The translations under genes were made by a program, and so were the position numbers. 64,000 nt of DNA from Oceaniferula flava (GTDB taxonomy: Bacteria > Verrucomicrobiota > Verrucomicrobiia > Verrucomicrobiales > Akkermansiaceae), in assembly GCF_016811075.1 (NCBI RefSeq), contig NZ_JAFBGL010000002.1, positions 310,001-374,000 of the forward strand, written 5' to 3'. Positions 1 to 64,000 of the stretch are shown here, one piece after another. Each line of letters begins with the position of its first letter. Position 1 is the stretch's first letter. The notes beneath the pieces are model-generated. The model did not search any database. It was not told the origin of the DNA and was given only the letters and a program-made list of their open reading frames with translations.

Positions 1-1
1 G

Positions 2-1021
2 GAATTCATTGCCCATGAGATCACCGACCTCCACCGGGTGGAAAAAATCCCCCTGGAAGACATCGCCATTTTGTTCCGCACCAACTCGCAGTGCCGTCAC
101 CTCGAGCAGGGGCTGCGCGAGGAAGAGATCCCCTACCGGATGATTGGCGCGCAAAGTTTTTACGACAAACGCGAGGTCCGCGATATTCTCGCCTACTTGC
201 AGGTGCTGGCCAACCCGTCCGCCGATATTCCGCTGCTGCGCATCATGAACTCACCGCCCCGGGGGATTGGCCAGGCAGCGGCGATTATTCTCACCGATAA
301 CTCACGGCTGCGTGGTGGCAGCGTGTGGGAATCGATGGGCGTGCCCCCCGAAGACCTTTCCACCCGCGCGAAGAATTCCATCCTCGAGTTCACCACTCTG
401 ATCATGAAATACCGCGAGCGCATGACCAGCGGTGCCGAGAACATGGGCGATGTCTTGTTGGAGCTGATGGAGGAGACCGGCTACATCGAATGGGTCAAGC
501 GCAACTCCAAGAATGAGAAGGAAATGGACATGCGCCGCAACAGCATCGACGATGTGGTGCAGCAGCTCAAAGACGCGTCCAAGAAAGGCAAGACGCTGCA
601 GAAATTCCTCGATCAATCAGCTCTCGCCCGTGACCGCGAGGACGACAATGATATTGAAAAGCAGAAAGGGGTCACCCTCATCACCCTGCATGCCTCCAAG
701 GGGCTGGAGTATCCCATTGTCTACCTCGTGGGCTTGGAAGAAGGGATCCTGCCGCACAAACGCAGTATTGAAGAAGGCACCACCGATGAGGAACGTCGCT
801 TGCTCTACGTTGGCATCACCCGCGCCCAGGACCGCTGCACTCTCACTTGGTGCTCGGTGCGCATGAAATGGGGGCAGGAGCACGCAGGCGAAGCGAGTAA
901 GTTCCTGATGGAGCTCGATGACAAATACGTCGAGCACATGGACTACGATGATATCATGGGTGAGGAAGCCTCCGAGGAAGACCTCGCCAATTTCTTTGCC
1001 GACATGCGTGGTGATTCGTAG
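2..1021 (+). CDS. UvrD/PcrA-type superfamily 1 DNA helicase, C-terminal part (5' end outside window)
   Basis: The frame is open from base 2, so the gene begins upstream; 339 residues are visible of a family usually 650-750 long. Seen: the helicase motif IV region (AILFRTNSQ), the region following it (GAQSFYDKREVRDILAYL), motif V (LITLHASKGLEYPIVYLVG) and motif VI (EERRLLYVGITRAQDR). These belong to domains 1B/2A/2B of 3'-5' DNA helicases that unwind DNA in repair and replication restart. Walker A and B lie in the missing part. The protein ends about 60 residues after motif VI in an acidic tail, shorter than E. coli UvrD. UvrD, PcrA and Rep cannot be separated from this fragment. Confidence 0.93.
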   Translation, partial: EFIAHEITDLHRVEKIPLEDIAILFRTNSQCRHLEQGLREEEIPYRMIGAQSFYDKREVRDILAYLQVLANPSADIPLLRIMNSPPRGIGQAAAIILTDNSRLRGGSVWESMGVPPEDLSTRAKNSILEFTTLIMKYRERMTSGAENMGDVLLELMEETGYIEWVKRNSKNEKEMDMRRNSIDDVVQQLKDASKKGKTLQKFLDQSALARDREDDNDIEKQKGVTLITLHASKGLEYPIVYLVGLEEGILPHKRSIEEGTTDEERRLLYVGITRAQDRCTLTWCSVRMKWGQEHAGEASKFLMELDDKYVEHMDYDDIMGEEASEEDLANFFADMRGDS

Positions 1022-1095
1022 ATCGACTTCTCTCACGCTGGGCTTAGCTGAGCTAAGAGCTTGAAAAGCTTCATTGCGGCGATTATATCGGAGCC

Positions 1096-1605
1096 ATGGA
1101 TTCCTACGTCATCAAGATCTTCCTTTACGAAGTGGAGCCGCTCATCTGGCGGCGCTTCACTGTGCCGGCGACAGCGACCTTTGCGGAATTCAATGAAATC
1201 ATCCAGAAGGTCATGGGGTGGAGCGGGGGGCAAGACCACCAGTTCCGTCATGGCAAAGGGCGGCATCTCGGCAGTGTGATCTCGAATACGCAGGAACAAG
1301 TCGGACCACAGGATGATTTTACCGACGAAAAGGAGGTGGTGCTCAAGGATTTTGTCGGTCGCAGACGGCTGTCGCTGCGTCTGATGTATCGCTACGATTT
1401 CTTTGACGAGTGGACCCATGAAGTTGTCATCGAGGAAAAATCCGAGGCCGATGCTCCGAAGGTGTTAGAAGGCGAGCGCGCCTGCCCGCCGGAAGATTGC
1501 GGTGGCTCGTTTGGCTACAAGGAATGCATGGGAGGCTTCGCCGAGTGGATGGATGACGACTTCGATCCAGAGGCCTTCGATCCTGAGTCGATTAAGCTCC
1601 CGTAG
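1096..1605 (+). CDS. plasmid pRiA4b ORF-3-like family protein
   Basis: A 169-residue protein resembling the PRiA4_ORF3 family (Pfam PF07929): it opens with YVIKIFLYEVEPLIWRRF, followed by a segment on FAEFNEIIQKVMGW, then HxF- and Y-rich beta strands (LMYRYDFFDEWTHEV) and a Cys-Pro pair near the C-terminus (ACPPEDCGG). The family is common in bacteria and has no established biochemical role; the name comes from a plasmid ORF and does not imply mobility here. GGAG lies just before the ATG. The stop codon falls inside the inverted repeat at 1602-1680. Confidence 0.8.
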   Translation: MDSYVIKIFLYEVEPLIWRRFTVPATATFAEFNEIIQKVMGWSGGQDHQFRHGKGRHLGSVISNTQEQVGPQDDFTDEKEVVLKDFVGRRRLSLRLMYRYDFFDEWTHEVVIEEKSEADAPKVLEGERACPPEDCGGSFGYKECMGGFAEWMDDDFDPEAFDPESIKLP

Positions 1606-1680
1606 CGAAAGGTTTGTAACCTTCGAGCATAGCAAACGGATCTAGCCGCCAACCTACGAAGGTTGCAAACCCTTCGCTAC
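1602..1680. repeat. imperfect inverted repeat, two 24-nt arms (REP-like)
   Basis: Arms 1602-1625 and 1657-1680 are reverse complements at 22 of 24 positions, separated by 31 nt. Each arm is itself nearly palindromic (AAGGTT-TGT-AACCTT and AAGGTT-GCA-AACCCTT), so DNA or RNA could form one long stem or a cruciform of two small ones. It contains the stop codon of the gene at 1096-1605 and could act as its terminator, though there is no T-tract. It looks like a dispersed palindromic repeat rather than a classical terminator. Confidence 0.75.
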
Positions 1681-1695
1681 AAGCAGAAATAAGCC

Positions 1696-2046
1696 ATGAC
1701 TGTTGCCGATGTGATTGATTACTGTAGCGCTAAAAAGGGCGCGGTGGAAACCACGCCTTTCGGTCCGCAGGCGCTGGTTTACAAGGTGATGGGCAAGATG
1801 TTTGCCCTCACCGATCCGGACGAATACCCGCCTTTTGTGAATCTCAAATGCGACCCTGATCGCGCGCTGGAACTGCGCGATGAACACGAGGCGGTGAAGC
1901 CTGGCTATCACATGAGCAAGAGGCACTGGAATAGCGTCTATCTCGACGGCACACTAGCGCCCGAGCTGATTCGTGAGCTGATCGACTACTCCTACGACTT
2001 GGTGGTCAAGGGGCTGAAAAAGGTAGATCGTGAAAAGCTCGGCTGA
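1696..2046 (+). CDS. MmcQ/YjbR family protein
   Basis: A 116-residue protein with the MmcQ/YjbR (CyaY-like fold) pattern: TPFGPQALVYKVMGKMFALT, then FVNLKCDPDRALELRDEHEAVKPGYHMSKRHWNSVYLDG and a C-terminal helix. Members are small alpha/beta proteins often labelled DNA-binding on structural grounds; cellular function is not established. Full family length. Transcription is likely independent of the gene before it, since the inverted repeat lies between them. Confidence 0.85.
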   Translation: MTVADVIDYCSAKKGAVETTPFGPQALVYKVMGKMFALTDPDEYPPFVNLKCDPDRALELRDEHEAVKPGYHMSKRHWNSVYLDGTLAPELIRELIDYSYDLVVKGLKKVDREKLG

Positions 2047-2144
2047 GGCCGCAGTGAGATATCGACGTTCTGGCAAAGCCATTCAGCTGAGTCTCTAGCA
2101 GGACGTTAGCAGGCACTGCATTCCAAGCATTCCGCGAATTTAAA

Positions 2145-2162
2145 GCGGCGATGCCTCGCCGC
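2145..2162. terminator. GC-rich hairpin between convergent genes
   Basis: GCGGCGA-TGCC-TCGCCGC forms a perfect 7-bp stem with a 4-nt loop, flanked by TTTAAA on the left and TCCTAAA on the right. It sits between the ends of the MmcQ-like gene (+) and the VOC gene (-) and could serve both. No long T-tract, so it may equally be a dispersed palindromic element. Confidence 0.5.
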
Positions 2163-2178
2163 ACTCCTAAAGTGAGAG

Positions 2179-2526
2179 TTAATCGCGGCGGCAGGTCATC
2201 ATGAACTCGTTGCCGTCGGGGTCGATGCACATGGCGAGGTGCAGTGGATCTTCCTCGGTGTCGGTGGGTTCGCGTGTCAGCTTGCCACCGTGCTCTTTGA
2301 GTTTTTCAATGCCGGCTCGGAGGTCGTCGAGCTGAAAACTGAGGCCAGTCCAAGTGCGCTTGCCTTCGCCTCCACCGTGGATGCCGATGGTCGCTCCGGC
2401 GATGACGATTTCGCTCCAAGTCTCCGACTCAAAGCTAATCTCACCGCCGAAGAGATCGCGGTAGAAGTGCAGGCAGCGTTTCCAATCGGCTGCCCACAGC
2501 ACGTATTTGACTTTTTCGACCTTCAT
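2179..2526 (-). CDS. VOC-superfamily (glyoxalase/bleomycin-resistance-like) protein
   Basis: A 115-residue protein with the paired beta-alpha-beta-beta-beta layout of the vicinal oxygen chelate superfamily: LWAADWKRCLHFYRDLFG at the start and a C-terminal DPLHLAMCIDPDGNEFMMT. The superfamily includes metal-dependent isomerases, dioxygenases and antibiotic-binding proteins; the substrate here cannot be told. Its start is 4 nt from the leuS stop on the same strand, so the two are probably cotranscribed. Confidence 0.8.
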   Translation of the reverse strand: MKVEKVKYVLWAADWKRCLHFYRDLFGGEISFESETWSEIVIAGATIGIHGGGEGKRTWTGLSFQLDDLRAGIEKLKEHGGKLTREPTDTEEDPLHLAMCIDPDGNEFMMTCRRD

Positions 2527-2530
2527 GATG

Positions 2531-5332
2531 TCAGTTGGCGACGATGTTCACCAGACGACCTGGGACCACGATGATTTTGCGGATCGTTTTGCCATCGGTG
2601 TGCAGCTGGACGTTTTTATCCTGCTGCGCGAGGGCTTCGATTTCATCTTTCGGCGCATCCTTGGCCACGGTGATCTTGCCGCGCAGCTTACCGTTGACCT
2701 GTACCACGATTTCCACCTCGTCTTCGACCAGGTATTCCTCCTTGTAGCTCGGCCAGGCACGGTCCGCGAGAATGCGACCGCGTGAGCACTTCGCACTTGG
2801 GAAGGCTTCGCCTACCTGCTCGTGAATTTCTTCGGTAAGGTGTGGGGCAAATGGGTTGAGGCACTTGAGCAGATCGCGCAGCAATACAGCTGGCAGTTTT
2901 TCCGCTGCGGTGAAGGCATTGGTGCAGACCATCATCTGGGAGATGGCGGTGTTGAACGAAAGCTTTTCGATGTCCTCGCCCACTTTCTTGATGGTTTCGT
3001 GCAGCACTTTCAGCAGCGCCTTATCCGTAGGTTCGTCATCGGTGAGTTTGCTGGACAGCACCCACTCGCCTTCCTGGTTTTGCTCAAAGGCAAGACGCCA
3101 GACACGTGCGAGGAAACGTGAAACACCCTCGACGCCTTTCATCTGCCATGGCTTGACCTGCTCGAGCGGTCCCATGAACATTTCGTAGAGACGCAAGGCA
3201 TCAGCACCGTATTCTTTTACCACATCGTCCGGGTTGACGACGTTGCCGAGAGACTTGGACATCTTTTCGGCTTTGCCTCTTACACGAATTGAGCGATCAG
3301 ATTTTAATACATAATTTTCACCGTCTTTATCAACTTGTTCTCCGTTGAGTGGTTCCTTGGTAAGAGGTTCACCGCTGGATTTATGATGGAAAGTATTATC
3401 TTGCTCAGTGACGTCTTTGAAGGAAACAAGTGTTCCATCAGATGCTCGGAATTGTGAGAATTCCATTTCGCCAAGAATCAGGCCTTGGTTGACCAGTTTT
3501 TGGAACGGCTCGATGGTGGAGACGTGGCCGAGATCGTGCAACACCTTGTGCCAGAAGCGGGCGTAGAGCAGGTGCAGCACGGCGTGCTCGGTGCCGCCAA
3601 CGTAGAGGTCCACCATGCCGGTGCCTTCGTTGCCAGACCAATACTCTTCAGCTTCTTTTGAGATGAAGCGATCGGTGTTGTTAGGATCGCAGTAGCGCAT
3701 GTAATACCAGCATGAGCCAGCCCACTGGGGCATGGTGTTGGTTTCGCGTTTGGCGGTCTCCGAGTAGTTGATCCAATCGGTCGCCTTGGCCAGCGGGCCT
3801 TCCGGGGATCCGGTCGGTTTGAAATCGTCCATCTCAGGCTGCAGCACGGGTAGCTCGGATTCCGGCACAGGTTTGTGCTGGCCGTCTTCCCAGAGAATAG
3901 GGAAGGGCTCGCCCCAGTAGCGCTGGCGGGAGAACAGCCAGTCGCGGAGTTTGTAGTTCACCTTGGCGTGGCCGTGGCCTTCTGATTCCAGCCACTGGAT
4001 GATGGCTTTCTTGGCATCGCGGGTCTTCATGCCGTCGAGGAAACCGGAGTTCACGGCGGTGCCGTTGCCGGTGAACCCTTGCCACTCGTCATCGCCCTTA
4101 GGCTGGACGACCTGCACCACAGGGAGATCAAATTTCTGGGCAAACTCGTAATCGCGCTCGTCGTGGCCTGGCACGGCCATGATGGCTCCGCTGCCGTAGC
4201 CCATCATCACGTAATCGGCGATCCACACGGGGATCTGCTCGCCGTTCACCGGATTGGTGGCGGTGGCGCCGGTGGGCACGCCGGATTTGTGTTTGTTCAG
4301 GTCGCCTCGTTCGAGGTCCGACTTGGATGCGCAAGTTTGGATGTATTCTTCCACCGCCTGCTTTTGCTCAGGCGAGGTGATTTGGGATACCAGTGGGTGC
4401 TCGGGTGCCAGCACCATGTAGGTGGCGCCGAACAGGGTGTCGGGACGGGTGGTGAAGACGGTGACTTGGAAAGGATTGTAGCCACCTTCGCCGGCGGTGT
4501 TCGCGGCCTCGTTCGGTGAGACCTCGAAACGGACCTCGGCACCGACCGATTTTCCGATCCAGTTTTTCTGCAGCAGCTTGATCGACTCCGGCCAATCGAG
4601 GTCATCGAGCTCGTTAATCAATCGTTCGGCATACTTGGTGATGCGCAGCATCCACTGGCGCAGCGGGCGGCGTTCGACGGTTTCTCCTTTGGCTTTCCAC
4701 TCCTCGATTTCCTCGTTCGCCAGCACGGTGCCCATGGACGGCGACCAGTTCACGGGGGCTTCGTGGATGAAGGCAAGGCGGACTTCGTCGATCTGCTCGC
4801 GGGTCCATCCTTTTTCTTCCAGCTCACTCACAGGGGCGGCTTTTTGGGTTTCCTCGTTGAAATACGATCCGTAGAGCTGCAGGAAAATCCACTGGGTCCA
4901 GCGCACGTAGTTGGGATCGGTGGTGTTGACCTCGCGGGTCCAATCGTAGCCAAAGCCCAAGGACTTCAGCTGGCGGCGGAAGTTATCGACGTTTGCCTCC
5001 GTGGTAATCCGTGGGTGCTGGCCGGTTTTGATTGCGTATTGCTCGGCAGGCAGGCCGAAGGCGTCCCAACCCATCGGGTGCAGGACGTTGTGATCGTTCA
5101 TCTTTTTATACCGACCCAAGATGTCCGTGGCGGTGTATCCCTCGGGGTGACCGACGTGCAGGCCGGCTCCGGACGGGTAGGGGAACATATCGAGGATGAA
5201 ATACTTCGGCTTGGAGGCATCGAAGTCGTCATCACCGGGGTTCGGAGTGCGGAATGTTTGGGCATCATCCCAGTGTTTCTGCCACTTGGATTCGAACTCG
5301 TCGAAGGGGAAAGGTTTACGTTGGTCGGACAT
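2531..5332 (-). CDS. leuS: leucyl-tRNA synthetase
   Basis: Class I aminoacyl-tRNA synthetase that charges tRNA-Leu in the cytoplasm. The 933 residues include the HIGH-type signature HVGH (59-62), the editing (CP1) domain with [22 protein letters not shown] in the catalytic core, KMSKS (about 689-693) and a C-terminal anticodon-binding domain. The start is placed at 5330-5332 ([10 protein letters not shown]); the frame is open 73 codons further but that extension is unlike LeuRS and enters the neighbouring gene. Residues about 638-684, just before KMSKS, lie in a strikingly AT-rich stretch (see findings). No Shine-Dalgarno is obvious; a 7-nt periodic repeat precedes the start. Confidence 0.97.
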
Positions 5333-5337
5333 GTTAG

Positions 5338-5365
5338 GAATAGTGAATGTTGAATGAAGAATTGT
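5338..5365 (-). repeat. 7-nt periodic leader repeat before leuS
   Basis: Four tandem heptamers of the form GAATNNN on the plus strand (GAATAGT, GAATGTT, GAATGAA, GAATTGT), so the leuS mRNA leader reads ATTC every seven bases, ending 5 nt before the start codon. A similar 7-nt periodic tract precedes lpdA at 9094-9128, and both end in ATTCCTAA on the coding strand. Function unknown. Confidence 0.6.
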
Positions 5366-5370
5366 GGAAA

Positions 5371-6042
5371 TCAGGCAATGACTGAAAAGATATTGATGGC
5401 AAGTGACAGGAGGAAAAAGCCACCAAAGATGACGGCGAGGACAATGCCTGCGGCGTCCATTTTTTTGTGATCGGCGAAGCCTTGGGGACAGGCAATCAGA
5501 GCGATGTTTAGGAGGTTGTTCACCAGCGGGACGAGGAACAGCAAGAGCCACCAGCCGCTGATGCCGATATTTCTAATGCGAAGGATGGCAAAGCGAAGAT
5601 AGAAAAAGAGAAAGATCACCAAAGCTCCAAGGAGGATAATGGGCGACGGTTCCGTGCGGCGCGCGTATGTCAAAACTGCAAGCACAACGATGGCGACCAT
5701 CAGCAGCAGGTTTCTCATGAAGTAATTCAATCTTCGGATGCCTCCGTATTCTTTGAGTTCCTCTGGCTGATAGGGGGAGGGGGCGTCCGCCGGCGACGGC
5801 ATGCTTGCCGGTGGATGGTATGGGTTGACCGATTCAGTCTGCTCCACGGGGGCCGCTTGTGGGCTTGGTTGGAGCTCGGCGATCTGGCTGTGCACAGTCC
5901 AATCCGCCATGCCTTGTTTCCAGACCATGGAGGTATTGAGTAGCCTGCCTGACGTGATCATCTGCTGTAGCTCAGCCGTGGAAACGGGGCCTGCTTGGGC
6001 TCCGTTTCTGTCTGTGTAATACCATGGATCGGTGACTTGCAT
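5371..6042 (-). CDS. GYF_2 (DUF4339) plus DUF805 membrane protein
   Basis: 223 residues. N-terminal GYF_2/DUF4339 domain (about 6-60: [15 protein letters not shown], then VWKQGMADW), a Pro/Ser-rich linker, then a membrane region of about four helices with the DUF805 signature ([21 protein letters not shown]). GYF-like domains bind proline-rich peptides in other proteins; DUF805 proteins are small inner-membrane proteins of unknown role. It lies 38 nt upstream of leuS on the same strand. A second GYF_2 membrane protein follows at 6155-7024, suggesting an old duplication of the N-terminal domain. Confidence 0.8.
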
Positions 6043-6089
6043 GCTCAGGGAGAGGTTCTGGTGCCGCCGTGTTTAGCGAATTATAGGGG

Positions 6090-6131
6090 AAAGAAAAGAA
6101 AAACCCCGGAGGGACAGTAGCCCGCCGGGGT
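6090..6131 (-). terminator. Rho-independent terminator of the gene at 6155-7024
   Basis: ACCCCGG (6103-6109) pairs with CCGGGGT (6125-6131), with GGG/CCC pairing inside the loop. Reading on the minus strand, the stem is followed by a U-rich run (complement of AAAGAAAAGAAAA). Confidence 0.88.
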
Positions 6132-6154
6132 GGAGAGAGTGGGGGGAAGATGAA

Positions 6155-7024
6155 TTAGTAGAGTGAGAGTCCGCCGGGCTTGTCTTCGGACGGGTTGCTC
6201 AGGCGTAGATCGTGCATGTAGTTCACCGCGTTGCACATTTGCTTCATCAGAATGAAATACATCACGAGGCCAGCGATACCGGCAATGCTGACGAGTGAAC
6301 CGACGATGTTCAGGATGGGGTAGGCGAGGAAGACACCTTCCTTGGCCTTTGGCGCAGCGACCAGCTTGCTGTGGGAGGCGGTGACGCGGTTCCAGTCCTG
6401 AGACCATTTCCAATAGGCGATGAAATACCAGTAGAGATTGAACAGGGGGATGAACAGGAAACCGACCGATTTGCCGGGCGTTGTGGTGGCGCCACCGGGT
6501 TGGATCACGGTCCAGGCGCGGTGCAAATACACCAAGCCGAGGATGCCTCCAAACGCGAGAGACAGACCACCGACAATGAGCAGGACGATGCTGGCGACGG
6601 ATGGTTCGCTGGTTGTAGTGCTGCTATTCAGGCCGTAGGGGTCTGCGGCATCGTAGCTGGAGCTATCCTGGAGGCCCATCATGACAAATCCGGCCATGAA
6701 TAGGATGAAGCCGAACAAAAAGGTGCCGATGAACAGCCCGTAGTTGGTGCGTTTGACCTCTGGGATCGGGTAGTCGTCATGACTGACTGGGGCGGTGACG
6801 GATGTTTGTGGTGTTGCGTAGGGGTTACCGGCGGCAGTGGTTTGAGTGGGGAGCAATCCGGGGACCTGGGTGGCGGGTGTCCACTCAGCCATGCCTTCGG
6901 ACCAGACGAGGGTGGCGGAGCTGACGGTGCCTGCCGCTGAAAGCTGTCTCAAGCCATCAGCGCTAACGGGGCCAGCCTGTTGGCCGGCGGAGTCGGTGTA
7001 GAACCATTGTTTTTCTGTAGTCAT
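6155..7024 (-). CDS. GYF_2 (DUF4339) membrane protein with DUF4328-like region
   Basis: 289 residues. GYF_2 domain at about 5-58 (WFYTDSAGQQAGPVS, VWSEGMAEW), a low-complexity linker, two transmembrane segments around 95-175 (FIGTFLFGFILFMAGFVMMG; IVLLIVGGLSLAFGGILGLV), then a conserved membrane-adjacent segment (VGFLFIPLFNLYWYFIAY) and a last TM near 245-265. The C-terminal part resembles DUF4328-type proteins; the assignment is tentative. It has its own downstream terminator and lies 20 nt after the LURP-one-like gene, so those two may form a unit. Confidence 0.72.
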   Translation of the reverse strand: MTTEKQWFYTDSAGQQAGPVSADGLRQLSAAGTVSSATLVWSEGMAEWTPATQVPGLLPTQTTAAGNPYATPQTSVTAPVSHDDYPIPEVKRTNYGLFIGTFLFGFILFMAGFVMMGLQDSSSYDAADPYGLNSSTTTSEPSVASIVLLIVGGLSLAFGGILGLVYLHRAWTVIQPGGATTTPGKSVGFLFIPLFNLYWYFIAYWKWSQDWNRVTASHSKLVAAPKAKEGVFLAYPILNIVGSLVSIAGIAGLVMYFILMKQMCNAVNYMHDLRLSNPSEDKPGGLSLY

Positions 7025-7044
7025 CGTAGTTACGGGTAAATTGT

Positions 7045-7635
7045 TTAACCTCGCGAGCGCTCCAGCAGAAGCAGCATGAGGAAGGAGTAAATGAGGTTGG
7101 TCTCTTCTTGCACGGTCAGTTCACCCAGTTTTTCGATGGTGAATTTCCCTTCCCAAAGCGCCGGCTGCTTGCGCACGCGCATGACCGGGGTGCCATCGGA
7201 GCGGGTCGCCAGGTAGGTGGGGTGGAACAGGTAACCGGAAAGCATGCCGACGATGGGAAGCTCGCCGAACAGGCCGTCCATGACTTTGACCCATGGGCTT
7301 TCCTCCTGGAGGTTGAAGTCGGTGGTGTCGTCACCGGGGTTGAAAACATCATAGCGGGCGCGCCAGAGAGACTTCATCCCTTGGCGACCAACCGAGCCGA
7401 TCTCATTGCCCGCGGCATCGTAGAAAAAGTAGCGGGCGGACCAATCGATCACCTTGTTCGCCTTGATCGCGGCGATCTGGCGGCTCTTGGTATTGTCGGA
7501 GAAAATTTGGATGTCCTCCTTGAGTTTGAACATCTTCTGTTTGACGTAACAGATACTGTTTCCCTGCGCGTCTTCAACGAAGATCTGCGGGGCGAGGGCG
7601 ACGATTTTGAAACGGAACTGAAGTGGGTAGTTCAT
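7045..7635 (-). CDS. LURP-one-related / tubby C-terminal-like protein
   Basis: 196 residues from MNYPLQFRFKIVALAPQIFV. The alternating beta-strand pattern with FVEDAQGNSICYVKQKMFKLKE, a central W-rich part and a late strand with VMRVRKQPALWEGKFTIEKL fits LURP-one-related proteins (tubby-like/scramblase beta-barrel fold), which are lipid-associated but poorly understood in bacteria. The frame is open 70 codons further upstream, but that part is low-complexity and crosses the lpdA terminator, so the internal ATG at 7633-7635 is chosen. Confidence 0.65.
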   Translation of the reverse strand: MNYPLQFRFKIVALAPQIFVEDAQGNSICYVKQKMFKLKEDIQIFSDNTKSRQIAAIKANKVIDWSARYFFYDAAGNEIGSVGRQGMKSLWRARYDVFNPGDDTTDFNLQEESPWVKVMDGLFGELPIVGMLSGYLFHPTYLATRSDGTPVMRVRKQPALWEGKFTIEKLGELTVQEETNLIYSFLMLLLLERSRG

Positions 7636-7656
7636 ACGGGTGTTTGGGTGAATGGG

Positions 7657-7688
7657 CAAAAAAATGCGGGAGCACTGTGCTCCCGCAT
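7657..7688 (-). terminator. Rho-independent terminator of lpdA
   Basis: Perfect 12-bp inverted repeat: ATGCGGGAGCAC (7664-7675) with GTGCTCCCGCAT (7677-7688). On the minus strand it is followed by a run of seven U (complement of AAAAAAA at 7658-7664). It ends about 20 nt after the lpdA stop. Confidence 0.93.
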
Positions 7689-7708
7689 CGGTTAGATTAA
7701 ATGATGGC

Positions 7709-9085
7709 CTAGAAGTGAATCGCGTGGCCGTCTGCATCGAGCGTGGCCTCGTGGATGGCTTCTGCCAGTGTTGGGTGAGCGTGGATGGTGGAGTGCAGCT
7801 CATCGGTGGTGAGTTCCATTTCCAGAGCCAGACCCATTTCCGCAATCAGTTCGGTGGCGTTGTCACCGATGATGTGAGCGCCGAGCAGCTCGCCGTGTTC
7901 CTTGCCGAAGAGAAGTTTCACGAAGCCTTCCGCATCGCCAGATGCCTGGGCCTTGCCGAGGGCGGCGTAAGGGAACTTGCCGACCTTGTATTCGACACCT
8001 TCTTCCTTGAGTGCGCGCTCGGTCTTGCCGACGGAGGCGACCTGTGGGTGGCAGTAGGTGCAACCAGGGAAATTGCCCACCTTGCGAGGAGTGTGGCCTT
8101 CGACGAAGAGGCCTTCGACGAGTTGGATGGCTTCGAAGCTGGCTGTGTGAGCCAGCCATGGTGGGCCGGAGATGTCGCCGCAGGCGTAAACGCTCGGGAT
8201 GGAGGTCTCGTAGCGATCGCCGACTTTGATGAAGCCGCGGTCGAGTTCCATTTCCATGCCTCCGGGGAGGACGGGAGCCACACCGATGGCAACGAGGCAG
8301 ACATCGGCGGTGATGGTTTCGTTTCCTTTCGGTCCTTCGACATCGATGGAAACGGAGTCGCCATTGTCCTTGAAGTTGACGCACTTGGTATCGGTCAGGC
8401 AGCGCACGCCTTGCTTGGTGAAGGACTTCTGCAGTTCTTTACCAATCTCATCGTCCTCGACAGGGAGCAGGTTAGGCTGCATTTCGATGATGGTGACCTT
8501 GGTGCCGTAAGCATTGTAAACGTAAGCGAACTCAACGCCGATGGCACCGGCGCCGATGATGACCATTTCTTTCGGCTGCTGTGGCAGCACCATGGCTTCC
8601 TTGGAGCTGATCACGGACTTGCCGTTGAAGGGAAGAGGTGGCAACTCGCGGCTCTTACAACCGGTGGCGACCAGGATGTTCTTGCCTTCGATGATCTGCT
8701 TGGAGCCGTCTGCGGCGGTGACTTCCACCTTGTTTTCAGCTGCGATGGAGCCGAAGCCACGGATGTAGTCGACCTTGTTTTTCTTGAACAGAAACTCGAT
8801 ACCGCCAGCGAGGCGATCGGAGACCTGACGTGAACGGCCGATGACCTTGGACCAATCGTAGGTCAGGTTCTCAAATGCGAGGCCGAAGGTGGCGGCTTTC
8901 TTGGTGAGTGTCTGGAAGAGCTCGGCGTTTTTGAGCAGGGCCTTGGTGGGGATACAGCCCCAGTTCAGGCAGGTGCCGCCAGCGCGGTCGGCCTCAACTA
9001 CGGCGACTTTTTTTCCGAGTTGGGCTCCGCGGATGGCTCCGACGTATCCGGCGGGGCCTCCGCCGATGACAATGAGATCGTACAT
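7709..9085 (-). CDS. lpdA: dihydrolipoyl dehydrogenase (E3)
   Basis: FAD-dependent disulfide oxidoreductase that reoxidises dihydrolipoamide in 2-oxo-acid dehydrogenase complexes and the glycine cleavage system. The 458 residues show the FAD motif VIGGGPAGYVGAI (6-18), the redox pair Cys39/Cys44 in GGTCLNWGC, an NAD-binding GAGAIGVEFA, and the C-terminal catalytic His-Glu in HAHPTLAEAIHEA. No E1 or E2 gene is nearby, so it is probably shared between complexes. A clear terminator follows and a 7-nt periodic tract precedes its start. Confidence 0.95.
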   Translation of the reverse strand: MYDLIVIGGGPAGYVGAIRGAQLGKKVAVVEADRAGGTCLNWGCIPTKALLKNAELFQTLTKKAATFGLAFENLTYDWSKVIGRSRQVSDRLAGGIEFLFKKNKVDYIRGFGSIAAENKVEVTAADGSKQIIEGKNILVATGCKSRELPPLPFNGKSVISSKEAMVLPQQPKEMVIIGAGAIGVEFAYVYNAYGTKVTIIEMQPNLLPVEDDEIGKELQKSFTKQGVRCLTDTKCVNFKDNGDSVSIDVEGPKGNETITADVCLVAIGVAPVLPGGMEMELDRGFIKVGDRYETSIPSVYACGDISGPPWLAHTASFEAIQLVEGLFVEGHTPRKVGNFPGCTYCHPQVASVGKTERALKEEGVEYKVGKFPYAALGKAQASGDAEGFVKLLFGKEHGELLGAHIIGDNATELIAEMGLALEMELTTDELHSTIHAHPTLAEAIHEATLDADGHAIHF

Positions 9086-9093
9086 GATAATTA

Positions 9094-9128
9094 GGAATAA
9101 GAAGTTGGAATTAGGAAATGGGGATAGT
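9094..9128 (-). repeat. 7-nt periodic leader repeat before lpdA
   Basis: Five heptamers in register on the plus strand (GGAATAA, GAAGTTG, GAATTAG, GAAATGG, GGATAGT), giving a pyrimidine-rich ATTC-like period in the lpdA leader, ending 8 nt before the ATG. Resembles the tract before leuS. Function unknown. Confidence 0.5.
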
Positions 9129-9192
9129 GCGGCTTTTTGGGAGCCGAGGAAACGTGGACAGATGGTGGGGGAATGTCAATGACGAGCCACTG

Positions 9193-9239
9193 AGGAAAAG
9201 AAAAAACCAGCCCTCAGCAGACTGCCGGAAGCTGGTTTT
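9193..9239 (-). terminator. Rho-independent terminator of the gene at 9261-9848
   Basis: AAAACCAGC (9203-9211) pairs with GCTGGTTTT (9231-9239); on the minus strand the stem is followed by a U-rich run (complement of GAAAAGAAAAAA). It separates this gene from lpdA. Confidence 0.88.
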
Positions 9240-9260
9240 ACGAAGTGAAGGCGTGGTCGG

Positions 9261-9848
9261 CTAGCCCATGGCCGGCGGGGCGCCTGGTGGAGGGGTGGAC
9301 GGTTTGTCTTTTCCTCCGAAATATTTGATCATGCCGATGATGCCAAAAACCAAGGCGAGGAAACCGCAGCCCCCAAAAATCGCGAATGCGCCTAAGCCTT
9401 TTCCTACGATCGCAAATACCGAGGTGGAAGGCACACTGGCGATGCGTAGGGTGTGGCCGTCGGCCAAGCCGCTGGCCTTGACTTGGTAGACCTTGCCTTT
9501 TTCAACCTGATGTTTGGCCACCAGGTGCTGATTGCCTAAGCTACTGGTCCCTCCCGGTTTTGAGGCGATCATGCTCGCGCCGGATTGTTTTTCGATGAAC
9601 TCGACAGAGATCGGGGCGAGGTCGGTGGTGGCATCGCTGGTGAGCCAGATGGTCACCTCCGTGTCTTCGTCCGCAGTGTAATTAAGCGTGTAGGGCGTCA
9701 TGAAGCTCATGCCCTTGTTGATGTCTTCGGTGAACTCCTTGCTTGTGGAGAATGCACTCATGCCGAGGAAGGCTGCAATGCCTCCGCCGCCGATGAGGAT
9801 AAGAAGCGCGGTGATAAGGAATCCGCAGCCTTTTTTCTGGTTAGCCAT
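9261..9848 (-). CDS. small two-TM membrane protein of unknown function
   Basis: 195 residues from MANQKKGCGFLITALLILIG. One N-terminal transmembrane helix (about 8-32), a beta-rich periplasmic middle containing YTADEDTEVTIWLTSDATTD (a form seen in emp24/GOLD-like or pre-peptidase-like beta domains, not a firm match), then a second TM (about 150-175, GAFAIFGGCGFLALVFGIIG) and a Pro-rich tail. The start is internal to a longer open frame; the chosen ATG gives a normal membrane anchor. Function not recognised. Confidence 0.7.
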   Translation of the reverse strand: MANQKKGCGFLITALLILIGGGGIAAFLGMSAFSTSKEFTEDINKGMSFMTPYTLNYTADEDTEVTIWLTSDATTDLAPISVEFIEKQSGASMIASKPGGTSSLGNQHLVAKHQVEKGKVYQVKASGLADGHTLRIASVPSTSVFAIVGKGLGAFAIFGGCGFLALVFGIIGMIKYFGGKDKPSTPPPGAPPAMG

Positions 9849-9995
9849 AATGAAGGTGGGGTGTTTGAAGTGGGTGTAAGCGATTCTGCCTGAGTGATGA
9901 TGCTTTGGCAAGGGCTCAAGCTGGCAGCAGGTATGACGAATCGATCCCGCACTTATGCAGATTCTTTGATCCGGAGGCTATCCAGAACGTTGGGC

Positions 9996-12900
9996 TTACT
10001 TGAGAGTGGAAAGGTAGGCCACGAGATCGCGGATTTCCTTTTTGCTGAGCAGGGCACCCATGGGAGGCATGGCGGAGACGGTGCCGAAGCCCTTCGCGAC
10101 TTTGGCGTTCGGTGCGACCAGCGATTCCAGGATAAACTTGCGGTCGCCACGCTTCGCCAATCCGGAAAGGTTGGGGCCGGCCATGGCGACATCGTGATGT
10201 TTCTCCGTGGTGTGGCAGCGCATGCACTGGGCGGCTGGGTGCGAGTTGAAAATCGCCTCTCCTGCGGTGGCGTTGCCTCCGTGGAGGGTGATCCTGTAAG
10301 GGCTCAGTGGGTTCTGGGCATCGAGCGATTCTTTGTATTTCGCTAGGGCCTGCTGCACGGCTGCTTGCTGCTGGCTTTCCGCTGCGGCGATGATTTCCAG
10401 GGCTGCCCCAGCGTCTCCCTGACCAGCGGTGAGCTGCTGCACGGCGGTGGCAAGATGCTGCTGCACGGCGGCGTCCCGGCTCGCGGCGGCCAGTGACCAG
10501 GCGGTCTGGCGAAGGATGAGGGGCTTGCCGGGATCAGTCGCTTGTTGAATCAGTGTGGCGCTGCCGGATTTGGCATGCTTGCTGTGGAGGCGCAGGGCAG
10601 TGGCAGCGACCTGCGGGTCCTTGTTTCCAATGAGCTTCTTTAGAACCTCGCTAAAATTAGCGGGAGGGTTCTGGGCCACACTCTTTAAGGCTTCCGTTCG
10701 TGCCTTGCTGTTGATCTTGCCATTGCGGGCGATGCTGAGGAGGCGGGAGGCGGGGATGGCATCGAGCTTCAAGCGGTAGTGCGAGCTCAGGGCGAGAAGT
10801 TCGGCGGTGACCTGGCTGTTGGCAGTGAGCAGCTTTGGCAGGTCCTGCTGGAGGATGTTGACCAGGTTCTTGTTGCTGCGTTTTTCCATCGGCTGATGAC
10901 GACCGAGTGATTGGTCGATGGCGGGAGGGGTGTTCCAGAGACCGAGCAGACGGACGGCTTCGCGGCGCTGATCGAGATCGACCTGTGGATTGGTCGAGCC
11001 GATGTAGCTGAGCAAGGCGCGGATGTTGGCATCGCCGCCGACGCGGAAAGCCGAGTGCACGAGACGACGCTGCATCATGGGGGTGAGCTTACCTGATGGT
11101 TTTGGATCGCTGGCAAACGCTGGCAGCAGCTTGGCCACAGAGGGCTGTGCAGCGACGATGGGAAGGTCGTGAATGGCGCGGATGCTGGCGTCGCGGACGG
11201 ACTGTGAGCGGTCGCTGAGAAATTGTGCAATCTCCGGGCTGCGGTGGCGGCGCAGGGTGAGCACGGCAGCGAGGCGGACGGCGGCCGACGGATGATTTTT
11301 CAACTCTAGCAGTTGATCGGTCTGCGCGGTGCCGAACAAGCCCATTACACCGGCGTGGCGCAGGTAGGCGTCGGCATCGTTGTTGTTAGCCAGGAGTTGA
11401 ACGAGCTTGGAAAATGCGGCGCGGTGCTTGATTTTTCCGAGAGCGATGGCTGCGAAGCTCTGCACGCGGGGTGACGGATTCTGCAGGAGAGTTTCCAGGG
11501 CGAGGCCTCGTTTTTCCATCGCCTGAGCCTCACCGAGGCAGCGGGCGATCTGGGATTGGATTTCCTCCTCGTGATCTTGCATGGCCATGGCGATGAGTTG
11601 GGCGGTGGCTTTTTTCCCCGCTTGGTTCTCGTGCCGTGCGTTCATTCCCAGGCCCCAGATGGCATGCAGTCTCGGCAGGAGTTCGTCGCTGCCATCAAAC
11701 GCGGCAACGAAGAGTTCCGGCTGTTGTTTTCTCGCCATGGCAAATTGGGCGCGCAGGCGGATGCGCATGTCGGGGTAAGCGAGCAGGGCCGTGAGCTTGT
11801 CGTCGGTGATTTCATCAAAGTTGCTGTTCACCAGGATGCCGACTTTTTCGATGGTGGTATCGTGTTCCGATCCCTTTTTGCTGAGTGTGTAAACCCGACC
11901 CGCCTGGTGGGTTTTCCAGCCGCCGATGAAGTCGCTGACGTAGATTTTCCCATCGTAACCGTAATCGACATCGGTGACGGCCGCGCCTTGATTGAACAAG
12001 TAATGTTCGGAGACCTTCATGCCCGCGCCGTCATTCTCAACAGCGAAGGCAAGAATGTTAGAGATCTTGGCCGCGCCCCGGTAGTCGCAGACGAGAAAAT
12101 GACCGGGAGTCCCTGGGTAGGAAACGGGGCCAGGGTGATAGGTTAGGCCGGAGGGGCCGCTGGTGAGATTGCTTACCGGCGGGAGCATGTAGGCCGGCTG
12201 GCTGGGGTTGCGCGTCTGCCACATTTTCTCCTGCATCCAGCGGTTGATCGGGCGCTTTTCCAGATCGGCGGCACGGTGGAAGGAATGCAGCACCTGGTGG
12301 CCCATGCGCCAGCCGGAGTCGGCTCCCTCCATGACGTAAACCACGCGGGCGCGATCTCCCTGGTCCGAGTTGTTATCCACCGTGATGGCATTGCCGAATT
12401 GGTCAAATGCGATCTCCTTCGGGTTGCGCAGGCCGGTGTGGATCACTTCCATGTTCGATCCATCCGGCTCAAAGCGCAGCACGGCGCCCTGGCCAGGGTA
12501 GCTGTAGTGGCGACCCTCCTTGGTGGTGATGTTGAATCCACGGTCGCCAATAGTGGCGTAGATTCTGCCGTCTGGGCCGTAGGCGAAGCCGTTGAGGTCG
12601 TGACCGGAAAAGGAAACCCGCACGCCGAAACCATCTTGCAGCGAGGTTCGGCTATCGGAAATGCCGTCGCCGTCCTTATCCTTGAGTAGCCAGATGTGGG
12701 GGATGCAGGCGAAGTAAACATCGCCATTATATGAGAAAATACCTGCCGCAGTGCCGTCCAAGGGGGCGTTGAACTGATCGGCGAAGATGTGATGGAAGTC
12801 AGCCACACCATCGTGGTTGAAGTCCTGGAGGATGCGGATTTTTTCCGAGTGTCGGGTATAGTGTTCCGGTGGGTGCTTGGCATGCCAACGCTGATACATG

Positions 12901-13214
12901 GCGAGCCGGTCATCGGTGCTTTGGGAGGCGATGTCCTCCTTGATCCAGTATCGCCGCTGGCGGTTGTCGTCGATCCCCCGGTTGTCCATGAAACGCCAGG
13001 TCTCCGCGACTAAAACCCGACCTTTTTCATCGATGGTCAGAGCCGTTGGGGAGAAAACGCCTTGGGAGGCATGATCGGCAAATACTTTCAGCTTTGTGTC
13101 CGGTGCAATCTTGATCTGGGGCAGGGCTTCACTGGGAACCAGGGTGGGGGCGGCGTGGCTGGCGCTGAGGCTGAGGCAGCCGGATAGGAAGATGAGGTGA
13201 TGGCGGAAGGTCAT
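9996..13214 (-). CDS. PVC-type heme-binding protein: beta-propeller, HEAT repeats and C-terminal cytochrome c
   Basis: 1072 residues. Signal peptide (MTFRHHLIFLSGCLSLSASHA). About 25-420 is the Pirellula/Verrucomicrobium 'membrane-bound dehydrogenase' beta-propeller domain (TIGR02604-like, with GRIYATIGDRGFNI and HTGLRNPKEIAFDQFG). About 470-900 is a string of HEAT-like helices (VRSFAAIALGKIKH type). The C-terminus is a single cytochrome c of the TIGR02603 type with CMRCH as the c-heme site and a Met in SAMPPMGALLS as probable axial ligand. These proteins are numerous in planctomycetes and verrucomicrobia and presumably oxidise sugars or other substrates in the periplasm; the substrate is unknown. 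A 13247 start would add 11 residues; 13212-13214 gives a standard signal peptide. Confidence 0.88.
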   Translation of the reverse strand: MTFRHHLIFLSGCLSLSASHAAPTLVPSEALPQIKIAPDTKLKVFADHASQGVFSPTALTIDEKGRVLVAETWRFMDNRGIDDNRQRRYWIKEDIASQSTDDRLAMYQRWHAKHPPEHYTRHSEKIRILQDFNHDGVADFHHIFADQFNAPLDGTAAGIFSYNGDVYFACIPHIWLLKDKDGDGISDSRTSLQDGFGVRVSFSGHDLNGFAYGPDGRIYATIGDRGFNITTKEGRHYSYPGQGAVLRFEPDGSNMEVIHTGLRNPKEIAFDQFGNAITVDNNSDQGDRARVVYVMEGADSGWRMGHQVLHSFHRAADLEKRPINRWMQEKMWQTRNPSQPAYMLPPVSNLTSGPSGLTYHPGPVSYPGTPGHFLVCDYRGAAKISNILAFAVENDGAGMKVSEHYLFNQGAAVTDVDYGYDGKIYVSDFIGGWKTHQAGRVYTLSKKGSEHDTTIEKVGILVNSNFDEITDDKLTALLAYPDMRIRLRAQFAMARKQQPELFVAAFDGSDELLPRLHAIWGLGMNARHENQAGKKATAQLIAMAMQDHEEEIQSQIARCLGEAQAMEKRGLALETLLQNPSPRVQSFAAIALGKIKHRAAFSKLVQLLANNNDADAYLRHAGVMGLFGTAQTDQLLELKNHPSAAVRLAAVLTLRRHRSPEIAQFLSDRSQSVRDASIRAIHDLPIVAAQPSVAKLLPAFASDPKPSGKLTPMMQRRLVHSAFRVGGDANIRALLSYIGSTNPQVDLDQRREAVRLLGLWNTPPAIDQSLGRHQPMEKRSNKNLVNILQQDLPKLLTANSQVTAELLALSSHYRLKLDAIPASRLLSIARNGKINSKARTEALKSVAQNPPANFSEVLKKLIGNKDPQVAATALRLHSKHAKSGSATLIQQATDPGKPLILRQTAWSLAAASRDAAVQQHLATAVQQLTAGQGDAGAALEIIAAAESQQQAAVQQALAKYKESLDAQNPLSPYRITLHGGNATAGEAIFNSHPAAQCMRCHTTEKHHDVAMAGPNLSGLAKRGDRKFILESLVAPNAKVAKGFGTVSAMPPMGALLSKKEIRDLVAYLSTLK

Positions 13215-13274
13215 GGATAGGGAGAGATACGTCAGGACATGGCACACAATTTTCAGTTGTCGTGCAAGGGAGGG

Positions 13275-13312
13275 AATAAAAAATCCCGCCCCCCGGTAGT
13301 GGGAAGCGGGAT
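13275..13312 (-). terminator. Rho-independent terminator of icd
   Basis: ATCCCGC (13283-13289) pairs with GCGGGAT (13306-13312); on the minus strand it runs into UUUUUUAUUCCC. It lies 20 nt past the icd stop. Confidence 0.88.
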
Positions 13313-13334
13313 GAAATAGGGAAACGGCAAGGGC

Positions 13335-15563
<2,229 letters not shown>

Positions 15564-15696
15564 TTATGAGTTAGGCGGCCCAAGGTCAATGTTATTCCCC
15601 GTGTGCCGGCGCTGGCGACGACCGGAAAACCGTCGAGAATCCGAGGGAAACCACCCCTTCGCGCGATGCTTCTGTGTTTGGCGGTGGAAAATTATT

Positions 15697-15715
15697 GCAA
15701 GCGAGTCTCAATTGC
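15697..15715. promoter_or_regulatory. candidate iron-responsive (Fur-type) operator before feoA
   Basis: GCAAGCGAG-T-CTCAATTGC is a 19-bp inverted repeat matching at 7 of 9 pairs, centred 28 nt before the feoA ATG. Size and position suit a Fur-family operator for a ferrous-iron operon, but it matches the E. coli Fur consensus at only about half of its positions, so the regulator is inferred from context. Confidence 0.4.
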
Positions 15716-15733
15716 GCTTGATTGTGGGCGAGC

Positions 15734-15985
15734 ATGATCGCAGACGCTGCCAACGACCACCACGCCACTCCCGCTACGACATTGAGTCAGGCGAGCGCTG
15801 GCTGTCAGTTACGTATCAGTCAGCTGGAGGGCAAAGCCTGCAAGCGCTTGCGCGAACTGGGTTTCTGCGAGGAGATGGAAATCTGCAAGCTCTCTGACGG
15901 ACGCAACATGATTTGCTCTGTCTGCGGCACCCGCATGGCACTCAGCCGCAAACTCGGTGACCAGGTGATGGTCGAAATGGTTTAA
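15734..15985 (+). CDS. feoA: FeoA family protein
   Basis: 83 residues. The SH3-like FeoA core runs from about 16 to the end: ACKRLRELGFCEEMEICKL, then MALSRKLGDQVMVEMV. FeoA is a small cytoplasmic partner of FeoB in ferrous-iron uptake. It contains extra cysteines (CQL, KAC, GFC, MEIC, MICSVC), more than is usual for FeoA, which could bind metal. The ATG at 15734 is preferred to a TTG four codons earlier. It ends 23 nt before feoB. Confidence 0.85.
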   Translation: MIADAANDHHATPATTLSQASAGCQLRISQLEGKACKRLRELGFCEEMEICKLSDGRNMICSVCGTRMALSRKLGDQVMVEMV

Positions 15986-16008
15986 CCGAACACAACAAGA
16001 CTCCAAGT

Positions 16009-18090
16009 ATGGAAACAATCGCTCTTGTGGGAAACCCGAACAGCGGGAAAACCACACTTTTCAATGCTCTGACGGGGGCGAACCAAAAAACCGGGAACTA
16101 CGCCGGTGTTACGGTCTCCCGCGTTTCCGGCACTCTTCGCACGCCTCACGGCAACAAATACGAGCTGCTCGATCTCCCCGGTTGCTACTCGCTGAGCCCC
16201 AATTCTCCCGACGAGCGGATTACCCGCGATGTCCTGCTTGGCGACCAAGAAGGTGCCGAACGTCCATCAGCGGTGGTCTGTGTCGTGGATGCTTCGAACC
16301 TGGAGCGACACCTGTATCTGGTCACCCAAATCGTCGATCTCGGCCTGCCCATCGTGGTGGCACTGAACAAGGTGGACCTCGCGGAAAAACAAGGCATTCG
16401 CGTGAATGTCGACTTACTCTCGGAGGAACTCGGTCTGCCGGTGGTGCCTTGCCAAGCAAACAAGGGCAAGGGCGTGGTGGATCTCAAACACGCCATCCGC
16501 CAGCCCTTCCCTCACATCCCCAATCGCACGTGGCAGGGGGATAAAGCCACGGAAAAGGCAATTGTTGATCTGACGTCCGAGCTTGAGACCACTGGGCTGG
16601 AGCAGCCCCAAGCTCACGCCATTCACCTGCTGGCCGATGTGGCCTACCGCACCGAAGAGCAGCCGGGGATCGATCGCGGTGTGCGTCAAACGGCGATGGA
16701 CGCGGCCGATGTGGCGATCCGTTCCGGCACCGCGCCCGATGAAAATATCTCCCAATCGCGCACTCGCCGGGTGCAGGAAATCTGCAAGATGGCTGCGCGC
16801 CGTCAGGACACTCAGGGCCTGACCACCAGCGATAAAATCGATCAAATTCTGCTGCATCCTGTTCTTGGATGGGTGTTTTTTGCCACCTCCATGATGGTGG
16901 TGTTCTGGACCATTTTCAGCCTGGCCGAGTATCCGATGGGCTGGGTCGAGGCGGGGATTGATTTTGTCAAAAATACCGTCGTGGGCGGAATGCCGGAGGG
17001 GGATGTTAAAGATCTTGTGTCCGACGGCATCATCGATGGTGTCGGTAGTGTGGTGATTTTCCTCCCGCAAATTCTCCTTCTGCTGTTTTTCATCGGGCTG
17101 ATGGAAACCACCGGTTACATGTCGCGCGCCGCCTTCCTCATGGACAATCTGATGAGCAAGGTGGGGCTCAGTGGCAAGGCCTTCCTGCCCTTGCTGAGTT
17201 CATATGCCTGCGCCATCCCCGGCATCATGGCCACCCGCACCATGGATAGCGCCAAGCAGCGCTTACTGACCATCATGATTGCTCCGTGGATGAGCTGCAC
17301 CGCCCGTCTGCCAGTCTACGCGCTCTTGATTGGGATGTTGCTGGCTGGTTACGGAGCAATGGTTCAGGCTCTGGTATTGGCTGGGCTTTATGTCCTGGGC
17401 ACGAGCACGGCCTTGCTGGCCGCCTGGTTGCTTGCCCCACGCGTCAAGGGGAGTGAGGAGCAGACGCACTTCATGATGGAACTGCCGTCCTACACGGTGC
17501 CGGATTTCAAATTCATCTTCCGCCATCTGATCGAGCGTGCCTGGTCGTTTCTCGCCAAGGCTGGCACCATCATCTTGGGGATTTCCATCATTCTCTGGGC
17601 CTTGAAAACCTACCCCAAACCTGAAGAGGGCACTCCTGCGGCGTCCGATGCCGGTCTCGCTCTCGAGCAAAGTTACATGGGGCAAATCGGTCATGCGATT
17701 GAACCTGTGGTGAAGCCGCTGGGTTACGATTGGCGCACCGGAACCGCACTGGTCGCCGCGTTTGCTGCCCGCGAGGTGTTCAACACCAGTCTGGCGATCT
17801 CCTATTCAGTCGATGAGGAGGAGTTCGAGGATGAGGATTCATTCCTCGATCAACTCCGAGCCAAAATGAACGCCGCCACCTGGGAAGATGGCACGCCCAT
17901 CTACACCCCTCTGACCACCATGAGTCTCCTGGTCTTTTTCGTCTACGCGCTGCAATGCTTGCCGACCACGGCAGTGGTTCGGCGTGAAACCGGTTCGTGG
18001 AAATGGGCGCTGGGTCAGCTCGGTGCGATGTCGGCCTTTGCCTGGCTTGCTGCCTTCCTCGTGTTCCAAGTCGGGAGCCTGTTTGTCTAA
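16009..18090 (+). CDS. feoB: ferrous iron transport protein B
   Basis: 693 residues. The N-terminal G domain carries G1 GNPNSGKT (8-15), G2 region GNYAGVTV, G3 DLPG and G4 NKVD, followed by the helical GDI-like domain; from about 280 there are about ten transmembrane helices, with the two Gate motifs (LSSYACAIPGIMATRT and SYSV...LVFFVYALQCLPT regions). FeoB moves Fe2+ across the inner membrane. It is shorter than E. coli FeoB (773) mainly at the C-terminus. Operon feoA-feoB followed by a Cys-rich small protein. Confidence 0.96.
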   Translation: METIALVGNPNSGKTTLFNALTGANQKTGNYAGVTVSRVSGTLRTPHGNKYELLDLPGCYSLSPNSPDERITRDVLLGDQEGAERPSAVVCVVDASNLERHLYLVTQIVDLGLPIVVALNKVDLAEKQGIRVNVDLLSEELGLPVVPCQANKGKGVVDLKHAIRQPFPHIPNRTWQGDKATEKAIVDLTSELETTGLEQPQAHAIHLLADVAYRTEEQPGIDRGVRQTAMDAADVAIRSGTAPDENISQSRTRRVQEICKMAARRQDTQGLTTSDKIDQILLHPVLGWVFFATSMMVVFWTIFSLAEYPMGWVEAGIDFVKNTVVGGMPEGDVKDLVSDGIIDGVGSVVIFLPQILLLLFFIGLMETTGYMSRAAFLMDNLMSKVGLSGKAFLPLLSSYACAIPGIMATRTMDSAKQRLLTIMIAPWMSCTARLPVYALLIGMLLAGYGAMVQALVLAGLYVLGTSTALLAAWLLAPRVKGSEEQTHFMMELPSYTVPDFKFIFRHLIERAWSFLAKAGTIILGISIILWALKTYPKPEEGTPAASDAGLALEQSYMGQIGHAIEPVVKPLGYDWRTGTALVAAFAAREVFNTSLAISYSVDEEEFEDEDSFLDQLRAKMNAATWEDGTPIYTPLTTMSLLVFFVYALQCLPTTAVVRRETGSWKWALGQLGAMSAFAWLAAFLVFQVGSLFV

Positions 18091-18144
18091 GTCTCCGGGG
18101 GAATGCCGATTGCATTCGCCGTCTAACTAAGCGAGATTCTGAAT

Positions 18145-18315
18145 ATGGACTGGGAAAACTGGCAAAGCTACGCCGCTCCGGCAATCGTGCTCGTCACCAT
18201 CGGCATCTTCATCCGCCGCTGGGTTAAAGCCAAGATCGCCGAAAGCGATGCCAAATGCTGCGGCGGCCGCTGCGGCTGCGCCGCCTCCAAGCGCAAGAAG
18301 CTTCAGGAGAGGTAG
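18145..18315 (+). CDS. FeoB-associated Cys-rich membrane protein
   Basis: A 56-residue ORF 54 nt after feoB, starting MDWENWQSYAAPAIVLVTIG and continuing IFIRRWVKAKIAESDAKCC. One transmembrane helix (about 9-25), then a short cytoplasmic tail with the cluster KCCGGRCGCAASKRKK. Size, position and the CC-CxC cluster fit the FeoB-associated Cys-rich family (PF12669; FeoC-like role proposed in some phyla). It ends only 15 nt before the tandem-repeat region. Confidence 0.8.
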   Translation: MDWENWQSYAAPAIVLVTIGIFIRRWVKAKIAESDAKCCGGRCGCAASKRKKLQER

Positions 18316-18330
18316 TGGCGAAGGTTATCG

Positions 18331-18380
18331 GTTTGTCAGTTTGTCAGTTTGTCAGTTTGTCAGTTTGTCAGTTTGTCAGT
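18331..18380. repeat. tandem repeat (GTTTGTCA)6
   Basis: Six perfect copies of the octamer GTTTGTCA followed by GT, starting 16 nt after the stop of the Cys-rich gene and running directly into the pentamer array. No interruptions. Noncoding. Confidence 0.97.
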
Positions 18381-18460
18381 GCCGTGCCGTGCCGTGCCGT
18401 GCCGTGGCGTGGCGTGGCGTGGCGTGGCGTGGCGTGGCGTGGCGTGGCGTGGCGTGGCGT
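18381..18460. repeat. tandem repeat (GCCGT)5(GGCGT)11
   Basis: Sixteen perfect pentamers: five GCCGT then eleven GGCGT, one base different, so the second array looks like an expansion of a mutated first unit. Open frames through it encode only repeat peptides and are not genes. Confidence 0.97.
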
Positions 18461-18509
18461 GGCGATGCTGCCGCTCGTGGTGATTTCGAGTTGGTAGATT
18501 TCGAGGAAT

Positions 18510-18603
18510 AGCCCCAGCGGGGCGATAGAAACTAGCGCGGGGTGAAACCCCGGGGGGCACATCGCCGTTAGGTGGATCAAGTCCCGGCAGGGACGACAGA
18601 AGC
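18510..18603. repeat. left inverted repeat of the REP-transposase unit
   Basis: Near-complement of 19121-19210. It contains three small hairpins: CCCC-AGC-GGGG (18512-18522), GGGG-TGAAA-CCCC (about 18539-18552) and GTCCC-GGCA-GGGAC (18581-18594). The outer parts match the right copy closely; the centre (about 18553-18580) has diverged. Confidence 0.85.
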
Positions 18604-18668
18604 TTGGCCCCCCCTTAGCTCTTCCTTTTGGTCTCGTCTCCAATCAACATTGCGCCATACTGAACGAC

Positions 18669-19115
18669 ATGGCATCCACCCACACTGCCCTTTATTACCA
18701 TTTGGTGTTTTCCACAAAAAAACGAGAAGCCCGGTTCGATGCCGCATTCAGAATTAAACTCCACGGCTACCTTGGTGGGGCGGTTAGCGGTCTGGCCGGA
18801 GTGCCCCTTGCCATTGGTGGCGTTGCGGATCACGTGCATCTATTGGTCGGTTTGAAAACCACCCATAGTCTGTCGGATTTCATGCGTGAACTGAAAGCTT
18901 GTTCATCGAAATGGGTGACTGGGGAGCTCAAGAGGAAGGCCTTTGCGTGGCAGGAGGGTTATGGGGCCTTTACGGTGAGTTCTCCCGATTTGGAAAAGGT
19001 GCGACTATATATGCTTCATCAGGAAGAGCATCACCGGAAGGTGACCTTCAAGGAGGAATATCTGGCGATGTTAAAGCGGGGGAAGGTGGAATACGATGAA
19101 CGCTTTCTATGGTAG
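18669..19115 (+). CDS. REP-associated / IS200-like Y1 transposase
   Basis: 148 residues of the Y1_Tnp family (PF01797): HLVFSTKKREARF at the N-terminus, the HUH metal site HVH at residues 55-57 (ADHVHLLVGL), WQEGYGAFTVS (about 94-104), and a helix VRLYMLHQEEHH in which Tyr114 is the likely nucleophile. Such enzymes cut and rejoin single-stranded DNA at hairpins. Full length and apparently intact. GACGAC precedes the ATG with no clear ribosome site. Confidence 0.88.
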   Translation: MASTHTALYYHLVFSTKKREARFDAAFRIKLHGYLGGAVSGLAGVPLAIGGVADHVHLLVGLKTTHSLSDFMRELKACSSKWVTGELKRKAFAWQEGYGAFTVSSPDLEKVRLYMLHQEEHHRKVTFKEEYLAMLKRGKVEYDERFLW

Positions 19116-19120
19116 GCGGG

Positions 19121-19210
19121 GCTTCTGTCGTCCCTCCCGGGACTTGGTGCTCTCGGAACTTCATTCCCGGGGTTTCACCCCGCGCTAGTTTCTATCGCCC
19201 CTCCGGGGCT
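19121..19210. repeat. right inverted repeat of the REP-transposase unit
   Basis: Starts 5 nt after the transposase stop. Its reverse complement matches 18510-18603 in AGCCCC, GGGGCGATAGAAACTAGCGC, GGGGTGAAACCCCGGG, AAGTCCCGG and GGGACGACAGAAGC. Confidence 0.85.
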
Positions 19211-19236
19211 GGGATTTGAGCGGGGGCGGTTTCAGC

Positions 19237-19362
19237 TCAAACTCAAACTCAAACTCAGGATCAGGATCAGGATCAGGATCAGGATCAGGATCAGGATCAG
19301 GATCAGGATCAGGATCAGGATCAGGCTTTGGCTTTGGCTTTGGCTTTGGCTTTGGCTTTGGT
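19237..19362. repeat. composite hexamer array (TCAAAC)3(TCAGGA)11(TTTGGC)5
   Basis: Three TCAAAC (19237-19254), eleven TCAGGA (19255-19320), one TCAGGC, five TTTGGC (19327-19356) and a final TTTGGT. All units are six bases, so a frame stays open through them (Ser-Asn, Ser-Gly and Gly-Phe dipeptides at 19216-19428), but this has no gene-like flanks and is treated as noncoding. Confidence 0.95.
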
Positions 19363-19440
19363 GCGAGAAGTTTTCTAACACTCCTTAGCTCCGAGATCTG
19401 GAAGAAATCTAGAAATGTAGTTTTCTAGGAGTCGATAAGC

Positions 19441-19520
19441 CGAGAGACCGAGAGACCGAGAGACCGAGAGACCGAGAGACCGAGAGACCGAGAGACCGAG
19501 AGACCGAGAGACCGAGAGAC
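19441..19520. repeat. tandem repeat (CGAGAGAC)10
   Basis: Ten perfect octamers, outside the right inverted repeat and 85 nt from the end of dxs. No sequence relation to the octamer array on the left side. Confidence 0.97.
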
Positions 19521-19532
19521 CCGGGAGTTGAG

Positions 19533-19566
19533 AAACACTGGCGCGATGGAGCGCAGACCGTGTTTG
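19533..19566 (-). terminator. possible hairpin terminator after dxs
   Basis: AAACAC (19533-19538) pairs with GTGTTT (19560-19565 region), with GCGC-GATGGA-GCGC stacked inside. There is no clear U-tract, so it is only a weak terminator candidate. Confidence 0.3.
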
Positions 19567-19604
19567 CTCAGACAGCCCGGATTTCTGATTTGGCGCGTGG
19601 GCGC

Positions 19605-21491
19605 TTAGAGGTGTTTGTTGACTTGGCTGACGGCGTGGGCGGCTGTGAGGCCGTGTTTTTCGCGCAGCTCTTCGACTTTACCGTGATCGATGAACTCGTC
19701 GGGCCAGCCGATGCGTTCGAGTGGGGTGTCGATGTTGCGATCGTTGAGGAGCTCGATGACGCTGGCGCCAAATCCGTTTTGCAGGACGTGATCTTCCATG
19801 GTGAGCACCACGTTGCATTTCTCTGCGTAGCGGGTAATCAGCTCGGCATCGAGGGGTTTGATGAAGCGTGGGTTGATCAGGGCGACTGAGTGGCCTTGGG
19901 CTTCGAGCTCTTTCACCGTTTCCAGAGCGGTTTCATACATGTGGCCGAGGGCGATCACGGCGATGTCGCTGCCGTCTTGGAGCACTTCACCCTTACCGAT
20001 TTCGAGAAGAACGGGTTTGTCCTTCGGTTTGGCTCCGATGCCGGCGCCACGTGGGTAGCGGATGGCGGTCGGGCCGTCGTCGTAGTTGGCCATGGTCCAG
20101 AGCATGTCGATGAATTCTTCCTCGTCCTTCGGCTGCATGTGAATCAGGCCGGGGATTGCGCTGAGGTAGGCAATATCGAACAGTCCGTGGTGGGTTGGGC
20201 CGTCGTCGCCGGAGAGTCCGCCGCGGTCCATGCACATTCTTACCGGTAGGTTCTGCAGGGCGATATCGTGGATGATCATATCGATCGCACGCTGCATGAA
20301 GGTCGAGTAAATCGCGAGGAAGGGGCGCAGGCCTTGGGTCGCGTGACCGCAGGCAAAGAGCGCGGCGTGTTCCTCCGCGATACCGACGTCAAAGTAACGT
20401 TCGGGGAGCTCTTTCTTGAAGATCTCCAGCTTGGTGCCGCCGGGCATGGCCGCGGTGATGGCGGTGATGCTTTTGTCTTCTTTGGCGAAATCGGTGACGG
20501 CGCGACCGAAGAGTTCCGAGTAAGTGGGTTTGTCCGCCGCGGCCGTGGAGCCGTCTTCCACTTTGTAGGTGCCGAGACCGTGGAATTTCCCGGGGTTCGC
20601 CAAGGCTGGCTGGTAGCCGCGTCCTTTTTCCGTGATGATGTGCAGGATGACGGGTTCTTCCTGTTGCTTGAGGTGCTCGAAGGTGCGGATCAGCAAGGGC
20701 AGATCGTGACCGTCAATCGGGCCGTAATAGCGCAGGCCGAACTTCTCGAAAAGCACGTTGGGCAGGATCAGGTTCTTGGTGTTGCGCTCCACTTTGTGGA
20801 CGAACTTGCGCGCTGTTTCGCCACCTACTTTACCGACAAATTCAGCCGCCTTGTTACGGACGGAGGAGAAGGTGGGGTGGGTTTGCAGGGCGTTGAAATA
20901 CTTGGCCATGGCGCCGACGTTGCGGTCGATCGACCACTCGTTGTCGTTCAGCACGACGATGAACTTCTTGGTGGTTTCCTCGATGTTGTTCATCGCTTCG
21001 AGGGTGGGGCCACAGGTGAAGGCGGCATCGCCAGCGACGGCGACCACGTGGTTGCTATCGCCCTTGAGGTCACGGGCGGAAGCCATGCCGAGTGCGGCGG
21101 AGAGGCAGGTGCCTGCGTGACCGGCACCGTAGCAATCGTGCTCGGACTCGGTGCGCAGCAGGAAACCGTTCAGTCCGCCCGGTGTGCGGATGGTGTGGAT
21201 GGTGTCCGCCCGTCCGGTGAGCATCTTGTGCACGTATCCCTGGTGGGAGACGTCAAAGAGGAATTTGTCTTCTGGGCTGTCAAAGACCCGGTGCATGGCG
21301 AGGGTCAGCTCCACCACACCGAGGTTCGGTCCGAGGTGCCCGCCTGTGCGAGACAGTGAGTGGATTAGGGTGTGCCGAATTTCCTCGCAGAGGTTATCAA
21401 GTTGTTCGGCAGGCAGTGCCTTGACATCCTCGGGTCCCTTGATTTGGGAGAGGATTTTGGGGAGTTCAAAAGAGCCGGATTTCGTCGTCAT
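19605..21491 (-). CDS. dxs: 1-deoxy-D-xylulose-5-phosphate synthase
   Basis: First enzyme of the MEP isoprenoid pathway; condenses pyruvate and glyceraldehyde 3-phosphate using thiamine diphosphate. 628 residues, normal length. Seen: GGHLGPNLGVVEL (50-62), FDVSHQGYVHK, GHAGTCLSAALGMASARD, the ThDP region with GDAAFTCGPTLEAMNN (154-169) and VVLNDN, DVGIAEEHAALFACG (catalytic Glu), and the C-terminal transketolase domain. The usual GDG of the ThDP motif is GDA. The start at 21489-21491 (MTTKSGSFEL) overlaps the 3' end of xseB by 26 nt; the longer open frame is xseB in another frame. Confidence 0.95.
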   Translation of the reverse strand: MTTKSGSFELPKILSQIKGPEDVKALPAEQLDNLCEEIRHTLIHSLSRTGGHLGPNLGVVELTLAMHRVFDSPEDKFLFDVSHQGYVHKMLTGRADTIHTIRTPGGLNGFLLRTESEHDCYGAGHAGTCLSAALGMASARDLKGDSNHVVAVAGDAAFTCGPTLEAMNNIEETTKKFIVVLNDNEWSIDRNVGAMAKYFNALQTHPTFSSVRNKAAEFVGKVGGETARKFVHKVERNTKNLILPNVLFEKFGLRYYGPIDGHDLPLLIRTFEHLKQQEEPVILHIITEKGRGYQPALANPGKFHGLGTYKVEDGSTAAADKPTYSELFGRAVTDFAKEDKSITAITAAMPGGTKLEIFKKELPERYFDVGIAEEHAALFACGHATQGLRPFLAIYSTFMQRAIDMIIHDIALQNLPVRMCMDRGGLSGDDGPTHHGLFDIAYLSAIPGLIHMQPKDEEEFIDMLWTMANYDDGPTAIRYPRGAGIGAKPKDKPVLLEIGKGEVLQDGSDIAVIALGHMYETALETVKELEAQGHSVALINPRFIKPLDAELITRYAEKCNVVLTMEDHVLQNGFGASVIELLNDRNIDTPLERIGWPDEFIDHGKVEELREKHGLTAAHAVSQVNKHL

Positions 21492-21792
21492 TATTATTAT
21501 TCGAGGTCGTCGAGGTCGGGGCCTCGTCCTGGGTTGATTCGTGGGTGGTCTCCGTGGCGGAGGCCTTGGGTTTGAGAGTGATGAGTTCGAGTCGCTTGCG
21601 TGCGTCATCCAGCACGGTTTCACAGTGGCCGATGAGTTCGGCACCGCGCTCGTAGTTGGCGATCAGTTTTTCCAGCGGGAGCTGGCCTGATTCCATGGTC
21701 TCCACCATGTCCTCCAGTTCTTCCAGTGCCTGCTCGAAGCTGGGCGTGGACTTGGTGGACGTGTCGTTTTTCTTTTTAGGAGAGGACGGCAT
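21466..21792 (-). CDS. xseB: exodeoxyribonuclease VII small subunit
   Basis: 108 residues. The family core is at about 18-75: FEQALEELEDMVETMESGQL, PLEKLIANYERGAELIGHCE and a final helix. With XseA it forms the single-strand-specific exonuclease VII; xseA is not in the window. The C-terminal tail is acidic and Asn-rich (four Asn from an ATT-type trinucleotide run at 21491-21503). The stop lies inside dxs, a typical translational coupling; xseB-dxs adjacency is common in bacteria. Confidence 0.9.
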   Translation of the reverse strand: MPSSPKKKNDTSTKSTPSFEQALEELEDMVETMESGQLPLEKLIANYERGAELIGHCETVLDDARKRLELITLKPKASATETTHESTQDEAPTSTTSNNNNDDEIRLF

Positions 21793-21823
21793 GAGTGTGG
21801 ATGGATTGGATGATGGGATCGGA

Positions 21824-23638
21824 TTAGTCTTTCGAGCTGACCACGGGTCGGCTGGAGTAGAACATGATGTAGCCGCGTGAGAACAGCGGTTGGTGGTGCT
21901 CGTAGCGCTGGGACAGTTGCTTGAATTCAGGGACGATGTCGATGAAGTTCGGAGCTCCTGCCTGTTTTGCCCAGATGCCGAAGACCAGAGGGTAGAGGTC
22001 GCCGTAGGCGGTGCCGGGGGCTGCGGTGGCGAGAATGCGTTCGTGGTTATAGGAATAGGGCGTGATGACGATGCCGTTGACGGGCGTCTTCTGGCTTTCG
22101 GCAATCTCTTCGATTTCTTCGATTTGCTCCAAGTTTCTCGGCAGCCAGACGGACATCCGGTCGGCATACCAAGCCACTGCCCATGGGGTGTCCGAAATGA
22201 CGATTTCCTTTGGTGCGGTGTTGTCGGCGAGGGTGCGGTTGAAGACCTTGGGAAAATACGGGGGCCACTGCGGGGAGCCGCCGTATCCTTCCATCTGAAT
22301 TCCTCGTTTCAGATCCTGGGGGATGGAAAGCAGCATCGGGCCGGCACTGATCGCCACGATGATGATCAGGTGCGAGTAGCGCAGGGCGTGCAGGGACGGG
22401 GGAATGTTCAGTCGGCTCCAGAGGATGGAAACCATGGCCAGTCCGTAGGCGGACATCAGCGGGGCGAAGAGGATGTGGATCTGGTTCGGGTCCATGGCTC
22501 CGTCACGGATGCCGTAAATCGACATGCCGATGCCGGCAAAGACCCACATCAGCAGGATCACCCAGCGGAAGACTGCGAGGCTGGGACGCTTGAAGGGGTG
22601 CAGCAGGGCGAGGAAGAACAAGGGGGCGACCAAGATGGCTCCGAAGTTGCGGTGCAGATCGGAAATTTGCAGCAGGGTGGAGCGGAGGATGTTCATCAGC
22701 AGACCACGCAGTCCCAGATCTTCCCCGGCGGGGGAAAGGGTGCGCATGATCGAGTCTTCCCCATTTCCCAGACCATTGTGGATGGCGTAGTAGGCGGTGC
22801 CGAAGGGGCTGCCGGTGGGGCTGATGTAGAGTAGGTAAATCACCGGGATGACAAAGACCGCGAGCATGCCGGTGAGGGCGGCGGCGATGACGCCACGTGG
22901 TTTGAAATACACCGCGGCAAAAATGACGTAGCCGAGGTAGATCCACAGGGTGATCCAGTGAGTCAGCACCAGCAGGCACATGAACACGCCGGAGATCAGC
23001 ACCGGCCCGAGGGCGGGGCGATTGTCCTCGGAGTTTTCCACTGCGCGCCAGAGGAAGAACATGGAGCTGGAAAAGAGCATCAGCATGAGCATCTGCGGCA
23101 GGCCGGACTGGGAAAGCTTCCACATCAGCTCGCAGAACAGCATGAGGATGGCGGTGACCGAAGCGATGGTGGTATCAAACACGCGCGAGATCAGCAGGTA
23201 GTTGATCCCGATGGAGATGAGGAAGAAGATCACACAGGTGGCGGCGATGACGCGGTCGAGCTGGTAAATGTTCGACCGCTCACTCATTCTCCAGCGTTTG
23301 CTGTCGCTGGCATCGGTGGCCTTGAGTACGGCGGCATAGACGCAGGGGTTCAGCGGGGCGTGGTAGGTGTCTTGGAGGTTTGCAAGGATGGGGTTCTCAT
23401 CATTGGCCTCCTTCATCTGGGCTATAGCGATCGGGCGGATGACCTTGGTGCTGTAGCCATTTCCCCGGGCGATCTCACGTCCGATCTGTGCTTGTTCCAT
23501 ACCGCGTGGGGCGGACAGGCCCTTGAAGGTAACAAAGAGAGAAACGATGGCCAAGCCGGCGAGAAAGACGAAAAACAGCGCGCGGCGGATGAGTTTCGCC
23601 GGGTCGGATGGATTGCCGGAAGGGATAGATTTGCTCAT
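21824..23638 (-). CDS. polytopic membrane protein, GT-C glycosyltransferase-like
   Basis: 604 residues with about 10-12 predicted transmembrane helices, the first at about 20-40, and a soluble C-terminal part after about 470. The first periplasmic loop has MEQAQIGREIARGNGYSTKV, the arrangement seen in GT39/ArnT-like enzymes (first-loop motif followed by 'ia.GnGy'), but the usual acidic pair is weak. Such enzymes transfer sugars from polyprenyl-phosphate carriers, but the substrate is unknown. It sits between the NtrC-type regulator (53 nt) and xseB (31 nt) on the same strand. Confidence 0.6.
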   Translation of the reverse strand: MSKSIPSGNPSDPAKLIRRALFFVFLAGLAIVSLFVTFKGLSAPRGMEQAQIGREIARGNGYSTKVIRPIAIAQMKEANDENPILANLQDTYHAPLNPCVYAAVLKATDASDSKRWRMSERSNIYQLDRVIAATCVIFFLISIGINYLLISRVFDTTIASVTAILMLFCELMWKLSQSGLPQMLMLMLFSSSMFFLWRAVENSEDNRPALGPVLISGVFMCLLVLTHWITLWIYLGYVIFAAVYFKPRGVIAAALTGMLAVFVIPVIYLLYISPTGSPFGTAYYAIHNGLGNGEDSIMRTLSPAGEDLGLRGLLMNILRSTLLQISDLHRNFGAILVAPLFFLALLHPFKRPSLAVFRWVILLMWVFAGIGMSIYGIRDGAMDPNQIHILFAPLMSAYGLAMVSILWSRLNIPPSLHALRYSHLIIIVAISAGPMLLSIPQDLKRGIQMEGYGGSPQWPPYFPKVFNRTLADNTAPKEIVISDTPWAVAWYADRMSVWLPRNLEQIEEIEEIAESQKTPVNGIVITPYSYNHERILATAAPGTAYGDLYPLVFGIWAKQAGAPNFIDIVPEFKQLSQRYEHHQPLFSRGYIMFYSSRPVVSSKD

Positions 23639-23691
23639 GGAGAAAGTGAAGAGGGTGTGTGTGGTGAGGGGCGAGGAGGGGCTCTGGGTGC

Positions 23692-25116
23692 TTAGTTGAA
23701 CTCCTTTAATTTGCGTTGCAGGGTCCGGCGACTGATACCGAGGATTTTGGCGGCATCCGTGCGGTTATTTCCGGTGTGCTGCAAGGCGCGCCGGATCGTG
23801 CGCATCTCCAGTTCATGCAAGTTGAATTCGTCCTCGGAAGCAAGCGAGTTTTCCTGCTTTTCTGTGCTGATTGCCGAGATCTCCGACGGGGCGTCATGGC
23901 TTGGAGTGAGGCTCGCCTCGTTCTGACTGAGGAAAGAGGGGAGGTGCTGAACATGGATGACGGGATCGTTGCTCATCACCACGCCGTGTTCGATGGCGGT
24001 TCGGAGCTCACGGACGTTGCCGGGCCATGGGTAGCTGCGGAGCAATTTCAAGGCGTCGTCGCTCAGAGGTTTCAGCTCCTTGCCGTTCTCCAGTGAGAAC
24101 TCCTTGAGGAAGGCCTGGGAGAGCAAGACCACATCCTCGGCACGTTCGCGCAGCGCCGGCATCTCCACCCGCACCACATTGAGGCGGAAAAAGAGATCCT
24201 CGCGAAAATCGCCCTTGGCGACCATGCTGCGGAGGTTTTTGTTGGTGGCGGCGATCACGCGGACATCAACTTTGACCGCCTTGTTCGAGCCGACCCGTTC
24301 GATGGTGCGCTCGCTCAGCACGCGCAGGAGTTTGACCTGAGTGGCCTGATCGATCTCACCAATTTCATCGAGGAAAATGGTGCCTCCATTTGCCTGTTCG
24401 AAGCGACCGATGCGTTTCTGGGCCGCACCGGTGAAGGCTCCCTTCTCGTGGCCAAAGAGTTCGCTTTCCAATAGTTGCGGTGAGAGGGCGGCGCAGTTGA
24501 CCACGAGGAGTCGGTCGGCGGGTCGACCGCTCAGCTGGTGGATGGCGTGGGCCACCAGCTCCTTACCCGTGCCGCTCTCCCCCTCGATCAAGACGGTTGC
24601 TCGGGTGGGGGCGACCTGGTTGACCATTTCACCCACTTTTTCCATCGCCGGAGATTTGCCGATCAGGTTGTCGAGTCCGTGCTTGCGGCCACCGCTTTTC
24701 ACGCGCAGTTCGCGGTTTTCCTGCTCCAGGCGGACGTTGGTTTTTTCCAATGACCGACTGCGCAGTGCGCGCTGCAGCAGGAGCTCGACGCTATCTAGAT
24801 TGAGGGGTTTGGTGATGAAGTTCCAGGCACCTCGGCGCATCGCTTCCACCGCTGTGTCCACGGATCCGTAAGCGGTCATCATCACGGCGACGGGGGGCTG
24901 GGGAAGAGCTAGAGCTTTGTCCAGCAGGTCCATGCCGCTGTCGCCCGCCAGGCGAAGGTCGGTGAGTAATAGATCGATGGGTTCCGATTTCAGCACCACC
25001 ATCGCTTCCTTGATGTCGGCAGCGACGTAGCAGTCAAAACGATCCTCAAGCGCCATGCGAAGGCCATCGCGCGTGGGTTTTTCATCATCGACGATGAGTA
25101 AAGTGGCGGAGGTCAT
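23692..25116 (-). CDS. sigma-54-dependent response regulator, NtrC family
   Basis: 474 residues. Receiver domain 1-120 with phospho-acceptor Asp53 ([10 protein letters not shown]); AAA+ domain about 150-380 with Walker A GESGTGKE, the sigma-54 contact loop GAFTGA and Walker [15 protein letters not shown]-terminal Fis-type helix-turn-helix ([20 protein letters not shown]). It activates RNA polymerase-sigma54 after phosphorylation. The start overlaps the stop of the histidine kinase by 4 nt, so the pair is translationally coupled. Target promoters are not identifiable here. Confidence 0.94.
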
Positions 25117-26321
25117 GAGTTAGCGGGTGGCTGGTGGCTGGGTTCGAGGTCGATCACGGAGCTGTCGTTAGTTTCCAGTAGGCGGACGTTGCGGTTTTTC
25201 CGAGGGATGGAGATGGTCACTGTGGTGCCCTCGTCCTCCTCGCTTTCGATTTTAATATCACCGCCGTGTTCGCGGATGATGCGGCGGACGATGAGCAGGC
25301 CTAGACCGGTGCCGGATTTCTTTGAGCTTCTGTAAGGTTCGAAAATTGAGCCCATCATTTCAGGCGGAATTCCGCTGCCGTGATCGCGGATGGTGAGCAT
25401 CACTTCGTAGTCGGTGACACCTGTGAGGATGTCAATCTGACCACCGCTGGCGGGTAGTGACTGGAAGGCATTTTTGAGTAAATTGTAGAGCGCTTGTTTG
25501 ATCTGATTACCATCGAGCTGCAGCAGCGGTGTGCTATCGGCCAAATCCAATGAGATTCTAACATGGCGTTCTTCCAGTTCGGGTGCTAAGAGATTGAGTG
25601 TGTCGCGAAGGAGGTCGTGGAGTTGGTGGGGCGCTCGTTCTGGGTGAGTTGGTCGGATCGCCTGCAGGAACTGCTTGAGGATGGTGTCGAGTCGGCGGAT
25701 TTCGCCTTGGGCGGTATGCAGGTGCTGGAGCAGGCTTTCTTGGTCGTCTGCTTGGAGCTTCTTAGTTTTTCGTTCGAGCAGCTGGAGGTGGATGTCTAAC
25801 GAGTTAAGAGGGTTGCCAATTTCGTGGGCGACTCCTGCGGCTAGCAGGGTGAGGGCATTGAGTTTTTCGCTCTCGACGTTTTTCTCCTCTTCGAGTCGGG
25901 AGTCGGTGATGTCTCTGACTAACAAGACGTAGCCCAGCAGTCGATCGGAGTTCTCCACCTCGCCTTGAATGGGGGAGAGGTAGAAGTTGAGGTAGCGACT
26001 TTCCGGATAGAGAATCTCGAGATCCCGGCTGACAATCCGTTTGGGATCGGCGAGTTTTTTCCAGTTCAGTCCGCGCACTGTCTTGGACAGGTTCTGACCA
26101 ATGGTTCGGATGGGGTCGATGCCGAAAATGCTCGACGCGGCCTGGTTGACATAGGTGATCTGGCCTTCGGGATCTAAGATCAGCACGCCCTCTTGGAGTG
26201 CCTCGAAGACGCTTTCGAGAAAGCCCTTTTCCCGCACTAGCCGCGTCACTAAGCGCTGGACTTCGCTGGGGTCGACCTGATCCAGGCGGGCGATGAGTTT
26301 ATCGAGGAAGCCAGGTTTCAT
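25113..26321 (-). CDS. PAS sensor histidine kinase (NtrB-like), cytoplasmic
   Basis: 402 residues. PAS domain about 33-140 (ALQEGVLILDPEGQITYVNQ), HisKA with His166 in GVAHEIGNPLNSLD, and HATPase about 270-375 with N box (LYNLLKNAFQS), DHGSGIPPE and GTGLGLLIV. No transmembrane segment, so the signal is intracellular, as with NtrB. Partner of the NtrC-type regulator that follows. No receiver or extra domains. Confidence 0.92.
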   Translation of the reverse strand: MKPGFLDKLIARLDQVDPSEVQRLVTRLVREKGFLESVFEALQEGVLILDPEGQITYVNQAASSIFGIDPIRTIGQNLSKTVRGLNWKKLADPKRIVSRDLEILYPESRYLNFYLSPIQGEVENSDRLLGYVLLVRDITDSRLEEEKNVESEKLNALTLLAAGVAHEIGNPLNSLDIHLQLLERKTKKLQADDQESLLQHLHTAQGEIRRLDTILKQFLQAIRPTHPERAPHQLHDLLRDTLNLLAPELEERHVRISLDLADSTPLLQLDGNQIKQALYNLLKNAFQSLPASGGQIDILTGVTDYEVMLTIRDHGSGIPPEMMGSIFEPYRSSKKSGTGLGLLIVRRIIREHGGDIKIESEEDEGTTVTISIPRKNRNVRLLETNDSSVIDLEPSHQPPANS

Positions 26322-26373
26322 TCAAGTGGTGGAAAGCGTTGCGAGGGGATGTGTTTCGAGCTAGAATGGCACA

Positions 26374-26694
26374 ATGACGGAGGCGATGGTAGTGCTATGC
26401 AATTTTCCTAATATGGAGGAGGCGCGACAGATTGGCACACATCTTGTGAAAAGGCAATACGCGGCCTGCGTAAATATCATCCCCGGTGCGGAATCGATCT
26501 ATCAGTGGCAGGGGAAGGTCTGTCGGGAGCAGGAAATCTTGGCTGTGATCAAGACTTCGCGTAAGGCTTTCGCTGTTCTCAATCGTGAGTTGGCAGCGCT
26601 GCATTCCTATGAAGAGCCGGAGATTATTGCACTTCCGGTGGCTGATGGTGCCGCTGGATATTTAGCCTGGATTGCCAGTCACTCAACGGCTTAG
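26374..26694 (+). CDS. cutA: CutA1 divalent-cation tolerance family protein
   Basis: 106 residues, typical CutA length. Recognised by CNFPNMEEARQIGTHLVKRQ, YAACVNIIPGAESIYQWQG, the E-L-x-V-I-K-T strand (EILAVIKTS) and SYEEPEIIALPV. CutA forms a trimer with a ferredoxin-like fold; a role in copper tolerance was proposed but is unsettled. Divergent from the histidine kinase with 52 nt between. Confidence 0.93.
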   Translation: MTEAMVVLCNFPNMEEARQIGTHLVKRQYAACVNIIPGAESIYQWQGKVCREQEILAVIKTSRKAFAVLNRELAALHSYEEPEIIALPVADGAAGYLAWIASHSTA

Positions 26695-26972
26695 GTGAGT
26701 GCATGGGTGGAATGTTAACCCTTTCGCTAGCCTATTAGATCTCTCTTCGCTGAGGTTGGCATGCATAGTGCTTGAGCCGAAATAGATTGACCACTCTGTA
26801 GCATTCAGATGGTCAATGGGCAGCACAAAAGTCGCTATAGGGTAAATTATAACCTAGTTACAAAAAGTATCACCGTAGACGGATGATCGATAATTATGTA
26901 TCTATGTCGTATATGCCATTCATTGACGTTGTAATGCATTAGTAAATACCACTAACCCAAACTAGAAATCGC

Positions 26973-29900
26973 ATGAAAACACACATTAACCATCAACCTG
27001 CTGGAAACCGACAAGGTTTTGCATTGATTGCTACCATTTCGGTGATGGTGCTTCTTGTCATGATCGCACTCTCCATGCTTTCGCTTTCCACCGTGGAGCT
27101 GCGCCAAAAATCTCATGAGCAGCATCAGAAGCAAGCTCAGGCGAATGCGCGTATGGCTCTGATGATTGCACTGGGTGATTTGCAAAAATACGCAGGGCCC
27201 GATCGCCGGGTGACTGCCACGGCGTCCATTTTGGGTGATAGCGTTTCTCCTCATAAGCGGAATTACACCACCGTCTGGGATACTTCTGAATGGGATGTGA
27301 CTGATCCAGTTGCTTCTCGTGATAGCCAGGCTTACATGGCTGCTCTGGTATCGGGTCGGGATGAAGATACTCCCGCCACTCGTGCCACGGCGACCTCCGA
27401 GCTCAGTACGGCTGTGCCAACTTCTGACTCCCGCTGGGTGAGTCTGGTAGCTGAAGGTTCCGTCGAGGATGAAGATGATTTCGTCTACGCTGAAAAAGTG
27501 GACGTCGATCAGGGATCAAACACCGGTAGTTATGCCTACTGGGTGGGGGACGAAGGCGTGAAAGCTCGTTTCGACATTGCTGTGGCCGATGATTCCGCGA
27601 CCCAAACTTGGGCCACTGCGGGTCGCATGGGCGTGCCAATGGGAACAGGTATTCACAAAATGACCGACATGGATGCCTATGAGGAATACTTACCTGACGG
27701 CAGTGAAGTCGCGAATCTTCCGAAGTTTCTTACGCTTGGATCTGTTGATCTGAGTAACATCGACCAAGCTGCTGTAGGGCGTCATTTTCATGATGTGACC
27801 AGCTCACACGTTGGTCTTCTGGTGGACAACCGCTGGGGTGGTATTCGCCGCGATTTATCCACTGCCTTCGAGTTGGACATCGAAGATTTCAACGAAGTGG
27901 AGGAATTCAGCGCTGCTGAGGAGGTGAACCTGACCTCCGGATACAGCTCGTTCACCAGCGATACCCGCACCAACCCACTTTATTATTCAGACGACACTGA
28001 CGAGTCACTGGGCTTCCTTTACGAGATTCCTGTTGATTCAACCAATCGCTATCGTGGGCCAACTTGGGACGTCTTGCGTAACCATTACAGAACCTACAAG
28101 AAGGAACGCAACGAGCTGAACTTCAGAGGGGTTTCCGTATCAAGTGGTTCGGATGCCTTGGTCGCGCACAGTGTTGTTCCGTTCACTTATAACCGTCAGC
28201 CTGGCACGACGGATAACCGTTCTCTCGGATCTCGTCACCAAGCCACCCACAGTAACTCCAATAGCTCACAGAACTTCCCCATCGTTTCGAAACACGGTGT
28301 GGCAGGTAGTTATGATACGTTCCAGAACGGGGCACGCAACGAGCCGACCGTTCAGAAAGTGGCTCCACAGCTGATCCGCATGGTGATGCAGTATGGTCTG
28401 GCCCGTGATAACAATGATTATTACATTACGCTGAACCCATTCTTCGTGGTTCACAATCCCTACAACTACCCGATCGAATTCTACTCGATGAGTGTTGATC
28501 TGGCTTACTTCAACTTCCTCAACGGCATGGAGGTGACCTACACCGAAGCTGGAACGGGGTCGACTAAGACTCAGTTGTTCACACTGGGGTCAGGAGGCCA
28601 TTCTCAAAAACTGCAGAGCTTCCGGATCTTGCCTTCCTCCACCGGGAACAACCGTCTCGAGCCAGGTCAGATCAAGGTTGTCTCCGTGAGTGGTGGCTTC
28701 ACCGGAACCTCTGGTGACTCCTACGTCATCCCAACCGAGATGCAATACAACGAAGCCGCCGGGGTTTACCTGGGTGGCGGTGTGAAGAAGACCATGAACG
28801 TGGAGCCCAATTCACAGATTACCACGAAGATCTTCTATTCACGCTTCAAAAGTGGCTACCTGACCTATCAGATCCCACAAATCTTCAGTCGTCTGCATCA
28901 CCCGCTGCAGGCAGATGGTTCCACGGCTACATTGCTCGATCAATCGGATGCCTCAGGCGATTCATTCATCTACGATCGCCAGCTATACTCGCTTATTCAG
29001 TCGATTCAGGTAACACCAGCCAGCCTGAACGAAGTGACAACGACGAAAAACGTCAACTCCTTCCCTGAGCCAGCAGTTGGCGGTCTGGGTCTGTTCACTC
29101 TCGATATGGGGCTGAAAGATTACGACGGCAATGCCGCCGTGATGAGCGACTTCAATTACCGCGCTTTGGCAACAAGTTCTGCTGATTACGACAAGTCTCA
29201 CGAGGTAGCCCCGAACTGGGACCTGATCCTCAGTGATACCCAGCTTTCTTCTTTGCAGATTGCCGGTAGCGATCGCACCAGTGCTTACTGGGGTGAATCA
29301 AAAAGTGCTTCAGGAGGCGGATCCTCCAAAGTGGTGCTCTTTGACCTGCCTCACGCACCAATGGTTTCTTTGGGTGGTCTGCAGCATGCGGATACTTCGA
29401 AATTCAACCTCCACGCCATGCGTTCCATTGGTCACTCTCGTCCGCAGGTTGGGGCATCTGACCTACGCAAGCTGTATAACAAATTTAGCGCAACTCGCTT
29501 CACCGGAACTTCCACCAAGTATCAGTTCGATACCTCATGGGCTGCCAACGAGGCTCTTTGGGATCGTTACTTCTTCTCCGGAATTAATTGGGGTGGTGCA
29601 GATTCCCAACCATACAGTAGCCATGTGGAGGCTGTAACTGCGCTGACTGAAGGCGAAGTCGATAAGGTGCTCGCCAACTCCCGCCTGACTCTGGTGGACT
29701 TGCCATCATCCGACGATCTCAGCGATCTGCAGGACTACACAAAAATTGGTAACTATCTCGGCATCGCCGGTGCATTCAACGTGAACTCAACCAGTGTTGA
29801 CGCTTGGAAGGCTGTTCTGTCCTCGCTCAGTGGTAGAGAAATCTCCTACCTCAGCGGAACCAGCCTGGTAAACGAGACCATGGGTGCCGATGTTTCTCCG

Positions 29901-30539
29901 ATCAGCCGATTCTCCACTCCGGCCAGCCTGGATGATGATTACTCCGGTATCCGCGCACTGGACGATGGCGAGCTGGATAAGCTGGCTGAAGCGATCGTTG
30001 AACAGGTGAAAGAGCGTGGTCCGTTCATGGGCTTGGCTGACTTTGTTAACCGTCGCCTCCTCAGTGATGACACCGGTGAAGCTGGTGCCATTCAGGCCGC
30101 CATTGACGAATCTGATGTCAACAATGGCTTCGAGGTAGGTAGCACCTCCGGAAACGGTCTGGCCCGCTCCGCTCCGACTGCGAGTGAAGGGATGCCTCGT
30201 CAACTTGACCAAGGCGATGTCTTAAACCTTCTCGGACCAGTGATTGCCACTCGTTCGGATACCTTCATCATCCGCGCTTATGGCGACAGTAAAGATAGCG
30301 CCGGGAATATCAAAGCTCGTGCTTGGTGCGAAGCTGTGGTTCAACGGACTCCTGAATGGGTTGTCGATCCAGAGGTTGACAGCACCGTTCAGAATCCAGA
30401 TTACCCTAGTGGAAACTCCACTAGCGAGCCAATCCTTCGCCAGTGGATTCCAAATACAAGTCTGCCAGAGACGGCTGAGACCTTCGGGCGCCGTTTCAAG
30501 GTGAGCTCATTCCGCTGGTTGTCCGCGAACGAAATTTAG
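26973..30539 (+). CDS. Verru_Chthon cassette protein A (large PilX/GspK-like pseudopilin)
   Basis: 1188 residues. Short basic leader, then a prepilin-like junction QG|FALIATISVMVLLVMIA with a long hydrophobic helix (about 18-40), then ELRQKSHEQHQKQAQANARM and LMIALGDLQKYAGPDRRVTA, which match the verrucomicrobial cassette protein A family (TIGR02600). Position +5 is Ala, not Glu, as in GspK-type pseudopilins. Most of the rest is a large exported domain rich in Ser/Thr/Asn and beta strands. Around 1015-1027 is GPFMGLADFVNRRL, a helical motif reminiscent of the GspK SAM-like region. Upstream is a 278-nt AT-rich noncoding stretch. A secreted protein follows after 13 nt. Confidence 0.85.
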   Translation: MKTHINHQPAGNRQGFALIATISVMVLLVMIALSMLSLSTVELRQKSHEQHQKQAQANARMALMIALGDLQKYAGPDRRVTATASILGDSVSPHKRNYTTVWDTSEWDVTDPVASRDSQAYMAALVSGRDEDTPATRATATSELSTAVPTSDSRWVSLVAEGSVEDEDDFVYAEKVDVDQGSNTGSYAYWVGDEGVKARFDIAVADDSATQTWATAGRMGVPMGTGIHKMTDMDAYEEYLPDGSEVANLPKFLTLGSVDLSNIDQAAVGRHFHDVTSSHVGLLVDNRWGGIRRDLSTAFELDIEDFNEVEEFSAAEEVNLTSGYSSFTSDTRTNPLYYSDDTDESLGFLYEIPVDSTNRYRGPTWDVLRNHYRTYKKERNELNFRGVSVSSGSDALVAHSVVPFTYNRQPGTTDNRSLGSRHQATHSNSNSSQNFPIVSKHGVAGSYDTFQNGARNEPTVQKVAPQLIRMVMQYGLARDNNDYYITLNPFFVVHNPYNYPIEFYSMSVDLAYFNFLNGMEVTYTEAGTGSTKTQLFTLGSGGHSQKLQSFRILPSSTGNNRLEPGQIKVVSVSGGFTGTSGDSYVIPTEMQYNEAAGVYLGGGVKKTMNVEPNSQITTKIFYSRFKSGYLTYQIPQIFSRLHHPLQADGSTATLLDQSDASGDSFIYDRQLYSLIQSIQVTPASLNEVTTTKNVNSFPEPAVGGLGLFTLDMGLKDYDGNAAVMSDFNYRALATSSADYDKSHEVAPNWDLILSDTQLSSLQIAGSDRTSAYWGESKSASGGGSSKVVLFDLPHAPMVSLGGLQHADTSKFNLHAMRSIGHSRPQVGASDLRKLYNKFSATRFTGTSTKYQFDTSWAANEALWDRYFFSGINWGGADSQPYSSHVEAVTALTEGEVDKVLANSRLTLVDLPSSDDLSDLQDYTKIGNYLGIAGAFNVNSTSVDAWKAVLSSLSGREISYLSGTSLVNETMGADVSPISRFSTPASLDDDYSGIRALDDGELDKLAEAIVEQVKERGPFMGLADFVNRRLLSDDTGEAGAIQAAIDESDVNNGFEVGSTSGNGLARSAPTASEGMPRQLDQGDVLNLLGPVIATRSDTFIIRAYGDSKDSAGNIKARAWCEAVVQRTPEWVVDPEVDSTVQNPDYPSGNSTSEPILRQWIPNTSLPETAETFGRRFKVSSFRWLSANEI

Positions 30540-30552
30540 AATCACACCATCC

Positions 30553-31284
30553 ATGCTTACTCAAAAACTATTCGCACTCAGTTGTCTTGCCTTGATCTTC
30601 AATAGCGCCTCCTTGGGTGCTCAGGAAGACGGCACCGCTGCCGCAGACAAGAGACAGGAAGAGAAAAACCTATCCGGCTTCCGTGTTAGCCTCTTCAGTG
30701 AGTGGGGTGGCAAGCAGCTTTATGTGAAGGGCCGTAAGGGTGATTTTCGTGAGCTCAAGGCTTACAAGATGTCTTACACGCAGAAGTTCCCTTTTGCCAA
30801 AGATCAGCCCATCACCCTCTTCACCAAGGTGGAGCGGCCTGATGCCGAACCTGTCTACACTCCCTACCTTACGGTCAAAAAACCCGTGGATGTGGTGGAG
30901 CCATTGTTGATTCTTTATTGGAGCAAGCAACTCAAGAAGGGATCGGCTCAAGTGCTTGAGTTCTCGCCTCGTCGTTTCAAATATGGATCGTATCAAGTGG
31001 TGAACCTCGGTGCTACTCCGGTTCTCGGTTACGTCCAAGATAAGAAAAACCGCTTTCTTTGTGCACCCAAGAAATCGGTCATCAACAGTTACTCTGTAGA
31101 AAATGGCACGGTCATCCCTATCGAGATGATCACCAAAATCGGCGACGAGCCTAAGGTGGTGTATTCCTCCGTGGTGAAGCACATTAAGCAGCGCCGCATG
31201 ATTTTCTTCATCTACCCGCAGACGAAAGCCAGTGGCAAGGTGCAATATCGCACCCAGGTGATGGAAGATTACTTCAACGAATAG
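30553..31284 (+). CDS. secreted protein of unknown function, cotranscribed with cassette protein A
   Basis: 243 residues with a signal peptide (about 1-23, cleaved near SLGAQ). The mature part is Lys- and beta-rich (FRVSLFSEWGGKQLYVKGRK, PLLILYWSKQLKKGSAQVLE) with no cysteines and no family I recognise. The 13-nt gap to cassette protein A and the strong terminator after it make an A-plus-this-gene operon likely, so it may be an exported partner of the pilin-like complex. Confidence 0.75.
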   Translation: MLTQKLFALSCLALIFNSASLGAQEDGTAAADKRQEEKNLSGFRVSLFSEWGGKQLYVKGRKGDFRELKAYKMSYTQKFPFAKDQPITLFTKVERPDAEPVYTPYLTVKKPVDVVEPLLILYWSKQLKKGSAQVLEFSPRRFKYGSYQVVNLGATPVLGYVQDKKNRFLCAPKKSVINSYSVENGTVIPIEMITKIGDEPKVVYSSVVKHIKQRRMIFFIYPQTKASGKVQYRTQVMEDYFNE

Positions 31285-31333
31285 CACCCCGTAGAGGGGT
31301 TAGTTTTTTACCTGGTCATATACAATCAGAATA

Positions 31334-31367
31334 GGCTGCGAACTTGATGTTCGCAGCCTTGTTGTTT
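31334..31367 (+). terminator. Rho-independent terminator
   Basis: GGCTGCGAAC (31334-31343), loop TTGAT, GTTCGCAGCC (31349-31358), followed by TTGTTGTTT. Ends the operon of cassette protein A and the secreted protein. Confidence 0.93.
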
Positions 31368-31622
31368 GGTGATGAATGCTTGAAGCGACCCGTGTGTGGC
31401 GAGGAGATCACAGAGGTTTTTATTGCAGATATGGTAAAACCAGCTATAGAATACCTCCCCCAATCCCCGGGTCACTCTTCGTTCTGCCATCTGCGCGAAC
31501 TGAAGGGTGCCCGGTTTTACGCTTTCAGGATGTTAGGTTTACACAGAATCTGTGTCGGCATGCATGACGAGGCGGCGTAGCGCGATTAGACAACGATTTA
31601 ATACATCACCTATTTAAAAGGA
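31368..31622. other. intergenic region before the SNF2 helicase gene
   Basis: About 255 nt with no convincing gene; a 78-codon frame across it resembles nothing and starts inside the terminator. A small hairpin ACACAG-AAT-CTGTGT lies near 31540. AAAGGA just before 31623 is a good ribosome site for the next gene. Confidence 0.5.
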
Positions 31623-34600
31623 ATGAATCCAGACAGAGCGACACTGAACTTTCTCAACAGTTTTCCAGAAAAAGCACGCACCCGTGGAGATACTCTCCAG
31701 GAGGAGGGCGCGGTGACTCAAATTTTTGGTAACCACTTATTTATCCAAGGCCGGGTGGAAGACGCCACCGGAACCTTCCGCACCAGTCTGCGCCTTCAGG
31801 GGAACCGCTGGTTTGGAAGCTGCACCGCGGAAGACGAAATCGTCGCCGGCGCCTGCATGTATGCCACCATGATGGAGCGTATGCACCGTGGCGAAGATCT
31901 CCCCGAGAGCCCGAATGAGTTCGATGACACACCGATCATTGACGTCATCGAGGACAAGCTGGGTCGTGAGCTCGACGACAAGGAGGCCGACTTCATCGGC
32001 AAGGTGGAAAAGCGCTACCGTCGTTATGTGATCGAAGGTGAAATCCACGATCACGATCTGGTGCGTCTGAATCCACGCTGGGAAATTGTCAGCTATGATC
32101 CGCTGGAACTCTGGCCGATGCCTCCAGGCGACATCCTCGAATTTTGGAACTACATCGCTTACGCGTTTTACAAGAAGAAGCTGCCTTATCCTGAATTCCT
32201 CAATGCTGTCACCGACCTCGAAGGCGTGCAGAAGAAAATGCAGGAATGGGAGCGCGAGCGCGAAGTGGCCGAATGGTATGACCGCATCGAAAGCGTCAAC
32301 GAACGCCCACCGATCGATAAGCCAGTGCACATCGAATTCCGCCTGCTTTCCACGATCAATGAAGCCCGTGTGGAATACAAGGAAGGCAAAGAAGGAGGAT
32401 CCGAGTGGCTGCCACTGCGTGAAAAAAACGACATCGATCGTTTTCTCGGCCTGTTTGCCGATTCCGCTCTCCGCATGGATGCATCCAGTCAGCTGATCTG
32501 GGAGCAGTTCCTGACCTTCTATAAAAACGAAGGCGATGCTCGCATCGATCTTGATCAAGAAGAGGCCTGTCAGTTCATGAACCGCATCTTCCGTCAGCCT
32601 GCGCTGAAGGGATACGTGGTGAACCTTGATGAACGCCAGTTCAAGGTCGTCGATAAATCACTGCGTTGGATCTGTGAAGACGATCCCTATGCGCCGGACA
32701 GCTTTGCCCTGCAGCTGGTCACCGCCGCAGGCGAACACGTCACTCACTCAGTGCGCTTGCTGCCTGGTCGTGAGGTCCTTTACCAATCAGACGAAACCGT
32801 TTTCCCCGGGCCGCCACGCTGGCTTACGGAGACCGACGTCCAACCACGCTACCACATCCCCAAGGATGTCATCGATAGCCTGGAGGGTGTTGAATTCCTC
32901 AGAAAAGTGGGAGCCAGCTTGCCGGAATCACTGCGTGAGCGTGTGACCGACTTGGATCTCTACCCTCGCTTCAAGATGAAGATCGAGCAGGGGCTCACCG
33001 CCGCCGAGACCGAGCATTTGGTCGTGGATGTGCGCGCTCTGGAGAAAAAGGAACGCCGCGAAGAAAAACGCATCAAAGACGAGTGGGAACTGGTCGAGCA
33101 GCAGCCGGTCAAAGGCAAGCAGCTCTTGCGCTTTGCTCGTGAAGAACTCTACCCCGTGCCATCACTGCTCGCTCATATGGGCCTGACCTATGATGAGAAA
33201 TTGGACGCCTTTAAGTCGCGAATCACCAAGCTCTTCCCCGAGAAATTCTCCGAGTGGGCGAAAAACCTACCCGAGTCCATGGTCACCGAGATGGATGGCA
33301 AGCTGCAAACGCTGCTGGCTGACCCAGTGACCGCCGCCATCCGCTTCGAGGTGGTGAATCAGGAAATCGACTGGTTCGACCTCCGCATCGTTATCGATGT
33401 GGAAGGCGTGACTCTCTCCAATGCCCAAATCCGTTCACTGGTCGCCGCTCGCGGTGGTTACGTTCGCATGGACGACGGTGGCTGGATGCGTTTGGAAATC
33501 AAGCTCGATGCCGATCAGCGCGATGCCGTGACCCGTCTCGGACTCGATCCTTTCGATCTCACTGGCGAGACACACCGGATGCACGCCCTGCAGCTGGCCG
33601 ATCCAAAAGCCGCCGAGGTGTTCGATCCGAAGGCTTGGAAGCGCATCAAAGATCGCTCCCGCGAAATTCAACTCGAGGTCAATGCCGAGGTGCCGAAAGG
33701 TCTCAAAGCGACCCTTCGTCCCTACCAGGTGGAAGGTTTCCGATTCCTCGCTTACCTCGCCGTCAACCGCTTCGGTGGTTTGCTCGCGGATGACATGGGT
33801 CTGGGTAAAACGATCCAGTCCATCACCTACCTGCTGTGGCTCCGTGAAGAGGAGCTTAAGAAACAAAAAGGCGACCCCCTGAAGGTGCCGCCATCACTTG
33901 TGGTCTGTCCGAAGTCCGTGATCGATGTTTGGCACTCTGAGTGCGGCAAGTTCGCGCCCGAACTCCGTGTCAAAGTGCTCCGCACCCGCGACGACTTGGA
34001 TCTCCACATCCTCGAAACCGAGGTGGACGTCTTCGTTCTCAACTACGCCCAGCTCCGCCTCAGTGGCGAAGAGCTGGCCAAGGTCAAGTGGCTCACCACC
34101 ATCCTCGATGAGGGTCAACAGATCAAGAACCCGGATTCCAAGGCTGCCAAGGCTGCTCGCGATCTGAACTCAATGAACCGTCTGGTGCTCACGGGTACTC
34201 CGATTGAGAACCGCCTGATGGATATGTGGTCGCTGATGTCCTTCGCCATGCCTGGTGTGCTGGGAAGTCGTGCTTACTTCAAGAAACGCTTCGACAAGCG
34301 CAAGGACCCCGGTGCCCAGAGCCGGCTGGCTTCCCGTCTCCGCCCATTCCTGCTTCGCCGGACCAAGCTCCAGGTCGCCAAAGATCTTCCGCCAAGAACG
34401 GAGGAAGAGGTCTTCGCTGAAATGGAAGGTGTCCAGGACGAGATGTACAAGGCCGAGCTTAAGCGCATTCAGAAGGCGCTGCTCGGATTTGAGTCTGACG
34501 AGGCGGTGAAGAAGAACTCCTTCGCCATCCTTCAGGGGCTCATGCGCCTGCGCCAGATTTGCTGTCACCCGGGCCTGATCGATCCCAAGTTCCTGAAAGA

Positions 34601-35333
34601 GGAAAGTGCGAAAATGAACGCTCTGTTCTACCTGCTGGACCAGCTGCGTGAGGAGGGCCACAAGGTGCTGGTCTTCTCCCAGTTCGTTTCCATGCTCGAT
34701 ATCATCAAGGCCCGCCTTGAGGTGGAGAGTCGCCCATTCCACTACCTCACCGGTCAGACCAAGGACCGTAAGGGTGAGATTGAAAGTTTCCAGACAACCA
34801 AAGACCCGTCCGTCTTCATGCTCTCGCTGAAGGCTGGTGGTGCTGGTCTGAACCTGACCTCGGCCTCCTACGTCATCCTCTACGATCCATGGTGGAACCC
34901 CGCTGTGGAAAACCAGGCGATTGACCGGACGCACCGGATTGGCCAGAAGAACAAGGTGATTGCTTACCGCTTGCTCACACGTGAGACGGTGGAAGAGAAA
35001 ATCCGCGTGCTTCAGCACCAGAAAACGCAGTTGGTCACCAACGTGCTCGGTGACGAAGGCTTCGCCAGCAACCTGGGCATGGACGATCTCGCATTCATCC
35101 TCGGCACCGGCGGTCCGGGCATGGACGACTTCGATGACGAACCGGAAACAGCCAAACGTCCGGCGAAAAAAGCCGGTGGCCTCATTGCCGATGACGTGTC
35201 TGACGCCGACAAGGCCGATGCCGCTGCGCAGAAAGCCGCGAAGAAAATTACCAAGAAGGCAGTGAAAAAGACTGCTAAGAAAGCGGCAAAGAAGGCTGCG
35301 GCCAAAAAATCCGCTAAAAAGGATAGTAAATAA
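31623..35333 (+). CDS. SNF2-family DEAD/DEAH helicase with histone H1-like Lys/Ala tail
   Basis: 1236 residues. The N-terminus (about 1-90) resembles a degenerate SWIM-type domain (RWFGSCTAEDEIVAGACMYA) that lacks most zinc ligands. SNF2 ATPase from about 690: Walker A DDMGLGKT (near 723), motif II DEGQ (near 829), TGTPIENRLMDMWSLM, and motif VI QAIDRTHRIGQ (near 1098). The last 55 residues are a Lys/Ala repeat (KKAVKKTAKKAAKKAAAKK) like bacterial H1-type DNA-binding tails. Bacterial SNF2 proteins are ATP-driven DNA translocases, with RapA (transcription recycling) the best known. The gene sits between cassette protein A and cassette D-B-C, with its own likely promoter and terminator. Confidence 0.92.
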   Translation: MNPDRATLNFLNSFPEKARTRGDTLQEEGAVTQIFGNHLFIQGRVEDATGTFRTSLRLQGNRWFGSCTAEDEIVAGACMYATMMERMHRGEDLPESPNEFDDTPIIDVIEDKLGRELDDKEADFIGKVEKRYRRYVIEGEIHDHDLVRLNPRWEIVSYDPLELWPMPPGDILEFWNYIAYAFYKKKLPYPEFLNAVTDLEGVQKKMQEWEREREVAEWYDRIESVNERPPIDKPVHIEFRLLSTINEARVEYKEGKEGGSEWLPLREKNDIDRFLGLFADSALRMDASSQLIWEQFLTFYKNEGDARIDLDQEEACQFMNRIFRQPALKGYVVNLDERQFKVVDKSLRWICEDDPYAPDSFALQLVTAAGEHVTHSVRLLPGREVLYQSDETVFPGPPRWLTETDVQPRYHIPKDVIDSLEGVEFLRKVGASLPESLRERVTDLDLYPRFKMKIEQGLTAAETEHLVVDVRALEKKERREEKRIKDEWELVEQQPVKGKQLLRFAREELYPVPSLLAHMGLTYDEKLDAFKSRITKLFPEKFSEWAKNLPESMVTEMDGKLQTLLADPVTAAIRFEVVNQEIDWFDLRIVIDVEGVTLSNAQIRSLVAARGGYVRMDDGGWMRLEIKLDADQRDAVTRLGLDPFDLTGETHRMHALQLADPKAAEVFDPKAWKRIKDRSREIQLEVNAEVPKGLKATLRPYQVEGFRFLAYLAVNRFGGLLADDMGLGKTIQSITYLLWLREEELKKQKGDPLKVPPSLVVCPKSVIDVWHSECGKFAPELRVKVLRTRDDLDLHILETEVDVFVLNYAQLRLSGEELAKVKWLTTILDEGQQIKNPDSKAAKAARDLNSMNRLVLTGTPIENRLMDMWSLMSFAMPGVLGSRAYFKKRFDKRKDPGAQSRLASRLRPFLLRRTKLQVAKDLPPRTEEEVFAEMEGVQDEMYKAELKRIQKALLGFESDEAVKKNSFAILQGLMRLRQICCHPGLIDPKFLKEESAKMNALFYLLDQLREEGHKVLVFSQFVSMLDIIKARLEVESRPFHYLTGQTKDRKGEIESFQTTKDPSVFMLSLKAGGAGLNLTSASYVILYDPWWNPAVENQAIDRTHRIGQKNKVIAYRLLTRETVEEKIRVLQHQKTQLVTNVLGDEGFASNLGMDDLAFILGTGGPGMDDFDDEPETAKRPAKKAGGLIADDVSDADKADAAAQKAAKKITKKAVKKTAKKAAKKAAAKKSAKKDSK

Positions 35334-35340
35334 TCGCAAT

Positions 35341-35370
35341 CAGGGTGGCATCGAATGAGGTGCCACCCTG
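35341..35370 (+). terminator. strong hairpin after the SNF2 gene
   Basis: CAGGGTGGCA (35341-35350) and TGCCACCCTG (35361-35370) form a perfect 10-bp stem, 8 nt after the stop. There is no T-tract on the plus side, so it is a hairpin of probable but not certain terminator function. Confidence 0.6.
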
Positions 35371-35424
35371 CTACGATGTCTGTCGCACATTTGCGTTAGA
35401 TGGAAAAACGTGTAGCTTGCCAGT

Positions 35425-35664
35425 ATGAAAAGTTTTTTCGTCCTCGTGGCGGCCATACTCAGTGTGATCTACCTGATTAATCCAGGTGCTGGATTTATTG
35501 AATTCCTGCCTGATAATCTCCCAATTGTGGGTAATTTGGATGAGGCTACTGCCACAGCGATCCTCCTCGCCTGTGCTCGATACTTTGGCTTCGATATGGC
35601 TCGTTTTTTTGGTAAGAAGAAAGAGGAAGATACTCAGAAAGAGACAGTCATCGACGTGGATTAG
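35425..35664 (+). CDS. small DUF1232-like membrane protein
   Basis: 79 residues: a hydrophobic start (MKSFFVLVAAILSVIYLINP), then EFLPDNLPIVGNLDEATATA, matching the DUF1232/YkvA pattern 'xDLIPDFIPxxGyxDD', a second helix and a charged tail (KKKEEDTQKE). Role unknown. It precedes the ExbD gene by 52 nt. Confidence 0.6.
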   Translation: MKSFFVLVAAILSVIYLINPGAGFIEFLPDNLPIVGNLDEATATAILLACARYFGFDMARFFGKKKEEDTQKETVIDVD

Positions 35665-35716
35665 GGCAAGAAAGCTCCAAGTTTAACCGGTTTCATGCGT
35701 TTCACTCAGTGAAACC

Positions 35717-36172
35717 ATGAAAAAGTCCCCATCAAATGACACCTCAATATCTGCTCACGAAAATGACGCCCCGAAGCTCGACATCTCGTCCCTAATCGAC
35801 GTCTGTTTTCTCCTGTTGATCTATTTTTTGGTCACCACCACTATCCAGCCTCGCGAGCAGGATCTCAGCACTCATGTTCCATTTCCCTCGGATCATCATC
35901 GGGCTGTGATCCTTCCGATGGTGATTGAAATCAAACAGGATGGGGGAGTTGTCGTGAATCCATGCGACGCTGCAGAAATTGTGGAGTCGGACCCTGACAG
36001 CCGCAAGCTGCCATTGTTGAGTGATCGACTACAGATTCTCACCAGCCTCGGACGGGCCGATCAGCCCAAGGTGCTTCTGAAAGTCCATGATTCCGTGCAA
36101 CAGCAGCGTTATATCGATGTGATCAATTGTTTAGCTGGCGCTGGTATAAAAGACATCGCCTTAGTGGACTAA
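35717..36172 (+). CDS. ExbD/TolR-family protein, without ExbB partner nearby
   Basis: 151 residues. A short cytoplasmic N-terminus, then one TM helix with LDISSLIDVCFLLLIYFLV (about 21-40), in which the Asp of 'LIDV' is the proton-path residue of ExbD/TolR, then a periplasmic domain ending VDVI-type (QQQRYIDVINCLAGAGIKDI). ExbD normally works with ExbB/TolQ to use proton force for outer-membrane or periplasmic tasks; no ExbB is in the window. It lies upstream of the pseudopilin genes D-B-C. Confidence 0.85.
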   Translation: MKKSPSNDTSISAHENDAPKLDISSLIDVCFLLLIYFLVTTTIQPREQDLSTHVPFPSDHHRAVILPMVIEIKQDGGVVVNPCDAAEIVESDPDSRKLPLLSDRLQILTSLGRADQPKVLLKVHDSVQQQRYIDVINCLAGAGIKDIALVD

Positions 36173-36249
36173 ATGCTTGATGCGTCATATCGACTTGTCT
36201 AGCTTGCATGAAGTTCGGATTAACCATCCATCGACGGTAGTTTTTGACA

Positions 36250-36261
36250 ATGTATTTACAT
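36250..36261. promoter_or_regulatory. candidate palindrome before cassette D-B-C
   Basis: ATGTATTTACAT, next to a perfect -35-like TTGACA (36244-36249). A similar 12-mer (ATGTAAATGCAT, 63125-63136) lies before the second cassette protein A. Possible shared operator; evidence is only this similarity. Confidence 0.3.
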
Positions 36262-36348
36262 TATAGCTTGCCGCGCGGAAAAAAATAGGTTAATGATCAG
36301 AAAAGGAGCTTCCATCCCTGTGGAATCTTCGTAGCATTCACGTCAACT

Positions 36349-37095
36349 ATGAATTATTTATCACCATCGCCCACTCGTCACCTGCTTGGTTCGTATAAAG
36401 CGGGACTTCGCAGCGGATCTAATCGACACGCTTTCACTTTGGTGGAAATGTTGGTGGTAATTACCATTATTACCATTCTACTCACGATTGGAGCGATGGG
36501 CTTGCGCAATTTGGGTAAATCCAGTGGGGTTTCCGCCGGTGTCCCTCTTGCCGAGGCAGCCTTTGCCGAAGCCAGAGCCGTTTCTGTAGGGAACGGCACC
36601 ACGAGTCGACTGTTGATCAGTGCCGATCGTGACGATAGCGAGAAATACCTGCGTTACATGCTCGTGGTTTACGAAGCTGATGATGGTCGTTGGATCGCTG
36701 CCGGTCGTGGTATGTATCTGCCAGAAGGTGTCTATTTCAGTCAGGAATACAGTAAGTTGAATCACGAGGACGGAACAGGGGAAATTCCTGAGCTGACCGG
36801 TTCCGATGAGGAAATCTATCTGCGAGAAGATTCCGGCGTGAGTAATGATAACCTCTCTGGACCCTATTTTTATTACCAGTTCAACTCTGAAGGAATTGCC
36901 AATGATGCAGGGGCAAGTTTTGTCTGCGGGGCAGGCTCTCTGCCACCAGGTGCAGAATTTCCTCGTGCCGGATCAGGTGGCGGACCTAAAAACTTCGGAG
37001 GTTTCATGATCTGGTCCAAAGGAACGACTTCGATCTTCCGTCACCCCGATCAGATTGACATCCCATCCGACGCCGGTCCTGGGGATGAATTCTAA
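36349..37095 (+). CDS. Verru_Chthon cassette protein D (FimT/GspH-like pseudopilin)
   Basis: 248 residues. A long leader of about 28 residues, then a prepilin site HA|FTLVEMLVVITIITILLT with Glu at +5, and a helix leading into a beta domain (AEAAFAEARAVSVGNGTTSR is the conserved part after the helix, as in FimT/GspH). Matches cassette protein D (TIGR02596). The -1 residue is Ala rather than Gly. First gene of a D-B-C operon; B starts 69 nt downstream. Confidence 0.85.
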   Translation: MNYLSPSPTRHLLGSYKAGLRSGSNRHAFTLVEMLVVITIITILLTIGAMGLRNLGKSSGVSAGVPLAEAAFAEARAVSVGNGTTSRLLISADRDDSEKYLRYMLVVYEADDGRWIAAGRGMYLPEGVYFSQEYSKLNHEDGTGEIPELTGSDEEIYLREDSGVSNDNLSGPYFYYQFNSEGIANDAGASFVCGAGSLPPGAEFPRAGSGGGPKNFGGFMIWSKGTTSIFRHPDQIDIPSDAGPGDEF

Positions 37096-37164
37096 TCCCT
37101 ACCAACCTCACATTTTTTAAATCGGAAACACCACTTTATTTCCCGATCCAACCAAGTTCTTTAT

Positions 37165-37908
37165 ATGAAACACAGCGGAATCAAAACCAAACAAGGCTTC
37201 ACACTGGTCGAAACCGTGATCGCGATGGGGATCATCACCATCATGATCACCGCCTTCCTGGCAGCCTTCGGGCCAGCCGTGCAGGGAATTCGTAAATCCA
37301 TGTCAGCCAAAGAAGCCAACCGTTTGGCCACGACTCTGGAAAACGAACTTTCCGTTCTCCGTCCGGACGAAGCCGGAACCTCCGGCTACGACACCGCTTT
37401 TGAGAAAGCTTACGATTGGATTGAAAATTCCGCCGATCTCACGCCGGGTAACGATACCATGGTGCTGATCTATCAATACCGCGGTGACCCCACTGCCACT
37501 CCAAACAGTGATGGGACTTTGCAACCATTCACTACTGGAACCACTGAAGATCTGCCAGGTCAGGACTATGTGATTCAATCCGTGGTGCGACGCTTGGGGG
37601 ACACCAAGGTGGACGACGAGTTGCAACCAAAAGTGGTGGAAGGCCGCGTGTTCTACGTGCGCATGACCCAGCTGGTATTCAATACCGATGGAGAACTGGA
37701 GGTCAGCACATTGGCCGACAACAAAATCGCTGATCCCCGCAACCCTGGAACAGCGGTGGAGTATGAAAACTACCCTGAAGCGGTAGTCGCTTTCCAAGCC
37801 GAATTCTACGTGATGAAAAGCAGTCTGGTGCAGTATGTGCGCAACGGCTTCGAAATTGATAAGCGGGGTAAACCTGTCTTCACCAGAAACATGGCTGTCC
37901 GCCGCTAA
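37165..37908 (+). CDS. Verru_Chthon cassette protein B (PilV/GspI-like pseudopilin)
   Basis: 247 residues. Leader MKHSGIKTKQG, cut before FTLVETVIAMGIITIMITAF (Glu at +5), typical of minor pilins PilV/GspI, then an exported domain of about 200 residues. Matches cassette protein B (TIGR02598). It lies between D and C with 37 nt to C. Confidence 0.85.
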   Translation: MKHSGIKTKQGFTLVETVIAMGIITIMITAFLAAFGPAVQGIRKSMSAKEANRLATTLENELSVLRPDEAGTSGYDTAFEKAYDWIENSADLTPGNDTMVLIYQYRGDPTATPNSDGTLQPFTTGTTEDLPGQDYVIQSVVRRLGDTKVDDELQPKVVEGRVFYVRMTQLVFNTDGELEVSTLADNKIADPRNPGTAVEYENYPEAVVAFQAEFYVMKSSLVQYVRNGFEIDKRGKPVFTRNMAVRR

Positions 37909-37945
37909 TTCCCCCTCGCTCAGAAACCTGTAGGATTTCCAATTT

Positions 37946-38869
37946 ATGAAAACAATCTCTCTTCCCAATCGAAACAAAGGCTTCACGCTCATTGAGCTGC
38001 TCGTTGCCATGACCATCACCGTGATCCTTCTGGGTGTGCTGGTCTACATGACGGGTATCTCGATGGATACTTACCGCAATAGTCGCGATGAAGTCCGTGC
38101 CTCACGTCAGGCCAAGGAAGCGCTGAGCACCATCTCAAAGGACTTTGAAAGCATGATTTCCCGTCGTGATGGTAACAACTACGAGTGGTTGTATGCCGGG
38201 CAGGAAAGTGGCAATCAGGGACCTACAGGTAATGAAATTCCCAACACCAGCCGTCTGATTTTCTTCACCGGCGCAACTGATCGCTACAACGGCGACATTG
38301 GCGGCACGAATGATGAGGGTGGTGATGTTTCCGCCGTGAGCTACCGTCTGGTTTTCCGCGACCAGATTGGCGACACTGAGGACGACCGTTTTGCTGTCTT
38401 CTCACTCTATCGTCACCTGGTGGATCCGGATGAGGCTTTTGATTACTTGGCCGTCACCGATTTGGACTCCACCTTCGATTCCACGAATGATCTAGCGTCA
38501 GAGAATTTCCTGGTTGAAAACATCTATGAATTCACGGTGACCTTCGTCATTGAAGTGACTGTTCCGAGCACCAGCGGTGCATCCGTCACCCACACGGTCA
38601 GAGCCAGCATGAAGCCTGGTGCTCTCACCGAATTCAGAATCAAAGGATCGGCTCTCGATTACACCGGCACCCTTCAGGTTCCCAGTGGCTCTGGCTTGTC
38701 CGAAGACCAAATCAAAAGTGGCCGTGTGGTCGGTGTTGACATCGCCATGACCGTGCTCACGGACGTTGGTCTCACTCTTTCGAAACGTCTGGGATCCACC
38801 GCTTGGGAAAAAGAACGTGGCAAGCACATGCACCACTTCAGCAAAAGTATCAGCGTCCCACGCTCTTAA
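37946..38869 (+). CDS. Verru_Chthon cassette protein C (PilW/GspJ-like pseudopilin)
   Basis: 307 residues. Leader MKTISLPNRNKG, then FTLIELLVAMTITVILLGVL (Glu at +5) and a helix continuing SRDEVRASRQAKEALSTISK as in PilW/GspJ. Matches cassette protein C (TIGR02599). Last gene of the D-B-C operon; a textbook terminator follows 31 nt later. Confidence 0.85.
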   Translation: MKTISLPNRNKGFTLIELLVAMTITVILLGVLVYMTGISMDTYRNSRDEVRASRQAKEALSTISKDFESMISRRDGNNYEWLYAGQESGNQGPTGNEIPNTSRLIFFTGATDRYNGDIGGTNDEGGDVSAVSYRLVFRDQIGDTEDDRFAVFSLYRHLVDPDEAFDYLAVTDLDSTFDSTNDLASENFLVENIYEFTVTFVIEVTVPSTSGASVTHTVRASMKPGALTEFRIKGSALDYTGTLQVPSGSGLSEDQIKSGRVVGVDIAMTVLTDVGLTLSKRLGSTAWEKERGKHMHHFSKSISVPRS

Positions 38870-38900
38870 GGAGCCGGATCAGATCGACCAAACTTTCATC

Positions 38901-38930
38901 AAGACGGACTCTGCGGAGTCCGTCTTTTTT
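38901..38930 (+). terminator. Rho-independent terminator of cassette D-B-C
   Basis: AAGACGGACTC (38901-38911), loop TGCG, GAGTCCGTCTT (38916-38926), then TTTT. Confidence 0.95.
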
Positions 38931-39328
38931 ATGTCGGTGTTCAGCCTATCCGGGCCGATCATACTTGCCTAGAGGAAGGCTCTTTTTGGGGGGGGGCGAA
39001 CATGTGGGTATTACGGAGACAGTCAAAGCGGACTGTTAACGAATACGCTTCAGTTTAAACATATGGGATCTCTGATCCATGAATCCGTTCGTCCCGTGCG
39101 AGACACCGGCTGGTTTCGAAGGTGCAGTTTCAACAAGGCGTCAAACTGACCGTTTTCATTAAGCTTTCTCGTTGAGCAAACTGCAGATTTTACGATCTAT
39201 AAAGACTCACTGGAGTGCGATGATTACCATGCCGCGGGAATGCTCATCGTGGTCCAGATGGAGGTAGAAGAGACTTCGTGTCATAAGGCTATCAGAATGC
39301 CTTCAGCAAACTGGCTGTAGCCTCATGT
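38931..39328. other. 400-nt region without a recognised gene
   Basis: Lower GC than its neighbours, with a run of nine G (38988-38996) and short frames such as one ending CHKAIRMPSANWL just before 39321. No family is recognisable; it may be the remains of a lost gene. It separates the convergent ends of cassette protein C and the subtilase. Confidence 0.4.
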
Positions 39329-40930
39329 CTACTCCGTCTCTGCCGTGTAGCTGGTGCTACGGGCATTGTTGCTGATGTCGGCATCGCCTGAGGTGATGGT
39401 GACTGATGAGCTAACCGAGACTGCTGCACCACTGGCAGGGATGGAAATGGGGACCTCAAAGGTCTGGGTTTCACCGGGGGCCAGGCTGCTGACGTTCAAG
39501 TGTTCGGTTCCACTGGGGCTGGTGATGGTGACGGGGCTGTTGATGAGGGTTTCTGTGCCTTGATTTTGAACTGTAACAAGCACGGTGGGCAATGAGCTGG
39601 ACGAGGTGGCCGGCACCAGTGTCTGGCCACTGATCGCGGCATCGTAAATTCCGGACGTGCTATTTTGGATCACCCGACCAACGTCCAAGATGCCTGTGCC
39701 GTAGTCGGCGTCAGTGCCGGGCAGCCCGGCGTCGTTCGTGACGCTGAGCACGAGGTCGGCAGCTTCTTGAGCGCTAAGATCCGGGTAATTGGACATCGTT
39801 GCAGCGATGGCTCCGCTCACAAATGGAGCACTGGCCGAGGTTCCAGAGAAGGATGTCAGCATGTCCTCACCCCAAGCGGCATTCACTTGGTAGCCGGGGG
39901 CCGTGATGGAGAGGTCGGTTCCGCTGTTGGAGAAATCGAGATGATCGCCTTGGCTTTCAACTGCACCGACTGAGATGACATCTTCATAGGCGGCTGGGTA
40001 GGCGAGCGAATCGAATCCCTCGTTACCGGAGGAGGCGACAATGACGGAGCCTTTTTCCTGAGCATAAAGCACCGCCTCGGCCAGAAGTTGGCTGTCGGCA
40101 TAAGTGCCCATGGAGATGTTAATGATTTGGGCTCCATTATCGGCAGCTGCCATGATGCCTTCGGCCAGGGTGAAGGTGTTAGCACTGCCGCTGGCGTCCG
40201 TCACGCGGATCGAAAGAATTTCAGAGGCTGGAGCTACCCCCATGGTCAGGGGGTGATCGCCGGAGATGATGGAGGCAACTGCTGTGCCGTGGCTCAGCTG
40301 AGTGGTGCCATCAGCAAGCTCGGTGAGGTCGAGAGTGGTGATGTTTCCATCGAGCGCAATGTGTGCGTTCACACCGGAGTCGATGACCGCCACGGTAACA
40401 CCTTCTCCCCAAGCTGAGTTATCGACGTAGATGCCGAGCCATGAAAGGGCGTTCTGGCCAAAGCCTACGGCTCCAGCTTGGGCCGCTACTTGAGGGAGTG
40501 TGGGGATAGTGACGAGGTAATTATATGCGATGTCTGCACCATCGATGCCAACGAGCGAGGATCCGCGACCAAGACCAATGCGGACGGCTAGTAATCGGTC
40601 CGATTTTCCTAGCATGGTCAACCCTCGCGCCTTGAGGCTGGCGAGAAATTTCCGGTAGGCCTCTTCGTCTTTGAAAACCAGAACCCGTTCATTTTTCAGA
40701 GCGAAGGGTGGCAGGGCATCTTGGTTCGGAGCAGTGGCCGTCTTATTCTGGCTTCGGCCCATGGGTTTGTTGGCCGGAAGCTCATTGCTGGTGGGTGGGC
40801 GACTGCTGACAATTTCTTTTGTAGGCTGATTGTCGGTGACTTCGGGAGAGCGGGTCAGGAGGTAAGTAGCAACCCCCGCAAGAATGAAAATGCCGAGTAG
40901 TAGAACGGATGTGCGAGTCTTGGATTTCAT
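39329..40930 (-). CDS. membrane-anchored subtilisin-like (S8) serine protease with C-terminal CARDB-like domain
   Basis: 533 residues from MKSKTRTSVLLLGIFILAGV, an uncleaved anchor or signal. An inhibitor-like propeptide (about 90-145: RVLVFKDEEAYRKFLASLKA) precedes the S8 domain with Asp184 (VAVIDSGVNAH), His214 (LSHGTAVASI) and Ser365 (FSGTSASAPFVSG), so the triad is complete. About 430-533 is an Ig-like CARDB domain (VLVTVQNQGTETLINSPVTI). It probably works outside the cell. Monocistronic and divergent from ftsZ. The upstream 33-codon extension of the frame is rejected because the internal start gives a proper signal. Confidence 0.9.
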   Translation of the reverse strand: MKSKTRTSVLLLGIFILAGVATYLLTRSPEVTDNQPTKEIVSSRPPTSNELPANKPMGRSQNKTATAPNQDALPPFALKNERVLVFKDEEAYRKFLASLKARGLTMLGKSDRLLAVRIGLGRGSSLVGIDGADIAYNYLVTIPTLPQVAAQAGAVGFGQNALSWLGIYVDNSAWGEGVTVAVIDSGVNAHIALDGNITTLDLTELADGTTQLSHGTAVASIISGDHPLTMGVAPASEILSIRVTDASGSANTFTLAEGIMAAADNGAQIINISMGTYADSQLLAEAVLYAQEKGSVIVASSGNEGFDSLAYPAAYEDVISVGAVESQGDHLDFSNSGTDLSITAPGYQVNAAWGEDMLTSFSGTSASAPFVSGAIAATMSNYPDLSAQEAADLVLSVTNDAGLPGTDADYGTGILDVGRVIQNSTSGIYDAAISGQTLVPATSSSSLPTVLVTVQNQGTETLINSPVTITSPSGTEHLNVSSLAPGETQTFEVPISIPASGAAVSVSSSVTITSGDADISNNARSTSYTAETE

Positions 40931-41263
40931 GAGAATAAGTGCCGTAGCGATGTCTGTATCAACCCCGGAAAATGAAGATGGGTGCGAGCAATTTGATCGT
41001 GGCTGCCGAGACTTCAGCGTATTAGCCAAGCGGAGTCGCGGGTATGGCTTTGTTTAAGAGCTTCAGTGACAGCATGAATTCCCAGAAAAGAGCTTTAAAA
41101 TGGCAGGCTCAAGCTGCTGGCGCTGTGTTCCTGTCGGAGTCCTATTTTGCGTGTTCCCGCGCGGATTCTTTGCTCGCCAATCGAGTGTTATTTTGTTAAG
41201 GAAATCTGAACAATTCCTCAAGGATACCCCACACTCCCTCACCGAATACCGATACTTAGAAAC
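40931..41263. other. divergent promoter region between subtilase and ftsZ
   Basis: 333 nt without a gene. The part nearest ftsZ is AT-rich (around 41185-41215) and holds an imperfect small inverted repeat (GGAAAT...ATTCC), a likely place for the ftsZ promoter; no confident -35/-10 pair was found. Confidence 0.4.
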
Positions 41264-42895
41264 ATGATTTCCTACGAACGCGATCCGCAGCAGACCATTC
41301 CTGAATCTTCCGTTAAAATCATTGGCCTCGGTGGGGCTGGTGGCAACATGTTGGACCGCGCTGCACTCGATGGCATGACTGGGGCGGAAATGCTCTGCGT
41401 CAACACAGACATGCGGACACTTGCCAGTTCTGTGGCAGGTGATAAAATTCAAATCGGCCGGAACCTGACCAAGGGGCTGGGCGCTGGGGGAGACCCTGAA
41501 CTTGGCTTGAAAGCGGCTCAGGAGTCCGAGCAGGAAATCCGCGACGCCCTGCGCGATCGGAAAATGGTTTTCTTATGTGTCGGTCTCGGCGGCGGCACGG
41601 GCTCAGGTGCAGCCCCTCTAATCTGCCGTATTGCCCGTGAAGAGGGCGCTTTTGTGGTGGTTTTTGCCACCATGCCATTTTCCTTCGAAGGGGCGCGCCG
41701 CCGTGACCAGGCTGAAACAGCCCTGAACGAACTCGCCGTTCTTTCTAACGCTCTGGTGACCTTTGACAATGGCCGGATGGGTGAGTTGGTGCTGGCGAAG
41801 CAAGGCATCCACGAGGCCTTTGCCGCAGCGGATCGAATGATCTCGGAGTCGATCAAGGCTGTCACCCGACTTGTGGTGCGTCCCGGACTGATCAATGTGG
41901 GCTTGGACGATTTGATGACCGCTCTCAACACAACACGCTCGCGTTGTTTGTTCGGTTCGGGCATCGCAACCGGAGAGAACCGCTCGCAAGCTGCGCTCGA
42001 GAACTCTCTGACCAGCCCTTTGCTCGATAAGGGGAGCTTGTTAGGCGATGCTACCACCGTGCTGGTTCATATCTGTGGTGGAGAAAGCCTCACCCTCTAC
42101 GAGGTGGAGCTGCTCATGCAAGGACTGGCCAAACACGTGCCGTCCACAGCGCACATCTTATTCGGAGCTGCTGTCGACCCCAGCATGGGCGACAGCCTGA
42201 GCGTAACTTTGGTGAGTGCTTTGCCAGAAAATAAACTCAACCCGGAAAGCCAGTCAGTTTCGGAGCAGAAATGTCCTACGGAGCCGGTCTCCCAAAGCGA
42301 TGAGGAGAAAGCCGTGGCTGCCGCTGTAGCCGCCGCCTCATTGATCGATACCTCCGAGGACGAGGAAATCATGGAACCTTCGGAGGGCTTTAGCCCTGCA
42401 GAAGAGGAGCCAGAAGCTGAGGTCGAGATGAGCGAAGACCCTTTCTTTGCCGCACCGATCAAACCCAGCAATCCTTTCGCTGAGGCTGATGATGAGGAAG
42501 ATTACGACGAAGCTGCCGACGTTCCGGTCATCGGCGATGTTTTTGAAAAGGAAGAAAAGGAGGTAGCCAGCGTGGAGCCTGTCGAGGAACTGGAGCCCGT
42601 CTCCGATCCCAGTCAAGAAACAGAGGAAGTGGCGGAGTTTGAAGCATTGGATGATCTGGAAGACTTGAATGGCGCGGATGAGTCCGCTCCACAGGATGAA
42701 GTATTCTCCGGAATGGAGCCGATCAACGAAGAGCCCATCTCACAGATGCCGCCTAAACGGCCGGGGAAAACGCCAGCTCAGCCAGAATTGGAGCTCGATG
42801 GTGGGCCCAAAGGTAAATTTGAGGGTGAAAGCCCGAATTTCCACGAAGGTGAAGATTTGGATATCCCTCCTTTCCTCCGCAAGAGGCGGCGTTAA
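41264..42895 (+). CDS. ftsZ: divergent cell division protein FtsZ
   Basis: 543 residues, long for FtsZ (about 380). Tubulin-type GTPase core to about 320: VKIIGLGGAGGNMLDRA, nucleotide motif GGGTGSG (109-115), PFSFEGARRRDQAETAL. The T7 synergy loop reads GLINVGLDDL (Gly213, Asp215, Asp216) where E. coli has NVDFADV, so the first of the two key Asp is Gly. A 200-residue acidic linker (many Glu/Asp) leads to the conserved C-terminal peptide DLDIPPFLRKRRR that binds FtsA/ZipA-like partners. It polymerises at mid-cell to organise division. It is not in a dcw cluster. Confidence 0.9.
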   Translation: MISYERDPQQTIPESSVKIIGLGGAGGNMLDRAALDGMTGAEMLCVNTDMRTLASSVAGDKIQIGRNLTKGLGAGGDPELGLKAAQESEQEIRDALRDRKMVFLCVGLGGGTGSGAAPLICRIAREEGAFVVVFATMPFSFEGARRRDQAETALNELAVLSNALVTFDNGRMGELVLAKQGIHEAFAAADRMISESIKAVTRLVVRPGLINVGLDDLMTALNTTRSRCLFGSGIATGENRSQAALENSLTSPLLDKGSLLGDATTVLVHICGGESLTLYEVELLMQGLAKHVPSTAHILFGAAVDPSMGDSLSVTLVSALPENKLNPESQSVSEQKCPTEPVSQSDEEKAVAAAVAAASLIDTSEDEEIMEPSEGFSPAEEEPEAEVEMSEDPFFAAPIKPSNPFAEADDEEDYDEAADVPVIGDVFEKEEKEVASVEPVEELEPVSDPSQETEEVAEFEALDDLEDLNGADESAPQDEVFSGMEPINEEPISQMPPKRPGKTPAQPELELDGGPKGKFEGESPNFHEGEDLDIPPFLRKRRR

Positions 42896-42964
42896 GAAGT
42901 TTCCTGTGTCCTCACTCATTCCCCCCTTGCAGGATCTTCCTCAGGCTGCTAACTGTTTTTGAAC

Positions 42965-43810
42965 ATGACAAACGTAGGTTCCATTATCCTCATTCTCATC
43001 AGCGTTGGCATTGGCTATGTGCTCGAGCCAATCTTTTTCTCTGGTTCTAACTCCTCGGCTAAATCAAAAGTTGAAGATAACACTGGTGACGGCACTGATG
43101 ACGCAACACCGGCGACTCCTGCCGTTCCGGCGGTAGCTCCAGAAGAGGAAGTGGTGCTAGTGGACCTTAGCAAGATTACCCCAGAGGATTTCCCAGAAAA
43201 AGTAGCTCTCAAGGTGCCATTCACGATCACGGATTCAGCTAGCGGTGTGACTATGTCATTGAAAAATGGCAGCAAGGTGAAGCCGCTACGTCTAGTCGGC
43301 GAACAACTGGAAATTCAACCGGTGGGATTCCCTGTGAAAGGGATGATTCATGTTGATCAGACAGATTTCAAAAAGCTTGCCGTGCCCCTGATGCTCAACC
43401 GTTTGCAGGCAGCTGTGGCAAAGAAATCTGCAGAACCCACACCGGCGCCAGTGCCAGCACCTACGCCCACTCCTGCGCCTGCGCCGGCACCCACCCCAGC
43501 TCCCGCTCCGACACCTGCTCCAGCCCCAGCGGCCGAGCCAGTTGCCAAGCAGCTGGATGAAGCAGCCATTGTTGCTGCCATGAAAGCCAGCATCACAGCA
43601 GGAGAAGTTACCGAATTTAAACCGAATCAAGTCACCGCCATGAAGGCAGGCAAGGCCACGGAGTTCGATGGCGAAACCTACCAGACTGGACTGGTCACCT
43701 TCAAAGCTGAAACCATCCTCGGCGTTCAGGAACACGATGCCTTGGCTCTCATCAAAGACGGCAAGATCGTCAAGTGGATGTGGGCTAAGACCAAGCTGGA
43801 AATGCGCTAG
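42965..43810 (+). CDS. unknown membrane-anchored protein with Pro/Ala-rich linker
   Basis: 281 residues from ATG 42965. One N-terminal TM (IILILISVGIGYVLEPIFF), a Thr/Pro/Ala segment, a small beta domain (about 70-145), a (PA/PT)n linker (about 160-195, PAPAPTPAPAPTPAPAPA) and a C-terminal domain of about 80 residues (EAAIVAAMKASITAGEVTEF ... KWMWAKTKLEMR). No family recognised. It starts 69 nt after ftsZ on the same strand, so it may be coexpressed with it. Confidence 0.7.
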   Translation: MTNVGSIILILISVGIGYVLEPIFFSGSNSSAKSKVEDNTGDGTDDATPATPAVPAVAPEEEVVLVDLSKITPEDFPEKVALKVPFTITDSASGVTMSLKNGSKVKPLRLVGEQLEIQPVGFPVKGMIHVDQTDFKKLAVPLMLNRLQAAVAKKSAEPTPAPVPAPTPTPAPAPAPTPAPAPTPAPAPAAEPVAKQLDEAAIVAAMKASITAGEVTEFKPNQVTAMKAGKATEFDGETYQTGLVTFKAETILGVQEHDALALIKDGKIVKWMWAKTKLEMR

Positions 43811-43826
43811 TGGCATTCAGCAGATT

Positions 43827-43867
43827 AGGAGCATACTTAGAATGTGGAGATTCTGAGATGCTCCTTT
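43827..43867 (+). terminator. Rho-independent terminator
   Basis: AGGAGCAT (43827-43834) pairs with ATGCTCCT (43858-43865), with a second helix inside (CTTAGAAT/ATTCTGAG), followed by TT. A long, stable hairpin after the linker protein. Confidence 0.7.
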
Positions 43868-43960
43868 GCGCATACGGTAGCCGCTTTAAATAGCCAAGTA
43901 AGGCTAGATGCGCCGCAACAATACGGTGACAAGAAACGGTGAGGGTGCTAGCATCATCCG

Positions 43961-45634
43961 ATGTTTCTGGCAGCCGGTAATGAAGTGGCACCCGTCGTCG
44001 CCTTAATGGCGATGGTATTAGGGGGCGTAGTCCTGGTCTCCCTGTTGTTGTTACGATTCAAGCAATCGCTGCTGGTAGGCTATTTCACCTGCGGCGTAGT
44101 CTTCGCCAATACAGGCGCATTCAGTTGGCTTGGAGCCGACCCGGAACATGCCGTAGCCGGTCTTTCCGAACTGGGAGTGGTGCTCTTGATGTTCACTTTG
44201 GGGATCGAGTTTTCGATTCGCGAATTGCTGCATCTGAGACGAGTAGTGCTCGGTGGTGGTGGGATGCAAATGCTGGTTACCACGCTCTTGGCGATGGCTG
44301 TTTGTTATTTGTTAGGGGTCTCAGGAAGCACATTGTTAGTCGTTGGCTTTGCCCTCGCTCTCTCTTCCACAGCAGTCAGCATAAAGTCCTTCCAAGACTT
44401 AGGGCAGCCCGATACTCCTGGTGCTCGAATGGCTCTGGGGATCGCTATTTTTCAAGACCTTGCGGTGATTGTCTTTATGGTGGTCTTGCCTTCCTTGGTT
44501 GGCGATGGCGCTGGCGGCGCGATGCCCATCGTCTGGTCGCTGCTGAAAGGTGTGCTCTTCTTGGCTCTCTGTTGGGGGCTTAGTCGGGTCGGGGTGCCGC
44601 ATTTATTGCACGCCGTCGCATTGTCGCGGAGTCGCGAGTTGTTCACCGTCACGGTCATCGCACTCTGTGCGGGGATCGCCTGGGGCGCCAATTGGTTTGG
44701 TCTTAGCCTCGCTCTGGGGGCCTTCGCCACTGGTTTGGTGGTGAGTGAATCGATCTACTCGCACCGCGTGCTGGCGGATATCTTGCCCTTCAAGGATCTA
44801 TTTCTAACCGTTTTCTTTGTGTCCGTGGGACTGATGATCGATCTCAGCGTGGTGCGTGAATCGTGGTGGATCATTGCCCTTGGCGTGGCGACCATTCTCT
44901 TGATCAAGGGCTTGGTAATTATTGCCATCGGGCGCAAGATGGGGTTGCGCCTTCGGCAGGCTTTGCTCGCAGGTGCCGCGCTTTCGAGTAGTGGTGAATT
45001 CTCGCTGGTATTGATGAATCGTGCAGCCGACCTTGGAGGTTTGCCATCGCAGCTTGAGCAGATGCTACTCGCCTGCACGGCAGTTTCCATGGCCTTGGTG
45101 CCTGGTCTGATGCGTAGTATGATTCCTTTGTCCTCGAAGCTTGAAGCGCGTGGCTGGTGCAAACCGAAGTCTACCAATGAAGCTCTGACGAATCACGCGG
45201 ATGCTGATACTCTTCGCGATCATGTTGTGATCTGCGGTTACGGTCCGGTGGGTCAGAGGGTTCATGAGGCGATGAAACGTGCCTCGATTCAGGTGGTGGT
45301 CTTGGAAATGAATGCTGATACCGTGCGTGATCTGCACCAGCGAGGCGTGCGTGTGATGTTTGCAGATGCGACCAAAGAGGATACCATGCAGCTGGCCAAG
45401 GTGGACAAAGCCAGAGCCATCGCCTTCACCTTTCCTGAACCCCGCCTCGCCTGCGAGGGAGTGATTGCTGCGCGACAATTGAACCCGGGGATTGTTACCT
45501 ACGCCCGAGCCAAGTTTTCCGCTGAGGTGGAAATGTTGAAAAAAGAGGGCGTGCATCATATTTTCCACGATGAAGCGACCAGTGGTGATGCCATGGTGCA
45601 GGCCGTGCTGGGCTGTTACTCAGTCGAGATGTAA
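43961..45634 (+). CDS. KefB/CPA2-type cation:proton antiporter with TrkA-N domain
   Basis: 557 residues. About 12-13 TM helices to about 390 (LSELGVVLLMFTLGIEFSIR, GIAIFQDLAVIVFMVVLPSL, where the QD pair is the ion-site region of the family), then an RCK/TrkA-N domain from about 420 with the nucleotide-binding start VVICGYGPVGQRV. Such proteins exchange K+ or Na+ for protons and are gated by NAD(H) or glutathione adducts. No KefF-like partner is adjacent. Confidence 0.9.
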   Translation: MFLAAGNEVAPVVALMAMVLGGVVLVSLLLLRFKQSLLVGYFTCGVVFANTGAFSWLGADPEHAVAGLSELGVVLLMFTLGIEFSIRELLHLRRVVLGGGGMQMLVTTLLAMAVCYLLGVSGSTLLVVGFALALSSTAVSIKSFQDLGQPDTPGARMALGIAIFQDLAVIVFMVVLPSLVGDGAGGAMPIVWSLLKGVLFLALCWGLSRVGVPHLLHAVALSRSRELFTVTVIALCAGIAWGANWFGLSLALGAFATGLVVSESIYSHRVLADILPFKDLFLTVFFVSVGLMIDLSVVRESWWIIALGVATILLIKGLVIIAIGRKMGLRLRQALLAGAALSSSGEFSLVLMNRAADLGGLPSQLEQMLLACTAVSMALVPGLMRSMIPLSSKLEARGWCKPKSTNEALTNHADADTLRDHVVICGYGPVGQRVHEAMKRASIQVVVLEMNADTVRDLHQRGVRVMFADATKEDTMQLAKVDKARAIAFTFPEPRLACEGVIAARQLNPGIVTYARAKFSAEVEMLKKEGVHHIFHDEATSGDAMVQAVLGCYSVEM

Positions 45635-45712
45635 GGGAGCAATGCCAGGGGAAATAGACAAAGCTCCCGCATGGGTGACGCTTTCCTCGAAACCTCAACC
45701 CCTAAACGTATC

Positions 45713-46699
45713 ATGAAAAATACCCTACTGATTGCCGTGGCCGGTATCGGCCTTGGGTTTGCCGCCGGCTGGTTGGCGAAACCTACTCCTGAAACTGCCA
45801 GTCGCTCCGTCGAAGATTCCGCCCGATCCAGCTCGCGAAAGATGGTGTCTGCATCTCCTCAAAGTGCAGCCAAAACTGCCCGTAGAAACCGAGTGGTGCT
45901 GGGTGAGAATGCTGCGGATGACGTGGATCCTGAGCTACAAAAAGCAATTGATGAAACCCAGAGTCGCCAAACGAAAATGATGCGTAAGCGTTTTAGCGAC
46001 CAATTTGATTTGAAAATTGCCGCCATGGTTAAAGAACTTGGACTAAATGCCGGACAAGAGCAGGCGCTGCGCGATTTTTACGCCAAACAGTTAGAAAAAA
46101 TCGATATTTCCAACATGGCAAGCATCATGACCGATCCTGGAAAGATCTCAGAAATAGCAGGAGCTATTCGAGGCGACGGTTTGAATGATTATATGCAGGC
46201 GCATCTATCCGGCGATCAGCTGGACGGTTTGGAAGCCTATCAAGAGCGGAAAAAGAAGAGTCAGGTGGAGTCAGTGGCGCTGAAAGATTTGGCCAAGCTA
46301 CAACAAACCCTTGATCTCTCACTCGAGCAGAAGGATGAGGTCTACGGCCTCTTGATGGAAGATGCCGAGAAGGGGCTCGAGGAGCAGAGTGATGCCGATT
46401 TTGTCAGCCGCGCGATGATGTCCAGCTACGGTGTGGAAATGGACCTCGGAGATATGGACATGGGGAGCATGATGGAACTGGCCAATCCTCAAAATGCTGG
46501 TGATCTAAATCAGGCGTCGATGATTCAGCAGATCAAAGACAAGCGCCAAAAACAGATTGATGCCAAGGTGGAAAGACTGGCTCCTGTGCTGAACGACAAT
46601 CAACAGGTGCAATACCGCAAAAGCCTCGAGAGCAAAGGCGGCATGCTCAATATGATGATTCAGGGGATCGAAGCGAGATCCCAGACATCTGGCGAGTAA
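45713..46699 (+). CDS. exported helical protein, two Spy/CpxP-like repeats (tentative)
   Basis: 328 residues from MKNTLLIAVAGIGLGFAAGW, a signal or anchor. The rest is almost all alpha-helical and acidic, rich in Met. Two stretches begin with an LTxxQ-like spacing (LGLNAGQEQALRDFY about 120; LDLSLEQKDEVYGLLM about 208) and a third near the end (PVLNDNQQVQYRK), as in periplasmic Spy/CpxP-type proteins. No firm family. Upstream codons (45671 start) are not used because the internal ATG gives the signal peptide. Confidence 0.6.
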   Translation: MKNTLLIAVAGIGLGFAAGWLAKPTPETASRSVEDSARSSSRKMVSASPQSAAKTARRNRVVLGENAADDVDPELQKAIDETQSRQTKMMRKRFSDQFDLKIAAMVKELGLNAGQEQALRDFYAKQLEKIDISNMASIMTDPGKISEIAGAIRGDGLNDYMQAHLSGDQLDGLEAYQERKKKSQVESVALKDLAKLQQTLDLSLEQKDEVYGLLMEDAEKGLEEQSDADFVSRAMMSSYGVEMDLGDMDMGSMMELANPQNAGDLNQASMIQQIKDKRQKQIDAKVERLAPVLNDNQQVQYRKSLESKGGMLNMMIQGIEARSQTSGE

Positions 46700-46700
46700 T

Positions 46701-46734
46701 CTAACAGATTTTTGTTAGGCTCCAGGCTTGAGCC
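46701..46734. terminator. weak hairpins between convergent genes
   Basis: CTAACA-GATTTT-TGTTAG followed by GGCTC-CAGGCTT-GAGCC in the 35-nt gap between the exported protein and hisD. Neither has a clear U-tract. Confidence 0.3.
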
Positions 46735-48030
46735 CTATTCCACCCGGATGCTCACCGAGCGTCCGTGGGCATCGAGGCCTTCGACACGTGAGAATGTTTC
46801 CACGGCTGGCAGCGACTTCTGTAGTGCTTGCTGGTCCATGCGCACGATGCTGGCACGGCGTTGGAATTGATCGGCACGCAGGCCTGAAAATGATTTCCCG
46901 GAACCTCCTGTTGGCAGGGTGTGGCTCGGGCCGGCGAGGAAATCTCCGACGGCGACGGCCGCCAGTGGGCCGACGTAGATCGCGCCTGCCGTGCGGATTT
47001 GGTCCAGCCAGCAGTCCTCGTTTTCCACCACCAGCGATAAGTGTTCCGGAGCAAAAGCGTTGCAGATTTCCACCGCTTCTTCGATCGACTTGGTGAGCAG
47101 GCAGAAGGTGCCATTTTTTAGCACTTCGCGCAGGTATTTCTCGCGGCTTAGTTCGGCGGCTTGCTTTTCAAGCTCCTTCTCCACCTTGTTCAGCAGTGCT
47201 TTCGAGTTGGTGGCAAATCCGATCACACTGTCGCCACCGTGTTCAGCCTGGGCGAGCATGTCGGCGGCGATGAATTGGGCGTTGGCGGTTTTGTCGGCGA
47301 CGATGAGGACCTCACTTGGCCCGGGGAGGAGGTCGATGCTCACAGCCCCGACCAATTGACGTTTGGCTTCGACCACAAAGCTGTTGCCCGGGCCAAAGAT
47401 TTTCTCGACGGGAAGCACTGATTTGGTGCCGAGCGCCATGGCGGCAATCGCCTGAGCGCCGCCGACCTTGATGATCTCGGTGGCCCCGGACTCCACGAGG
47501 GCGTAGAGCAGGGCGGGGTTGATCTTGCCATCCTTGCCGGCAGGTGTGGCGGCAAGGATTTCAGGCACCCCGGTGGCCTGGCCGAAGGCGGCGGTCATCA
47601 GTGCAGAGGAAACGAGAGGGGCTTTGCCGCCAGGAACGTAAACACCGACGCGATCGTAAGGAGTGAAACGTTCGCCGACGATGACTCCTTCGCGGTTTTT
47701 GGCTTTCCAGTCCTTGCGCATGCTGCGCTTGGCGAAGGCGTGGATGTTGCGGCGGCTGGCGGCGACAGCCTTTTTAACGTCAGCATCGACGGCGGCGTAG
47801 GCCTCATCAATCTCTTCCTGAGAGACAAAAAGCGATTTCGCGCTGAGCCTCAGGCCATCAAATTTCTCCGTGTATTCGAACACGGCCGCATTGCCCCGCT
47901 TTTGAACGTCGCTGACGATGGAGGAAACGATTTCCTCCACCTGACTGCCGGCTGCACCCGGCACGGCACGGCGGTTAAGCTTTTTAACAAAGCGGGCGTA
48001 GGCGGCATCTTTGTGGCTGAGCACTTTCAT
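46735..48030 (-). CDS. hisD: histidinol dehydrogenase
   Basis: 431 residues; oxidises L-histidinol to histidine in two NAD-dependent steps, using zinc. Motifs: YVPGGKAPLVSSALM, FGPGNSFVVEAKRQL, LPGPSEVLIVAD, ADMLAQAEHGGDSV and APEHLSLVVEN. The start at 48028-48030 (MKVLSHKDAA) is chosen; the open frame extends 60 codons upstream through unrelated sequence. It is a lone his gene here. Confidence 0.95.
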   Translation of the reverse strand: MKVLSHKDAAYARFVKKLNRRAVPGAAGSQVEEIVSSIVSDVQKRGNAAVFEYTEKFDGLRLSAKSLFVSQEEIDEAYAAVDADVKKAVAASRRNIHAFAKRSMRKDWKAKNREGVIVGERFTPYDRVGVYVPGGKAPLVSSALMTAAFGQATGVPEILAATPAGKDGKINPALLYALVESGATEIIKVGGAQAIAAMALGTKSVLPVEKIFGPGNSFVVEAKRQLVGAVSIDLLPGPSEVLIVADKTANAQFIAADMLAQAEHGGDSVIGFATNSKALLNKVEKELEKQAAELSREKYLREVLKNGTFCLLTKSIEEAVEICNAFAPEHLSLVVENEDCWLDQIRTAGAIYVGPLAAVAVGDFLAGPSHTLPTGGSGKSFSGLRADQFQRRASIVRMDQQALQKSLPAVETFSRVEGLDAHGRSVSIRVE

Positions 48031-48091
48031 GGCCTGTCGCATACATGCTGACCACACTTTCTGCAAGTGCGGGGTGAAGTGCTTAGCACAC

Positions 48092-48451
48092 TTAAGCGGC
48101 GGCCACTGGCTCGGGGCGTGCTTTGAAGCGCTCGGCAGTGAGTTGATCGCACTCTTCCTCGGTGAGGGTGAAGGCCATCGGCACGTCTCCGATTTCCACC
48201 ACCATACCATTGGTCAGGGTGATGACTTCCTCGCGTTTGCCATTGAGTTTGATTCCATTGGTTGATCCATTGTCGCGGAGCACGAAGCCGCCTTTTAAGC
48301 GATCGATGAAACAATGGCCCTTGGAAACGGAGCGGTGTTCGATGGTGATGTCGTTCTCACTACTGCGGCCGATCATCACGCGCATGCGCTTCATGTCAAA
48401 GCGGTATGCTTGAGCGTCTTTGTGGGGCTGGCTGATATTGATTTTAGGCAT
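48092..48451 (-). CDS. FHA-domain protein
   Basis: 119 residues, essentially one forkhead-associated domain: VMIGRSSENDITIEHRSVSK, GHCFIDRLKGGFVLRDNGS and TNGIKLNG, the conserved GRS, SxxH-like and NGT-like positions, so it can bind phosphothreonine peptides. The short C-terminal tail carries no other domain. 61 nt upstream of hisD on the same strand; no kinase is nearby. Confidence 0.88.
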   Translation of the reverse strand: MPKINISQPHKDAQAYRFDMKRMRVMIGRSSENDITIEHRSVSKGHCFIDRLKGGFVLRDNGSTNGIKLNGKREEVITLTNGMVVEIGDVPMAFTLTEEECDQLTAERFKARPEPVAAA

Positions 48452-48658
48452 AACTGTAAGGAGTTGGTGGTTTCAGTTCGGTTGATCCGCGCTGATCGCA
48501 GATCGTTCACTGAATATAACGTAGCAAAACGCGAGATGATTCAAAAAATCGGAGAAATCGACCGCAGCGGGTGTTTGCTGAGAGTCCAGTCTAGCTGGGC
48601 TTGGACAGGGATCCATGCTTGAGCTTATGCCAATATCGAGGTGGGAACTCAGAATCCT

Positions 48659-48676
48659 CACTAGACGTAGATGGTA
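48659..48676 (+). promoter_or_regulatory. shared motif before D-hydroxyproline oxidase gene
   Basis: CACTAGACGTAGATGGTA. Matches the site before the epimerase gene (50799-50816) at 15 of 18 bases and, less well, the site before the deaminase gene (54511-54528). It ends 12 nt before the ATG at 48689. An in-frame ATG at 48671 lies inside the motif, an argument for the later start. Confidence 0.5.
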
Positions 48677-48688
48677 GTTTTAAACGCC

Positions 48689-49942
48689 ATGGAAAAGAAG
48701 TCGGACAGCGTTGTCGTGGTGGGGGCTGGGATCATTGGTCTCTGCACAGCTTACAGTCTGTTGAAGGCTGGGCGGGCCGTGACGATCATTGATCGCGAGG
48801 GCGACTCCCAGACGAGCTGCTCCTACGGTAATGCTGGTATGGTAGTGCCCAGCCATTTCATCCCGCTGGCCGCACCAGGGATCATCGCCAAAGGTCTGCG
48901 TTGGCTAGCCAATCCAGAGGGGCCGTTTTACATTCGCCCGCGCATGAGCATGGATCTGGTGCGCTGGTGCCGCTTATTTTCCCAACACGCCACCGCCAAA
49001 CATGTCGATGCCAGCTGCGAGCTGATCCGTGATTTGAACTTGGAAAGTCGTCGCTTGTTCACCGAGCTGGCGAAGGACCTGGAGGTGGAGCTCGTTGAAA
49101 AAGGTCTCCTAATGCTGTGCAATTCTGAGAAAACACTGCACGAAGAAGCCGAAGTGGCTGAAATGGCCAACCGTCTGGGCGTGGGTGCAGAGGTCTGCGA
49201 TGCCGCCCGTCTCAAGGAGCTGGACAAGGGGATCCAGATGGATGTGAAAGGGGGCGTTTGGTTCAAGGACGATTGCCACATGGACCCTGCCACCATGGTC
49301 ACCAGCCTGCGGGCCAAGGTGAAAGCCATGGGCGCTGAATTCATGATCGGGGCCGAGGTCTCGGGGCTCTCCAAAGGGTCAAACGGAATGGTTAAGCTCG
49401 AGGGCGTGGATCTTCCTGACGACCAAGAAATCGTCCTGGCTTGTGGTGCATGGTCTGGCGAGTTGATGAAGACTATGGGGCACCGGATGCCAATGCAGGC
49501 AGGAAAAGGTTACTCGCTGACGATGAAAAACCCACGCGAGCTCCCTGAGCTTTGTTCGATTCTTTGCGAGGCAAAAGTAGCTGTCACCCCGATGGGTGGC
49601 GCATTAAGGTTCGGCGGCACGATGGAAATTTGTGGCAATGATCTCTCCGTTAATCCTCGCCGGGTGCATGGGATTGTGAAGTCGGTCAGCCACTACTTTC
49701 CTAATTTTCAAGAAAGTGATTTCGCAGGTATCGAGCCATGGGCCGGCCTGCGTCCTTGTTCTCCGGACGGCCTGCCATACATTGGTCGGGTCGCTGGTAG
49801 CGCGAACCTCACAGTGGCCAGTGGGCACTCGATGATGGGCCTGAGCATGGGGCCGGTGACCGGACAGGTGGTTGCCGAGATTCTGACCAGCAATACGCCG
49901 CCTCTGGATATTCGGAAGCTCGACCCGCTGCGCTTTAATTAG
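48689..49942 (+). CDS. FAD-dependent D-amino-acid oxidase, probable cis-4-hydroxy-D-proline oxidase (DadA-like)
   Basis: 417 residues. FAD-binding start VVVVGAGIIGLCTAYSLLKA; DadA-like features include CSYGNAGMVVPSHFIPLAAP and a C-terminal GLRPCSPDGLPYIGRV and SGHSMMGLSMGPVTGQ. DAO-family enzymes oxidise D-amino acids to imines. In the neighbourhood of a 4-hydroxyproline epimerase and deaminase the best inference is oxidation of cis-4-hydroxy-D-proline to pyrroline-4-hydroxy-2-carboxylate (HypO role). Single-subunit FAD type, not the multi-subunit LhpBEF type. A start at 48671 would add six residues. Confidence 0.85.
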   Translation: MEKKSDSVVVVGAGIIGLCTAYSLLKAGRAVTIIDREGDSQTSCSYGNAGMVVPSHFIPLAAPGIIAKGLRWLANPEGPFYIRPRMSMDLVRWCRLFSQHATAKHVDASCELIRDLNLESRRLFTELAKDLEVELVEKGLLMLCNSEKTLHEEAEVAEMANRLGVGAEVCDAARLKELDKGIQMDVKGGVWFKDDCHMDPATMVTSLRAKVKAMGAEFMIGAEVSGLSKGSNGMVKLEGVDLPDDQEIVLACGAWSGELMKTMGHRMPMQAGKGYSLTMKNPRELPELCSILCEAKVAVTPMGGALRFGGTMEICGNDLSVNPRRVHGIVKSVSHYFPNFQESDFAGIEPWAGLRPCSPDGLPYIGRVAGSANLTVASGHSMMGLSMGPVTGQVVAEILTSNTPPLDIRKLDPLRFN

Positions 49943-50007
49943 CCCGCAGCCTTCGCCGACGAAATCCGATTCACCGTGCAGAACGCTTGCGAGCCGCTCG
50001 GGTCTAG

Positions 50008-50757
50008 CTAGCTGTTCCGCCGGCGATCTCGGTAGGCCTTGGGGGTGAGCCCAGTCGTTTGTTTGAACTGACGCGTGAAGGCTGACTGATCCGAGTAGCC
50101 GGACTCCAGAGCAATGTTAGAGATGCTTTTGCCGGTGGTGATCAGCATGTGGCAGGCGGCATCGATGCGGGCACGAGTGATGCACTGGCCTGCGGACATC
50201 TGATAGAGGGCGCGAATGCGCTGATCCAGCTGATAGACCGAGAGCCCGGCCATTTCTGCCAAGTCCGGTAAGCGGAGCGGCTGATCGATGTGCTCGCGAA
50301 TGTAGCTGAGCACTTTGGAGATGGTAGTGAGCCCATCGCCATGCTGCAGCGAAGAATGGAGATCGCGCGAGATACCGGAGACCCCGATGATCATTTTATC
50401 CTTATCGAGAATGGGCTCTTTGTAGGTGAGGCACCAGCCTTCGTGGCCGTCTGGATAGAGGTGAAGTTCCAGCTGGCCGGTGATGCTGCGTGCCGTCTTG
50501 AGCACGAGTTGATCTTGCTTGGTGTAAGCTCCACCGAGAGGGGCGGGGAATAATTCCTCGGCGGTTTTGCCGATGATGGCATCCTTGTCTTCCTGGCCGC
50601 AGCGCTTTACGAGAGTGTTGTTCGCTGCGACGTAACGACCAAGGTGATCCTTGATGAAAAATGCGATATCTGGCACCTGATCAAACAGTTGCTCAGTGAG
50701 TAACGGACGGTCGAGCCTGTGGAAAAAGGCTTCTCTGATTTCCTCGGCAGGTGTCAT
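50008..50757 (-). CDS. PAS-AraC family transcriptional regulator, probable hydroxyproline regulator
   Basis: 249 residues. PAS domain about 20-130 (LFDQVPDIAFFIKDHLGRYV), then a two-HTH AraC/XylS DNA-binding domain from about 150: LRLPDLAEMAGLSVYQLDQR and SISNIALESGYSDQSAFTRQ, FKQTTGLTPKAYRDRR. A PAS ligand domain in front of AraC is less usual than the cupin type. Divergent from the epimerase gene with 74 nt between and convergent with the oxidase gene, so it likely controls this locus, with hydroxyproline or an intermediate as possible inducer. Confidence 0.9.
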   Translation of the reverse strand: MTPAEEIREAFFHRLDRPLLTEQLFDQVPDIAFFIKDHLGRYVAANNTLVKRCGQEDKDAIIGKTAEELFPAPLGGAYTKQDQLVLKTARSITGQLELHLYPDGHEGWCLTYKEPILDKDKMIIGVSGISRDLHSSLQHGDGLTTISKVLSYIREHIDQPLRLPDLAEMAGLSVYQLDQRIRALYQMSAGQCITRARIDAACHMLITTGKSISNIALESGYSDQSAFTRQFKQTTGLTPKAYRDRRRNS

Positions 50758-50798
50758 GATTGGGCTGTGCTGATTGGTTGGCTGTCTCTACGAATTTC

Positions 50799-50816
50799 CA
50801 CTAGACCCACATGGTA
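50799..50816 (+). promoter_or_regulatory. shared motif before 4-hydroxyproline epimerase gene
   Basis: CACTAGACCCACATGGTA, 15 of 18 identical to the site before the oxidase gene; ends 15 nt before the epimerase ATG, in the gap shared with the regulator gene. Candidate binding site of that regulator, though a leader-RNA role is possible because it sits so near the start. Confidence 0.5.
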
Positions 50817-50831
50817 AAGTGATGACCGAAA

Positions 50832-51827
50832 ATGAGCAACCCTGAACAGAGATATCTGCAGGTAATTGATTCCCACACCGGCGGCGAGCCCACGCGTATG
50901 GTGATTGATTGGCCTGAAGATGTGACCGGTCTGGACACCGGCACCATGATGGAACGTCGTAGCCTGCTGGCTGAGCGATACGATTGGATACGTTCCGCCT
51001 GCATCAATGAGCCCCGTGGCCATGACGCAATGGTAGGTGCCCTGCTCTGTAAGCCTGTGAACCCGGACTGTGTCGCAGGAATCATTTTTTTCAACAACAC
51101 AGGTTACCTCAACGGCTGTCTGCACGGCACCATTGGTGTAGCTGTCAGCCTGCTTCATCTCGGTATGATTAGTGAAGGGAATCATCTGATTGAGACTCCC
51201 GTTGGCACTGTTGAAGCGCAAGTGGATGCCTCTGGCTCGGTGACAGTGAGAAACGTGCCGAGCTACCGCTACCGTCGTGCGGCGCAGGTTGATGTCCCTG
51301 GCTACGGCGTAGTCACTGGCGATATCGCTTGGGGGGGTAATTGGTTTTTCCTCACCGAGGCTGACGACCATGATTTTGCTCCCGCGGTGAAATACAAGAA
51401 TATCTCTGCGCTCACCAGCTATGGTGTGGCCGTGGTTCAGGCATTGGCCGATCAAGGCATCACCGGTGCCGATGGCGGCGAGATCGATCACCTTGAAATT
51501 TTTGGCGAAGCGACCGATGAAGCCTCCGATAGCCGGAACTTTGTGCTCTGCCCCGGCTTGGAATATGATCGCTCACCCTGCGGCACCGGAACCAGTGCCA
51601 AACTCGCTTGCCTCTACGCAGATGGGAAATTAAAACCCGGCGAAACTTGGCGCCAGGCGAGCATTCTCGATACCATTTTTGAAGGTCAAGTGGAAGAGCT
51701 TGACGGCGAGCAAATCACCCCGATTGTGTCGGGCACCGCCTACGTTACAGGCGAGGCGAAGCTCATTATTCCGAGCGAAGATCCATTCCGTTACGGCATT
51801 CGCCCGGACGAATTTCTCACCTCCTAA
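50832..51827 (+). CDS. proline racemase family, probable 4-hydroxyproline 2-epimerase
   Basis: 331 residues. Both catalytic cysteines of the family are present: Cys96 in GYLNGCLHGTIG and Cys250 in DRSPCGTGTSA. Retention of the second Cys argues for an epimerase/racemase rather than a trans-3-hydroxyproline dehydratase (which has Thr there). The first site reads CLHG instead of the usual CGHG. It converts trans-4-hydroxy-L-proline to cis-4-hydroxy-D-proline, the first step of the pathway (HypE/LhpA role). The dehydrogenase gene follows after 20 nt. Confidence 0.88.
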   Translation: MSNPEQRYLQVIDSHTGGEPTRMVIDWPEDVTGLDTGTMMERRSLLAERYDWIRSACINEPRGHDAMVGALLCKPVNPDCVAGIIFFNNTGYLNGCLHGTIGVAVSLLHLGMISEGNHLIETPVGTVEAQVDASGSVTVRNVPSYRYRRAAQVDVPGYGVVTGDIAWGGNWFFLTEADDHDFAPAVKYKNISALTSYGVAVVQALADQGITGADGGEIDHLEIFGEATDEASDSRNFVLCPGLEYDRSPCGTGTSAKLACLYADGKLKPGETWRQASILDTIFEGQVEELDGEQITPIVSGTAYVTGEAKLIIPSEDPFRYGIRPDEFLTS

Positions 51828-51847
51828 CTAGAACCATTTATATTATC

Positions 51848-53407
51848 ATGACATTGCAAGGAACATCCATCATCGGAGCCGCTCGCGGCAAGGGCACAGA
51901 AGCCCTCGGCAAAAGCCATAACCCAGCTACCAACGAATATCTCGAGCCCGAGTACATCGCCGCTACCCACGAGGAGCTTGAGCACGCAGTCTCTCTAGCC
52001 GATTCTGCCTTCAAGGAATATCGTCACTGCAGCGGTGCGAAAAAAGCAGAGCTGCTGCGTGCCATCGCCTCGAACATCGAGGCCATTGTTGAAGACCTCG
52101 TCGCCCGCATGCCGCTGGAAACCGGACTGCCAGAAATGCGCGTTCGGGGCGAAGCCGGCCGCACCTGTGGTCAGCTCCGCATGTTTGCCAATCTCGTTGA
52201 GGAGGGTTCCTGGGTGGATGCACGCATCGATCGTGCCCAGCCTGAGCGCCAGCCACTTCCCAAGGTAGATACTCGCAGCATGCTGCGTGCGCTTGGTCCC
52301 GTCGCCGTTTTCGCGGCATCCAATTTCCCGCTGGCATTCTCCACCGCAGGTGGCGACACCGCCTCGGCTCTTGCTGCCGGTTGCCCGGTGATCGTCAAAG
52401 CTCACTCCTCCCACAGCGGCACTGCCGAGCTGGTGGGACTGGCCATTCAGAAGGCTGTGGCCGACTGCGGTCTGCCTGAGGGTGTGTTCTCTCTCGTCTA
52501 CGGTGGCGGCCGTTCCATTGGTCAATCCCTAGTGAAACACCCTGCAATCAAGGCGGTTGGTTTCACCGGTTCTTACGGCGGAGGTAGAGCCCTGATGGAT
52601 CTTGCCGCTGCTCGTCCTGAGCCGATTCCGGTCTACGCCGAGATGAGCGCAATCAATCCAGTGGTAATCCTGCCCGGTGCAGCGAAGGAGCGCGGAGCGC
52701 AAATTGCCCAAGGCCTGCACGGATCGATGACTCTGGGAGTCGGCCAGTTCTGCACCAACCCCGGCCTGATCTTCGTGCACGAGGACTACGCCGAAGTGAT
52801 CGCCAAGGAAACTGCCAGCTTGGTGGCTGAGTCCGCTTCCAGCGCCATGCTGAACAGCGGAATTTGCGATGCATACTGCAGCGGTCTTGAAGCTCTCGAA
52901 AAACATGACGCCGTCACTCAACTCGGTAAAGCCAGCGCCGGTGAAGGTTCTAACCAAGCGGTGCCTGCCTTGTTCCAAACTGATATCCAGACATTCACCA
53001 GCTCGGAAGAGCTCACCAACGAGGTCTTTGGCCCAGCGAGTATCATCGTGACTTACCAATCGGAAGAAGATCTGCTAGGTGCTTTTGCTACCATGGAAGG
53101 TCAGCTCACCGCCACGGTTCACGGAACTGAGGAAGAGCTTGCCGAGCAGGTGGCTTTGACTCGCCTGATGGAAGACCGTGCTGGACGTCTCGTGTTCAAC
53201 GGCTTCCCCACTGGTGTGGAAGTCTGCGCGAGCATGGTGCACGGCGGACCATTCCCATCCACCTCGGATGGACGTAGCACCTCCGTGGGAACAATGGCAA
53301 TCTACCGTTTCACCCGTGCCGTATGCTGGCAGGACTGTCCGCAGTCACTTCTGCCTGCCGAGTTGCAAGACGGCAACCCACTGGGCATCCAGCGCAGTGA
53401 GGTCTAA
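51848..53407 (+). CDS. aldehyde dehydrogenase, probable 2-oxoglutarate semialdehyde (2,5-dioxovalerate) dehydrogenase
   Basis: 519 residues. The ALDH fold is complete: VAVFAASNFPLAFSTAGGDT, GFTGSYGGGRALMDLAA, the Glu-containing PVYAEMSAINPVVILPG and the nucleophile Cys302 in VGQFCTNPG. AEMSAINPV and the C-terminal half resemble the KGSADH subfamily, which oxidises the semialdehyde to 2-oxoglutarate, the last step of hydroxyproline breakdown (also of D-glucarate and L-arabinose routes). Operon with the epimerase; followed by a strong terminator. Confidence 0.88.
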   Translation: MTLQGTSIIGAARGKGTEALGKSHNPATNEYLEPEYIAATHEELEHAVSLADSAFKEYRHCSGAKKAELLRAIASNIEAIVEDLVARMPLETGLPEMRVRGEAGRTCGQLRMFANLVEEGSWVDARIDRAQPERQPLPKVDTRSMLRALGPVAVFAASNFPLAFSTAGGDTASALAAGCPVIVKAHSSHSGTAELVGLAIQKAVADCGLPEGVFSLVYGGGRSIGQSLVKHPAIKAVGFTGSYGGGRALMDLAAARPEPIPVYAEMSAINPVVILPGAAKERGAQIAQGLHGSMTLGVGQFCTNPGLIFVHEDYAEVIAKETASLVAESASSAMLNSGICDAYCSGLEALEKHDAVTQLGKASAGEGSNQAVPALFQTDIQTFTSSEELTNEVFGPASIIVTYQSEEDLLGAFATMEGQLTATVHGTEEELAEQVALTRLMEDRAGRLVFNGFPTGVEVCASMVHGGPFPSTSDGRSTSVGTMAIYRFTRAVCWQDCPQSLLPAELQDGNPLGIQRSEV

Positions 53408-53434
53408 CTTTATCTGATGCAACACACATTAGAA

Positions 53435-53470
53435 GGGAGGTTTCGCATGCTGCGAAGCCTCCCTTTTTTT
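53435..53470 (+). terminator. Rho-independent terminator of the epimerase-dehydrogenase operon
   Basis: GGGAGGTTTCGCA (53435-53447) with TGCGAAGCCTCCC (53451-53463, one G-T pair), then seven T. Confidence 0.95.
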
Positions 53471-53493
53471 GGCTTTGTGCCAATGACGTAGAG

Positions 53494-53530
53494 ACAAAAA
53501 AGCCAGTCACGCGTTTGCGATGACTGGCTT
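53494..53530 (-). terminator. Rho-independent terminator of the deaminase gene
   Basis: AAGCCAGTCA (53500-53509) pairs with TGACTGGCTT (53521-53530); on the minus strand a U-tract follows (complement of ACAAAAAA). Lies back to back with the plus-strand terminator. Confidence 0.92.
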
Positions 53531-53557
53531 TGGTAAAGAGAATGTGTGGGCGTCGAC

Positions 53558-54499
53558 TTAGGCGTCTTTGCCTTCCCAAGAACTCCACCAGTTGCGGAAC
53601 AGCGCGTGCTGTTGGTTCAAGTAAGCCTCTTGTGCGGGGCTCAGTTTGTCGTCTGGGTTGATGTGGTATTTGTATTCGCTGTGACCTTCCAGCACCATGA
53701 GGTGTTTGTAGTAGAGCACCAGATCTGGTTTTTCATCGAAGGTGGAGAGCACGTTCATGGCCTCGGAGAGTTCCAGGGCGTAGCGGCGCGCTGTGGAGTC
53801 ACCTTCAGCTGCGCGTTTGCAGAGCTCGACCATCTTCAGAACTTCTTTGGGCAGGGCACAACCGACACCAGTAATGGCACCTCCGGCGCCGCAGTTGACG
53901 AAGCCGTGGAAGGCTCCGGTATCGACCCCCACCATGAGAGTGAGATCATCGCGACCAGTCGTGATGTTTTCTGCTGCGTAGCTCATGGGAGCTGCACCGC
54001 CGAACTCTTTGAAGCCAATCAGTTGAGGATAGCTTTCGTTGAGTTTGAAAAAGAGATCAGCCTTGGTCTCGAAACCGTAGTAAGGTGAGTTGTAGATCAC
54101 CGCAGGAAGGTCAGGGCCACCGGCTTCGAGGATGGCGGTGAAGTGATTGTATTGAGCTGCAGGAGAAGCTCCGCGTGAGAGGACGCGAGGGATGACCATC
54201 AGACCGTGAGCGCCCACTTCGCGAGCGTGAGCTGCGTGTGCCGCTGCGTAACGGGTGTTTTGTGCGCCGGTTCCGACGATGGTTTTGATGCCGGCGTCGA
54301 CCAGGGCTTTCACGCCAGTCATGCGCTGCTCTTCAGTGAGGAGGGGCCAGTCGCCCATTGATCCGCAGTAAACCACGGAGTCCATGCCGGCCTCGATCAG
54401 GCTTTTGGCGGTGTTTACCAGGGCGTCAAAATCTGGGTTGCCCTCGGCGTCGCAAGGGGTCATCAGAGCGGGAATTGTTCCTGAGAATATGTTGCTCAT
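53558..54499 (-). CDS. DHDPS-family lyase, probable pyrroline-4-hydroxy-2-carboxylate deaminase
   Basis: 313 residues from MSNIFSGTIPALMTP. Dihydrodipicolinate-synthase family TIM barrel with Tyr136 (IYNSPY) and Schiff-base Lys164 (IGFKEFGG); GSMGDWPLLTEEQR is the equivalent of the G-(T)-E loop. The family includes HypD/LhpC, which deaminates pyrroline-4-hydroxy-2-carboxylate to 2-oxoglutarate semialdehyde; the neighbours support that reading over lysine synthesis. The frame is open much further upstream, but the chosen start fits the family and leaves the shared motif upstream. Confidence 0.88.
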   Translation of the reverse strand: MSNIFSGTIPALMTPCDAEGNPDFDALVNTAKSLIEAGMDSVVYCGSMGDWPLLTEEQRMTGVKALVDAGIKTIVGTGAQNTRYAAAHAAHAREVGAHGLMVIPRVLSRGASPAAQYNHFTAILEAGGPDLPAVIYNSPYYGFETKADLFFKLNESYPQLIGFKEFGGAAPMSYAAENITTGRDDLTLMVGVDTGAFHGFVNCGAGGAITGVGCALPKEVLKMVELCKRAAEGDSTARRYALELSEAMNVLSTFDEKPDLVLYYKHLMVLEGHSEYKYHINPDDKLSPAQEAYLNQQHALFRNWWSSWEGKDA

Positions 54500-54510
54500 G
54501 CCTGAGATCA

Positions 54511-54528
54511 TAGCAGTAATGTCTAGGC
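54511..54528 (-). promoter_or_regulatory. shared motif (weaker copy) before deaminase gene
   Basis: On the minus strand GCCTAGACATTACTGCTA: CTAGAC, four bases, then CTGCTA, against CTAGAC-N4-ATGGTA at the other two sites. About 10 of 15 conserved positions agree, same spacing, 11 nt before the deaminase ATG. Confidence 0.4.
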
Positions 54529-54657
54529 GGATTTTACGGCGGGAACTGATTTTTGGGGATAAATGCAGGGGCTCCAGCGGAGAGACATGTGTAATCCCTA
54601 GGAGCATACAGTCAAAACTAGATATTGAATCATTATCTTTATTCATGATTATCAGAA

Positions 54658-57600
54658 ATGGCAAAAGATCCCCCCCGCCAATGTGTTGTAGCACTCATCT
54701 TTATCTTTTTTATCTCGCTGTGTTCGATGAACTTGCAGGCGCAGGTGGTGATCTCCGAATTCATGGCAGCGAGCACAGGTGTCAGCCTGGTCGATGAAGA
54801 TGGCGAATCATCGGACTGGCTGGAGATTTATAACTCTGGGACCTCCGCGGTCTCCATGTTGGGTTACCACCTGACCGATGATGACTCGGACCTTAGCCAG
54901 TGGACTTTTCCCAACGTGACGATTCCAGCCGGTGGCTACCTTGTGGTGTTTGCTTCGTCGAAAGACAGGGCACCGACGTCTGGCGAGCTGCACACAAATT
55001 TCAAACTCTCCTCCGGTGGCGAATACTTGGCACTAGTAGACACGCAGGGAGTGGTTTTACATGACTACGCACCGGCATTTCCCGCACAGGAAGATGACAT
55101 TTCCTATGGGATTGGACCGGACGGTGTGACGCGTGGATTTTTTACCACACCGTCACCAGGGGCGGCGAATGCGGTGGCAACGGGAGGGAGTGTCGAAGAT
55201 ACCCAGTTCTCGGTCGGTCGCGGGATCCACCATGCTCCAATTAGTGTGGAAATCACCAGTGCCACGGTGGGCGCTCAGATTCGCTACACCACAGACGGCT
55301 CTGCCCCGACCACGACCACAGGTTTCGTTTACACCGCTCCTCTGCCCATTAGCCAGACCACCGTGCTGCGTGCTGCTGCTTTCAAGGCTGGATTGTTTCC
55401 TAGTAAAGTGGATACTCAGAGCTATCTCTTTCCTTCCGATGTGCGGACGCAGTTTGCCAATGGTAATGCTCCCGCCGGGTGGCCAAGTTCCCCCGTAAAT
55501 GAACAGGTCTATGACTACGGCATGGACCCCGAGATTACCGGGAGATACAGCGCCCAGCAGATGGAAGACGCGCTGACTGCGATACCCTCGGTGATGCTCA
55601 CCACGGATTTGGATAATCTTACAGGGGCTGTGAACGGTATTTATTCGAATGCCGAAGAAAGCGGGCGCGATTGGGAGCGTGTGGCGAATATCGAGTTCTT
55701 TGGTGGTGATATGACCGAGACGGTGAGCTCTCCCTGTGGGATAAGAATCCGCGGTGGAGCAAGTCGTGCCGATAACAATCCGAAGCATTCGTTCAGAGTG
55801 TTTTTCCGTGGAGAATACGGAAATGGAAAGCTCGATTTCCCTCTGTTCGAGGCTGAAGGCGTGGATGAGTTTGATAAAATAGATTTCCGAACGGCCCAAA
55901 ACTACTCGTGGTCGAAGGATGGAGATGTCTCGCAAAACACCTTCCTCCGAGATACGCTGGCGCGTGATTTACAAGGGGCAATGGGGCAACCCTACACCCG
56001 CAGTCGCCTCTATCATCTTTACCTTAATGGCATCTATTGGGGTTTATTCATGACTCAGGAACGAGCCGAAGCCAACTGGGGTGAGAGTTACCTCGGAGGG
56101 TCTAGCGATGATTATGATGCCATCAAAGCCTCGGGCCGATATAATGTGAATCGCTACGATACGGAAGCTACCGATGGCGATCTCTACGGTGCTTGGTATG
56201 ACCTCTGGCAGCTGACCAAAGCTCAATTGGCCAACCCAACAACGGTGCGTTATTACCAGATGCAGGGCCTGGATGCCAATGGTGTTCGTGATCTGGCTTT
56301 GCCTGTTTTGTTAGATGTGGATAACCTCATCGATTACATGCTGCTTGTTGGATACACAGGGGCCTACGATAACAGCCTGTCGTCTTTTGTTGGGGCGTCT
56401 AACAATTGGTATGCCGTCAGAGATTCTCAAGGTGATCGGGGCTTTGTGCATCTAATGCACGACGCAGAACACACGTTGGGAGCGGGCGGAAGTAGGTGGA
56501 ATAGTAACAACGACCGAATGAGCACCACCAACGGTGTGGATGATCGTGCGCTATTTGAAAAAAGTAATCCTCAGTTTATACACATGGATTTGGCTGAGAG
56601 CACCCCAGAGTATCGTCAGCGCTTTGCTGATCGAGCTCATGCAGCGCTGTCGAACGGAGGCTTGCTTACCAAAGATCGAGTGCTGGAGTTGCTAGAGGCA
56701 CGCCGTCAGATTCTGGATACGGTGATCATTGCGGAGTCCGCACGTTGGGGCGATGCCGATCGCACCGAGCCTGCTGATAAAGAAAACTGGGAAAGCGCTG
56801 TGGACGATCTGATGGATGTCATCGAGACACGCACGGAGGTGTTCATCGGGCATTTGCAGAACGCCGGTCTGTACCCAGCCACCCAGGCCCCGTCGTTCTC
56901 CCCGTGGACCGAAACCTTGATCTCTGGCACCAGTATTCAAATGTCGGCCCCCACTGGCACGGTTTATTACACCACAGACGGGAGCGATCCTCGCCTCCCG
57001 GATGGTAGCGTGAATCCATTGGCGCAGTCATTTACCATGGCATCCATGGACACTATCGTCGGTAAAAATTCAGTATGGGCTTTTGATGATAGCGGCACTG
57101 ACCGTGGTTCCAGTGCGCTGGTGGATGGCGAGGCTGGCTATAATTCATCCAATTGGAAACATCCGGACTTTGCTGCGAGTGGCTGGTCGTCAGGGGCTGG
57201 CGTGCTCGGTTTTGGGGCGCTTGGGGCATCGGGATCAAGTGTCACGCCGGATACGACGATGGGAGATGGCACGGCTGCAGGTGGGGCCAACCCAAGAACC
57301 TGCTACTTACGGCGTCAATTTTCCATCAATGCTGTCCATGAGATTGGCTCGGTTTCAGCTTCTGTCTTGGCGGACGACGGCGTCATCGTTTACCTCAATG
57401 GTGTGGAGGTGTATCGGTCGAACCTCGCACCGGGTGCGATTGTTTATTCGGACTTTGCTGAAAATGCGGTGGGGGGAGCTAGTGAGATTGCTTACTCGTC
57501 TTTTTTCATTGATACTTCTTTATTGTTAGAAGGGCAAAACACTCTTGCCGTAGAGGTTCACCAAGTGAATGCTGGGTCATCGGATATTGGCTTTGATATG

Positions 57601-58638
57601 GACCTCTCGGTCGCTGAGGGATCAAAATCCACCTATACGCTTAACGTTCCAACGTATCTAAACGCTCGGGTTTTAAATGGAGCTGAGTGGTCGGCATTGA
57701 CGAGTAAGTATTACAGCACCGGCAGCTATCCTAAACCAGGTGACTTGGTGATTTCTGAAGTTCATTATCATCCAGCCAATCCCAATACGACAGCTGAGCT
57801 TGCCGTGTCTAATGACGATGGAGATTTTGAATTTGTCGAGCTCGCTAACGTTACTAACAAATACTTGGAACTACGTGGTGTCCAATTGGCGGAGCAGGTG
57901 ATTAACGATCACTTGGAGGGGGTGAAGTTCACATTTACTGACGGCCTGCTCATGGCTCCCGGTCAACGGATTTCCATCGTGGCCAATCGTCAGGCGTTCA
58001 TGGCTCGCTACCCCACTGTGCCGAACAGTGGCATCGCCGGGGAATACAGCGGGGGGCTGGGAAACTCAAGCGAGTGGCTGCAGCTACGTAACTCCGAGGG
58101 CACCGTGCTGGCATCTTTTCGCTACAACGACAAGGCACCGTGGCCGAGTGATGCCGACGGATTGGGCCTGAGCCTTCAGTTGGCGAATCTGAACGGAGAC
58201 ATTGATTTCAGTGATCCTCAAGCATGGATGGCTATCGCCAATCACGGTTCGCCAAGCGATGGCTCTGTGGGGCCATTCAGCGGCCAGGCATCGGCTGATA
58301 GTGACGTGGATGGAGTGCCCGCAATTGTTGAATATTACTCCGGCAGCAGTGACTCCATTCACGGTAGCTCGCAAGGACCTGGGCTAGCGTTGAAATCGGA
58401 TGCTGGTGAAGATGGCATTTACTTTACCTTCACTCGCGACCCGGAAGCCTTTGGTGTGAGTGCGGTGATTGAGCAGTCCGAAGGGCTCAGCGGCTGGGGG
58501 CCTCCTCCGGCTGGGAGCACCTTGGTGAAACGCGTGGTGCTACCGGGGAACCTGGTGCGTGAAACGTATCGCATCGCGAGCGGTGTGGCGGCGCAGGCGA
58601 ACTTGTTTGTGCGCCTGAAGCTGACACCAGCGGAGTAG
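54658..58638 (+). CDS. large secreted LTD / CotH-kinase-like protein
   Basis: 1326 residues. Signal peptide (about 1-28). Lamin-tail domain about 29-160 (QVVISEFMAASTG, DWLEIYNSG); a chitobiase C-terminal-like strand set (about 190-265, QIRYTTDGSAPTTTTGFVYT); a CotH domain about 310-700 (RLYHLYLNGIYWGLFMTQER, GFVHLMHDAEHTLG); another YYTTDGSDPR motif (about 765); a beta-sandwich (about 800-990); and a second LTD about 1030-1160 (VISEVHYHP, FEFVELANV). CotH proteins are secreted atypical protein kinases in spores; in verrucomicrobia and planctomycetes they come as such mosaics of unknown role. No PEP-CTERM sorting tail. Divergent from the deaminase gene. Confidence 0.88.
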   Translation: MAKDPPRQCVVALIFIFFISLCSMNLQAQVVISEFMAASTGVSLVDEDGESSDWLEIYNSGTSAVSMLGYHLTDDDSDLSQWTFPNVTIPAGGYLVVFASSKDRAPTSGELHTNFKLSSGGEYLALVDTQGVVLHDYAPAFPAQEDDISYGIGPDGVTRGFFTTPSPGAANAVATGGSVEDTQFSVGRGIHHAPISVEITSATVGAQIRYTTDGSAPTTTTGFVYTAPLPISQTTVLRAAAFKAGLFPSKVDTQSYLFPSDVRTQFANGNAPAGWPSSPVNEQVYDYGMDPEITGRYSAQQMEDALTAIPSVMLTTDLDNLTGAVNGIYSNAEESGRDWERVANIEFFGGDMTETVSSPCGIRIRGGASRADNNPKHSFRVFFRGEYGNGKLDFPLFEAEGVDEFDKIDFRTAQNYSWSKDGDVSQNTFLRDTLARDLQGAMGQPYTRSRLYHLYLNGIYWGLFMTQERAEANWGESYLGGSSDDYDAIKASGRYNVNRYDTEATDGDLYGAWYDLWQLTKAQLANPTTVRYYQMQGLDANGVRDLALPVLLDVDNLIDYMLLVGYTGAYDNSLSSFVGASNNWYAVRDSQGDRGFVHLMHDAEHTLGAGGSRWNSNNDRMSTTNGVDDRALFEKSNPQFIHMDLAESTPEYRQRFADRAHAALSNGGLLTKDRVLELLEARRQILDTVIIAESARWGDADRTEPADKENWESAVDDLMDVIETRTEVFIGHLQNAGLYPATQAPSFSPWTETLISGTSIQMSAPTGTVYYTTDGSDPRLPDGSVNPLAQSFTMASMDTIVGKNSVWAFDDSGTDRGSSALVDGEAGYNSSNWKHPDFAASGWSSGAGVLGFGALGASGSSVTPDTTMGDGTAAGGANPRTCYLRRQFSINAVHEIGSVSASVLADDGVIVYLNGVEVYRSNLAPGAIVYSDFAENAVGGASEIAYSSFFIDTSLLLEGQNTLAVEVHQVNAGSSDIGFDMDLSVAEGSKSTYTLNVPTYLNARVLNGAEWSALTSKYYSTGSYPKPGDLVISEVHYHPANPNTTAELAVSNDDGDFEFVELANVTNKYLELRGVQLAEQVINDHLEGVKFTFTDGLLMAPGQRISIVANRQAFMARYPTVPNSGIAGEYSGGLGNSSEWLQLRNSEGTVLASFRYNDKAPWPSDADGLGLSLQLANLNGDIDFSDPQAWMAIANHGSPSDGSVGPFSGQASADSDVDGVPAIVEYYSGSSDSIHGSSQGPGLALKSDAGEDGIYFTFTRDPEAFGVSAVIEQSEGLSGWGPPPAGSTLVKRVVLPGNLVRETYRIASGVAAQANLFVRLKLTPAE

Positions 58639-58643
58639 ATCGC

Positions 58644-59519
58644 TTAGTATGCGCTGCCGCCGGCGATGCTGGACTCGATTGGGTGCCAGGTGGTTTTTAG
58701 CTCCTGGGTGGCCAGGATGGGGTAGGGGGATTCAGATTTGGCCGGGTCCTCCTTGCTGAGAATCACGCGCTTGAGGTTGCTGGTGGATTGCTCGCGGAGG
58801 CTGAACTTTTGGGCGTCAGTGAGGTCAGATGCTACCACCGCATTGACATCCATGTGGGTGCTGATCACGGGTAGCAGTTCGTCGCGATTGCCGGTGAGCA
58901 AGTTGACCACGCCGCCGGGGAGGTCCGAGGTGGCGAGGACTTCGGCCAGGGTGATGGCACAGAGCGGTTTGCTTTCGGACGTGAGCACGACACAGCTATT
59001 GCCGCCTGCGATGATCGGGAGCACGGTGCCGAGTAGTCCTAACAGCGATGATTTTTCCGGAGCGATTGCGGCGATCACGCCCATGGGCTCGTAGACTGAA
59101 AAGTTAAAGTGGGCACTGGCCACTGGGTTCACGGAGGAAAATGTCTGCTGATACTTGTCGCACCACCCGGCGTAGTAAATGCAGCGGTCGATCGCGGCTT
59201 CCACCTCCTTGCGGGCGGCGGCGGGGCTGGCACCTTGGCGTTGCAGCTCGTCCTCGAACTGTGCGCTGCGCCCTTCTAACATCTCAGCGATGCGGTAAAG
59301 GATTTGGCTGCGATTAAAGGGATCGCGTGGAGCCCAGCTGGCGAGTGCTGATCGCGCGGCGACCACAGCGTTGCGGAAATCCTTGCGTGAGCTCTGGCAG
59401 AGGTTGCCGAGTTTTTTGCCACCTTTGCCCTCGGGCTGATAATAGCGGCCGGACTCGGTGCGGGGGAATTTTCCTCCGATGTAGAGTTTGTATGTTTTCA
59501 AAACTTCGATGCGTTTCAT
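58644..59519 (-). CDS. aldehyde-dehydrogenase-like protein lacking the catalytic half
   Basis: 291 residues from MKRIEVLKTYKLYIGGKFPR. It resembles the N-terminal, NAD-binding part of ALDH (GVIAAIAPEKSSLLGLLGTV, GNSCVVLTSESKPLCAITLA, GGVVNLLTG) but has no ELGGK-type Glu and no GQ-x-C nucleophile; it stops where the catalytic domain should continue. It follows the full ALDH gene by 43 nt on the same strand. It keeps clean coding sequence, so it is not an obvious pseudogene and may be a partner subunit of the full enzyme. Confidence 0.85.
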   Translation of the reverse strand: MKRIEVLKTYKLYIGGKFPRTESGRYYQPEGKGGKKLGNLCQSSRKDFRNAVVAARSALASWAPRDPFNRSQILYRIAEMLEGRSAQFEDELQRQGASPAAARKEVEAAIDRCIYYAGWCDKYQQTFSSVNPVASAHFNFSVYEPMGVIAAIAPEKSSLLGLLGTVLPIIAGGNSCVVLTSESKPLCAITLAEVLATSDLPGGVVNLLTGNRDELLPVISTHMDVNAVVASDLTDAQKFSLREQSTSNLKRVILSKEDPAKSESPYPILATQELKTTWHPIESSIAGGSAY

Positions 59520-59562
59520 GGGTGATGCATTATTTGAGATCGCGAATTTTGTGAGTCGAGTG

Positions 59563-61020
59563 TTAGAGGCTGGTGTTGAGGTAGGCCGCGAGGCCGTGGA
59601 GACCTCCTTCGCGACCGTGGCCACTTTCCTTGAAACCGCCGAAGGGGGAGGTGGGATCGAATTGGTTGAAGGTATTACCCCAGACGACACCGGCTTGCAG
59701 GTTACTGGTGATCTGGAAGAGGCGTGATCCTTTATCGCACCAGACGCCGGCGGAGAGTCCGTAGGGGGTGTTGTTCGCTTTTTCGATGACTTCCGGCACC
59801 GTGCGAAATGTTTGCACCGCGAGCACCGGACCGAAGATTTCTTCCTGAGCGATCAGAGAAGATTGGGCGACGTTGGTGAAGACGGTGGGCGGGCACCAGT
59901 TGCCTTTTTCCGGCAGCTGGCATTCAGGCTGATAGATCTCGCCGCCATCGTTGATGCCGGCTTGGATGTATTTCTTGATCGTTTTCAGCTGGGCCTTGGA
60001 ATTGATGGCTCCGACATCGGTGTTCTTGTCTAACGGGTCACCGACGATTAGCGAATCCATCCGGCGTTTCAGCTTCCACATGACCTCGTCCACGACGGTT
60101 TCCTGCACAAAGAGGCGGGAGCCGGCGCAGCAGACGTGGCCTTGATTGAAATAGATGCCGTTGACGATGCCTTCCACTGCTTGGTCGATCGCCCCGTCTT
60201 CGAGGATGATGTTCGCCGCCTTGCCACCTAATTCGAGGGTGAGCTTTTTCTCGGTGTTGGCGATCGCTTGCTGGATCTGCTTCCCCACGGCGGTGGAGCC
60301 GGTGAACGCTACCTTGTCCACATCAGGGTGATTGACGATGGCCGCGCCTGTTTCTCCTGCTCCGGTGACGATATTGACCACGCCATCGGGCAGGCCGGCA
60401 TCGGCAATGAGCTCAGCGAGTTTTAGCGCTGTGAGGGGAGTGGTTTCTGCCGGTTTCAGCACCACGGTATTTCCTGTAGCGAGAGCGGGTGCGATTTTCC
60501 ACGCGGCCATGAGGAAGGGGAAGTTCCAAGGGATGATTTGGCCGGCGACACCGAGCGGGGAGATTTTTTGATTGGGAAAGGCGTAGTCTAACTTGTCCGC
60601 CCAGCCGGCATGGTAGAAGAAATGGTTGGCAGCCAGAGGGATGTCGATATCGCGCGATTCACGGATCGGCTTGCCGCCGTCCATGGTCTCGATGATGGCA
60701 AACTCGCGGGCGCGTTCTTGGATCAGGCGGGCGATGCGGTAGATGTATTTGCCTCGCTCACGGGCACTCATTTTCCCCCAAGATCCGTTGTAAGCAGCAC
60801 GAGCGGCTTGAACGGCGGCATCGACGTCGGCCTGTGACCCCTGGGCCACTTCGGCGAGTTTTTTACCGGTAGCTGGGTTGCTGGTGGCAAAGTATTTCCC
60901 TTCCTTGGGCGCGGTCCATTGACCACCGATGAAATGATCGTAGCGTTTGGCAATGTTGACTGGGGTGGTCTCCGGCGCAGCGGCGTAGGTCCAGTCGGGT
61001 GATGATTTTTTCTTAGGCAT
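59563..61020 (-). CDS. aldehyde dehydrogenase (deoC-linked)
   Basis: 485 residues, complete ALDH: IIPWNFPFLMAAWKIAPALA, AFTGSTAVGKQIQQA, LELGGKAANIIL (Glu) and NQGHVCCAGSRLFVQE (Cys). Ends FKESGHGREGG. Between deoC (12 nt upstream) and the ALDH-like protein, it probably oxidises acetaldehyde made from deoxyribose 5-phosphate to acetate. Confidence 0.92.
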   Translation of the reverse strand: MPKKKSSPDWTYAAAPETTPVNIAKRYDHFIGGQWTAPKEGKYFATSNPATGKKLAEVAQGSQADVDAAVQAARAAYNGSWGKMSARERGKYIYRIARLIQERAREFAIIETMDGGKPIRESRDIDIPLAANHFFYHAGWADKLDYAFPNQKISPLGVAGQIIPWNFPFLMAAWKIAPALATGNTVVLKPAETTPLTALKLAELIADAGLPDGVVNIVTGAGETGAAIVNHPDVDKVAFTGSTAVGKQIQQAIANTEKKLTLELGGKAANIILEDGAIDQAVEGIVNGIYFNQGHVCCAGSRLFVQETVVDEVMWKLKRRMDSLIVGDPLDKNTDVGAINSKAQLKTIKKYIQAGINDGGEIYQPECQLPEKGNWCPPTVFTNVAQSSLIAQEEIFGPVLAVQTFRTVPEVIEKANNTPYGLSAGVWCDKGSRLFQITSNLQAGVVWGNTFNQFDPTSPFGGFKESGHGREGGLHGLAAYLNTSL

Positions 61021-61032
61021 GGCGAGAAAGGA

Positions 61033-61959
61033 TTAGTCTTTGGAAAAGTATTGGGCGGCTTGGTAGTGGCCGCTTTCGAGTTTGGCGACTTGCATCAGCA
61101 CGTCGTTGGCGAGGCTGCTGGCGCCAAAGCGGAACCATTGGTTATCGAGCCATTCCGGTCCGAGCGTTTCTTTCACCATCACCAGGTAGTGCAGGGCGAG
61201 CTTGGATTTGGAAATACCGCCGGCTGGTTTCATTCCAACCATTTTGCCAGTCTTGAAAAAGTGATCGCGAATGGCGAGCAGCATCACCAGCGTCACGGGA
61301 ATGGTGGCGGCGGAGGCAATCTTTCCGGTGGAGGTCTTGATGAAATTCGCCCCGGCATGAATGGCGATGTCGCTGGCTCGACGAACATTGTCGAGGGTGC
61401 CCAGCTCGCCAGTTTCCAGAATCACTTTCAGACGAGCCTTGCCACAGGCTTCTTTGATCGCGGCGATCTCATCGAAAACGTAGTGGTGATCGCCGCTGAG
61501 GAAACGACCGCGTGAGATGACCATGTCGATCTCGTCCGCGCCATCGTGGACCGCGCGATGAACTTCATCGATTTTCTGCTCGAGGGTGGCGTGGCCGGAG
61601 GGGAAGTAGGTGGCAACCGATGCGATTTTCACCGGTGACCGATCGCCGAGAGCTTCGCGGGCAACTTTGACAAAGGGTGGATAAACGCAGACCGCTGCGG
61701 TGGTGGGGAGGCCCGGTATGGAGTCGTGTAGGTGCTCGGATTTATAACAGAGCTGACGGACTTTGTTCGGCGTGTCCGCTCCTTCCAAGGTAGTGAGGTC
61801 GATCATATTCAGCACCATGTTCAAGCCGGATCGTTTGGTCTCGTTTTTGATGCTGCGGGTCGTAAACCGCGCCGCGCGCTCGGCGATGCCGACCTGGTCC
61901 ACAGGTGGGGAGTGGGGAATATCGATACGACCGGATGGAGCGGTGGCTGAGGTCTTCAT
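61033..61959 (-). CDS. deoC: deoxyribose-phosphate aldolase
   Basis: 308 residues, class I aldolase with Schiff-base Lys208 (NFIKTSTGKI), EIDMVISRG and the phosphate-site GMKPAGGIS. Splits 2-deoxyribose 5-phosphate into glyceraldehyde 3-phosphate and acetaldehyde. About 50 residues longer at the N-terminus than E. coli DeoC, like the long bacterial/animal type. First gene of an operon with two ALDH-type genes. Confidence 0.95.
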   Translation of the reverse strand: MKTSATAPSGRIDIPHSPPVDQVGIAERAARFTTRSIKNETKRSGLNMVLNMIDLTTLEGADTPNKVRQLCYKSEHLHDSIPGLPTTAAVCVYPPFVKVAREALGDRSPVKIASVATYFPSGHATLEQKIDEVHRAVHDGADEIDMVISRGRFLSGDHHYVFDEIAAIKEACGKARLKVILETGELGTLDNVRRASDIAIHAGANFIKTSTGKIASAATIPVTLVMLLAIRDHFFKTGKMVGMKPAGGISKSKLALHYLVMVKETLGPEWLDNQWFRFGASSLANDVLMQVAKLESGHYQAAQYFSKD

Positions 61960-62153
61960 GCTGGAATAAAAAAGGAGCGTGGCTGAACGAATAGAGACAA
62001 AACACGATCGTAGCTAGTGGCCGCGGACCGTAGCGTGAATTATCGCTGATTGCGGAGTGGATGCACGTCAAAAAAGGAGACGATTCAACCTCGGCGCGAT
62101 GTCCTCAGTGCTAGCGGGACGGCTCGCATGGCTGTGCACGCTTCCTGATGCAC

Positions 62154-62627
62154 TTACACGCGGGTTTCCAAAACTCTACCGACGAGAGCGGCACAGAATT
62201 CCAGTTCATCCATATCGGCGGAGGTAAATGCCTGGCTATTTTCCGCAGGTGAGTCGATCTGACTGGTGTGCACGCAAGTGATTACGCCTGCCATTTCCCC
62301 GGCAGAGACCACCGGGACTACGATCATGGCATCAGTCTGAATGCCGAGCTGCTGGTCGAGGCGGGAGCTGTGCTGAGGATTTGCTTGGATATTGTTTTCA
62401 CAAAACGGCTGCCCGGAAGCGAAGACCATACTGATCAGGCCTTCACTGAGCGGGTGGCGGTAGTCGCCAATAAAGCGCGATGAGTGCGGACCGTGACCGA
62501 GCAGTGGGTGGAGGTGATCGTTTCCAGCCAACCAAAGCGCGCAATCGCTGCAATGGACAACGCCACAGCAGCGTTGGAGCACCTCAGTGAGGAGCGCGCT
62601 GGTGGCGTCATCGATTTCGGGGGGCAT
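62154..62627 (-). CDS. GAF-domain protein
   Basis: 157 residues consisting of one GAF domain: LSEGLISMVFASGQPFCENN, then IVVPVVSAGEMAGVITCVHT. GAF domains bind small molecules; there is no output domain. Three cysteines cluster near the N-terminus (CCGVVHCSDC), which could be redox or metal sensing. A small gene lies 28 nt upstream on the same strand. Confidence 0.8.
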   Translation of the reverse strand: MPPEIDDATSALLTEVLQRCCGVVHCSDCALWLAGNDHLHPLLGHGPHSSRFIGDYRHPLSEGLISMVFASGQPFCENNIQANPQHSSRLDQQLGIQTDAMIVVPVVSAGEMAGVITCVHTSQIDSPAENSQAFTSADMDELEFCAALVGRVLETRV

Positions 62628-62655
62628 GGGTTCCTTGGGGCGCGGGGAGCGCCAG

Positions 62656-62877
62656 TTATGCGTTGTTGTGGAGAAGGTCGGCCAAGGTGCTCAAGGCATG
62701 TTCATTGGCTAAAATCTCACGAGAAAGATGGCGTCCCTCGTCCTCGGGAAGCTCGCCAGCAGCCATCTTTTCCAGTTTCTGGCGAAGTTCTGGAGTAATG
62801 GCCTCGCTGGAACGTCCGGAAACTTCCGGAGCAAAGGCAGTGAGGAATTCAGAGATGGTTGCAAATTCGTTGTTCAT
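62656..62877 (-). CDS. small protein of unknown function upstream of the GAF gene
   Basis: 73 residues from MNNEFATISEFLTAFAPEVS; charged and helical (LRQKLEKMAAGELPEDEGRH, LSREILANEHALSTLADLLH). The pattern resembles small anti-sigma or regulatory helical proteins but without a family match. ATG at 62902-62904 would add nine residues. Likely an operon with the GAF gene. Confidence 0.6.
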   Translation of the reverse strand: MNNEFATISEFLTAFAPEVSGRSSEAITPELRQKLEKMAAGELPEDEGRHLSREILANEHALSTLADLLHNNA

Positions 62878-63124
62878 GATGAGATGGTTAGCTTGTGCGC
62901 TCATTAGACGGGGCGGTTTCTCCCGTATGCAATATTTAAGCTGAATTTCCATTAATCTGCTCATTACTCGGTAAATTGCAAGCTTCTAGCTCATCGCTTG
63001 GAGGCTAGAGAGGGGGCTGTTCAAAGTGATTTTGAGCATGTGGGTTTTACGCATCATGATGTGGGGTGATGAGTCATTTGAATGTTGACCATGAGTGAAT
63101 TAGATTAATTATACGGTAGTCATT

Positions 63125-63136
63125 ATGTAAATGCAT
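63125..63136. promoter_or_regulatory. candidate palindrome before second cassette protein A
   Basis: ATGTAAATGCAT, 27 nt before the ATG; resembles ATGTATTTACAT before cassette D-B-C (8 of 12 plus symmetry). Weak evidence. Confidence 0.3.
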
Positions 63137-63163
63137 AGTATTTCGTTAGCTCCCCCCGAAACA

Positions 63164-64000
63164 ATGATGGTTCATCCACTTAACCCATTTTGTCCGCAAA
63201 TTACCGAGAGGAGACTTCGTGTCTGCTTTTCAAGTGAAAATGGTTTTGCGCTGATCGCCTCGATATCGGTGATGGTGCTGCTGGTAATGATCTCACTGGC
63301 GATGTTGAGCCTTTCCACCATCCAGCTGCGTTCCAGTGAGGCCGGCAGGGATGCAGAGGAGGCCAAGACCAATGCGCGCATGGCGCTGATGATGGCGATT
63401 GCCGAATTACAGAAAACAACGGGAGCTGACACCAGGATCACCGCCCCGGCAGATGCTCTTTCCACCAGCGACGCTCAAACTAGTAAGCATGTCAGGCAGC
63501 TCACTGGAGTGTGGCGTTCCTGGGAGGGGCTGGATCACGATACCTCAACGGGGCGGCCGATTGCTCCTGATTACGATATCAAAGGAGCAGCCGATCAGAG
63601 CGGCTCCGGAAATGGACGCTTTCTACGCTGGCTCATCTCAGACGATACCCAAGACCTTTACGATCCCTCTAACCCACCAGCTCTGGACGAAACCAGCGAG
63701 ACCGTGCCGCTACTGGCCGCAGGCACGCTGCCAAGTGGAAGCGATCAAGAAGTGCACGTGGTTCCTACGGAAATCAGCAACGACAACGGTCGCGGTGCCG
63801 TGGCTTGGTGGATTCAAGGTGAGAATACCAAGGTCCGTCTGAAACCCACCACCGCTCCGGTGTCCACCACCGAAGCCGTTGATCAGATGGTGGTTTCTCC
63901 CGGTCCCAGTGGTGATGCATTCAGCATCGAAGATAGCAGTGAGACCGATAAAGCGCTGACACAACCATCGCTGACTTTGGTTAAAAACTCATCGTCGTCA
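63164..64000 (+). CDS. Verru_Chthon cassette protein A, second copy (3' end outside window)
   Basis: 279 codons from ATG 63164 to the window edge with no stop. After a leader of about 26 residues comes NG|FALIASISVMVLLVMISLAM, then LSLSTIQLRSSEAGRD and EAKTNARMALMMAIAELQKT, clearly homologous to the gene at 26973. Again position +5 is Ala. The rest is a Ser/Thr-rich exported region. A second cassette is expected beyond the window. Confidence 0.88.
   Translation, partial: MMVHPLNPFCPQITERRLRVCFSSENGFALIASISVMVLLVMISLAMLSLSTIQLRSSEAGRDAEEAKTNARMALMMAIAELQKTTGADTRITAPADALSTSDAQTSKHVRQLTGVWRSWEGLDHDTSTGRPIAPDYDIKGAADQSGSGNGRFLRWLISDDTQDLYDPSNPPALDETSETVPLLAAGTLPSGSDQEVHVVPTEISNDNGRGAVAWWIQGENTKVRLKPTTAPVSTTEAVDQMVVSPGPSGDAFSIEDSSETDKALTQPSLTLVKNSSSS

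Follow-up and report, generated by a model that had tools for sequence, protein, structure and literature searches.

The stretch of Oceaniferula flava DNA analysed here (the window, 64,000 nucleotides) raises the question of what four genes with prepilin-like starts, designated A, B, C, and D, build together. The four open reading frames are confirmed at the positions given by a first-pass annotation and lie on the forward strand (Table 1); that annotation had proposed that they encode the tip of a secretion or pilus machine. The evidence reviewed below points to the same answer, namely that D-B-C-A probably forms a tip complex of minor pilins comparable to GspH-I-J-K or FimU-PilV-PilW-PilX. 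Three further genes lie between A and D and were absent from the earlier list, encoding a small protein, E, a SNF2-family helicase, and an ExbD/TolR-like protein. The module includes E. The other two were set aside because neither found a match in 19 other D-B-C loci; the helicase is probably a bystander or an insertion, and the ExbD/TolR-like gene is probably a bystander.

Table 1. Positions of the tip module and intervening genes in the window.
Feature	Position	Strand	Basis
A: putative giant GspK-fold minor pilin, 1188 aa	26973..30539	+	junction G15/F16, no Glu at +5; predicted fold
E: 243 aa, signal-peptide-like start, all-beta, partner of A	30553..31284	+	fold like tandem beta-sandwich domains
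SNF2-family helicase, between A-E and D-B-C	31623..35333	+	profile match
ExbD/TolR-like protein	35717..36172	+	profile match
D: GspH/FimT-like minor pilin, 248 aa	36349..37095	+	junction A27/FTLVE
B: GspI/PilV-like minor pilin, 247 aa	37165..37908	+	named by position; junction G11/FTLVE
C: GspJ/PilW-like minor pilin, 307 aa	37946..38869	+	named by position; junction G12/FTLIE

The N-termini set A apart from the other three proteins. The junctions read from the sequence (cut marked by a slash) are QG/FALIA in A, with Ala at +5, HA/FTLVE in D, QG/FTLVE in B, and KG/FTLIE in C, and they confirm the earlier observation that Glu at +5 is present in D, B, and C and missing from the much larger A. 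That Ala, not Gly, precedes the cut in D is a detail missing from that observation. The Pfam N_methyl model scored above its cut-off of 21.2 bits for D (30.8), B (25.0), and C (37.2) and was absent among the profile matches of A, which has a type III (prepilin) signal and, in the predicted model, a long N-terminal helix spanning residues 17-74. From a sample of 80 A proteins, including that of the window, 69 junctions were readable by pattern, none with Glu at +5. GspK and PilX are both reported to lack this residue (PMC7541494).

Gene order and sequence similarity speak with different force about the identities of D, B, and C. The order D-B-C, previously equated with H-I-J, was intact in 25 of the 26 genomes examined, the remaining locus being cut by a contig end. 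Like the missing Glu5 of A, this goes beyond chance. No protein passed the cut-off of its curated counterpart: D scored 18.0 bits to GspH (cut-off 80), B 18.3 to GspI (44.35), and C 18.8 to GspJ (64.85), and B scored higher to GspH (20.3 bits) and ComGE (24.8) than to GspI. The equations of D with H, B with I, and C with J are thus tentative, being suggested by gene order and by weak, poorly discriminating N-terminal matches.

Whether A matches GspK structurally had been named beforehand as a test, and the outcome was positive. When Foldseek's candidates for the predicted structure of A (pTM 0.86) were re-aligned with VIA-align, the GspK chain of the solved GspI-J-K tip (3ci0_K) ranked first, at Z 12.6 over 236 of 280 GspK residues and 2.9 Å; the second-best PDB chain reached Z 4.2, and only one of 999 aligned chains reached Z 5. 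Foldseek alone, queried with the whole model, found nothing at E ≤ 0.001 and ranked 3ci0_K eighth (E 0.58). As modelled, A is a pilin of the GspK fold enlarged by several hundred residues. Its beta-rich middle is variable and its ends are conserved.

Attempts to prove this kinship by sequence failed in Pfam, hhalign, and PDB profile searches alike. Pfam returned nothing relevant for ten A C-termini, and a PDB profile search returned only DnaE (E 1.5 and 1.6). The profile-profile comparison proposed with the first-pass annotation gave a moderate match of the A N-terminus to GspK (prob 61) and a nonsignificant one of the C-terminus (prob 1.9), little above a control with helix-hairpin-helix proteins that we take to be Tex-like (prob 1.1); the curated GspK model NF037980 scored 23.8 bits, at the N-terminus only, and did not pass its cut-off of 130 bits. 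A GspK-like helical motif had also been claimed near residue 1020. Its helices are real in the model (998-1015 and 1021-1025, over the consensus RGPFLSLADFVNRRL), but its sequence resembles helix-hairpin-helix motifs in general rather than GspK specifically, the closest being that of DnaE (E 1.5), with weak T2SSK matches. The T2SSK Pfam matches within A open reading frames were not counted as support because they are weak and mixed with reading frames that, by our assumption, look like DnaE and Tex.

Each of the 13 A genes detected in this genome is directly followed, within 54 bp, by an E gene. Full-length A and E distances correlate within genomes, with r 0.64 for 13 pairs (reached in 0 of 2000 shuffles), 0.81 for 14 pairs in a second set (0 of 2000), and 0.78 for 8 pairs in a third (7 of 2000). 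No downstream E was counted for 21 of 119 A reading frames in the collected loci, among them all five A read in Akkermansia-type loci (L069-L071), and E is also missing from 4 of 18 A genes in genome G091. The fold of E is all-beta, with the PepT2 ectodomain as its best structural match (Z 13.4); PilY1 was not among the 50 matches listed, and Pfam revealed no common family among 69 E members (two families, one member each). We know of no counterpart of E in type II secretion systems (T2SS).

The machinery expected with such a cassette was found. Prepilin peptidase matches occur in 39 of the 40 genomes with a strong C, the exception (G014) being 82% complete, while PF00437 ATPases (GspE/PilB/PilT family) and an Amuc_1098-type secretin were detected in all 112 genomes searched. 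The present genome contains prepilin peptidase matches, best-named PilB, GspE/PilB, and GspF/PilC genes, all slightly below cut-offs, and adjacent Amuc_1098, 1099, 1100, and 1101 genes above curated cut-offs, so that the motor and peptidase sought elsewhere in the genome are accounted for, along with a secretin. It also has a T2SS-like locus, in which GspG is above its cut-off and GspH, GspK, and GspD are best-named below theirs, and a third secretin locus. The four proteins might accordingly cap a type II pseudopilus, each A being a cargo specificity factor and E a cargo or adaptor, a reading favoured by the presence of that locus, by the secreted appearance of E and its position beside A, and by a proposal that GspK touches T2SS substrates (PMC7541494). 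This reading is nevertheless unlikely. The T2SS-like locus comes with a pseudopilin-like gene series of its own, and the neighbours of A-E pairs are diverse (ABC exporter, sigma/FecR, GH95, lyase, cytochromes), with no common type among ten proteins scanned from seven loci, for which reason these neighbours were rejected as cargo. Furthermore, Akkermansia genomes G053 and G085 carry D-B-C and A with two secretin matches each. Neither has a T2SSK match, a weak argument, as the T2SSK model also misses the GspK of the present genome. Both secretins of G053 are of the Amuc_1098 type, which makes a type IV pilus a better host than a T2SS, and an Amuc_1098-type type IV pilus is the likely driving machine for A-D; in the present genome, the T2SS-like pseudopilin set and the third secretin locus make this assignment less certain.

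The distribution of the genes bears on a further alternative, that A-E pairs are free-standing surface proteins that borrow a pilin-like anchor and are functionally unrelated to D-B-C. Consistent with it, the stretch around D-B-C held no A in 19 of the 26 genomes read (one further stretch was too short), and A has been amplified independently: this genome has 13 A genes and one C, the window C being its only match at E ≤ 1e-5, and 18 A genes occur in one relative. A single base is not the rule in every genome, since G103 has two strong C genes. Against this alternative, which is judged very unlikely, stand the GspK fold and missing Glu5 that A retains, linked cassettes in families f2, f4, and f5, and the presence of C in 38 of 38 genomes with A, a count not corrected for phylogeny. 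The linked cassettes L072, L073, and L294 have the order D-B-C-A, equal to H-I-J-K. Across 112 genomes, A (E<1e-15) was found in 38 and C (E<1e-25) in 40, again uncorrected for phylogeny; of the two with C only, G097 yielded no A and G046 a short fragment from the C-terminus of A. The same four of the 63 genomes in f2 and f4 carry both A and C. It is hardly credible that the cassette is the known ‘Verru_Chthon cassette’, as the first-pass annotation had it, with A-D as its members, since the best named match of C (TIGR02599, 38 bits) and the alignment of the A N-terminus with the TIGR02600 family (prob 97) are outweighed by scores far below the NCBIfam cut-offs (A 20 against 332.3, B 21.2 against 51.4, C 38.2 against 256.5, and D 25 against 70 bits), by C-terminal profiles that do not align significantly (prob 0.8), and by the occurrence of TIGR02600, the true Verru_Chthon A, in 74 of 112 genomes, comprising 74 of the 77 that lie outside f1 and f6 and none of the 35 in these two families (the host family and one sister family). 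A-D belong, by sequence comparison, to a family parallel to Verru_Chthon. The tip-complex reading remains best supported, by the fold of A, its missing Glu5, gene order, and co-occurrence.

We infer that the four proteins form one complex at the pilus tip and exchange A on one base, just as we infer the driving filament machine and what the A proteins bind. Prepilin peptidase would cut A, B, C, and D, which would come together in the inner membrane, A being uppermost because it lacks Glu5, and would prime a filament that a PilB/PilC motor pushes through an Amuc_1098-type secretin. With its several hundred extra residues, A would fit only at the filament end, its variable domain lying outside the cell. 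E, exported by Sec, would pair with its cognate A, occupying the position that PilY1 has next to PilX. A single D-B-C base would serve many A-E tips, 13 A genes being available here, so that the cell could alter the binding target of its pilus.

Both orientations of the N-terminal quarter of A were found in Akkermansia. Whether the N-terminal part of the gene is an inversion switch is an evenly balanced matter. Two observations weaken the case for it and for the fuller proposal below: at two of the six paired loci the bodies are almost the same, and the long identical arms allow a rival cause. A literature search found no paper joining Akkermansia, an intragenic inverton, and a pilin, and inverton supplements may already tabulate the A inversion. 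The full proposal, in which one D-B-C base takes any of many giant GspK-like caps, most with their own E, and in which, in Akkermansia, site-specific inversion of the N-terminal part of the A gene at the genus inverton motif selects the cap or turns it off, is tentative and somewhat more doubtful than the switch itself.

If true, these proposals would supply both a structure and a function for large, multi-copy Verrucomicrobiota families that so far have neither name nor assigned function, among them the families of gut Akkermansia, whose pili are believed to play a part in life in mucus. Pilus-tip exchange would become testable, with one base and many caps, most having a cognate partner; Akkermansia would have a physical switch readable by PCR; and the GspK fold would extend to caps near 1200 residues. 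With a shared base and interchangeable giant caps, a single bacterium might be able to vary the targets that its fibres contact or hold.

Among known systems, Verru_Chthon (TIGR02600, 02598, 02599, 02596), a name found in no paper by literature search, resembles the present cassette in having a giant A, with no Glu5 in any junction read, and in a homologous N-terminus; a pilin gene adjoins TIGR02600 in 5 of 12 short loci. The GspH-I-J-K tip (PDB 3CI0 for I-J-K) is alike in the predicted fold of A, the missing Glu5, and the gene order of linked cassettes, whereas GspK is only about a quarter as large as A, which occurs in many copies against one C and shares its genome with a separate T2SS-like pseudopilin set. 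ComZ of Thermus thermophilus (PMC6561018) is a GspK-like pilin with a large beta-rich insert, argued to fit only at the tip; it has a beta-solenoid and binds DNA, while A is larger and multi-copy and its beta-rich part differs. The FimU-PilV-PilW-PilX-PilY1 priming and tip complex of type IVa pili, as in Myxococcus xanthus (PMC7541494), likewise combines minor pilins and a secreted partner beside a Glu5-lacking pilin and provides several alternative tips for one machine. In M. xanthus, three clusters each encode their own four minor pilins and PilY1, whereas in the present genome amplification is confined to A-E (13 A against one C) and the sizes are reversed, a giant pilin being joined by a small secreted partner.

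The large protein A is almost certainly a pilin with the fold of GspK. Its structure model, built on an alignment of 76 A proteins (mean pLDDT 79.6, pTM 0.86), contains a helix at residues 17-74, early strands, a beta-rich middle, helices within 884-1090, and closing strands at 1097-1183. The structural match to GspK anticipated by the first-pass annotation was found with VIA-align, which ranked the GspK chain of the solved GspI-J-K tip (3ci0_K) first at Z 12.6 (236 of 280 residues, rmsd 2.9, model range 44-1188), the runner-up chain reaching only Z 4.2; Foldseek placed 3ci0_K at rank eight (E 0.58). The accessible text of PMC6561018 places the helical domain of GspK after the third strand and before the fourth. 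In the model, the elements follow an order consistent with the extra residues of A having been added at that point, their exact place being inferred. Mean identity among the A paralogs of O. flava is 34% in the N-terminal 300 residues, 19% in the middle, and 37% in the C-terminal 350, making the middle the most variable part.

The prepilin junctions of A-D agree with their earlier description, to which it can be added that the residue preceding the cut in D is Ala, not Gly. D, B, and C are recognized by Pfam N_methyl, a model missing from the matches of A. The reported lack of Glu at +5 in A extends to its family, with none among 69 readable junctions, the window's included (80 proteins listed, 11 without a pattern-readable junction left out); PilX and GspK both lack Glu5 (accessible text of PMC7541494).

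Positions of the cassette genes in the window, and of A C-terminal parts on contig C2 of the same genome
Feature	Position	Strand	Description
A	26973-30539	+	ORF
E	30553-31284	+	small ORF, between A and SNF2 helicase
SNF2 helicase	31623-35333	+	ORF within pilin cluster
ExbD-like gene	35717-36172	+	ORF
D, B, C	36349-38869	+	three ORFs
A C-terminal part (L249)	C2:375567-376634		A-E pair
A C-terminal part (L244)	C2:387373-388455		A-E pair

Assignment of A-D to the Verru_Chthon cassette, as first proposed, has to be given up. A Verru_Chthon model is the top NCBIfam name for C and one of several matched by A, B, and D (for A, GspK at 23.8 bits against 20.0 for TIGR02600, the cassette A family), and all scores fall far under their cut-offs (A 20/332.3, B 21.2/51.4, C 38.2/256.5, D 25/70 bits). 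Of the 112 genomes of the order, 74 have true TIGR02600 proteins (72 above cut-off); all 74 belong to the 77 genomes outside families f1 and f6, and none to the 35 inside them. Window-type A occurs in 38 (E<1e-15). One type or the other is present in 107 genomes and both in five, so that the two A families are nearly complementary in distribution (f1 and f6 vs f2-f5). Profile alignment matched their N-terminal 67 residues (prob 97, E 6.6e-11) and gave no significant match between their C-termini (prob 0.8), where motifs seem by eye to correspond (NVN/VNMN, RGPFLSL/FRSASEI, RSDTF/SNTF). On these scores, this distribution, and an alignment confined to the N-terminus, the window cassette is, at the level of sequence, a family parallel to Verru_Chthon rather than a member of it.

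Gene order and co-occurrence suggest that A-D probably form one tip complex. D-B-C was complete in 25 of 26 genomes, identical in order and strand in the window and at loci L072, L073, L102, L103, L104, L105, L267, and L283-L299; at L300 a contig end leaves only B and C visible. The stretch read around D-B-C included A in six of the 26, arranged as D-B-C-A-E (L072, L294), D-B-C-A (L073 and L295, the latter running off its contig and counted via its profile match), or A-E-D-B-C (L290 and the window, there with the SNF2 and ExbD genes intervening); no A lay in the stretch read in 19, and that of L300 is too short to tell. Sequence does not decide which of D, B, and C pairs with GspH, I, or J, the NCBIfam scores being 18.3 bits for GspI, 20.3 for GspH, and 24.8 for ComGE with B; 18.8 for GspJ, 18.5 for GspI, and 30.8 for ComGE with C; and 18.0 for GspH with D. 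The SNF2 helicase has as its top NCBIfam name "pilus expression-regulating Snf2 family helicase" (397 bits, cut-off 1100), which perhaps reflects only general SNF2 similarity. Farther along, at 41264-42895, lies a 543-aa FtsZ whose C-terminal tail is long and acidic (TIGR00065, 285 bits, slightly below the cut-off of 295.2).

Strong C matches (E<1e-25), well set apart from the next match at 3e-14, occur in 40 of 112 genomes, and all 38 genomes with A fall among these (raw genome counts, uncorrected for phylogeny). The other two hold a short A C-terminal fragment only (G046) or no A found (G097); four genomes with weak A matches and no A C-terminus (G004, G013, G033, G079) were excluded. By family, strong C is present in 32/32 (f1), 3/31 (f2), 0/13 (f3), 1/32 (f4), 1/1 (f5), and 3/3 (f6). 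A is often multiplied: counted as A-type C-terminus rows, with genes given where two rows share one ORF, copies number 14 in O. flava (13 genes), 18 in G091, 13 in G100 (12 genes), 13 in G009 (a 171-aa fragment among them), 11 each in G064 and G109, 4 in G103, 4 in G053 (3 genes), 3 each in G085, G010, and G006, and 1 each in G019 and G099. O. flava has a single C match, and G103 alone has two strong ones.

A type IV pilus, and not a type II secretion system, is likely the machine that bears this complex. The expected prepilin peptidase was matched in 107 of 112 genomes and in 39 of the 40 with strong C, and the motor sought in the first-pass annotation is represented by PF00437 ATPases, a family that includes PilT, in all 112, with best-named PilB, GspE/PilB, and GspF/PilC in O. 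flava, each slightly below cut-off. An Amuc_1098-type secretin was matched in every genome (101 over cut-off); in A. muciniphila, Amuc_1098 is an outer-membrane protein, the most abundant there according to the accessible text of PMC4960237. O. flava also carries a T2SS-like set, in which the GspG sought elsewhere in the genome exceeds its cut-off, GspH, GspK, and GspD are best-named yet below theirs, and GspI and GspJ are assigned by place alone. It further has adjacent Amuc_1098-1101 genes, a second Amuc_1098-type secretin, and, on contig C3 (L280:238-12996), a third secretin locus, of a different kind and accompanied by pilin-like genes, distinct from the Amuc_1098 operon and from the T2SS-like genes. 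The simplest choice of host is a type IV pilus because G053 and G085 possess D-B-C and A with two secretin matches each, both of the Amuc_1098 type in G053 (a separate search lists three Amuc_1098 rows), and no T2SSK match, a weak test in that the model also misses the GspK of O. flava. G053 is an Akkermansia (its Amuc_1100 scores 572 bits against the PDB protein), and the other genomes of its group carry the same genus label.

The small secreted-type gene E accompanies most A genes. Among the 119 A ORFs in the collected loci that reach 700 aa (L209 repeating L055 and L179 repeating L072 with identical proteins), E lies directly downstream of 95, at a median gap of 12 bp; three are cut by an end and 21 lack a counted E, an upper figure since three of these (L160, L168, L204) have an E match inside a longer overlapping ORF. 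E stands beside 13 of 13 A genes in O. flava (gap -43 to 54 bp) and 14 of 18 in G091. Past the right end of the window, at distances of about 1.5 and 13 kb, are two further A-E pairs. Within single genomes, where confounding by species history is excluded, full-length A and E distances correlate, with r 0.64 (n=13, reached by 0 of 2000 shuffles), 0.81 (n=14, 0 of 2000), and 0.78 (n=8, 7 of 2000); for parts of A, the weakest value was that of the N-terminus in G009 (r 0.54, 57 of 2000). A simple count found a hydrophobic start in 101 of 108 E proteins (three ORFs above 330 aa of 111 left out). The predicted all-beta E (pLDDT 90.1, pTM 0.80) most resembles the two-domain PepT2 ectodomain (Z 13.4, 176 residues, rmsd 3.5), and its second half AlgF, transthyretin, and the pneumolysin membrane-binding domain (Z 7-11); as modeled, these are common beta-sandwich folds, uninformative on activity. 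Directly 3' of Akkermansia-type A genes without a recognized E, ORFs of 261-298 aa (L071:1737-2633 and 16265-17050) might be diverged E. At L044:8458-11225, the genes immediately after an A-E pair encode an ECF-like sigma factor and a protein with a FecR domain. Exchange of A-E tips on one D-B-C base is slightly favored.

In Akkermansia, the head of A is found in both orientations. Six genomes (L069, L268-L272) have a full A and a headless copy head to head. In L069 and L269 the head points away from a 520-aa neighbor common to all six, which it faces in the other four; in G053 (L069:13229-17127), close to a contig end, the head-bearing A is split into two overlapping ORFs (1131 and 199 aa). 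A second locus has an unbroken A in L070, L274, and L275, and in L273 the head, as an ORF of 322 aa, is turned round and detached from its 983-aa body. Across these ten loci, the N-terminal part lies between inverted repeats resembling the Akkermansia inverton motif, CGGATT..AATCCG (accessible text of PMC13343947). Sites with at most one mismatch flank both sides of the head in eight of ten loci scanned and one side in L269 and L275; L070, L071, L273, and L274 each have one exact copy of the motif, which all six paired loci lack, their closest version departing by a single base in the first half.

The paired-locus inversions could also arise by ordinary recombination between identical outer arms, which measure at least 1.6 kb in all six. 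Only the short repeat was found in L273, however, which speaks for a site-specific event: aligned with L070, its breakpoints fall at a 13-base inverted repeat, and the flanking bases are swapped as inversion requires, except for one base differing between the two species (the inversion comparison draws on different species, one genome each). Since the head segment contains the membrane helix and prepilin junction, its inversion would either pick between bodies or switch A off. In L269 and L272 flipping would alter little, since the identity between the two bodies is 100% and 99.6%, respectively, across about 3 kb; in L069, L268, L270, and L271 the bodies differ in the middle. The odds that inversion switches tips in Akkermansia are evenly balanced, and this locus may already be among the 32 A. 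muciniphila members of an inverton group given in the accessible text of PMC11892184.

The whole case, with one D-B-C base, many A caps, most with their own E, and head inversion choosing or silencing the cap in Akkermansia, is put forward tentatively, at somewhat below even odds. A minor-pilin tip is of a known kind, and alternative tips are already known in Myxococcus; what is new, in our view, is a set of giant caps with the GspK fold, multiplied as A-E pairs over the one C found, together with a genus that inverts their heads.
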